Source: an uncultured Pseudomonadota bacterium (lineage in GTDB: Bacteria; Pseudomonadota; Gammaproteobacteria; Steroidobacterales; Steroidobacteraceae). From it: 32,926 nt of DNA. How positions within the stretch are numbered: the first letter of the stretch is position 1; each line of letters begins with the position of its first letter. The notes under the pieces are model-generated. The model did no database searches, was not told the origin of the DNA, and was given only the letters and a program-made list of their open reading frames with translations. Below, piece by piece: positions 1 through 32,926 of this stretch. The position numbers were made by a program, and so were the translations under genes. Location: contig CAIUGU010000146.1 of the NCBI GenBank assembly GCA_903898785.1, forward strand, positions 1-32,926, given 5' to 3'.

Positions 1-304
1 CGCGGGCGTGCTGCTGTCGCTCGACGGCCTGCATCCGCCATCGATGGGCGCTCGAGTCACGTTCGCCGGTGGCAGGCCGGTCGTCACCGACGGTCCGTTC
101 CCGGAGACCAAGGAGGTGCTGGGTGGCTACTGGATGATCCGCGTGAAGTCGAAGCAGGAAGCCATCGACTGGGCCAAGCGCTGCCCCGCATCCGGCAACG
201 AGATCATCGAGGTCCGGCAGGTGCAGGAGTTCGAGGACTTCACGCCGGAGGTACAGGCGGCCGTCGGGGACCCGGCGAAGTTCGAGGATCTGCAGAAGGG
301 GTGA
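1..304 (+). CDS. YciI/DGPF-domain protein, 3' part (5' end outside window)
   Basis: The frame is open from the first bases, so the N-terminus lies upstream. A GTG at 8 falls mid-domain and is unlikely to be the start. The visible 100 residues contain the family hallmark DGPFPETKE followed by LGGYWMIRVKSKQEAIDWA and end in a typical C-terminal helix. YciI-like (DGPF) proteins have a dimeric alpha+beta barrel fold. They are often encoded next to ECF sigma factors, which cannot be checked here because the upstream side is cut off. The biochemical role of most DGPF proteins is unknown. The family call is firm and the function is not. Confidence 0.85.
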   Translation, partial: AGVLLSLDGLHPPSMGARVTFAGGRPVVTDGPFPETKEVLGGYWMIRVKSKQEAIDWAKRCPASGNEIIEVRQVQEFEDFTPEVQAAVGDPAKFEDLQKG

Positions 305-330
305 GGGGGCGTAGCGCCAAAGAAGAAACC

Positions 331-402
331 GGCCAACTTCGTTGGCGAATGGTCTACCGACAGGGTGGCCGACTTTGTCGGCGAATAGCCTATCGGCGGG
401 CC
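331..402. repeat. Two tandem 36-bp REP-like hairpin units
   Basis: Units 331-366 and 367-402 are adjacent and align without gaps, differing almost only by transitions. Each begins with a small hairpin: GCCAAC-TTC-GTTGGC in the first and GCCGAC-TTT-GTCGGC in the second. The A-to-G change in the left arm is matched by T-to-C in the right arm, so pairing is preserved. Both continue with GGCGAAT and a CTAYCGRC block. This looks like an intergenic palindromic element. No RAYT transposase is visible in the window. Confidence 0.75.
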
Positions 403-403
403 A

Positions 404-421
404 GAGTCCGATGGAGGACTC
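404..421. repeat. Small inverted repeat next to the tandem units
   Basis: GAGTCC at 404-409 and GGACTC at 416-421 form a 6-bp stem with a 6-nt loop. It sits just after the two 36-bp units and just before the stop codon of the PIN gene. No T-run follows on either strand, so a terminator role is uncertain. Confidence 0.4.
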
Positions 422-429
422 GAGCCGGG

Positions 430-942
430 CTACGCCGCTGCCTTTCTCGGCCTGCCGCGGGGCCGGTGGCGAGCGACCGCAGCGGGAACTGCGGCGTAGT
501 TCGCGCGCTCTTCATTGACTCCCGTCATGAACGGGTTGCGGACGATGAGTGAGTCGAATACCATTCCGTGCTGCAGGTCTTCGGTGAGCAAGACCTTGCA
601 GCCCTGCAGCTGCGCAGCCGCCACGATCGTGCAATCCCACCAGCTCAGGCGATACCGTCTCTCGACTTCGCGAGCCGCCAACAGGACTTCGCTGTCAGTC
701 GGACGAGGGTCCCATGTCAGCAGGGATCGTACGTCGCTCCATGCCTCTTCTGCCGGCAACCCCGGCTTCAGTTTCCGTGTCACCGTGACATAGAACTCGT
801 TGATCGCCTGAATGCTCGTCCGGCCTGTGCGCTGCTGCCACAACCGGCTTACCCACTCCTGGGCAGCTCGTTGTTTCGCTTCCGCGGCGGCGTCCCTCAA
901 GTAGACGAAGATATTGGCATCAACGAAGACTGGCGCGGTCAT
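430..942 (-). CDS. PIN-domain ribonuclease toxin (VapC-like) with AT-hook-like tail
   Basis: The product is a 170-residue PIN-fold protein, probably the Mg-dependent RNase toxin of a toxin-antitoxin pair. The acidic active-site set is visible: D8 in VFVDANIF, E49 in INEF, D103 in WWDCTI and D122 in LTEDL. The ATG at 942 is chosen because GGGAGG lies just upstream and the fold starts there; the open frame continues further 5'. The start overlaps the antitoxin gene by 23 bp, so translation is probably coupled. Typical relatives end near the VRNPF motif (residues 134-138). This protein continues about 32 residues and finishes with PRGRPRK (161-167), the core of a classical AT-hook. The tail could bind DNA or could be read-through after loss of an ancestral stop. 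Confidence 0.85.
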   Translation of the reverse strand: MTAPVFVDANIFVYLRDAAAEAKQRAAQEWVSRLWQQRTGRTSIQAINEFYVTVTRKLKPGLPAEEAWSDVRSLLTWDPRPTDSEVLLAAREVERRYRLSWWDCTIVAAAQLQGCKVLLTEDLQHGMVFDSLIVRNPFMTGVNEERANYAAVPAAVARHRPRGRPRKAAA

Positions 943-1162
943 GCAACGCCTCCCTTGAAGGCAATGCCGTACCCTCGCGGTTGATCCGGCGAGGCTTCCG
1001 GGCCAGGAAATCCTGCATGGCACTCTCATACACGCGAGCTTCATGCATCGTCTGTTGCAGCAGGTCGCCGATGAATCTGGACAGGCTCTTGTCATGCCTC
1101 GCCGCATGCGCCCGCGCCCACGCAGCCACCTTTTCGTCGAGCGTCACGGTGATGTTCTTCAT
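920..1162 (-). CDS. Ribbon-helix-helix-like antitoxin
   Basis: The product is an 80-residue protein. An N-terminal beta strand, MKNITVTLDEKV, is followed by helices WARAHAARHDKSLSRFIGDLLQQ, the usual layout of an RHH DNA-binding dimer. The C-terminal half is basic and probably extended, and would wrap the toxin. The start at 1162 has GGAG 7 nt upstream. An in-frame ATG further upstream at 1207 would cover the promoter and operator and is rejected. It is the first gene of the pair and overlaps the PIN gene. By family behaviour it neutralises the toxin and represses its own promoter, which fits the palindrome just upstream. Confidence 0.8.
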   Translation of the reverse strand: MKNITVTLDEKVAAWARAHAARHDKSLSRFIGDLLQQTMHEARVYESAMQDFLARKPRRINREGTALPSREALHDRASLR

Positions 1163-1176
1163 GCCCACTCCACTAT

Positions 1177-1193
1177 TACACGATTTCCGTGTA
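1177..1193 (-). promoter_or_regulatory. Palindromic operator of the toxin-antitoxin pair
   Basis: TACACG and CGTGTA form perfect 6-bp arms around a 5-bp spacer, immediately downstream of the -10 element and about 15 bp before the antitoxin start. A dimeric RHH antitoxin bound here would block transcription initiation. The region is locally AT-rich against a GC-rich background. Confidence 0.6.
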
Positions 1194-1196
1194 TTT

Positions 1197-1226
1197 ATTA
1201 TGCACACCGCAAGCGGGCACGTGCAA
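1197..1226 (-). promoter_or_regulatory. Sigma-70-type promoter of the toxin-antitoxin pair
   Basis: Read on the minus strand, TTGCAC (1226-1221) is separated by 18 bp from CATAAT (1202-1197). Both hexamers are close to consensus, and the expected start point falls inside the palindromic operator. Confidence 0.55.
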
Positions 1227-1316
1227 GCCCTTGCCCCGACCGCAAGATTCGGAGTGCAGGGCCATCCGGCACGGGGTAATGTTCAACCGTTACTTGGGAA
1301 CGGCTGACAGCCTGCG

Positions 1317-2168
1317 ATGCGTAAACAGAAGGATCGAACCCAGACAGCTGCCACTGACGCGAGCCGTGTCGCGACGGCGTGTCGGCGGATCGAACGGGCG
1401 GAGTCGGCGCCTTCACTCAAGCAGCTCGCTGCGAGCGCGGGACTGAGCCCTTACCACTTCCATCGAATGTTCAAGAGCGTCACTGGCATGACGCCCAGGG
1501 AGTACGCAGCGACACATCGGGCGGAGCGAGTCCGCGCGGCACTGCGCAACGGCAAGTCGGTTACCGAGGCCGTCGTCTCGGCGGGTTACAACTCCGGCAG
1601 CCGCTTCTACGAAAAGTCGACAGCGCACCTCGGCATGACACCCACGCAGTTCCGCAAAGGTGGGGACGGCTCTACCATCCGCTTCGCCATCGGCCAGTGC
1701 TCGCTGGGCGCGATTCTTGTCGCGCAGAGTGATAAAGGCATTTGCGCGATCCTGATGGGCGACGACGCCGACGAACTCGCCCGCGACCTGCAGGAGCGCT
1801 TTCCGAACGCAACGCTGGTCGGCGGCGACCGCACATTCGAAAAGCTGGTTGCGCAGGTGGTGGGCTTTGTCGAGGCCCCACGGCTGGGCCTCGACCTGCC
1901 GCTCGACATCCGCGGTACCGCGTTCCAGCAGCGCGTGTGGAAGGCGCTGCAGAAGATCCCGGCCGGAAAGACGGAGAGCTACGCTGAGATTGCGAAGCGC
2001 ATCGGTTCGCCCAGCTCGACCCGCGCAGTCGCAGGTGCGTGCGCCGCCAATGCCATTGCAGTCGCGATCCCGTGCCATCGTGTCGTCCGAACGGATGGCG
2101 GGCTGTCGGGTTATCGCTGGGGTGTCGAGCGCAAGCGCGCGCTGCTCGAGAGTGAAGCTACCGAATGA
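1317..2168 (+). CDS. ada: Ada-like AraC regulator / O6-methylguanine-DNA methyltransferase, lacking the zinc methyl-phosphotriester domain
   Basis: The product has 283 residues. Residues 15-115 are an AraC-type double helix-turn-helix (LKQLAASAGLSPYHFHRMFK, then VTEAVVSAGYNSGSRFYEK). Residues 120-280 are an O6-alkylguanine-DNA alkyltransferase with the acceptor motif PCHRV (C253) and the FQQRVWKAL and AGKTESYAEIA segments of the DNA-binding part. Full-length Ada (about 350 residues) begins with a four-Cys zinc domain that accepts methyl groups from phosphotriesters and switches on activation. Here it is absent and the toxin-antitoxin locus lies directly upstream. The protein should repair O6-methylguanine, but how it senses damage is unclear. 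ATG 1317 is the first in-frame ATG; its ribosome site is weak. The gene ends in an ATGA overlap with alkB. Confidence 0.9.
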   Translation: MRKQKDRTQTAATDASRVATACRRIERAESAPSLKQLAASAGLSPYHFHRMFKSVTGMTPREYAATHRAERVRAALRNGKSVTEAVVSAGYNSGSRFYEKSTAHLGMTPTQFRKGGDGSTIRFAIGQCSLGAILVAQSDKGICAILMGDDADELARDLQERFPNATLVGGDRTFEKLVAQVVGFVEAPRLGLDLPLDIRGTAFQQRVWKALQKIPAGKTESYAEIAKRIGSPSSTRAVAGACAANAIAVAIPCHRVVRTDGGLSGYRWGVERKRALLESEATE

Positions 2169-2818
2169 CGCTGGAGCTGTTTGGTCCAGACGAGTCCACG
2201 GCAGCCACTCGTGAAGACCTGCTGCCAGGCGTCGTTGTGCTCCGGCGCTGGACGCTTGCGGTCGATGCAGCGTTGGTCGCCGCAGCTCACGGTGTCACGA
2301 CGATCTCGCCGGTCCGCCACATGATGACACCGGGCGGCTTCACGATGTCCGTTGCGATGAGCAATTGCGGCGAGTGGGGCTGGGTCACGGATCGGAAGGG
2401 CTATCGCTACGATCGCATCGATCCTGAGACAGGGACGCCATGGCCTGCGATGCCCGCGATTTTCCAGTCACTGGCAACGGAGGCTGCAGAGGAGGCCGGC
2501 TACAAGAACTTCATGCCGGACGCATGCCTGATCAATCGCTACGAACCCGGCGCGCGGATGTCGCTGCATCAGGATCGCAATGAGCGCGACTTCGGGCAGC
2601 CCATCGTGTCGGTGTCGCTCGGCTTACCCGCGGTGTTCCAGTTCGGCGGCGACAAGCGCTCGGACAAGACGCTGCGGGTAACGCTGTCTCACGGCGACGT
2701 GATCGTGTGGGGCGGCCCGGCCCGATTGCGCTTCCACGGCATCCTGCCGCTCAAACCGGGTCAGCATCCGCTGCTGGGCGCCCAGCGCCTCAACCTGACG
2801 TTCCGCAGAGCCGGCTGA
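2165..2818 (+). CDS. alkB: AlkB, Fe(II)/2-oxoglutarate-dependent DNA dealkylase
   Basis: AlkB oxidatively removes methyl groups from 1-methyladenine and 3-methylcytosine. The product is 217 residues, essentially the length of the E. coli enzyme. The iron ligands are visible as H135 and D137 (SLHQDRNE) and H191 (RFHGI). The 2-oxoglutarate-binding arginines are R208 and R214 (QRLNLTFR). The NRYEPGARMSLHQD block is diagnostic. The start codon overlaps the stop of the Ada-like gene (ATGA), so the two form a translationally coupled alkylation-repair operon, the same pairing as E. coli ada-alkB. The gene ends one base before the convergent DUF6644 gene. Confidence 0.95.
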   Translation: MTLELFGPDESTAATREDLLPGVVVLRRWTLAVDAALVAAAHGVTTISPVRHMMTPGGFTMSVAMSNCGEWGWVTDRKGYRYDRIDPETGTPWPAMPAIFQSLATEAAEEAGYKNFMPDACLINRYEPGARMSLHQDRNERDFGQPIVSVSLGLPAVFQFGGDKRSDKTLRVTLSHGDVIVWGGPARLRFHGILPLKPGQHPLLGAQRLNLTFRRAG

Positions 2819-2819
2819 A

Positions 2820-3305
2820 TTACCAGTAACCGATCAGGCGACCTGCGCCGACGGCGATCAGCCAGCTTGCGAGCGAGACGCCACCCGCCACCGCGAGCTG
2901 TGACGACTCCCTTGCAGTGGGTTCACGGATCTCACGGTGTTGCCAGGCATCGAACCGCGACAGCACGACGACATTGAGCAACCCGAATGCGATGGCTGCA
3001 AACTTGATCAGCAGGAACGGATTGCCGACGTACTCGGTGGCGTTGGTCGACAGCAGGCACAGGCCGCTCAAGGCCGCGACACCGAAGCCGGCGGCGGCCA
3101 GCGGCACGGTGGGCCTTGCGATCAGCGCGAGCGGCACGCGTCGCCACAACCCCACGAGCCGCAGATCGAGCACCAGCACCGAGCCGAACAGCGTCGACAA
3201 CCCGAGGATGTGGGCCAGGTTGATGACCCCGTAGGCCCAGACACCGGCGCCGCGCACGGCGGCGCCGAGTGCCGAGCCCTCGACCCAGGCAAGAAGCTCC
3301 GGCAC
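2820..3305 (-). CDS. DUF6644-like four-helix membrane protein
   Basis: The product has 161 residues and about four hydrophobic helices: around 22-47 (YGVINLAHILGLSTLFGSVLVL), 65-85, 98-115 and 135-157. A conserved His lies in the first helix (H32) and Arg/Asp residues lie in the loops. This resembles small CopD- or cytochrome-b-like inner-membrane proteins found beside DUF6152 proteins. The start is GTG at 3305, 9 nt after the stop of the DUF6152 gene, so the two are co-transcribed. The paired occurrence suggests a shared task in redox or metal handling, but this is unproven. Confidence 0.7.
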   Translation of the reverse strand: MPELLAWVEGSALGAAVRGAGVWAYGVINLAHILGLSTLFGSVLVLDLRLVGLWRRVPLALIARPTVPLAAAGFGVAALSGLCLLSTNATEYVGNPFLLIKFAAIAFGLLNVVVLSRFDAWQHREIREPTARESSQLAVAGGVSLASWLIAVGAGRLIGYW

Positions 3306-3314
3306 TGTCTGGCG

Positions 3315-3692
3315 CTAGTCGCGGCCCGGATAGACGTCGTACAGCTTGCCGTTGTACGTGACGCGTTCGGTCTTCACCTCGAACTTCTTTGCATCGAGAC
3401 TGCGATGACCGCGGATCGTCACCTGCGCGCCGACAGGCAGCGTGTCGGCCTTGAGTCCGGCAGCGGCCGTGCGCGGCGAAGGCGCCAGCGTGATGTCCCA
3501 CACCTGGCCCTCTACCTTGATCTTCATCGCGGCATGCGGACCGTTGAGGTTCACGGGCGACTCGACCGTGCCCGTCAGTTCAATGTGGTCGCGCGCCTGG
3601 CCACCCCAGCCGTGGTGGGCAACCGCAGGCAGCGCCGCGAGCGCAAGCGCTCCCGTCCCCAGCATCGAGATCGCAAACAGCTTCGAATTCAT
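3315..3692 (-). CDS. DUF6152-type exported protein
   Basis: The product has 125 residues. A Sec signal peptide is clear (MNSKLFAISMLGTGALALAA), with likely cleavage after AVA at residue 25. The mature protein then begins HHGWGG, two histidines at its very N-terminus, which could bind a metal through the free amino end (inference). The rest is a small beta-rich domain (ITLAPSPR, GAQVTIRGHRS, YDVYPGRD). GAGAGGGG precedes the ATG. It lies 36 nt downstream of the PQQ-type dehydrogenase and 9 nt upstream of the DUF6644 gene, forming a probable three-gene operon. Function is unknown. Confidence 0.75.
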   Translation of the reverse strand: MNSKLFAISMLGTGALALAALPAVAHHGWGGQARDHIELTGTVESPVNLNGPHAAMKIKVEGQVWDITLAPSPRTAAAGLKADTLPVGAQVTIRGHRSLDAKKFEVKTERVTYNGKLYDVYPGRD

Positions 3693-3728
3693 GGCCCCTC
3701 TCCCGTTGTGATGCCAGTGAAGAACAGG

Positions 3729-4904
3729 TCAGCCGTGCCTGGGCGCCGGCTCGACGCGCAGCACGCGTCCGCGCGGGCTGTCGGTCAGCAGATAGAGAAA
3801 GCCGTCGGCACCCTGCCGCACATGGCGAATACGCTCGTTGATGTCGCCGAGGTAGCGCGTCTCGCTCGTCACCTTGTAGCCGTTCAGCTCAAGCCGCACG
3901 AGCGCTCCGGGACTCAGCGAGCCCACGAACAGGTCGCCCTGCCATTCCGGAAACGCGGCGCCGGTGTAGAAGTCCGCGCCCGATGGCGCGATGACCGGAT
4001 CCCAGTAATACACGGGCTGCTCCATGCCGGCCTTGGCGGTGATGCCATCGCCGATCTTGAAGCCCGAGTATTCACGCCCGTAGGTGATGACAGGCCAGCC
4101 GTAGTTCTTGCCGGCTTCCGGATGGTTGAGTTCATCGCCACCGCGCGCGCCATGCTCGAGCGTCCACAGCTCGCCGGACTCCGGATGCAGCGCCGCGCCT
4201 TGCAGGTTGCGATGGCCGTAGGACCAGATCTCGGGCCGCGCCCCTTGCCGGCGCACGAAGGGATTGTCGCTCGGCACCGTGCCATCCGGGTTGATGCGCA
4301 CCACCTTGCCGATGGTGGTGGTGAGGTCCTGCACGAGCGGCCGCTGGTTCTGGCGATCGCCCGTCGTGATGAACAGCGTGCCGTCCGAACGGAACACGAG
4401 CCGCGAGCCCCAGTGGTTACCGCTCGACACCTTCGGGGTTTGCCGCCAGATGACGCGCACGTTCTCGAGACCGCGCTCGCCGAGGGTGCCGCGAGCCACT
4501 GCCGTCCCGGCGCCGCCTTCACCCGCTTCGGAATAAGAGAGATACACCAGCCGGTCCTGCGCGAAGTCCGGGCTGAGCGCGACGTCGAGCAGGCCACCCT
4601 GGCCCTGTGCATGCACGCCGGGAACGCCGGCCAGCGGCTCGGAGACCTGGCCGTCGCGACCGACGATGCGCAGGCGCCCCGCGCGCTCGGTAACCAGCAT
4701 GCGGCCATCGGGCAGGAATGCCATCCCCCACGGGTTCTGCAGCCCCTCGGCCACCGTCGTCACCTTCAAAGGCGCGGCAATCGACTGCGGCGTCGGCGAT
4801 TTCGAGCTCGACTGCTGGGCTTCGACAGGGGCGTCGAACATGAGCGCGACCGTGCACCCGAAGCTGGTCAGGGCGATGCGCGCGCGGCTCGGACTCTGGG
4901 GCAT
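3729..4904 (-). CDS. PQQ-dependent sugar dehydrogenase (soluble aldose type, YliI-like)
   Basis: The product has 391 residues: a signal peptide (cleavage near VEA-QQ, residue 29) and a six-bladed beta-propeller of the GSDH/sorbosone dehydrogenase family. Family landmarks are [20 protein letters not shown] (55-74), SGNHWGSR with the presumed catalytic His164, [10 protein letters not shown] (178-187), [13 protein letters not shown] (224-236) and YGWPVITYG (268-276). Family members oxidise aldose sugars in the periplasm with pyrroloquinoline quinone. PQQ biosynthesis genes are not in this window, so cofactor supply is unknown. AAGGAG lies about 7 nt before ATG 4904. It heads the operon with the DUF6152 and DUF6644 genes. 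Confidence 0.88.
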
Positions 4905-4928
4905 TAACGGCTCCTTCCCTTGGCGGTT

Positions 4929-4948
4929 CTGGAACTGACTGATTCCAG
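4929..4948. promoter_or_regulatory. Inverted repeat upstream of the sugar dehydrogenase
   Basis: CTGGAA and TTCCAG arms are separated by 8 bp, 25-44 bp upstream of the dehydrogenase start codon. The position fits a repressor or activator site, but no regulator gene is adjacent and the -10/-35 elements are not obvious. Confidence 0.3.
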
Positions 4949-5033
4949 TCGGGAAAGTTCTGGCCAGCGGAAAACCTTGGGGGCGCAGGATGCCACGGGA
5001 TGACGCGGCAGGGAACCGTTACACTGCCGGCGG

Positions 5034-5045
5034 CCCGAATTCGGG
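5034..5045. repeat. 12-bp palindrome after the porin gene
   Basis: CCCGAATTCGGG is a perfect palindrome 11 bp beyond the stop codon of the TorF-like gene, flanked by further G/C. It could form a short terminator-like hairpin, but no T-run follows on the minus strand. Confidence 0.3.
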
Positions 5046-5055
5046 GGCTTATGAC

Positions 5056-5793
5056 CTAGCGGGAAAGATCAAAGCGCCGGGACACCGAGAGGATCACGCG
5101 GCCCTCGCTGCTGCGGACACCGTCAGGCACCCGGTACTGGCGGGTGAAATCGCTGCCATCCACCCAGCTCAGGGACCACTGCCAGACCCCGGCCCGGTAA
5201 CCCATGCGCGTGCCGACATCGTAGTAGGCGTCGCCCCGCCGGTTCCAGTACTCGCCCTCGCTGAAGCCGATGTGGCCGCCGAGCGTCACGCCTTCACTCA
5301 ACGGGAAGTCGATCACCAGCTCGTTGTAGTTCGCGCCTTCGTGCACACCGTTGAATTCGTTGGTCCAGGTGGTGCGCAACGTCAGCCACTCCCAGGTCAC
5401 GCTGGCATACACCTCGGGGTAGCTGCGCAGGCTATCGATCTCGAACGTGCGATAGATGAATCCGCCCTGCCAGCGGACCTGGTCGGAGAAGGCGCCATGG
5501 GCACCCAGCATCAGGTCGATTTCGAGGCTGGGGTCGCTCATGACCCTGCCCTCCCGTGCCGGATCTTCCCGGCCGAGCTTGGCGTTTGCCGCGGAGACGC
5601 CGAGGTCGAGGCCCTTGCCCGAGTACTCGACGGTGACTGCAAGGGAAGGATCCTGCGCCGTTTGCGTGATCCCGCGGAAATCCCGATCGGTCGCGAGTTC
5701 CACCGTGGCAACGACGGACGCCTGCGCTTGGGGCTCGAAGGCCGCCAGCAACAGGGTCAGGTACGCAGGGATGCTCGCTTTCGCTCTCAACAT
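5056..5793 (-). CDS. TorF-family outer-membrane porin-like protein
   Basis: The product has 245 residues: a signal peptide ending near AQA-S (residue 25), then amphipathic beta-strands. The TorF opening is VVATVELATDRDFRGITQT (27-45), followed by many aromatic strands (VYASVTWEWLTLRTTWTNEF, YYDVGTRMGYRAGVWQWSLS) and a C-terminal strand with aromatic F241 (RRFDLSR). TorF proteins are small predicted barrels, linked in some bacteria to TonB-type uptake; substrates are not established. It is a single gene with its start facing uup across a 184-bp gap. Confidence 0.8.
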   Translation of the reverse strand: MLRAKASIPAYLTLLLAAFEPQAQASVVATVELATDRDFRGITQTAQDPSLAVTVEYSGKGLDLGVSAANAKLGREDPAREGRVMSDPSLEIDLMLGAHGAFSDQVRWQGGFIYRTFEIDSLRSYPEVYASVTWEWLTLRTTWTNEFNGVHEGANYNELVIDFPLSEGVTLGGHIGFSEGEYWNRRGDAYYDVGTRMGYRAGVWQWSLSWVDGSDFTRQYRVPDGVRSSEGRVILSVSRRFDLSR

Positions 5794-5977
5794 GGCAGAC
5801 AGCGCTCAGGGAAAGGCTACTGTAGGTGGATCGGCGGGCTCCTGAATCCGTACTTCCGCGTGCAGCCCGGCACTTCTGGGGTTGCCTCCATCGCGCCACG
5901 CCATCGCCCGGGTAATCGGCCGCCCAGTCGGGTATTCTCGCGCCGCCCTGACTACCCGATGGAACGTCCCGCGCCCC

Positions 5978-7906
5978 ATGCCCCTGCTGCGTCTCGAAAA
6001 AGCCTCGCTCGCTTTCGGCCATCGCCCCCTGCTCGAGCAGGTGAACATGGATGTCCGCAGTGGCGAGCGGGTGTGCTTGCTGGGACGCAACGGCGAGGGC
6101 AAGTCATCGCTGCTGCACCTGTTCACCGGCCAGATCCAGCCGGACAGCGGCATCGCGTGGATTCGTCCGGGCACGCGGGTTGCGTACCTCGCACAGGAAG
6201 TGGCCGTCGACAGCACGGATGAAGTGTTCGATATCGTCGCCGGCGGACTGCCCGGCGTCGGCAAACTGCTGACGGACTATCACCACGCAGCCGCGGAGCT
6301 TGCGCACACCGACAATCCCGCCACCGCCCGCCGTCTGGCGGACCTGCAGCACCAGATCGACTCCGCCAACGGCTGGCAGCTCGAGCTTACCGTGAACACG
6401 GTACTCACACGGCTGTCCCTCGACGGCACGGCAAAGATGCAGGAGCTCTCCGGTGGGCGGCGTCGTCGCGTGATGCTGGCGCGCGCGCTGGTCAGCGATC
6501 CGCAGGTGCTGCTGCTCGACGAGCCGACGAACCACCTCGACATCGAAGCCATCACGTGGCTCGAGGACTTCATCGCCGAGTACCGCGGCGCGCTGCTGTT
6601 CATCAGCCACGACCGCGCATTCGTGCGCCGGCTCGCCACGCGCATCGTCGAGCTGGACCGCGGCCGGCTGACATCGTGGCCCGGCAACTACGACGCTTAC
6701 GTGCTGGCGAAGAAGGAAGCGCTGGCTGTCGAAGCCAAGCACAACGCCGAGTTCGACAAGAAGCTGGCCGAAGAGGAAGTATGGATCCGCAAGGGCATCG
6801 AAGCCCGCCGTACACGCAACGAAGGCCGCGTGCGGGCGCTGTACGCGTTGCGCGACGAGCGACGGCAACGCCGCGAGCGCGCAGGCAAGGTCGAGATGCA
6901 GCTCCAGGAAACGGAGCAGTCCGGCAAGCTCGTGTTCGAGGCAGAGCATGCTGCGCTGTCGTTCGGCGATCGCGCGGTCATCAAGGACTTCTCGGTGCGC
7001 ATCATGCGCGGCGACCGCATCGGCATCATCGGCCCGAACGGCGCCGGCAAGACGACGCTGATCAAGCTGCTGCTCGGCGACCTCCCGCCCACGAGCGGCA
7101 AGGTCAAGCAGGGCACCAAGATCCAGGTCGCCTACTTCGACCAGCAGCGGCAGCAGTTGAACCTTGAAGCATCCGTGATGGCCAACGTCGGCGGTACGGG
7201 CGACACCGTCACGATCAATGGGCAGCCACGGCATATCTCGGGCTACCTGCGCGACTTCCTGTTCCCGCCGGAACGGCTGCTGTCGCCGGTGAAGATGTTG
7301 TCGGGCGGCGAGCGCAATCGCCTGCTGCTGGCGCGTCTGTTTGCGCAGCCCGCGAACCTGCTGGTGCTCGACGAACCGACCAACGACCTCGACGTCGAGA
7401 CACTCGATCTGCTTGAGGAACTGATTGCCGGCTTCGACGGCACGATGCTGCTCGTCAGCCACGATCGTGCTTTCCTCGACAACGTGGTCACCAGCACGCT
7501 CGTATTCGAGGGCGACGGACGTGTGGTCGAATACGTGGGCGGCTACACCGATTGGGTGCGCCAGCGCGGGCCGGCGTCGGGCAGTGCGCAGGGCAAGAAG
7601 GCGGCAGCTGCGGCAGCTGCTGCAGCTGCGATGGCGACGGCCAAACCCGCGACACCTGAGAAGCCCGCGGCGAAGAAGGTCAAGCTGTCATACAAGGACC
7701 AGCGTGAGCTCGAGATGCTGCCCGAGAAGATCCAGCGCCTCGAGGCGGAGCAGGCAACGCTCACCGCCACGATCGGCGGTGCCGCGTTCTACCAGAAGCC
7801 CCATGCCGAAGTGTCGGCTGCCCTGGCTCGCATGGAAGCGCTGACGGCAGAACTCGAAACCGCGTTTGCGCGGTGGGAAGCGCTCGACCTGCAGTCGCAG
7901 GGCTGA
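5978..7906 (+). CDS. uup: ABC-F ATPase Uup
   Basis: The product has 642 residues with two ABC ATPase cassettes and no membrane span. Cassette 1 has Walker A GRNGEGKSS (36-44), signature LSGGRRRR (157-164) and LLLDEPTNHLD (178-188). Cassette 2 has GPNGAGKTT (352-360), LSGGERNR (441-448) and LVLDEPTNDLD (462-472). The charged linker (240-315) and C-terminal coiled-coil domain (565-635) match Uup, which acts at DNA branch points or ribosomes and limits transposon precise excision. A pure-alanine run at 542-551, encoded by GCAGCT-type repeats near 7600-7632, joins cassette 2 to the tail and may vary in length. ATG 5978 starts the first strand of cassette 1; the frame is open 96 bp further upstream. 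Confidence 0.92.
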   Translation: MPLLRLEKASLAFGHRPLLEQVNMDVRSGERVCLLGRNGEGKSSLLHLFTGQIQPDSGIAWIRPGTRVAYLAQEVAVDSTDEVFDIVAGGLPGVGKLLTDYHHAAAELAHTDNPATARRLADLQHQIDSANGWQLELTVNTVLTRLSLDGTAKMQELSGGRRRRVMLARALVSDPQVLLLDEPTNHLDIEAITWLEDFIAEYRGALLFISHDRAFVRRLATRIVELDRGRLTSWPGNYDAYVLAKKEALAVEAKHNAEFDKKLAEEEVWIRKGIEARRTRNEGRVRALYALRDERRQRRERAGKVEMQLQETEQSGKLVFEAEHAALSFGDRAVIKDFSVRIMRGDRIGIIGPNGAGKTTLIKLLLGDLPPTSGKVKQGTKIQVAYFDQQRQQLNLEASVMANVGGTGDTVTINGQPRHISGYLRDFLFPPERLLSPVKMLSGGERNRLLLARLFAQPANLLVLDEPTNDLDVETLDLLEELIAGFDGTMLLVSHDRAFLDNVVTSTLVFEGDGRVVEYVGGYTDWVRQRGPASGSAQGKKAAAAAAAAAAMATAKPATPEKPAAKKVKLSYKDQRELEMLPEKIQRLEAEQATLTATIGGAAFYQKPHAEVSAALARMEALTAELETAFARWEALDLQSQG

Positions 7907-7918
7907 AGCGCCTCCGGC

Positions 7919-8671
7919 TCAGCTGCTGCGCAGCCACTCCGGGTCAGGCAGCTCGTGGAACGCGTGCCGCAGGCTCTCGCTCCAGCGCTTGCGGATCATG
8001 CGGAAGTACTCGTGCTCCGCATCCATGCTGATGTGGCTCATCACCTTCAGCGCGTCGCGCCTGATGCACACGAGATCGAGCGGCGCGCCGACCGACAGGT
8101 TCGAGCGGATCGTCGAATCCATTGAAATCAGCGCGCACTTCGCAGCCTCGGCGAGGCTCGTGCTGCGCGTCACCACGCGGTCGATGATGGGCTTGCCGTA
8201 CTTGGACTCGCCGATCTGGAAATAGGGCGTGTCGAACGTGGCCTCGATGAAGTTGCCCGCCGCATAGACATGGAACAGGCGCGGCAGCTCGCTGCCGATC
8301 TGCCCGCCGAAGATGAACGAGGCGTTGAACTCGATCTTGTGTTCCTCGAGCGCCGCTGCATCGCGCTTGTGGACCTCGCGCAAGGCATCGCCCACGCACC
8401 GGGCTGCCTCGAACATGTTGACGGCCGTATTGAGGTTCGGCGGCTGGTCCTTGCCGGGCACGAAGCCCGCCATCTGTTCCTGCAGCACGTTCACGAGCGC
8501 CTGCGAGATCGCGAGGTTGCCCGAGGACAGCAGCACCATCACGCGGTCGCCCGGCTTCTCGAACACGGTGACCTTGCGGAATGAACTGATCTGGTCGACG
8601 CCGGCGTTCGTCCGGGAGTCGGACAGGAACACGAGGCCGGTGTCGAGCAACATGCCGACGCAGTAAGTCAT
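7919..8671 (-). CDS. Anbu-type proteasome-like peptidase
   Basis: The product has 250 residues. It begins MTYCVGM; removal of Met exposes Thr1, the nucleophile of N-terminal-nucleophile hydrolases. Numbered from Thr1, D17 (LSDSR) and K32 (FRK) occupy the other catalytic positions of proteasome beta subunits. The rest (SSGNLAISQ, FNASFIFGGQIG, IGESKYGKPIIDR, MDSTIRSNLSVG) matches Anbu, the bacterial ancestral beta subunit, which assembles into open spirals and has no firmly known substrate. It is the last gene of the ATP-grasp/alpha-E/Anbu set, 98 nt beyond alpha-E. The transglutaminase-like gene common in Anbu clusters is absent. It converges on uup with a 12-bp gap. Confidence 0.88.
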   Translation of the reverse strand: MTYCVGMLLDTGLVFLSDSRTNAGVDQISSFRKVTVFEKPGDRVMVLLSSGNLAISQALVNVLQEQMAGFVPGKDQPPNLNTAVNMFEAARCVGDALREVHKRDAAALEEHKIEFNASFIFGGQIGSELPRLFHVYAAGNFIEATFDTPYFQIGESKYGKPIIDRVVTRSTSLAEAAKCALISMDSTIRSNLSVGAPLDLVCIRRDALKVMSHISMDAEHEYFRMIRKRWSESLRHAFHELPDPEWLRSS

Positions 8672-8729
8672 CGAGTGGATCTACCTGTCAGAGAATGGGA
8701 AAGCGGCTGGCGGCGATGGTAAGGGCCCA

Positions 8730-8752
8730 CCGCGGGCAGGTAAAGCCCGCGG
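8730..8752. repeat. GC-rich hairpin between alpha-E and Anbu genes
   Basis: CCGCGGGC and GCCCGCGG form a perfect 8-bp stem around AGGTAAA. It lies in the 98-bp gap inside the operon. No T-run follows. It may stabilise the upstream mRNA 3' end or lower Anbu expression, or be a dispersed palindromic element. Confidence 0.6.
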
Positions 8753-8769
8753 CACCAGGATGCGAAGTA

Positions 8770-9720
8770 CTACCGAATCGGGCTTGGCACCAGGAAGTCC
8801 TGCGAGATGCGCTCGCCCAGGTCGGCCACCCGCGCGAGGAACTCGACCAGGTATTCGTGCAGGCCCATCTCGAGGATCGAGTCGATCCGGCCGAACAGCA
8901 GCGACGCGTGCATTTCGCCGGCGCGGCGCTCCGTCTCCGCCGACTGCGAGTTCGCGATGGCCTTCAGGTGCATGTACACCTGGCTCATGCAGCGATGCAT
9001 GGAGCGCGGCATGTCGTCGGTGAGGATGAGCAGCTCCGCCACGCGTCGCGGCGTGATGAGGTCGCGATACACCTTGCGGTAGATCGCGAACGCGGACACC
9101 GAGCGCAACAGCGCGCTCCACTGGTAGTAGTCGACGACGCCGCCCGCACCTTCGCCGCGCGGCAACAGCAGGTGATACTTCACGTCGAGGATGCGGGCGG
9201 TGTTGTCGGCACGCTCGAGGTACGTGCCGAGCCACGTGAAGTGATAGGCCTCGTCGCGCAGCATCGTGCCCTGGATGACGCCGCGCGTCAGGTGAGAGCG
9301 GTACTTCACCCATTCGAAGAAGTCGGCGATCTCGGCGCCGAGCGAGTACCGCGTGACTGCCTTGCGCATGTCGATCCACGTCGAGTTCAGCGTCTCCCAC
9401 GCTTCCGAGGTCAGCGTGCCGCGAACCGCGCGGGCGTTCTCGCGTGCCGCCGCAAGGCAACTGTAGATGCTGGACGGGTTGTCGCGATCGAACGCCATGA
9501 ACGCGAGCGCCTTGGCCGGCGTCACCGTGTCATGCTTCTTCTGGTAGGCCTCCATCAGGTCGCTGATGGACAGCGTGGCGATCCAGCTCTGCTCCATCAC
9601 GTCGCCGCCCTGCGGCAGCAGCGACATCTGGTAATTCACGTCGAGCATGCGCGCGATGTTCTCGGCACGCTCCGTGTAGCGCGCCATCCAGTAAAGGTGA
9701 TCGGCTGTTCTACTGAGCAT
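8770..9720 (-). CDS. Alpha-E domain protein of the Anbu cluster
   Basis: The product has 316 residues and is all-helical. It opens with the alpha-E signature MLSRTADHLYWMARYTERAENIARML. A repeat of the same pattern lies near residues 165-182 (WLGTYLERADNTARILD). It is found beside circularly permuted ATP-grasp enzymes and has been proposed on comparative grounds to work with them in peptide-bond or peptide-tag synthesis; no activity is established. Its ATG shares one base with the stop of the ATP-grasp gene (TGATG), so translation is coupled. Confidence 0.9.
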   Translation of the reverse strand: MLSRTADHLYWMARYTERAENIARMLDVNYQMSLLPQGGDVMEQSWIATLSISDLMEAYQKKHDTVTPAKALAFMAFDRDNPSSIYSCLAAARENARAVRGTLTSEAWETLNSTWIDMRKAVTRYSLGAEIADFFEWVKYRSHLTRGVIQGTMLRDEAYHFTWLGTYLERADNTARILDVKYHLLLPRGEGAGGVVDYYQWSALLRSVSAFAIYRKVYRDLITPRRVAELLILTDDMPRSMHRCMSQVYMHLKAIANSQSAETERRAGEMHASLLFGRIDSILEMGLHEYLVEFLARVADLGERISQDFLVPSPIR

Positions 9721-11138
9721 CAGCGCTCCAGGACCCAGGTATCTTTCGTGCCGCCGCCCTGGGACGAGTTCACGACCAGCGAGCCTTCACGCAACGCGAC
9801 GCGCGTGAGGCCTCCGGGCACCAGCGTGACCTCCTTTCCGGAGAGCACGAACGGCCGCAGGTCGATATGCCTGGGCGCGATACCCGATTCAACGAAGGTC
9901 GGACAGGCGGACAGTGCGAGCGTGGGTTGCGCGATGTACTTCGCAGGCTCCGCGATGATCCGTTCGCGGAACGTGGCGATCTGTTCCTTGCTGGCCGAGG
10001 GACCGATCAGCATGCCGTAGCCGCCCGCGCCATGGACTTCCTTGACGACGAGCTCGTGGAGATGCGCGAGCGTGTACTTGAGGTCTTCCTCCTTGCGGAG
10101 CATGTACGTGGGAACGTTGTTGAGCAGCGGCTCTTCGCTCAAATAGAAGCGGATCATGTCCGGCACGTACGGGTAGATGGACTTGTCGTCCGCCACGCCG
10201 GTGCCGATCGCGTTCGCGATCGTGACGTGTCCGGCGCGGTAGGCCGACAACAGCCCCGGCACGCCGAGCATGGAGTCCGGGCGGAACGCGAGCGGATCGA
10301 GGAAATCGTCGTCGATGCGGCGGTAGATGACGTCGACCCTCTTCGGGCCCCGCGTCGTGCGCATGTAGACGAAGCCGTCGTTGACGAACAGGTCCTGGCC
10401 CTCGACGAGTTCGACGCCCATCTGCTGCGCGAGGAATGCGTGTTCGAAGTAAGCGCTGTTGTACGAGCCCGGCGTCAGCACGACGACCGTGGGATCGTTG
10501 ACGCCCGCCGGCGGCACGCTGCGCAGGTTGTCGAGGAGCAGGTCCGGATAGTGCTCGACGGGCGCAATCGGATAATGGGCGAACAGCTCCGGGAACAGCC
10601 GCATCATCATGCGGCGGTCCTCGAGCATGTACGACACGCCGGAAGGCACCCGCAGGTTGTCTTCCAGCACGTAGAACTCGCCGGCGCCGGCACGCACGAT
10701 GTCGACGCCTGCGATGTGGGCGTAGATGCCGTTCGGGACGTCCACACCTTGCATCTCCGGGCGGTACTGGCTGTTCTGCAGCACCTGCTCGGCCGGGATG
10801 TGGCCGGCCTTCAGGATGTTCTGGTCGTGGTAGATGTCTTCGGTGAACGCATTGAGTGCGCGCACCCGCTGCTTGAGACCGGCCGCGAGCTTGCGCCATT
10901 CATCGGCCGGGATGATCCGCGGCACGACATCGAAGGGGATCAGGCGCTCGGACCCGGCGTCCTCACCGTAGACCGCAAAGGTGATGCCCACTCGATGGAA
11001 CAGCATGTCCGCTTCGGCCCGCTTCTGGGCAAGCCACTCGGTGGAAGTGGACGCCAGCCATTTGTCGAAGGCCTGGTAGTGGTTGCGGACGCCGCCTTCG
11101 GCGGCATGCATTTCGTTGTACGGGGTGGGGGCGGGCAT
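9720..11138 (-). CDS. Circularly permuted ATP-grasp (type 2) protein of the Anbu cluster
   Basis: The product has 472 residues. Family blocks are VLEDNLRVPSGVS (157-169), YNSAYFEHAFLA (226-237), RVDVIYRRIDDDFLDPLAF (267-285) and the Gly-rich nucleotide loop VKEVHGAGGYGM (365-376). The last part, TRVALREGSLVVNSSQGGGTKDTW, is also typical. ATP-grasp enzymes ligate a carboxylate to an amine or thiol through an acyl phosphate; the substrate of this subgroup is unknown. ATG 11138 is the first plausible start, with a weak ribosome site. It is the first gene of the Anbu operon, 167 bp after a small upstream gene. That gap contains a sigma-54-like promoter. Confidence 0.9.
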   Translation of the reverse strand: MPAPTPYNEMHAAEGGVRNHYQAFDKWLASTSTEWLAQKRAEADMLFHRVGITFAVYGEDAGSERLIPFDVVPRIIPADEWRKLAAGLKQRVRALNAFTEDIYHDQNILKAGHIPAEQVLQNSQYRPEMQGVDVPNGIYAHIAGVDIVRAGAGEFYVLEDNLRVPSGVSYMLEDRRMMMRLFPELFAHYPIAPVEHYPDLLLDNLRSVPPAGVNDPTVVVLTPGSYNSAYFEHAFLAQQMGVELVEGQDLFVNDGFVYMRTTRGPKRVDVIYRRIDDDFLDPLAFRPDSMLGVPGLLSAYRAGHVTIANAIGTGVADDKSIYPYVPDMIRFYLSEEPLLNNVPTYMLRKEEDLKYTLAHLHELVVKEVHGAGGYGMLIGPSASKEQIATFRERIIAEPAKYIAQPTLALSACPTFVESGIAPRHIDLRPFVLSGKEVTLVPGGLTRVALREGSLVVNSSQGGGTKDTWVLER

Positions 11139-11174
11139 CTAGGTGCTTTGTCTTTATCGGGTTACGGTTGTCAG

Positions 11175-11190
11175 AGCGAAAACCATGCCA
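11175..11190 (-). promoter_or_regulatory. Possible sigma-54 promoter of the Anbu operon
   Basis: On the minus strand TGGCATGGTTTTCGCT keeps the invariant GG and GC doublets exactly 10 nt apart and the T-rich centre of -24/-12 promoters. The predicted start point is about 26 nt before the ATP-grasp ATG. It deviates at TGGCAT (consensus TGGCAC) and CGC (consensus TGC). Confidence 0.4.
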
Positions 11191-11222
11191 ACGCTTAAGG
11201 GCTTGAGCGGGGCCGACTTCCC

Positions 11223-11247
11223 CGTCGGTCGACCCTTCCGACCGGCG
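11223..11247. terminator. Strong hairpin between the 11306 gene and the Anbu operon
   Basis: A 9-bp stem (CGTCGGTCG with CGACCGGCG, one G-U pair) closes a 7-nt loop ACCCTTC. It lies downstream of the small gene ending at 11306 and upstream of the presumed sigma-54 promoter. It may separate the two transcription units, although no T-run follows. Confidence 0.35.
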
Positions 11248-11274
11248 CGGCACGCACCACGACCGGGCGCACCC

Positions 11275-11291
11275 CGCCCCGGAATGGTGCA
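11275..11291 (-). promoter_or_regulatory. NtrC-like enhancer half-dyad upstream of the Anbu promoter
   Basis: On the minus strand TGCACCATTCCGGGGCG matches the 17-bp NtrC dyad (TGCACC, 5 nt, GGTGCA) at 10 of 12 conserved positions. Its centre is about 120 bp upstream of the predicted sigma-54 start point, a usual enhancer distance. This is a motif match only. Confidence 0.25.
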
Positions 11292-11305
11292 AGGCGCCTT
11301 CGCCG

Positions 11306-11704
11306 TCAGGGAATCTGGATCTTGCCGCCGCCGAGGCCCGGGCCGGGGCCGGCCATGCCCCCCAGGCCTCCCTGCGGAACGACGAGCTGCGAGGCCTGCT
11401 GCCGGCGCATTTCCTGGATCTGCCGGACCGTCTGCTCGATGGCCGCGGCCGCAGCGGTGCCGAATCCGGCAGCGGCATCGCCGAGCGTCGGCCCCGGGAG
11501 GTCGAAGTTGAGGGGCACCGGGCCCATGTTGGTCATGATCTCGGCCTGGCCCATGAAGAGGACCGGGCGTGCCGCATCGACACCACCGCTCGGCAGCACG
11601 GGCGTGAGGCGGCGGATCATCCCCACCTTGCGATCCGTGAACACTTCCTCGAGATAGAGGCTGTTCACGTCCATCGTCGTTTCCGGGGCCCGCTCGTTCG
11701 CCAT
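11306..11704 (-). CDS. Small conserved cytoplasmic protein of unknown function
   Basis: The product has 132 residues, no signal peptide and no membrane span. The first 75 residues look like a beta-rich fold (YLEEVFTDRKVGMIRRLTPV, RPVLFMGQAEIMTNMGPVP). A helical part follows (GFGTAAAAAIEQTVRQIQEMRRQQASQ), then a Gly/Pro-rich tail ending GGGKIQIP. Similar short proteins, usually labelled only as cytoplasmic protein, are my best family match. The ATG at 11704 has GAGG 7 nt upstream. A 167-bp gap with a strong hairpin separates it from the Anbu operon, so co-transcription is uncertain. Confidence 0.65.
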   Translation of the reverse strand: MANERAPETTMDVNSLYLEEVFTDRKVGMIRRLTPVLPSGGVDAARPVLFMGQAEIMTNMGPVPLNFDLPGPTLGDAAAGFGTAAAAAIEQTVRQIQEMRRQQASQLVVPQGGLGGMAGPGPGLGGGKIQIP

Positions 11705-11762
11705 GTCCGCCTCGCTCGGTCAAGAAAAGGGAATGTCCCCACAGTAACAAACCAACGGAATT

Positions 11763-11791
11763 TTGCCATCGCGACAGGCACTGATTACGCT
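11763..11791 (+). promoter_or_regulatory. Weak sigma-70-like promoter candidate
   Basis: TTGCCA (11763-11768), a 17-bp spacer and TACGCT (11786-11791) lie in the 191-bp divergent gap, about 105 bp before the start of the 99-residue protein. The -10 match is poor. Confidence 0.25.
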
Positions 11792-11895
11792 ACGCGCCCT
11801 CGCCGGCCGTGCCTGCTGCCGATTCAAGGCTGCGGTGCCGCCCGAGGCGCGTCATACTTCCGCCATCCCTCTCACCGAATCCTGCGAAACACACC

Positions 11896-12195
11896 ATGGC
11901 ATCAGCCGAGACCCCTTTTGACGAGGCGTTTGCCAAGACAGTGGAACTCGCCAACGGCATTGCCGATCGCGACCAGAAGGCCGACCTCTGGGACATCGCG
12001 GACGGCCTGCTAGCGGGCGCGGTGCAGTTCTGGCTGTATTCGCGCCAGCCTTGCGGCGACCCCGACTGCGAGGACTGCCTGCCGATCGGCACGGCGGCCG
12101 GACGGGTGGCCGAGATGCGCAAGCTGCTGCAGCAGTTTGCGGAGGAAAGCGAGTACTTCCACACGCCGCAGGACCGCAACGTCGGCAGGGCCTGA
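11896..12195 (+). CDS. Small Cys-containing conserved hypothetical protein
   Basis: The product has 99 residues and is acidic and helical, with no signal peptide. The centre reads QFWLYSRQPCGDPDCEDCLP, giving Cys at a C-x4-C-x2-C spacing that could hold a metal or a redox disulfide. A helix-rich C-terminus follows (VAEMRKLLQQFAEESEYF). ATG 11896 is used because the 29 codons upstream look like non-coding leader. It ends 4 bp before the convergent pirin gene. I do not recognise a named family. Confidence 0.65.
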   Translation: MASAETPFDEAFAKTVELANGIADRDQKADLWDIADGLLAGAVQFWLYSRQPCGDPDCEDCLPIGTAAGRVAEMRKLLQQFAEESEYFHTPQDRNVGRA

Positions 12196-12199
12196 AGCC

Positions 12200-13078
<879 letters not shown>

Positions 13079-13197
13079 GAGGGGCAATCCTTTGGGGGCT
13101 CGGGCTCATAGGATAGCGACTTGTCGCCGCCTTAAGACATAACCCGCCGCGCGGATGCGCCGCGGGCGGATCCTGCAATGCGGGCCGGATTTCCCCC

Positions 13198-13227
13198 TTG
13201 ACGCGGATAGCCGACATAACAAAGAAT
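13198..13227 (+). promoter_or_regulatory. Sigma-70-like promoter of the riboswitch transcript
   Basis: TTGACG (13198-13203), an 18-bp spacer and AAGAAT (13222-13227) precede the riboswitch. The expected start point, about 13234, coincides with the 5' edge of the aptamer, which supports the assignment. Confidence 0.6.
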
Positions 13228-13235
13228 CAAGCCGT

Positions 13236-13322
13236 GCCAAGAGCAAACCCGTCGTGAGGCGGGGACGCAAAGCTTCCGGTCTTAGGGTTCCAAGGTCCTA
13301 ACGATAGCGGGGTTGCCACGAG
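13236..13322 (+). promoter_or_regulatory. Cyclic di-GMP-I (GEMM) riboswitch
   Basis: The conserved aptamer blocks are all present in order. GAGCAAACC (13241-13249) is followed by the P1b arm CCCGTC-GTGA-GGCGGG with a GNRA loop. Then come GGGACGCAAAGC (13262-13273), CTTCCGG, a variable stem-loop (CTTAGG with CCTAA), and TAGCGGGGTTGCC (13305-13317). The GCAAACC, GACGCAAAGC and GGGTTGCC elements are the invariant core that binds one c-di-GMP. It is transcribed from the promoter just upstream and lies 5' of the gene at 13558. Whether binding raises or lowers expression cannot be read from sequence with confidence. Confidence 0.92.
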
Positions 13323-13557
13323 GCCGCAGCAGCAAGTCCCTGAACTTGGCGCTGCGGTGACTTCGAGTCCGAGCACGGGCCTCTGGGCCCGAGACGGTTT
13401 AAACCGCAGCCCGGACTGTCCTTCGTGTCAGCCTGGAGTCCGCCCGCGCATGGGTGGCCCCTCCTCTCCCGCCTGACCTTGATTGTCCCGATCGATCCGC
13501 TTCCGCGTCGCCTGGTGCAGGTTCAATGCGTCTTGGGCCATGGGGATGGGGAAGTTT
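13323..13557 (+). promoter_or_regulatory. Structured leader between riboswitch and gene (expression platform)
   Basis: About 235 nt without a convincing gene. It holds a long hairpin (CCGCAGC 13324-13330 with GCTGCGG 13351-13357, inner CAAGT/ACTTG), a second hairpin (CGGGCC 13376-13381 with GGCCCG 13386-13391) and the perfect palindrome CGGTTTAAACCG (13395-13406). GGACT (13413-13417) can pair either with AGTCC upstream (13366-13370) or with AGTCC downstream (13437-13441), so two exclusive folds are possible. No classical T-run terminator is seen. Confidence 0.5.
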
Positions 13558-15015
13558 ATGGATCAGAGCACTTACGCCGGCACTGCGCTGCAGAGTGGGT
13601 TCGACTCCGGCACGCCTGCGGTTTCCGGACCTTTCGTCGTCAATCTGTGTGCATCGGTCGCACCGATCGACCTGAAGCCGGGCGGCATGCCTGGGCTCGA
13701 ACGCTATCGTCTGTACCAGGTCCGGCGGGTCGAGGACAATCGCCCCCGCTATCGCCTGCGCCTCGGTTTCTTTGCCGACGAAGCCGCCACCGAAGTCGTG
13801 CTGGCCGCCGTCAGGGAATTCTATCCGGCCGCCTTCTGCGTTCCCGCGGGCAGCGACGACCTGAAGCACGCGCCCGGATTCGATCCGGTGACGCTGGGCA
13901 AGCGCCCCGCAGCCGCCACCCCGCATGACACGACGTCGACGGCGCAGATGCAGCGCATCCCGACTCCCGCCGCGGCAGCAAAGGCCGTGGCGCCTCGCGA
14001 GCCGGCCGGGCCTGCAGCGGCCGTTGCCACGACCCCCAAACCCGCCGCGCCGCCCGCGCCTGCACCCAAGCTGCAAGCGACTGTGCCCGTCGCGCCCGCG
14101 AAAAGCGTTTCGAATCTGGAGCTCTTGCCCGAGACACCGCCGCGTTCGCCCGCTGTCCAGGCAGCGGCCGCTGCCGCTGCCGAGCCGTTCCGCGTCAAGC
14201 CTGCGGATCCTTCGGTCATGAGCAAGGCCGCGAACCTGCAACTGTCGACCGACCTGCCGGACAACATCCGCAAGCTCACCGGCATGACCGCACCGCTGAA
14301 GACGGACGGCCCCGTTCTCATCGACAGCACGCAGACGCTGCGCATCCTGACCGAAACGGAACTGGCCGATGCGGACGCGCCGGCCTGGTTTGCCGTCCAG
14401 GTAGCCGTATCGGAGCAGCCAATCAACCTGGACGCGATGCCGAAGCTCGACATCTTCAAGGCCTTCCGTCTTTATTCCATCGCCCAGACGCGGCAGGGCC
14501 AGATCGAGCATTCACTGAGACTCGGCTTCTTCCGCGAGTCGGTCTCGGCCGAAGCGGTGTCCGGCTACCTCAAGACCTTCTTCAGCACTCCGGAAGTACT
14601 GCGCGTCAGTGCGGCCGAACAGTCCCGATTTGCCGACCCGCCGGCACCCCCGGTCCTCAACGATTCCGCGGGCAAGTCCGCGCGGGTCGTCCAGTTGCAT
14701 CCTGACAGGCCGGCGAACACGAAGCCCGCCACGGCACCGGTCCTGACCCAGGGAACCACGCCCAAGGCCCCCACGCCGGCGGCGAAGAAGCCGGCTCCGC
14801 CGGCCCCAGCCAAGCCCGCAAAGCAGGCGGCGGCAAGCGCAGTCGCTCGCAAGTCCAGCCCGGCAGCCTTGAAACGCCCGTCCTCAAGGAACCGTTCACT
14901 CAACGATTTGCTGGTGGAAGAAGCCCGGGAGGTCGCGTTGACCGAGAGCGGTATCCGCCGCATGGAGACCAAAGGCTCCCTGCTCTCCAGGCTCGTCGGC
15001 AAGCTGACCCGCTGA
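13558..15015 (+). CDS. c-di-GMP-riboswitch-controlled protein with two SPOR-like repeats
   Basis: The product has 485 residues. Two related alpha/beta units are visible. The first, at 26-93, runs FVVNLCASVAPIDL, then LERYRLYQVRRVEDNRPRYR, then LRLGFFADEAATEVVLAAVR. The second, at 277-351, runs WFAVQVAVSEQPINL, then FKAFRLYSIAQTRQGQIEH, then LRLGFFRESVSAEAV. Both have the pattern of SPOR domains, which bind denuded glycan strands of peptidoglycan. They are separated and followed by long Pro/Ala/Lys-rich linkers (115-215 and 360-440). A helical tail follows (NDLLVEEAREVALTESGIRRME). No signal peptide or membrane helix is evident, so a cytoplasmic role or an unusual SPOR relative is possible. 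ATG 13558 has GGGGAAG upstream; in-frame ATGs at 13540 and 13546 are alternatives. Confidence 0.75.
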   Translation: MDQSTYAGTALQSGFDSGTPAVSGPFVVNLCASVAPIDLKPGGMPGLERYRLYQVRRVEDNRPRYRLRLGFFADEAATEVVLAAVREFYPAAFCVPAGSDDLKHAPGFDPVTLGKRPAAATPHDTTSTAQMQRIPTPAAAAKAVAPREPAGPAAAVATTPKPAAPPAPAPKLQATVPVAPAKSVSNLELLPETPPRSPAVQAAAAAAAEPFRVKPADPSVMSKAANLQLSTDLPDNIRKLTGMTAPLKTDGPVLIDSTQTLRILTETELADADAPAWFAVQVAVSEQPINLDAMPKLDIFKAFRLYSIAQTRQGQIEHSLRLGFFRESVSAEAVSGYLKTFFSTPEVLRVSAAEQSRFADPPAPPVLNDSAGKSARVVQLHPDRPANTKPATAPVLTQGTTPKAPTPAAKKPAPPAPAKPAKQAAASAVARKSSPAALKRPSSRNRSLNDLLVEEAREVALTESGIRRMETKGSLLSRLVGKLTR

Positions 15016-15081
15016 TCCGGAGTTCTGCGTAGTTGCTGGTTTCGCCGTCAGGGCGTTGCTAGCGGTTCAGGTTCAGCCTGC

Positions 15082-15087
15082 TAGAAT
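15082..15087 (+). promoter_or_regulatory. Possible -10 element of the HiPIP gene
   Basis: TAGAAT lies 68 bp before the HiPIP ATG, after a short direct repeat TTCAGG-TTCAGC. No good -35 hexamer is found at normal spacing, so an activator may be needed or the call may be wrong. Confidence 0.3.
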
Positions 15088-15155
15088 CTGCCCCGAATCC
15101 TTGAGAACCCTGACGATCGGCCCCGCCTCCGGGCGCGGCTGAAGGAGCATTAAAG

Positions 15156-15506
15156 ATGAGCGACTTGAAAGACAAGCAGGCCCTTGACCGACGTTCCGTG
15201 CTGAAGGGTGCGCTTGCCGGCCTGGCGGCCCTGCCCGGCCTTGCTGTCGTGGAGCGTGCCGCGGCACAGGCCGCGCCGGTCCACCTCGACGAAAATGACG
15301 CCGCTGCGAAGGCGCTCGGCTACCTGCACGATGCCAAGAAGGTCGATGCAGCCAAGAACCCCACCTACAAGGCCGGCCAGACCTGCGCGAACTGCCTGCA
15401 GATCCAGGGCAAGAACGGCGACGCGTGGCGCGGCTGCAATCTGTTCCCCAACAAGCAGGTCAATGCCAACGGCTGGTGCCGGGTCTGGGTCCAGAAGCCG
15501 GCCTGA
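15156..15506 (+). CDS. High-potential iron-sulfur protein (HiPIP)
   Basis: The product has 116 residues. A Tat signal is clear (DRRSVLKGALAGLAAL, residues 11-26), with likely cleavage after AAAQA (about 39). The folded protein carries the four [4Fe-4S] ligands C77 and C80 (QTCANC), C94 (RGCNLFP) and C108 (GWCRVW), and the conserved Tyr of GYLHDA (Y56). HiPIPs are periplasmic one-electron carriers that feed photosynthetic reaction centres or terminal oxidases. Here a respiratory role is likelier, since no photosynthesis gene is present. AAGGAG lies 9 nt before the ATG. The gene stands alone and converges with DUF502, 6 bp apart. Confidence 0.95.
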   Translation: MSDLKDKQALDRRSVLKGALAGLAALPGLAVVERAAAQAAPVHLDENDAAAKALGYLHDAKKVDAAKNPTYKAGQTCANCLQIQGKNGDAWRGCNLFPNKQVNANGWCRVWVQKPA

Positions 15507-15512
15507 TCAGTC

Positions 15513-16136
15513 TCATCGTGCCTTTCCCGCTCCGGAATCCGGTTCCGGGGCGGGATTCCGGCTCGAGATCCCGCCCAGCAGGACCAGCCTCATGGCCTCC
15601 TGCACCGACAGATCCGTTGAGTGCAGCTCCGAGCGCGCCAGGTACAGCGTGTAGCCGCCGATCTGGTAGCTCATCGGGAAGTACACCGCGACGACGTCGG
15701 CCTCTCCCATTCCCAGGGAGCGCGAATCGACATGGTCCTCGGTGACAAACCCGATCACCTGGGCCGTCCCCCAGCGCCAGGTCACTACCCTCTTCAGGTC
15801 CCGGCTCTTGCCCCCCTCCGGCAGGAACCGCGTGACGTCCTTGAACGCGCCGTAGATGGTCTTCACCACTGGAATCCGTTCGAGCAGTGACTCGCCGTAG
15901 CGGATGACTCGGCGAACGACGTAGGCATTGACCAGCAGGCCGACCAGAAAGACGAACACCACGCCGACGACGAGGCCGAGGCCCGGCCAGTACCGATGTT
16001 CCGGGATGGCGACGCGCAATCCCTGACCGAGGATGGCCTCGGCCGTCGTCCCGAGCCAGAACAGCAGGTACAGGGTCAGTGCGACCGGCAGCACGGCCGC
16101 CAGGCCCTTGAGGAAAATCGTCCACAACGAGCGCAT
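15513..16136 (-). CDS. DUF502 family membrane protein
   Basis: The product has 207 residues. Two membrane helices (about 9-30 and 53-77) are followed by the DUF502 soluble part: RIPVVKTIYGAFKDVTRFL (87-105), VVTWRWGTAQVIGFVTEDH and VYFPMSYQIGGYTLYL. A tail rich in Gly/Pro follows. The family is widespread in bacteria and plants (COV-like) and its biochemical role is unknown. The gene is divergent from the four-gene operon at 16266 and converges on HiPIP. Confidence 0.9.
   Translation of the reverse strand: MRSLWTIFLKGLAAVLPVALTLYLLFWLGTTAEAILGQGLRVAIPEHRYWPGLGLVVGVVFVFLVGLLVNAYVVRRVIRYGESLLERIPVVKTIYGAFKDVTRFLPEGGKSRDLKRVVTWRWGTAQVIGFVTEDHVDSRSLGMGEADVVAVYFPMSYQIGGYTLYLARSELHSTDLSVQEAMRLVLLGGISSRNPAPEPDSGAGKAR
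15532..15561. terminator. Hairpin in the 3' end of DUF502, possible shared terminator
   Basis: CCGGAATCC (15532-15540) and GGATTCCGG (15553-15561) form a perfect 9-bp stem with a 12-nt loop. It lies inside the last codons of DUF502 and 26 nt beyond the HiPIP stop codon, so it could end the HiPIP message. No T-run follows on either strand. Confidence 0.4.
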
Positions 16137-16265
16137 GCTCTCTCTCCGTCAGGTCTCGGCCGCGGTGCGTGCCAAAGAGTATGGCGCGTCCGGCGCGAAT
16201 CTGCTGCACCCGGTTGTGGCGAATAGACCAGGGCGTCAACCGTCCATCCAGGGGAAAACACAGCC

Positions 16266-16616
16266 ATGCCTGCCCGCACCTTCCTGCGCTGCCTGTTCGC
16301 CTTCATGCTGCTTTCCCTGCTCGGCTACACCGTCTGGGCAAGCTCGCAGCAGGCGGTGTGGGACTGGCAGGGCATCACCCTCGGGCCGGACCGGTGGTGG
16401 ACGCTGGCCACGCTCATCGATGCCTATTACGGTTTCCTCACGTTCTATGTCTGGGTCTGGTTCAAGGAGCGAAGCCCGATTGCGCGCGTGGGCTGGTTCG
16501 TCGCGATCATGGCCCTCGGCACGATGGCGATGTCTGCCTATGTCCTGCTGCAGCTCGCGAAGCTGCTTCCCGATGAACCGGTCAGCGCGATGCTGAGGCC
16601 CGCAAGACAACCATGA
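16266..16616 (+). CDS. DUF1475-like small membrane protein
   Basis: The product has 116 residues with three predicted helices (about 6-25, 47-66, 76-99). The conserved-looking blocks are LLGYTVWASSQQAVWDW, DRWWTLATLIDAYYGFLTFY and VWVWFKERSP, rich in Trp and Tyr near the membrane surface. It resembles DUF1475-type proteins. It is the first gene of a four-gene operon (DUF2062, DUF1295, methyltransferase), and its stop overlaps the next start (ATGA). GGGGA lies about 10 nt before the ATG. Function is unknown; a membrane-lipid role is inferred from neighbours. Confidence 0.7.
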   Translation: MPARTFLRCLFAFMLLSLLGYTVWASSQQAVWDWQGITLGPDRWWTLATLIDAYYGFLTFYVWVWFKERSPIARVGWFVAIMALGTMAMSAYVLLQLAKLLPDEPVSAMLRPARQP

Positions 16617-17101
16617 AGTCATTGCTCGACAAGTACCTGCTCGCACCGATCCGGGCCCTGCTGACGCAGGGACTGAGCCCGCGCCTGCTCGCACTCAGCC
16701 TCGCGGTCGGCCTGGTCGTCGGCATCTTTCCGGTCCTCGGCACCACCACGGTGCTGTGCACGCTCGTCGCGGCGGCGTTGCGCCTGAACCTCGTCGCCGT
16801 CCAGACGGTGCACTTCCTGATGACGCCGGTACAGCTGCTGCTGATCATCCCCTTCGTGCGCGTCGGCGAGTGGGTACTCGGCCGGACGCCGCAGCCCTTG
16901 TCGATCAGCGAAGGCCTTGCCCTCATCGCGCAAGGCGCCGTCAATGCGGTTGCAGTACTGTGGGACGCGATCCTGCATGCGATGCTCGGCTGGCTACTGC
17001 TCGGCCCCGTCCTTCTGGCCGTCGCGTACGTGCTCCTGGCGCAGGTGCTCAAGTCCACGCAGCATCGTCTCTTCAAACCCGCATCGGCCGGGAGGCCCTG
17101 A
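16613..17101 (+). CDS. DUF2062 family membrane protein
   Basis: The product has 162 residues. The hydrophobic segments are 24-60 (LALSLAVGLVVGIFPVLGTTTVLCTL), 66-84 (HFLMTPVQLLLIIPFVRVGE) and 118-145. The pattern GIFPVLGTTT followed by NLVAVQTVHFLMTPVQ is typical of DUF2062. These proteins often accompany glycosyltransferases or lipid enzymes, but no activity is known. It overlaps both neighbours: ATGA upstream and TGATG downstream. Confidence 0.85.
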   Translation: MKSLLDKYLLAPIRALLTQGLSPRLLALSLAVGLVVGIFPVLGTTTVLCTLVAAALRLNLVAVQTVHFLMTPVQLLLIIPFVRVGEWVLGRTPQPLSISEGLALIAQGAVNAVAVLWDAILHAMLGWLLLGPVLLAVAYVLLAQVLKSTQHRLFKPASAGRP

Positions 17102-17910
17102 TGGATCTCGCAGCATTCTTCACGTTGCTCGCCGTCGGACTGGTCGTCGTCGCGATCATCATGACGACGCTGTGGCTGCTGGGACTGCGGTTCCGGAATT
17201 TCAGCTACGTCGACATCGGCTGGTCCGCCAACTTCGCCGTGCTCGCGATCCTGTACGCATCGCTGACGGAGGGATGGCTGCCGCGTCGCTGGCTGATCGC
17301 CGCGATGTTCACGTTCTGGGGTGCAAGGCTCGCCGCCCACCTTGCCACCCGCATCCTGGGCGAACCCGAGGAGGGCCGGTACGTGCGGCTGCGCGAGGAA
17401 TGGGGACAGAAGGGCAACCTCAATGCGAAGTTCCTCGCCTTCTTCCTCTTCCAGGGCGGGCTGAACGTGTTCCTGATCCTGCCGCTGCTGCTCGCGTGCC
17501 TGAACCCGGCGCCCGGCTTCCACGCTCTCGAGATCGCAGGCGTCGTCGTGTGGGTACTCGGCCTGGCAGGTGAGAGCCTGGCCGACCGCCAGCTGGCCGC
17601 GTTCAAGCGCAACCCGGAGAACCGCGGCAAGGTCTGCAATACCGGCCTGTGGCGTTACTCGCGGCACCCCAACTACTTCTTCGAATGGACGATCTGGATC
17701 GGCTATGCGCTGTTTGCACTCGCGTCACCGTTCGGGTGGATCGCCCTCGCGACGCCGCTCCTGATGCTGCACTTCCTCGTCAACGTGACCGGCGTCAAGG
17801 CGACCGAAGAGCAGGCCCTGCGCTCGCGCGGCGACGCGTACCGGGCCTACCAGGCCACGACGAGCGCGTTCATTCCCCTGCCCCCCAGGAAACCCGGCGC
17901 GATGCGCTGA
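17101..17910 (+). CDS. DUF1295 membrane protein (steroid 5-alpha-reductase/isoprenylcysteine methyltransferase superfamily)
   Basis: The product has 269 residues and about six or seven helices. The family signature at the C-terminal end is NTGLWRYSRHPNYFFEWTIW, with the RHPNYF cofactor-site motif shared with NAD(P)H-dependent steroid reductases and ICMT. A second block is FSYVDIGWSANF (38-49). Members near CFA-like methyltransferases are thought to reduce or modify fatty acyl groups, but the reaction here is inferred. The ATG shares one base with the DUF2062 stop. The open frame extends much further upstream but overlaps DUF2062 and is not the real start. Confidence 0.9.
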   Translation: MDLAAFFTLLAVGLVVVAIIMTTLWLLGLRFRNFSYVDIGWSANFAVLAILYASLTEGWLPRRWLIAAMFTFWGARLAAHLATRILGEPEEGRYVRLREEWGQKGNLNAKFLAFFLFQGGLNVFLILPLLLACLNPAPGFHALEIAGVVVWVLGLAGESLADRQLAAFKRNPENRGKVCNTGLWRYSRHPNYFFEWTIWIGYALFALASPFGWIALATPLLMLHFLVNVTGVKATEEQALRSRGDAYRAYQATTSAFIPLPPRKPGAMR

Positions 17911-17928
17911 CTCATTGCGGACACAGAC

Positions 17929-19029
17929 ATGACCACTGCCCTTACCAACGACGCCCCGCCCGCCGACTCAGCCACCTCGCTGCCGTTCTGGTTGCTGGAG
18001 CGCGACCTCCTGCCGGACTCCCTGATCCGCCTCGGCATCCGCCGCCTGCTGGCCGAGCGGCTGCGCGAAGAAGACAAGGGCGACACGGAAACACAGCACC
18101 GGCATTTCATGCAGTTCGTCGAACAGCTGAAGGCGAGTCCCGTGGCCATCCACACCCGCGAGGCAAACGAACAGCATTATGAACTGCCCACCGAGTTCTT
18201 CGGGCTCGTGCTCGGCAAGCATCGCAAGTACTCGTCCTGCTACTTCGATCCCGGCGTCACGTCGCTGGACACCGCCGAAGCGCGGATGCTGGCACTGACG
18301 TGCGAGCGCGCGCGACTCAAGGACGGCGAGGACATCCTGGAGCTCGGCTGCGGCTGGGGTTCGCTGACACTGTGGATGGCAGAGCACTATCCGAATGCGC
18401 GCATCACGGCGGTGTCGAACTCGCGCACGCAGCGCCTGTACATCGAAGCCACCGCACGCGCGCGGGGTTTCGGCAACGTACGCGTCATCACCTGCGATGC
18501 CAACGTGCTCGAGTTCCCTCCGGAGGAGCGTTTCGACCGCGTGGTGTCGGTGGAGATGTTCGAGCACATGCGCAACTACGAAACGCTGCTCGCCCGCATC
18601 GCAGGCTGGATGCGCACCGATGCGAGGCTGTTCGTGCACATCTTCACGCATCGGACCTACGCCTACCCGTTCGACGTGACGAGCGAGCGCGACTGGATGG
18701 GCAAGTACTTCTTCACCGGCGGCATCATGCCAAGCGATTCGCTCCTCGCGTATTTCCAGAAAGACGTCCGGCTGGTCGACCACTGGCATGTGGACGGCCG
18801 GCACTACCAGAAGACCAGCGAGGCCTGGCTGGCCAACATGGATGCCCACCGCGAGCGCATCATGCCGATCCTGTCCGCGACGTACGGCGCGGCGGCCGCG
18901 CGCAAGTGGTGGGTGTACTGGCGGGTGTTCTTCATGGCGTGCGCCGAACTATGGGGTTACGCCAAGGGGCAGGAATGGCTGGTGTCGCACTACCTCTTCG
19001 CACCGCAGCACGGAGAGCCACGAAAGTGA
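17929..19029 (+). CDS. CFA-synthase-like SAM-dependent methyltransferase
   Basis: The product has 366 residues. It has the class I SAM site [14 protein letters not shown] (137-150), the acidic strand [11 protein letters not shown] (186-196) and [12 protein letters not shown] (206-217). The [11 protein letters not shown] (81-91) and KYSSCYF (100-106) blocks match the lipid-binding face of cyclopropane-fatty-acyl-phospholipid synthases. The C-terminus is divergent from classical CfaA ([19 protein letters not shown]). Relatives add methylene or methyl groups to unsaturated acyl chains; others are N-methyltransferases, so the substrate is open. It is the last gene of the operon, 18 nt after DUF1295, with a weak ribosome site. 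Confidence 0.85.
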
Positions 19030-19052
19030 GCCACATTGTCTCACCCTGCTCT

Positions 19053-19080
19053 TTGACACCCGTCCTGTCCCGCATAACAA
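19053..19080 (+). promoter_or_regulatory. Promoter candidate for the TPR gene
   Basis: TTGACA (perfect -35, 19053-19058), 16 bp, then TAACAA (19075-19080). The predicted start lies in the inverted repeat TCAGG-CCTGA (19081-19097), about 38 nt before the GTG start at 19126. The perfect -35 is the main support. Confidence 0.4.
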
Positions 19081-19125
19081 TCAGGGCCTCTTCCTGACCC
19101 TTCGCGTTACGACGAGCATCGGGTA

Positions 19126-20469
19126 GTGCAGCAACTTAGTCGATATCGCCTTCCCCTGGTGTGCGCAGCGTTGCTGGCCGTCACCGGGCAGTCCGTGGCG
19201 GCCGACGCCACCGATCGCGAAGCGCCGCTGCTCAAGTACGAAGCAAGCATCAAGGAAAGGCACTGGGAGGACGCGCTCGTCCCGGCACAGCAACTGGTCG
19301 ATCTCGCCAAGGCGAAGGAAGGCGAGCAGTCACTCGCCCTGGCAGACGCACTGATCCGGCTGGGCGGCGTCCAGTACCAGCTCAAGGACTACCCGAACGC
19401 GGAGGCGAGCTTCATCACGGCATTGAGGATCCGGGAGAAGCAGGGCGGCGCCCTGGCCCGCGGGCTGGAGGATCCCTTGAGCGGTCTCGGACTCACGCTT
19501 GCCGCCACCGATCGTCATGCCGAGGCCTCCCAGGTCCTCGAGCGCGCGCTGCTCGTCAGCCAGCGGCACAACGGCCTGTTCGACGTGAGTCAGAACGGGC
19601 TGCGGCTGCAGCTGGCCAGCAGCCTCATCGAATCGGGCCGCGGGCTCGAAGCGCACCAGCAGATGCAAAACCTCCTGCAGACGGCGGAAACGGCCTATGG
19701 CAAGAACGACCTGCGCTTCGCCGAGATCGCGGATGTGGGCGGGGACTGGTACTCGCGCTGGGGCTTCTTCGATATCGGCAGGAACCTGTACCGCACCGCC
19801 ATCAGGACCATCGAGACCAAGGCCGGTCCCAACGACCCCAGGCTGGTCAATCCGCTGCGCAGCCTCGGCCGCAGCTTCATCCGCGAACTGCTGTTCACGA
19901 ATGCGGGCCTGCTGAGGGCACCCGCGAACGGCGGCTTCCGGCTGTTGAGCCGTACCCGCCTGCCTCAGGAGGGCGAGGACGCGATGGTGCGGGCGGTACG
20001 CATCATGGAAGCGAACGACGCGCGCAATCCCACGGTGTTCCGCGTGGCCTTGATCGACTCGGGCGACTGGTACCTGCTCAAGAACGATCGCGACAAGGCG
20101 CTCGAATTCTATGGCAAGGCCCTGACGCTGCCCGCAGCCAGTACGACCGAAACGGCGCTGGTCGGCGACCCGCTCAGCTTTCCGGCAATGCTCGATTACG
20201 AACAGCCGCAGGTTGCGCTCCGATATATAGAGCGCGGCCGGGCACCGGAAAAGCTGATCGAGCGCAAGCTCACCATGGAGTTCACGGTATCGAGCACGGG
20301 CGCGGTCGTGGATCCGCGCATCATCGAGAGCGACGCGACCGAGAGGATGGAGCGGGAAACGCTGACGTCGATCCGCGAGGCGCTGTACCGGCCGCGTTTC
20401 GAGAACGGCGTGCCCGTCGACACACCGAACGTTCGTTACCAGCAGACCTTCAGGGACCTGAAGAACTGA
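19126..20469 (+). CDS. Exported TPR protein with TonB-C-like end
   Basis: The product has 447 residues with a GTG start. A signal peptide (YRLPLVCAALLAVTGQSVAA) ends near residue 26. Tetratricopeptide-like helices run from about 33 to 230: HWEDALVPAQQLVDLAKAKE, ALADALIRLGGVQYQLKDYPNAEASFITAL and the following pairs. Another helical pair near 310-335 precedes a small C-terminal alpha/beta unit (MEFTVSSTGAVVDPRIIESD, IREALYRPRFENGVPVDT). That unit matches the TonB C-terminal fold used to bind partner proteins. It is probably periplasmic or outer-membrane associated. It converges on the vWA/kinase cluster and overlaps its last gene by 20 bp. Confidence 0.8.
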   Translation: MQQLSRYRLPLVCAALLAVTGQSVAADATDREAPLLKYEASIKERHWEDALVPAQQLVDLAKAKEGEQSLALADALIRLGGVQYQLKDYPNAEASFITALRIREKQGGALARGLEDPLSGLGLTLAATDRHAEASQVLERALLVSQRHNGLFDVSQNGLRLQLASSLIESGRGLEAHQQMQNLLQTAETAYGKNDLRFAEIADVGGDWYSRWGFFDIGRNLYRTAIRTIETKAGPNDPRLVNPLRSLGRSFIRELLFTNAGLLRAPANGGFRLLSRTRLPQEGEDAMVRAVRIMEANDARNPTVFRVALIDSGDWYLLKNDRDKALEFYGKALTLPAASTTETALVGDPLSFPAMLDYEQPQVALRYIERGRAPEKLIERKLTMEFTVSSTGAVVDPRIIESDATERMERETLTSIREALYRPRFENGVPVDTPNVRYQQTFRDLKN

Positions 20470-21223
20470 TTGCCGGCCCGGGCGCAGCAGCGGCGTCCGA
20501 ACTCGTCGGCATGACTACCGACTCTTGTGAAGCCTGATTGCCACTTGCCGCCGATGCCGGATCTGCTGGCGCGACATCGGGAACAGGCGCCCCGCCCAAC
20601 ACGTCCGGCTTGGGGGCATCGGGCAGCAGGCCGCGGATGATCGCCTGCTCGCGGAACTCCACCACCAGCTTGGCGGCCGCATCGCGCATCGCAAGCGAGG
20701 TCGCGCGGGCCAGCGGTTTCTCTGCGCTCATGCCGGTGGCCGGCACGATGCCGTAGCCGGTAAAGGGCCAGGACTCCGCAAGGCGCCCGTCCGGCGTGTA
20801 GACGCTGACGCGGTACTTGATGCTGACCGCGTAGAACTGGGTACCGGCATCGCGTGGCGTGACGAAGGAGAAGTCCTCCACGGACGGCTCCAGGATCGCG
20901 CGGATGCCGGGCGCCGTCGTCGCGGCCGTCGCGATGTTGTCGATGGGCACCACATTCTCGAACATGGCGGCAAACAGGCGCGACACGCCCTCGCTCTGCG
21001 CAGGGCCCGTCGTGACTTCCCATTTGAAGCCGTAGCGGTCGCCCTTGTAGACATAACTCGAGAATTCGATCGGCATGAACAGGCCGACCGAAACGGGGAT
21101 CCTTGTGATGACAGGCTGAGGGATGTTCGGGCGCGCCTCGAGGCGCACGGTGCTGCAGCCGGAAAGCACTGCCCAGGCAGCGACCAGCGCAATCCACCCC
21201 CCTGTCTGCCAGCGACGCGTCAT
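20450..21223 (-). CDS. Lipoprotein, last gene of the kinase/vWA/ExbB cluster
   Basis: The product has 257 residues. The signal ends in lipobox VLSGC (C23), with Ser next, which favours outer-membrane sorting. The central domain (30-195) has alternating strands (ITRIPVSVGLFMPIEFSSYV, FYAVSIKYRVSVYTPDGRL) and a C-terminal helix (ARATSLAMRDAAAKLVVEF). That helix-after-strands pattern is common in envelope lipoproteins that self-assemble. The tail is low-complexity Pro/Ala/Ser. It lies 42 nt after the vWA gene on the same strand, so it is probably part of the machine. No named family is recognised. Confidence 0.75.
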   Translation of the reverse strand: MTRRWQTGGWIALVAAWAVLSGCSTVRLEARPNIPQPVITRIPVSVGLFMPIEFSSYVYKGDRYGFKWEVTTGPAQSEGVSRLFAAMFENVVPIDNIATAATTAPGIRAILEPSVEDFSFVTPRDAGTQFYAVSIKYRVSVYTPDGRLAESWPFTGYGIVPATGMSAEKPLARATSLAMRDAAAKLVVEFREQAIIRGLLPDAPKPDVLGGAPVPDVAPADPASAASGNQASQESVVMPTSSDAAAAPGPAISSSGP

Positions 21224-21265
21224 GTCGTTCTTGTTACTCCTTCGCGATCACCGATGCAACGCCCG

Positions 21266-22327
21266 CTATGTCGGCGACGCGCTTGCGGGTACCTTCTTCT
21301 CGGCTTGACCAATACGGACACCTCCCCGGCCGCGCGGTTCCTGCAGTCCGACAAAAGTCCCGCCGTTGCGCGCGCACAGGATCCTCATGAGCGTTGCAAA
21401 GCGGATGCTGGTGTACTGGGGAGCATCCGGCCGCACGGGAAAGCCGATGCCATGGATACGGACCAGTCGCTCGCCGGTCTGCCCCTCGCGATTGACGAGG
21501 TCGACGGTCTTCACGACGGAATCGATCGACGAACCGGTGAACTCGTCGCCGAACACGTAAAGGCTGATCTTCTTGTCCCTGGCCCAGTATGTCTGGATGG
21601 CCGACACGATGCCGCCCGCCGGGTTCGACGCCGAAAAGGCGTTCCAGCTGCGCAGCCGGTCGATCACGGTCTTGCGCTGCCCAGGGCTGTCCGGAATCCA
21701 CTTGCCGGCGTAGCTCGGGAACATCGGCGTGCCGACGTCGTTCATCACCTGGAAGCCCTTCAGCTTCGGGTAGATGTTCAGCGTCTCCTCGACCTTCTGG
21801 AGCATCGCGGGCCATGCGTAGTTGAACATGCTCCCCGAAGTATCGATCAGGAAGATGACGTATTCGCTATCGATGGGAATCCCGCCGATGGTGTCGTCCT
21901 CGGCCTTGCGCCGGAAGTTGCTGCCCAGCAACCGCTTCATTTCCTCGGTGAGCGTCTGCTGAGCCGAGACCAGTTGCCCCTCGATCTGGTTCGCGACTTC
22001 CGATTCCTGGCGGGAGGCCGAGTACCGCCCCTGGATGTCGCTCAGGTCACCGCGCAGACGCGCGATGCGGGCGCGCTCTTCTGCCAGTTGCTCGAGGCGC
22101 GTCGTCAGGTCCCTGTTCAGCACTTCGGTCTCGCCGCGAATCTTGTTGAGCTCCTGATCGAGCTTGATCACCGAGCCTTCGAGATCGGTGCGCGACTGCT
22201 CGAGCGCAATCGGCTCACCCACCTCGGTGAGGACCAGCAGCAGGATCACTGCCCCGAATCCGCAGCAGATGCAGTCGAGGAACGACAGGCTGAAGACCTC
22301 GGTATCGCGGCGCTGGCGGACTCTCAT
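21266..22327 (-). CDS. Membrane-anchored vWA protein 1 (TolR/MotB-like N-terminus)
   Basis: The product has 353 residues. One N-terminal membrane helix (about 14-35) is preceded by FSLSFLD. Asp18 sits at the helix start as in TolR, ExbD and MotB. A coiled coil follows (about 43-138, SRTDLEGSVIKLDQELNKI onward). A vWA domain from about 155 has the MIDAS start LIDTSGSM (D162, S164, S166). The expected Thr of the metal site is not evident (NPAGGIVSAIQ), so metal binding may be weaker than in its neighbour. FGDEFTG follows near 260. ATG 22327 overlaps the previous stop as ATGA; an upstream TTG is less likely. Its companion channel is encoded 2.5 kb upstream in the same operon. Confidence 0.85.
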   Translation of the reverse strand: MRVRQRRDTEVFSLSFLDCICCGFGAVILLLVLTEVGEPIALEQSRTDLEGSVIKLDQELNKIRGETEVLNRDLTTRLEQLAEERARIARLRGDLSDIQGRYSASRQESEVANQIEGQLVSAQQTLTEEMKRLLGSNFRRKAEDDTIGGIPIDSEYVIFLIDTSGSMFNYAWPAMLQKVEETLNIYPKLKGFQVMNDVGTPMFPSYAGKWIPDSPGQRKTVIDRLRSWNAFSASNPAGGIVSAIQTYWARDKKISLYVFGDEFTGSSIDSVVKTVDLVNREGQTGERLVRIHGIGFPVRPDAPQYTSIRFATLMRILCARNGGTFVGLQEPRGRGGVRIGQAEKKVPASASPT

Positions 22328-23418
22328 GGCCAATCCTTTGCGGGACTGAGGAAGGAGCCGCCCGTGTTGCGCGACGCAACCCAGTAGGCGGCGGGTGCGG
22401 AAGGGTCGCCTTCCATCGGCAGCAGGATGACGTTGAGCGGCGTGTCACGCGGGTACCGTGCCATGGCGCGCTCGAACAGCTTGAGTCGCGCCTCGCCGTC
22501 GACCGTCTTCGCGAGCAACGGCGCGGATACCCCTTGAGTTGGCAATCCGTCGGTGACGAGGATGACGTTATCCGGTCGCGGGTTCATCGCCATGAGTGCG
22601 GCAAAGGCGTTCTCGAGACTGGTTCCTTCCTTCGGCACCCGCTGTCGCAGGGCCGTCGTGGCCTTGTTGAGTGCTTCGGGATCGCTGCCGTCGAGCCACT
22701 TGCCCCCGCTGCCTTCGACGAGGGGCTCGGCGGTCGTGTTGAACGCATAGACCTGGAACTTCGACGTCGGCGGCATCTGCGCCAGCAGCCAGTCCACGGT
22801 GCCGACTGCCCGCTGCCATTTCTCGGACAACAGCTTGCGCGAGTCGGCCATGTTCCGCATCCGCAAGACGTTGACCACGGTTTCATCGAGCATGCTGGCC
22901 GAAACGTCGATGAGGATGAAAATCCTCTCGCCCCCGACGCGGAGCCCGGTGAGATACTGGCGATCGCCCTGTCCCGTGAAGCCACGAACCCGATTGCCGG
23001 GTGCGCCCGGACTCTGTGCGCCCCCCTCCAGGCGGCGTGTCCCTTCCTCGAGCGCCTTGAGGTCCGCCTTCAGTCTCTCGATGGCCTCGCGGCGCGACAG
23101 CGTGGTGCCTTCCGCATCGGCCAGCTGGACCTTGAGCTTCTCGCTTTCCTCCTGGATCCGCTCGGCCAGCCCTTCGGTGCGGACCGCTTCGTCGGTCGTC
23201 TCCTGCACGGAATTCCTGATCACCGTGAGGTTGGCGTAGCCTTCGAGCACTTCTTCCTCGAGGCGATCGACCTCGGCCTGCATGTCCACGTTGGTCTTCT
23301 CGCGTTGCACGCCTGCCTGGGCCGCGATCAGCGTATAGAAGAGCACCACGGCGCCGAACCCGCAGCAGATGACGTCGAGGAACGACATGCTGAAGACTTC
23401 AGTCTTGCGGCGTGCCAT
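22324..23418 (-). CDS. Membrane-anchored vWA protein 2 (TolR/MotB-like N-terminus, complete MIDAS)
   Basis: The product has 364 residues with the same layout as vWA protein 1. The N-terminus is KTEVFSMSFLDVICCGFGAV with Asp15 at the start of helix 12-33. A coiled coil runs about 40-135, then a short Gly/Pro hinge. The vWA domain spans 165-350 with all three MIDAS loops: DVSAS (171-175), GTSLENA (Thr266) and LVTDGLP (Asp290). By topology the vWA part should be periplasmic. The N-terminal 30 residues are nearly the same in the two vWA proteins, so they probably share a docking site. It overlaps the FHA gene by 20 bp and vWA gene 1 by 4 bp. Confidence 0.88.
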   Translation of the reverse strand: MARRKTEVFSMSFLDVICCGFGAVVLFYTLIAAQAGVQREKTNVDMQAEVDRLEEEVLEGYANLTVIRNSVQETTDEAVRTEGLAERIQEESEKLKVQLADAEGTTLSRREAIERLKADLKALEEGTRRLEGGAQSPGAPGNRVRGFTGQGDRQYLTGLRVGGERIFILIDVSASMLDETVVNVLRMRNMADSRKLLSEKWQRAVGTVDWLLAQMPPTSKFQVYAFNTTAEPLVEGSGGKWLDGSDPEALNKATTALRQRVPKEGTSLENAFAALMAMNPRPDNVILVTDGLPTQGVSAPLLAKTVDGEARLKLFERAMARYPRDTPLNVILLPMEGDPSAPAAYWVASRNTGGSFLSPAKDWP

Positions 23419-24799
23419 CGTCGTTCACCAGCTGGATGAGGTCGAGGGTCACTCCGGGAGAGCCCAGGCGCAGGCGATCGCCTACGGTGAGCACCGCGCG
23501 TCCGTTCACGCGTTCATCGTTGACGAAGGAACCGTAGGTACTGTGATCCTCCAGCAGCACGCTGCCGTTCTGCCGCCGCACCGAACAATGACTGCGCGAA
23601 ACACCGGGCGACGACGGCACCGACACCGAACGGCCTGCTTCCACGGACCACCCGAGCGTCAAGGGCCGATCAGTGATCGGCCAGGCGCGGCCACGGAACA
23701 GCAGGTGCGTCGGGCGCAAGTGCGGGGGCGTAGCCGTGTCGTTGCTTGCATCCGGTGAGGGTTCGGGCGCAGCCACAGCCAGCGGCAGTCGATAGACGAG
23801 CGTGATGCCGTCGGCCGCCTGCCTGATGGAGCCGGCATGCGACAGCGCACCCAGCGCCGCTGCCCCACGCGGCAGAACACGCACCCGGCAATCGCGCAGG
23901 GCGGTGAATCTCTCACCAAGGCCGGGCAAGTCCTTGAGCCGATGGGCGAGTTGGAGATCCACGGTAACGCCCGCTGGACGCGCGCCCTGAACGAGTCGCA
24001 GGATTTCGTCGTACTGGGACTGGACGGCAGCGACCCATTCCTCCCGCGCCAATTCGATGGAATAGACGGCCTGTCCGAACTCGATTTCCGCCGTCACCGA
24101 CTCCTGGTCGGCAAGACTCGCCAGCCAGCCGGGCAAGCGATCGACCAGCTGCTGCTCGGTAGCCGCCTGCAGGAGAGGATCGAAGCGGGTCCGTCGCACG
24201 AATGTGCCGGCGATCTGGTACAGCCACGCCTGCTGGAAGGCCAGCCAGCCATGGCGCGGCAGGATCTCGAAGCGGCTGCGCCTGAATCCCGCGCTGTCTG
24301 TCTCCAGCACGCTGAGCACCGCCTGGTGGAGTTGCAGGTCGAGGTGCAACACTCGCGGGCCGACGGGTTCGAGTGCGGAAGCCAGCAGCGCGCTGTCGGC
24401 CAGCCCAAGCATGGGGACGCGCGTTTCGTTGACGATGCCGAGCAGCAGTCCGAGCTGCGTGCGTGAGTACCCCGGCGGCACGGCGAGCAGCAGACCCGTC
24501 ATGTCGGCGCGCACGGGTTCGATGATCTGCGTGAGCTGCTCGAACGCGAGATCCGCTGCGGAAAGCACGCGTCCCGCCGCCATGCGCGGCAGCGCTTCGG
24601 TTCCGAGGTTGCGCCAGAAGTCGTTCTGCACGCCAAGCGGTTGCAACCGCGACTGACGCGCGGCCGCCTCGCCCGTGAGCACGCCAGCCGGGCCGGGCAA
24701 CGCAACGCCAGGGTGCTCGCTCACGAACTCGCCCGTCTCCCCGCCCGCGCGGGCAAGGACGAGGCCTGCATCGTTGAGTTCAAGCGCGAAGTGGCTCAT
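23399..24799 (-). CDS. Actin/Hsp70-like domain fused to FHA domain
   Basis: The product has 466 residues, with no signal peptide or membrane helix. Residues 1-330 look like a divergent actin/Hsp70-fold ATPase: FALELNDAGLVLAR (phosphate-1-like), LLLAVPPGYSRTQLGLLLGIVNETRVPMLGLADSALLAS, HLDLQLHQAVLSVL (phosphate-2-like) and a late GAAALGAL. Several catalytic positions differ from DnaK, so it may be a pseudo-ATPase. Residues 365-460 are an FHA domain (LTLGWSVEAG, VSRSHCSVRR, LEDHSTYGSFVND), which binds phosphothreonine. A kinase in the same operon is the obvious source of its ligand. It begins 23 nt after the channel gene. Confidence 0.8.
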   Translation of the reverse strand: MSHFALELNDAGLVLARAGGETGEFVSEHPGVALPGPAGVLTGEAAARQSRLQPLGVQNDFWRNLGTEALPRMAAGRVLSAADLAFEQLTQIIEPVRADMTGLLLAVPPGYSRTQLGLLLGIVNETRVPMLGLADSALLASALEPVGPRVLHLDLQLHQAVLSVLETDSAGFRRSRFEILPRHGWLAFQQAWLYQIAGTFVRRTRFDPLLQAATEQQLVDRLPGWLASLADQESVTAEIEFGQAVYSIELAREEWVAAVQSQYDEILRLVQGARPAGVTVDLQLAHRLKDLPGLGERFTALRDCRVRVLPRGAAALGALSHAGSIRQAADGITLVYRLPLAVAAPEPSPDASNDTATPPHLRPTHLLFRGRAWPITDRPLTLGWSVEAGRSVSVPSSPGVSRSHCSVRRQNGSVLLEDHSTYGSFVNDERVNGRAVLTVGDRLRLGSPGVTLDLIQLVNDDGTPQD

Positions 24800-24822
24800 G
24801 ACTGTCGATCGTTCGGTAAAGC

Positions 24823-25629
24823 CTACCGGGTCTGCAGGTGCCGGATCACGTACTGGTCCAGGTACGTTTCGGTCTCCTGCACGAGGCGCTCCTGTGAAAG
24901 CTGGAGCTGGTGCAACAGGAACATGAGCACGATGCTGATGAGCAACGCCACGAGCGTGGAGTTGAAGGCGACACCCAGGCCCTCTGTCACGCCGGCGATA
25001 TCGCCGGTGACTGCCTTGTGTGCCTGCGCCAGCGCATCGCCGATGCCGCGGACCGTGCCGATGAAGCCGATCGCCGGAATGGCCCAGGCAATGTACCGCA
25101 CCATCGACAGCTCGGAGTCGAGCCGGTCGGCTTCAGACTGGCAGACGCCGCGCGCCGCATCGGACACGTCCTGCACATTGCGGGTTGCACCGAACCGCGA
25201 CAACGCGGACAGCACGGCACGTGGCAGCAACATGCGCCGCGTGTCGGCGGGCATGGCCTCGACCTGCCGCGAATACTCGCGGGTATCTTCAGGCAGGATG
25301 CGCATGCCTTCAGGCACGTGCACCAGGTCCGTGTTGAGCAGTTGCCACTCGCGACGCGTTTCCCAGCCCTTGTACGCCATGATCGCAAAAGCCCAGAGCA
25401 TCAGGATGAAGCAGGCCTCCTGCTCGTAGTCCTTGAGGATGATGTAGAGCGAGCGCTCCGGCACGTACTCCGGATTGGTGCGCATCTGCTCCGCCTGTTG
25501 GGTCAGCAGCGCGGCCGCCTTCGGCCTGACACTGGTGACGTAGATCCCGTGCACGACGATCACCGCCAGGATCAGCGCGAACAGGTCGAAGACGAATTCG
25601 CTGGGCATCATTCTTTTCTGGGTAGCCAT
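24823..25629 (-). CDS. MotA/TolQ/ExbB-type proton channel protein
   Basis: The product has 268 residues. TM1 is near 12-34 and a second helix near 72-86. A cytoplasmic helical domain (90-175) follows, then the two channel helices: YIAWAIPAIGFIGTVRGIGDAL (179-200) and VTEGLGVAFNSTLVALLISIVLMFLL (214-239). The GFIGTVRGI and VAFNSTLVALL motifs are those of TolQ and ExbB pore helices. Such proteins form pentamers around two TolR/ExbD/MotB helices and convert proton flow to motion. No separate ExbD gene is present; the two vWA proteins carry the matching Asp helix. The large N-terminal cytoplasmic insertion is longer than in ExbB. Confidence 0.92.
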   Translation of the reverse strand: MATQKRMMPSEFVFDLFALILAVIVVHGIYVTSVRPKAAALLTQQAEQMRTNPEYVPERSLYIILKDYEQEACFILMLWAFAIMAYKGWETRREWQLLNTDLVHVPEGMRILPEDTREYSRQVEAMPADTRRMLLPRAVLSALSRFGATRNVQDVSDAARGVCQSEADRLDSELSMVRYIAWAIPAIGFIGTVRGIGDALAQAHKAVTGDIAGVTEGLGVAFNSTLVALLISIVLMFLLHQLQLSQERLVQETETYLDQYVIRHLQTR

Positions 25630-25641
25630 CTCTAGACCTGG

Positions 25642-25950
25642 TCAGATGTCGATTGGAAACGAAACGTCGAAATCGGCGCGCACTTCTTCGCTCGGCACGA
25701 AGCGCTGCGACGACGGGGCGCGTGCCGGAGGAGACGGAGTGGCAGTCGCGGCAGGCGTGCTCGCCGACGGTGTTGCTGCAGTTGGCGAGGGCGTTGCGGC
25801 AGGCACAGCCGCCGGCTTGGCCGGCTCCGTCTTCGCGGGCGCAGGGCTCGCGGGGGCGGCAGGCGGTGTCGCCGGGGCCGCGGCCAGCGCGGCGAGCGCT
25901 GCAAGCGACGCAACAGTCGCCAGGGCTGCTCTCAGGTGTCGTGCGTTCAT
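25642..25950 (-). CDS. Small exported Pro/Ala-rich protein with distinct C-terminal tail
   Basis: The product has 102 residues. A signal peptide (ARHLRAALATVASLAALAAL) is followed by about 50 residues of Ala/Pro/Thr/Ser linker. A non-repetitive acidic tail follows (QRFVPSEEVRADFDVSFPID). The tail is the only part with normal composition and is the likely functional peptide, for example a docking segment held at the end of a flexible tether. ATG 25950 has GGAG 8 nt upstream, inside the end of the preceding gene. It lies 12 nt before the channel gene. No family name is known to me. Confidence 0.7.
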   Translation of the reverse strand: MNARHLRAALATVASLAALAALAAAPATPPAAPASPAPAKTEPAKPAAVPAATPSPTAATPSASTPAATATPSPPARAPSSQRFVPSEEVRADFDVSFPIDI

Positions 25951-25955
25951 CAGGA

Positions 25956-28364
25956 TCACTCCGCGTAGCGGGCCAGCCGGAAGCCGAGATCGGTGCGGGT
26001 CACGGCCCCGAAGTCGCGGGCCGTCAGCCGCAGGTCCGTGACACCGGATTGACGCCAGCTCGACCCGCGGATCACGCGCTGGCCGGCCTCACCGTTGCTC
26101 AGGGGATCGACGGCAACCTGGCTTGCGTCTGCGGTCACAGTGTAGAGGTCCTGCGTCCACTCGGCGACATTGCCGCCCATGTCGAACAGGCCGAGCGCAT
26201 TCGGGGGGAAGGAACCCACCGGCGCCGTGGCGGGATAGCCGTCGTCGTAGTCGGGGATGACATCCTGGACGACGATGCGCGCGGAGTAATCCGCGTAATT
26301 GCCGGACCGCGCCGCGACGGGCAAAGCCTCGCCCCATGGATACCGGCGCGTGGCCGTACCGCGCTCGTAGCGGGCTGCCCATTCCCATTCGGCTTCGGTG
26401 GGCAGGCGATAGCCGGTCGTCGCCGGCACGATCGGCACCAGCGCACCGTTCTTCGTTTCGTACGCGACAGGCAGGCCTTCCTGCTCGGACAGCCAGTTGC
26501 AGAACGCCGCGGCCTGCTGCCAGCCGATGTTGACCGCCGGCTGCCGGTCGAGGTCGAGCGAGTGGGCGGCAACAAAGCCGGAGCGGTGTTCCGCGCGGAA
26601 CTGTCGGTACTCGGCGTTCGTCACTTCGCGGGTACCGAGATAGAACCGCCGCTTGAGCTCCACTTCCCGCTGAGCCTCGTTGGCGCGACGACCGGGTTCC
26701 CGGCGCGAACTGCCCATCACGAACTTGCCCGCGGGCATCAGCCTGAGTTCGCCTGCTTTCGAGTTGATCACGGCGGGAATCGCCGCCACCTTTGCTTCCT
26801 CTGCGGTCAGCAGCGTGACGTTCACGGCCTGCGTGAGGCCGGGCCTTGGCGTGACCGACACCTTGTGCGTCACGAGCCCGGGCTTGCGGATCTCGATGTC
26901 GTGCGTCGTCGCCGTCAGCCGCAGCTTCTGGTTGGCATTGCCCCGCGGCGCACCGTCCACGAACAGCTGCGCGTCGGCGGGTTGGGCGGACACGGTCAGT
27001 TCACCGTAGATGCCGGTCAGTTCCAGTTCGACGACCTGCCGGGCACCGGGACCTACGCTGACGCTGCGCTCTGCCGGTTCGTAACCCGGCTTGGCGAGGA
27101 CGATGGCCTGCGAGAGATCGGGACGGACCGGCAACTCGAGCGGTGTCTGGCCGCGGTAGGCACCGCCGACGGTCACGCTCGCGCCGGCCGGGTTGCTGCG
27201 GATCACGAGGCGGCCGTCAGGCAGGCCGAGGCGCACAGGACCGACGGTCTGGGCCTGGTTGGCGACGACGTTGAGGTCCGTGGCCCAGGGAGTGAAGCCC
27301 TTGAGTCGCAATTCGAGCGGCTGGCTGCCTTCGTCGATGTCCGTCTCGAGCGGCGTGACGCCCCGAAGCTCACCAGCCACATACAGTTCCGCGCCCGCCG
27401 GCTCGGAGATCACGTTGACTTTCGCCCACGCAGGAACGAGCTCCGGTGCCAGCGATTGCTTGACGCCGGCGCCTTCCACGTCAAGCTCGGTGGTGAAGGC
27501 ACGATAGCGGGGCGCCGCCAGCGAGACGGTTCGCTTTCCCGGAGCCACTTCGAAAACGCCAGGCGCGGAACCGACTTCCTTGCCGTCGATGCTGACGGTG
27601 GCGGCGACGGGAACCTCGATGCTGAGCATGCCCGGCAACTTCTCCAGCGTGATGTCGACACGCTGGTTCGCTTCCTCGGTCACTTCCACGGTCTGCGTCA
27701 ACGGCTTGTAGCCGGCCCGCTCGACCTGCAGTTCGTATTGGCCGGGCCGTACGAGGAACTGCGACCCCAATCCGAACGCGGGCAGGCCGCCGTTCAGTGC
27801 GATGCGATCTGCGCCGGTCGCCACCGTGACCGTGAGCGAGACGGATGTGAAGACGAACCAGATCGCGACCGCGAAGAGCGCCGCCACCACCGGGATGATG
27901 ACGCGGCGTGGCTGGAAGCCGGGGGCGCGCGCGACGGCTGCGCCGGGCGTTCGGAAGTGGATCGGTTCGATGCGTTCTTCGTCGGCTACGGTGCCGCCGG
28001 AGACGCGCTGGCCGGGGTCGATGACAGGCGGCGCCGTGATGTTGCCGACACTGCCATCCTCGACGGTCAGGACCAGGCGCCCGTCGCGACTCCCGAGCTG
28101 CAAGCGGGCCGCGCCGATCGTCACGACGTCGCCCGGCTTCAGCCACACGGAACTGCGCGCGGGCAGGCCGTTGTGCTGCAGATCCGCGCCTTCTGTCGGC
28201 TGCAGGAACAGCGCTTCCTCATGCAGCCCACACCACGCCGCCGGCCCGTCGAAACCGCCGGCCAGGACGATGCTGGAGCCGGCGCCTCCCAGGCTCAGCG
28301 GAAATTCCTGCGCGGTGAAGGTCCGTTCGCCCAGCGCATCGCTCAATGTCAGCGTGAAACTCAA
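25956..28364 (-). CDS. Membrane protein: FHA-like N-terminus, five PEGA-like modules, FGE-like C-terminus
   Basis: The product has 802 residues. Residues 1-102 resemble a degenerate FHA (LSLGGAGSSIVL, LQHNGLPA, LKPGDVVTIGAARLQLG). The membrane helix is at 154-173. Outside the membrane, PEGA-like beta modules repeat near 175, 246, 314, 384 and 453; clear examples are VISEPAGAELYVAGELRGVTPLE and IRSNPAGASVTVGGAYRGQTPLE. Residues 535-800 are a formylglycine-generating-enzyme-like (SUMF1/EgtB/PvdO) domain: GYRLPTEAEWEWAAR, YPWGE, GLFDMGGNVAEWTQDLY, RVIRGSSW and GFRLAR. The catalytic Cys pair of true FGE is not seen near RLTARDFGAVTRTDLG, so it probably binds rather than catalyses. The start is TTG at 28364, overlapping the kinase stop. 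Confidence 0.88.
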   Translation of the reverse strand: MSFTLTLSDALGERTFTAQEFPLSLGGAGSSIVLAGGFDGPAAWCGLHEEALFLQPTEGADLQHNGLPARSSVWLKPGDVVTIGAARLQLGSRDGRLVLTVEDGSVGNITAPPVIDPGQRVSGGTVADEERIEPIHFRTPGAAVARAPGFQPRRVIIPVVAALFAVAIWFVFTSVSLTVTVATGADRIALNGGLPAFGLGSQFLVRPGQYELQVERAGYKPLTQTVEVTEEANQRVDITLEKLPGMLSIEVPVAATVSIDGKEVGSAPGVFEVAPGKRTVSLAAPRYRAFTTELDVEGAGVKQSLAPELVPAWAKVNVISEPAGAELYVAGELRGVTPLETDIDEGSQPLELRLKGFTPWATDLNVVANQAQTVGPVRLGLPDGRLVIRSNPAGASVTVGGAYRGQTPLELPVRPDLSQAIVLAKPGYEPAERSVSVGPGARQVVELELTGIYGELTVSAQPADAQLFVDGAPRGNANQKLRLTATTHDIEIRKPGLVTHKVSVTPRPGLTQAVNVTLLTAEEAKVAAIPAVINSKAGELRLMPAGKFVMGSSRREPGRRANEAQREVELKRRFYLGTREVTNAEYRQFRAEHRSGFVAAHSLDLDRQPAVNIGWQQAAAFCNWLSEQEGLPVAYETKNGALVPIVPATTGYRLPTEAEWEWAARYERGTATRRYPWGEALPVAARSGNYADYSARIVVQDVIPDYDDGYPATAPVGSFPPNALGLFDMGGNVAEWTQDLYTVTADASQVAVDPLSNGEAGQRVIRGSSWRQSGVTDLRLTARDFGAVTRTDLGFRLARYAE

Positions 28365-30697
28365 ATCCTGTCCTCGCAGCGAATGACGACCGGGGCTGGC
28401 GCAGCGCCCGGTACGACGGTGATTTCACGGCGTACGTCGCGGAAACCCGGCCGCGTGCCGACGACGGTGTACTTGCCCGGGGTCAGCTCGACGGCTTTGC
28501 GAGTGAACGGCCCGAGATCGCCGACACGATAGATGGTCACCTGGGTCAGGTTGTCGGACTCGAGTGCCACTTGCACGGGGACCGACACCCGTTTCAGCCA
28601 CTCGTCGAGCGTTGCGATCTGCTTGGCAAGGACGGGTCCCGCAGGGGTCACGGCCTTGGCGCGGTTGAGCGTGACGGTGGCCGAGTCGCGCACCGGGGCG
28701 CTGAACAGCCGCTCGGGCTGGGTGACATAGAGCTGCAGCTCGTCGTTCAAGGTGGCGCGAGGGCCGGTGCGCTCGGCGCCCTGCTGGGCTGCGGCTACCG
28801 TCGCATCCAGCGTAAGGACGGCCTGATAGTCTGCGAGCGCCTGTTGCCACCGCTCCGCCGCCTCGTGGGTGCGGGCGCTGGCCAGGCGGAGCGCGATCGT
28901 CGCGGTGCGCTCTTCCTGCTCCAATTGCTGCAGGGCCTGCTGCACTTCTGGTGCCTTGGGCCTCATGCTGCCGGCCTTCTCAAAAGCCTTCCGGGCGCCG
29001 GGATAGTCCTTGGCAGTCATCGCCGTGAAACCGCCAGCCATTGCAGCGGCGAAGGCATCCCCCGCCAGCCGGGCCTGCAGGCGGGCCACGCCTTCCGTCG
29101 CACGCCGGGTGTCCGGGTCCAGTTTTGCTGCACGCCCAAAGGCGTCTGCGGCGGCGGTCAGGCGGCCTTCCTTCTCGTCCGTGTCCGCTTGCCTGAGGAG
29201 CGCCATGACCGCATCAAGCGACTGGGCGCGACGCAGCCCCCGAGTGGCTTCCGCCTGACCGGGCGCGAGCTTCAACGCCAACTCATAGGCTTCTTGTGCA
29301 GCAATTGCGCTGCCGGAATCGAGCGCTGCAAGTCCTCTCGCCAGCGCTTCCTTCAGGACTTCGGTGGCACGCGCTTCAAGGTCCGAGACCGATTTTGCTG
29401 CACCCTCGTAGCCGCCGATTGCTGCAGCATAATCCCGGGTGGCATAGCTCGCGGCCGCTGCCGAGATCCCTGCCTGCAGCGCAGCCCAGGGCTCCGTAGC
29501 CCATTGATCTATGGCCCTTTCCTTCAAGGCATCGACCCGTGGAGTCAAGGTTGCGAGCAGGTCATCTGCCTGCTGTTTCAGCACCGCAAGCGCCTCGAGC
29601 TCGGCGGGCGTCAGTGCCTTGTCCACGACCTCGGGGGTGGGCGGGGGAGCGACCGCCACCACCGGCGGAGGAGCAGCGACGCGATCAGGCAGCACGAAGA
29701 AGACCACGCCAGCTGCAGCAATCAGCAGCACCAGGGCCGCGGCAGTGAGTCCCTTGCGGAACCCCTCTTTGCGGAGTTCCGCCGGCGTCGGTCCGGCGTT
29801 CGCAGTCGAAGTCCGTTGCCACTTCGCCTGCAAAGGGGCTTCGACGACGGGGGGATTGAGCACGGGGGCTGCGACCGGCCTCGGACCGGCCATGCGGTTG
29901 CGCTCCGCTTCGAGGGCTTTTCTCAGCTCGGCGGCAATGGCTGGCATCGAGGGCCGTTGGGCGGGGTCCTTCTCCAGGCAGCGATGGACCAGCGTGGTGA
30001 CTTCGCCTGAGACCGGATAGCGGGACGAGAGCTGTGGAACAGCCTGCCCTTCGACCTTGGCGGCATCGATGTCGGGATAGAAGGGCGGGTAACCGGACAG
30101 CAATTCGTAGAGGAGCACGCCGAAGGCGTAGACGTCGTCCGCCAGCTGGGCCGGTGCGCCGCGCCACTGCTGCGGACTCATGCTGTAGGGCGACCCTGCT
30201 CCCAGGGCCGGATCCGGCGACTGCTCGAGGGCGAGAGCCAAGCCGAAATCGGCCAGCCGCGGGCTCCCGTCGATCGACATCAGCACGTTCGTGGCCTTCA
30301 CGTCCCGGTGGACGATGCCGGTGGAATGGGCATGTGCCAGTGCGTCGGCGACGGGGATGGCCGCATGCAGCACTTCGTAGGCGGGCCGCCCACGGAACTG
30401 GGTGAGGTCGCCGCCGGCGAGATACTCCATCGCAATCCAGGCTTGGCCTGCCTCGCGATGGAAGCCATCGACCCGAACGATATCGGGATGGACCAGCGAC
30501 TTGAGGCGCTCGCATTCGAGCGCCAGCGCGTCGAGCAGCGCGGGATTGCCTGCCACCCGATCGGAAAGCAGCTTGAGCGCAACGTGCCCACCGAGCTCGC
30601 GGTCTTCGGCAAGCCAGACTTCTCCCAGGGCGCTCTGGCCGAGGGGACGAACCAAGACAAATCTTGCAGACAGCGCGTGCCCGCTCTTCATGATCAT
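28361..30697 (-). CDS. Transmembrane Ser/Thr protein kinase with TPR and PEGA-like C-terminal part
   Basis: The product has 778 residues. The kinase domain (10-265) is intact: glycine loop LGQSALGEV (19-27), K42 (VALKLL), E61, catalytic HRDVKATN (130-137), DFG (150-152) and APE-equivalent SPQQW (174-178). It is a Hanks-type (PknB-like) kinase. The linker is Pro-rich; the membrane helix is near 316-337. The outside part has TPR-like helices (about 365-650) and an end piece TIYRVGDLGPFTRKAVELTPGKYTVVGTRPGFRDVRREI (split pattern, 721-760) that matches PEGA. It overlaps the FGE-like gene by 4 nt. Targets are probably the FHA proteins of the same operon or their partners (inference). Confidence 0.93.
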   Translation of the reverse strand: MIMKSGHALSARFVLVRPLGQSALGEVWLAEDRELGGHVALKLLSDRVAGNPALLDALALECERLKSLVHPDIVRVDGFHREAGQAWIAMEYLAGGDLTQFRGRPAYEVLHAAIPVADALAHAHSTGIVHRDVKATNVLMSIDGSPRLADFGLALALEQSPDPALGAGSPYSMSPQQWRGAPAQLADDVYAFGVLLYELLSGYPPFYPDIDAAKVEGQAVPQLSSRYPVSGEVTTLVHRCLEKDPAQRPSMPAIAAELRKALEAERNRMAGPRPVAAPVLNPPVVEAPLQAKWQRTSTANAGPTPAELRKEGFRKGLTAAALVLLIAAAGVVFFVLPDRVAAPPPVVAVAPPPTPEVVDKALTPAELEALAVLKQQADDLLATLTPRVDALKERAIDQWATEPWAALQAGISAAAASYATRDYAAAIGGYEGAAKSVSDLEARATEVLKEALARGLAALDSGSAIAAQEAYELALKLAPGQAEATRGLRRAQSLDAVMALLRQADTDEKEGRLTAAADAFGRAAKLDPDTRRATEGVARLQARLAGDAFAAAMAGGFTAMTAKDYPGARKAFEKAGSMRPKAPEVQQALQQLEQEERTATIALRLASARTHEAAERWQQALADYQAVLTLDATVAAAQQGAERTGPRATLNDELQLYVTQPERLFSAPVRDSATVTLNRAKAVTPAGPVLAKQIATLDEWLKRVSVPVQVALESDNLTQVTIYRVGDLGPFTRKAVELTPGKYTVVGTRPGFRDVRREITVVPGAAPAPVVIRCEDRI

Positions 30698-30768
30698 GGG
30701 ATGCCCTGAGAAACCGACCGCACCGACAGCCGACGCAACCTCCGACTCATCCTGCAGGAGTCGACGCT

Positions 30769-32040
30769 TCAGCGACGCGCGGCACTACCTTCGCTGCCCT
30801 GGCCGGCCACTGCATCGGGAACCGCAACCGGCATGCCGGTTTCGTTCTCGTACAGTTCCTTCAGCAGACGCCGCCATTCGTGGAATTGTTCTTCGGCGGT
30901 CCCCGTCAGCTGCAACGTCCGGCCCTCCACCTCGACGACCATTGGCTGCACTTCGGCCTGGAATGACTGGCCGAGCTGCTTCAGCGAATCCGAGTGCATC
31001 TTGGCTTCCGCCGCCTTGTCGAACCCGCTCTTCACGGCGTACACGCCGCCGATGATGCCTGCGGTTGCGGCGGCACTGCCGACATAGGTTTCCGAATTGG
31101 CGCCCGCGACGACACCGGCGATGATGGCCGCGGCCCCCAGCAGCTTGCGGTTCATTGCCGAGCGCCTTGCGGCGGTTTCCTGCTCGATCTCGTCGTAACT
31201 GTAGCGACGCCAGTTCTGGTAAGGCTCCGCCACGTTGTCGCTGAACAGCGCGTAGTGTTCGTTCAGCGTATCGACGAACGCGTAGTCGCGCTCGCGGATG
31301 AGCTGGATGCGAGCCGGCAGCGGGTCGTCTTCGGCAGGCAAGCGCTGCACCTGGTAGACGCCCTTCTTGTCCTGCTTGAGATAGTCCTTGAAGGCGTAGG
31401 GCGCAAGATCGGATGCGAAACGCAGGTCCGATATGCGACGGATGCTTTCGAGGTCGTTCGCGGCCAGCTTCTGGCGGGCGGCCAGCATGTCGTTGGCGAC
31501 CTCGCTGTAGAGATTCTGGAACGGATCGCGGGGCCGGCCGCTAGTATCGCGATACGACCGCGTATCCGCGGGGGCTTGGTATACCTTGGTGAACCACGTG
31601 CGCCCCGACGCATCACGCACGGCGAGTTCGAGCTTCAGCGTCATGCCGTTCGACTCGAGGATCTTCCCCGAGACCATGACGTCGAGCGAATTCTCTTCCA
31701 TCGGCACGACGCGCACCTGGCCCCAGTGGCCCGTGCCTTCGAGCGTGCTGCGCAAACGCATCGGCATGTACCGCGACTCCGCCTTGCGCACGTCCGGGAA
31801 GATGCTCGCTTCCTCCTGGACCTTCTCGTCCTCGGGCACGTTCGGATCAAGCAGCTGCACTCCCACGTCGAGGAGCTGCTCCGAGGCGATTTCGGTCGTG
31901 GCCTGGACGGCGTTGACGCGCTGAACGGGCCGCGTTTCGACGACACACGCGCTCAAGCCGAAGAGCGCGAGGGTTGCCAGCGCCATCCTCATGGAGGGCG
32001 CAGTCATCCGTCGGTGCTCCCGTGCCGTCGCATTCGTCAT
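30769..32040 (-). CDS. Lipoprotein with glycine-zipper segment
   Basis: The product has 423 residues. The lipobox is LSAC at Cys32 counted from ATG 32040, or Cys21 from an internal ATG at 32007 that has a GGAG site and gives a shorter, more usual signal peptide. Either start is possible; the longer one is 1 nt after the upstream stop. Residues 85-200 are strand-rich (GTGHWGQVRVVPMEENSLDVMVSGKIL, LKLELAVRDASGRTWF) and resemble lipoproteins that modulate assembly. A glycine/alanine zipper (LLGAAAIIAGVVAGANSETYVGSAAATAGIIGG, split pattern near 305-335) suggests membrane or pore packing. It begins the visible operon with the Gly-rich gene. Confidence 0.8.
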   Translation of the reverse strand: MTNATAREHRRMTAPSMRMALATLALFGLSACVVETRPVQRVNAVQATTEIASEQLLDVGVQLLDPNVPEDEKVQEEASIFPDVRKAESRYMPMRLRSTLEGTGHWGQVRVVPMEENSLDVMVSGKILESNGMTLKLELAVRDASGRTWFTKVYQAPADTRSYRDTSGRPRDPFQNLYSEVANDMLAARQKLAANDLESIRRISDLRFASDLAPYAFKDYLKQDKKGVYQVQRLPAEDDPLPARIQLIRERDYAFVDTLNEHYALFSDNVAEPYQNWRRYSYDEIEQETAARRSAMNRKLLGAAAIIAGVVAGANSETYVGSAAATAGIIGGVYAVKSGFDKAAEAKMHSDSLKQLGQSFQAEVQPMVVEVEGRTLQLTGTAEEQFHEWRRLLKELYENETGMPVAVPDAVAGQGSEGSAARR

Positions 32041-32041
32041 G

Positions 32042-32926
32042 TCAGCCGCCCTTCTTGTAGTTGCGGTATTCCTGCCAGAGCTTGTCGCGGAGTTCGGGAT
32101 CGGTTTCCTTCATCGCGGCCTCACGCAGCTGGCGTGCGACGATGTCGTCGTCGCTGCCGTCCGGAATGCCGGCAGGTACCGTGTTCGGTCCCGAACCGCC
32201 GCCCTTGCCGCCACCGCCTACGCCGCCACCACCACCCTGCCGACTGCCGCCCTGCGACTCGGAGCCCTGGCCACCCGGAACGCCGCCGTTCTGCTCGCCC
32301 GATCCTTCGGCGTCGCCGTTGCCGTTATCGCCTTGGCCATTGCCGTTGCCCTGAGCCGCGCCGGCGCCTTGCTCGGAACCGGCGCCGCCTGCGCCGGCCG
32401 GATCGGCGCCACCTGCACCGGAACCGCTGCCGCGAGACTGGGCCAGCACCGCCTGCTCCTTGCGCAGGTGACCGTCGAAAACGCGGAAGGTTTCTTCGAT
32501 GCGGCGATTGATGTCGGCGCGCTGCTCGTCTGCAGTCATCGGGCCGCTGCCTGCGCCGCCGGTGCCCGAGGCGGCGCCAGCAGGACGCCCGGCAGTGCCG
32601 CCTGTCCCGCCGCCCGGATTCCCCGCCGAGCCTGCCGACCCGCTGTCGTTGCCAACGCCACCGGCACCGCCTGCCGATGCCGCGCCGCCCGCCGCGGAGT
32701 CGCCGCCCGCGCCACCTTGTCCGCCCGGCTGGCCGGATCGGGATTGTGCAGTGGCCCCGCCCGCACCCGACGGACCGCCTGCTGCGCCGACGGCACCGCC
32801 ACCCGCAGTCGACGCGACGGTCCCAGCGCCACCCGCTCCGCCTTGACCGCCGGGTTGGCCGCCTTGCTGTCCTGAAGATTCGCCGACGCCGCTCCCTTGG
32901 GAGCCGCCCGTGGCGGCAGCCGACCC
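32042..32926 (-). CDS. Gly-rich low-complexity protein, 5' end outside window
   Basis: The minus-strand frame is open from the window end to the stop at 32042, giving 294 visible residues and no stop. An ATG at 32539 could be mistaken for the start, but the frame continues upstream as Gly/Ala/Ser/Gln-rich sequence (GGQGGAGGAG, AGGVGNDSGSAG). Downstream of it lies a normal helix, MTADEQRADINRRIEETFRV. A second Gly-rich stretch follows and then the closing helical piece DDDIVARQLREAAMKETDPE to YRNYKKGG. The layout (two helical docking segments on flexible Gly-rich tethers) suggests a scaffold or filament. No signal peptide can be seen because the start is missing. It is 1 nt before the lipoprotein gene, so it is first in the visible operon. 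Confidence 0.75.
   Translation of the reverse strand, partial: GSAAATGGSQGSGVGESSGQQGGQPGGQGGAGGAGTVASTAGGGAVGAAGGPSGAGGATAQSRSGQPGGQGGAGGDSAAGGAASAGGAGGVGNDSGSAGSAGNPGGGTGGTAGRPAGAASGTGGAGSGPMTADEQRADINRRIEETFRVFDGHLRKEQAVLAQSRGSGSGAGGADPAGAGGAGSEQGAGAAQGNGNGQGDNGNGDAEGSGEQNGGVPGGQGSESQGGSRQGGGGGVGGGGKGGGSGPNTVPAGIPDGSDDDIVARQLREAAMKETDPELRDKLWQEYRNYKKGG

Follow-up and report, generated by a model that had tools for sequence, protein, structure and literature searches.

A widespread operon of a TolQ-type channel, two vWA proteins and an optional kinase-FHA module probably encodes a proton-driven trans-envelope machine

The window analysed here, a stretch of 32,926 nucleotides that represents one whole contig out of the 286 of a 78% complete draft genome, carries an operon of ten genes which, in our opinion, probably encodes a proton-driven, Tol-like machine that spans the cell envelope and is equipped with an optional phospho-control. 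A literature search for the full gene set, whose reach ended short of preprints and most subscription papers, found no description of it. While the motor core has a precedent (see below), what appears to be new is the complete set of parts, a kinase-FHA module that can be separated from the rest, the C-terminal peptide of a small exported protein and the persistence of the machine in genomes that lack Tol-Pal.

Gene content of the operon

All ten minus-strand genes were confirmed by a reading-frame check of the window, with intergenic gaps of -20 to +71 nt, which bears out their description in an earlier note as joined genes. The most upstream one, gly (32042..32926), encodes a Gly-rich exported protein and, since the contig is identical with the window, is truncated at its 5' end. 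The Gly-rich protein that had been listed is hence present but incomplete, and in relatives most copies begin like lipoproteins and share the conserved C-terminal segment DDDIVARQLREAAxxETDPELRxKLWxEYRxYKK.

The neighbouring gene lip1 (30769..32040, minus strand) encodes a lipoprotein with the lipobox LSAC, in which a first domain (residues ~49-198) is followed by a long helical hairpin (~240-363), as derived from an AlphaFold2 model (pLDDT 84.6), VIA-align comparison and the sequence profile. From the structural similarity of this first domain to FlgT (Z 12.4), PelC (11.0), TolB (10.7) and CsgG (10.3), it is assigned to the FlgT/PelC/CsgG/TolB-N fold class; a PDB profile search with lip1 gave nothing significant. 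Matches of lip1 to the tripartite alpha-pore toxins AhlB and SmhB were set aside, as they lie in the helical hairpin and are of a kind that long helices often produce. The earlier note had counted two lipoproteins, and lip1 indeed belongs to the core. The last gene of the operon, lip2 (20450..21223, minus strand), represents an accessory lipoprotein that is sometimes divergent and that, upon locus comparison, is a neighbour only in the family of the window and in some other lineages.

The product of kin (28361..30697, minus strand) combines a cytosolic Hanks kinase (residues ~1-275; 132 bits in Pfam) with a transmembrane helix (317-335) and a periplasmic part with TPR and PEGA-like stretches, of which the kinase domain is optional in relatives according to Pfam and profiles. 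It is followed by fge (25956..28364, minus strand), which had been described as an FHA-PEGA-FGE-like protein. Pfam supports PEGA (five stretches) and FGE with 166 and 164 bits, and a transmembrane helix is located at ~150-183. The N-terminus, however, is FHA-like in layout only: a recognisable phosphothreonine pocket is absent and Pfam finds no FHA domain there. In addition, none of 35 aligned sequences has a Cys in the C-terminal segment which, from known FGE, we take to be the place of the catalytic Cys pair.

Between fge and exb, a small exported protein (25642..25959, minus strand) is encoded that, outside of its tail, matches no Pfam family. For the tail we found the following. In 109 of 112 loci the protein ends in the pattern FxPSExIxADxxVxFPxDI directly before the stop codon, the copy of the window being the 19 residues FVPSEEVRADFDVSFPIDI; shuffled controls showed the terminal pattern in only 3 of 2240 cases, and the longer tail motif occurs nowhere else within the loci. 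A C-terminus that is free and nearly invariant suggests a docking peptide, and its Asp could conceivably occupy the MIDAS of a vWA domain.

The act gene (23399..24799, minus strand) had been annotated as actin-like with an FHA domain. The C-terminal FHA domain proved real (47.6 bits in Pfam), while residues 1-328 are more exactly described as an Hsp70/DnaK nucleotide-binding fold, given that the model (pLDDT 93) superimposes on DnaK (2v7y) over 328 residues with a Z of 32.0 and an rmsd of 2.9. By eye, the alignment contains ELNDAGL and DLQLHQAV in place of the glycine-rich phosphate loops DLGTT and DLGGGT, and due to this apparent degeneration a role in binding seems more likely than chaperone activity.

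The features of lip1 and fge bear on the main rival explanation, namely that the motor serves motility, export or assembly at the surface in the style of AglRQS-Glt or of GldLM/GldK in type 9 secretion, the vWA arms moving a complex that spans the envelope and acts on a surface polymer or an adhesin. FlgT, PelC and CsgG are ring-forming outer-membrane proteins, and the FGE domain has GldK as its best NCBIfam match (137.6 bits), which stays below the GldK cut-off of 350. In type 9 secretion, an FGE-like GldK likewise works alongside a 5:2 proton motor; its GldM arms are long Ig-like dimers and the system is found in Bacteroidota. The AglRQS-Glt gliding machinery of Myxococcus also shares parts, as it comprises one TolQ-type and two TolR-type arm proteins, an FHA protein, TPR proteins and lipoproteins (PMC3169522), but its arms are of the TolR/ExbD and not of the vWA type and its genes are scattered over several clusters. 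Against such a surface motor speaks that the neighbours listed for ten loci include no conserved gene for an outer-membrane barrel, a polymer synthase or an adhesin, and that the operon persists in genomes of 1.1-1.6 Mb. From our point of view this explanation is an unlikely one, even if it deserves to be kept in mind.

The motor core

The Tol-like reading that we favour is centred on exb, vwa1 and vwa2. exb (24823..25629, minus strand) encodes a channel subunit of the MotA/TolQ/ExbB type that passes the curated MotA_ExbB cut-off (56.0 versus 22.9 bits) and in which T192 and T225 are invariant among 37 sequences; both align with the two pore threonines of the TolQ protein of the same genome. 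vWA1 (22324..23418) and vWA2 (21266..22333), also on the minus strand, share a common layout with one transmembrane helix, a coiled coil and a periplasmic vWA domain. Inside the TolR-like helix, which bears the motif FLDxxxCGFGA, D15 of vWA1 (38 sequences) and D20 of vWA2 (36 sequences) are invariant, and so are the DxSxS residues of the MIDAS in the same alignments. The vWA domain scores 31.5 bits in vWA1 and weakly (13.8 bits) in vWA2, although the MIDAS motif of the latter is intact. Pfam finds no match to the TolR/ExbD arm domain (PF02472) in either protein, and PDB profile searches yielded only coiled coils for vWA1 and nothing at E 0.001 for exb.

TolR-like vWA proteins that occur as heterologous pairs next to tolQ-like genes, with no tolR present, have been reported as widespread in Proteobacteria and without assigned function; their TolR-like helix bears a proton-binding Asp, and the pairs were modelled within a TolQ-like pentamer (PMC12204202; Mol Biol Evol 2025, msaf138). 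With these TPH-vWA motor pairs the window has the heterologous vWA pair, the Asp helix, the tolQ-like neighbour and the lack of tolR in common, and going by their description we assume both to be the same family (PMC12204202). Since a paired-vWA motor was thus predicted in 2025, the motor core is prior art as a prediction, and the statement of the earlier note that no named system of this composition was known is not supported in this form. The parts of that publication drawn on here are silent on a kinase, FHA, Hsp70-like, PEGA, FGE, TolB-N-like lipoprotein, Gly-rich and small proteins, as well as on a kinase-FHA coupling and a link to Tol-Pal loss (PMC12204202).

Conservation and inheritance

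It had been set beforehand that the cluster would count as a chance neighbourhood if its channel and vWA genes were not co-conserved with the kinase and FHA genes. The cluster survived this check: homologues of vWA1 are present in 155 of 196 genomes sampled from the order of the window (112 of 145 among those of good quality), and since the cluster as a whole is syntenic at more than 100 loci, a chance neighbourhood is rejected. Among 44 fully read loci and 60 further ones, nearly all that are complete share the arrangement gly-lip1-kin-fge-small-exb-act-vwa1-vwa2, be they from the order of the window, from other gammaproteobacterial families or from one other class of Pseudomonadota. The combination of a TolQ/ExbB-type channel with two vWA arms, a kinase and an FHA protein in one operon, as originally proposed, is therefore supported by conserved synteny, and the idea of a motor by the invariant Asp and Thr residues. 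Exceptions are one genus-level group with vwa2 elsewhere in the genome and the smallest genomes, which are devoid of act; one genome (G080) has no lip1, and neither a kin nor a gly match lies beside its operon. An apparent loss in Peristeroidobacter soli, where a locus (L006) consists of vwa1-vwa2 only, was dismissed, as the full operon resides on another contig and L006 represents a second, lone pair.

Beyond the order, vWA2 was found in 28 of 322 genomes of a class sample, a few of which are from the order itself, and in 13 of 348 genomes of a phylum sample; a family of another class (f207) carries it together with the same neighbour genes. Many genomes of the window's own family are without the operon. 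Of 14 families in a tree built from exb, vWA1 and vWA2, 12 form single clades, and judged by these clades the operon looks vertically inherited. Searches with the operon gave no plasmid matches and no relatives on viral contigs, for which reason a mobile or phage element was rejected.

These data also weigh on the idea of an anti-phage or competitor-sensing system resembling Zorya, in which the motor would sense and the kinase would signal. exb matches ZorA, albeit weakly (21.7 bits) and as the only Zorya model with any match, and the kinase has matches among many defence kinases, which would hold for most Hanks kinases. The vertical-looking inheritance, the near-universal presence across the order, the retention in streamlined genomes, the lack of plasmid and viral-contig matches and the absence of an effector gene all run counter to a defence role, which we regard as very improbable.

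The kinase-FHA module

Profiles for the kinase domain and the periplasmic part of kin and for the Hsp70-like and FHA domains of act were built and run against all loci; kinases in which the K is read as R (L153, L195) were excluded as ambiguous. Wherever the kinase is intact (KDD triad; 76 loci), 5 or all 6 of the FHA pocket residues are present without exception, whereas 28 of the 34 loci without an intact kinase have lost the FHA pocket or act altogether. On the motor tree, the kinase state switches about 10 times, and kinase and FHA pocket were lost about 8-10 times while the rest was retained. Among 8 independent pairs, the strict pocket (6 of 6) tracks the kinase in about 6.4 and never shows the opposite (median p 0.031); the looser pocket (5 of 6), which was tried first, does so in 4.3 of 8 pairs, again never in the opposite direction (p 0.06-0.125). 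The phylogenetically independent support for a kinase-FHA link is hence modest.

In several kinase-less loci the pocket SRHC is changed to SQHC or SQYC while the Hsp70-like domain scores nearly as in kinase-bearing relatives, and several of these altered pockets look like decay after the loss of the kinase. Overall, this sequence evidence would indicate that kinase and FHA domain act together on the machine and that the machine works without both; some lineages never show either and still keep the core. The canonical FHA Arg, which usually touches the phosphate, is absent in most FHA domains of act, so that the binding mode may differ.

The earlier note had interpreted the cluster as a rebuilt type VI phosphorylation module, and descent from the type VI secretion threonine-phosphorylation pathway (PpkA, TagR-like, Fha), be it as a relic or as a derivative, could at first sight explain the co-occurrence of kinase, FGE-like and FHA proteins, parts that both systems have in common. 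Here, however, the kinase is not central but, like the FHA pocket, dispensable, and it is not fused to a vWA domain in this operon. The sheath gene (TssC/VipB) is missing from all 17 carrier genomes searched, with E. coli as positive control, in agreement with the initial proposal that no secretion core is involved. Given that lineages never showing kinase or FHA pocket keep the core, this independence largely refutes a type VI origin, and we find it hardly credible.

Relation to Tol-Pal

The machine resembles Tol-Pal in its TolQ-type channel with both pore threonines, the TolR-like Asp helix, the TolB-N-type outer-membrane lipoprotein and, in some loci, an OmpA-domain gene, which in 8 loci lies directly downstream of vwa2 in the same orientation. 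It differs in having no TolB propeller and no TolA and in replacing the TolR domain by vWA heads; neither a TolB beta-propeller nor Pal was found among the ten operon genes with Pfam and NCBIfam. Most carriers possess both systems, and in the genome of the window a tolQ-tolR-tolA-tolB-pal cluster is present on a separate contig (C141).

The exception is a family with streamlined genomes of 1.1-1.6 Mb (f13), in which all 10 sampled genomes lack TolB, Pal and the adjoining tolQ-type gene and keep the vWA genes. The loci of this family that were read retain lip1, the periplasmic part of kin, fge, exb, vwa1 and vwa2; the 8 loci with the OmpA-domain gene belong to other families. From the listed completeness values, the probability of ten joint absences by draft incompleteness alone is estimated at <1e-7, and TolB is retained in other genomes of small size from the order. 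As the family is one clade, the loss of Tol-Pal counts as one evolutionary event, and since carriers outside of it retain Tol-Pal, the function of the machine is not simply that of Tol-Pal.

A bolder version of our reading would be that the operon encodes a second, independent outer-membrane coupling machine able to replace Tol-Pal, in which two proton-driven MIDAS heads capture and release the C-terminal peptide of the small periplasmic protein and in which, in one large order, kinase and FHA domain gate the motor. Taken as a whole, we offer this version only tentatively and consider it doubtful.

Discussion

How could such a Tol-like machine operate? The exb subunits would form the inner-membrane channel, in which vWA1 and vWA2 may be seated as a TolR-like pair, each contributing one proton-binding Asp, so that proton flow would move the pair. 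Their coiled coils would carry the two MIDAS-type vWA heads across the periplasm, where these could grip or pull partners encoded by the operon, namely the outer-membrane lipoprotein lip1 and the PEGA/FGE and TPR/PEGA scaffolds, and possibly also the C-terminal peptide of the small protein. In the order of the window, the membrane kinase would phosphorylate a partner that is read by the FHA domain of the Hsp70-like act protein, by which the machine could be switched on or off. The likely job would be to maintain the coupling between the outer membrane and the remaining envelope, side by side with Tol-Pal in general and without it in one lineage. The stoichiometry, the movement, the binding partners, the direction of the phospho-control and the function are what we infer in this scheme.

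Proton-driven envelope motors with a known job are few, comprising the Tol, Ton, flagellar, gliding, type 9 and Zorya systems. The present operon would represent a widespread and apparently vertically inherited motor for which the complete inventory of parts, the regulatory add-on and naturally reduced forms are legible from genomes. The co-loss of kinase and FHA pocket provides a clean test case for the phospho-control of such a motor, and the genomes that are devoid of TolB, Pal and TolQ yet possess the machine may offer a direct route to what the outer membrane needs from the proton gradient.

Variants of the operon

At eight loci (L072, L073, L154, L158 and L186-L189) the kinase is not fused but encoded by a separate gene, directly upstream of a gene for the TM-TPR-PEGA part, and in family f98 (L130, L145) the gene of the TolQ/ExbB-type channel, exb, lies downstream of vwa2, whereas it usually lies upstream of act. 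In family f12 (L061-L063) the operon is interrupted by an insertion of several kb that separates fge from exb; vwa2 is found elsewhere in the genome, with two copies in some genomes. Peristeroidobacter soli carries, distant from its full operon, a second, lone vwa1-vwa2 pair (L006, 10001-12123), which is a natural duplicate with no channel gene of its own nearby.

Neighbouring genes

A third, unnamed lipoprotein family with the motif CMTAxxEE...SVVLLAKPH, for which Pfam returned zero matches, repeatedly adjoins the operon (about 12 loci; e.g., at approximately -12129 in L044, -10423 in L047 and -11700 in L037, relative to vwa1). Convergent to the operon, the window encodes at 19126-20469 (+) an exported TPR protein that ends in a TonB_C domain (28.7 bits against a cut-off of 24.6) and has no obvious membrane helix; this gene accompanies the operon in several lineages. 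Further away, at 7919-11138 (-), lies a run of genes whose putative products are a peptidase of the proteasome type, an alpha-E protein and an ATP-grasp protein.

Tol-Pal in a streamlined family

Throughout one streamlined family (G013, G027, G039, G061, G069, G076, G081, G087, G093 and G098), TolQ, TolB and Pal have apparently been lost, and such an apparent family-wide loss is unusual in its own right.
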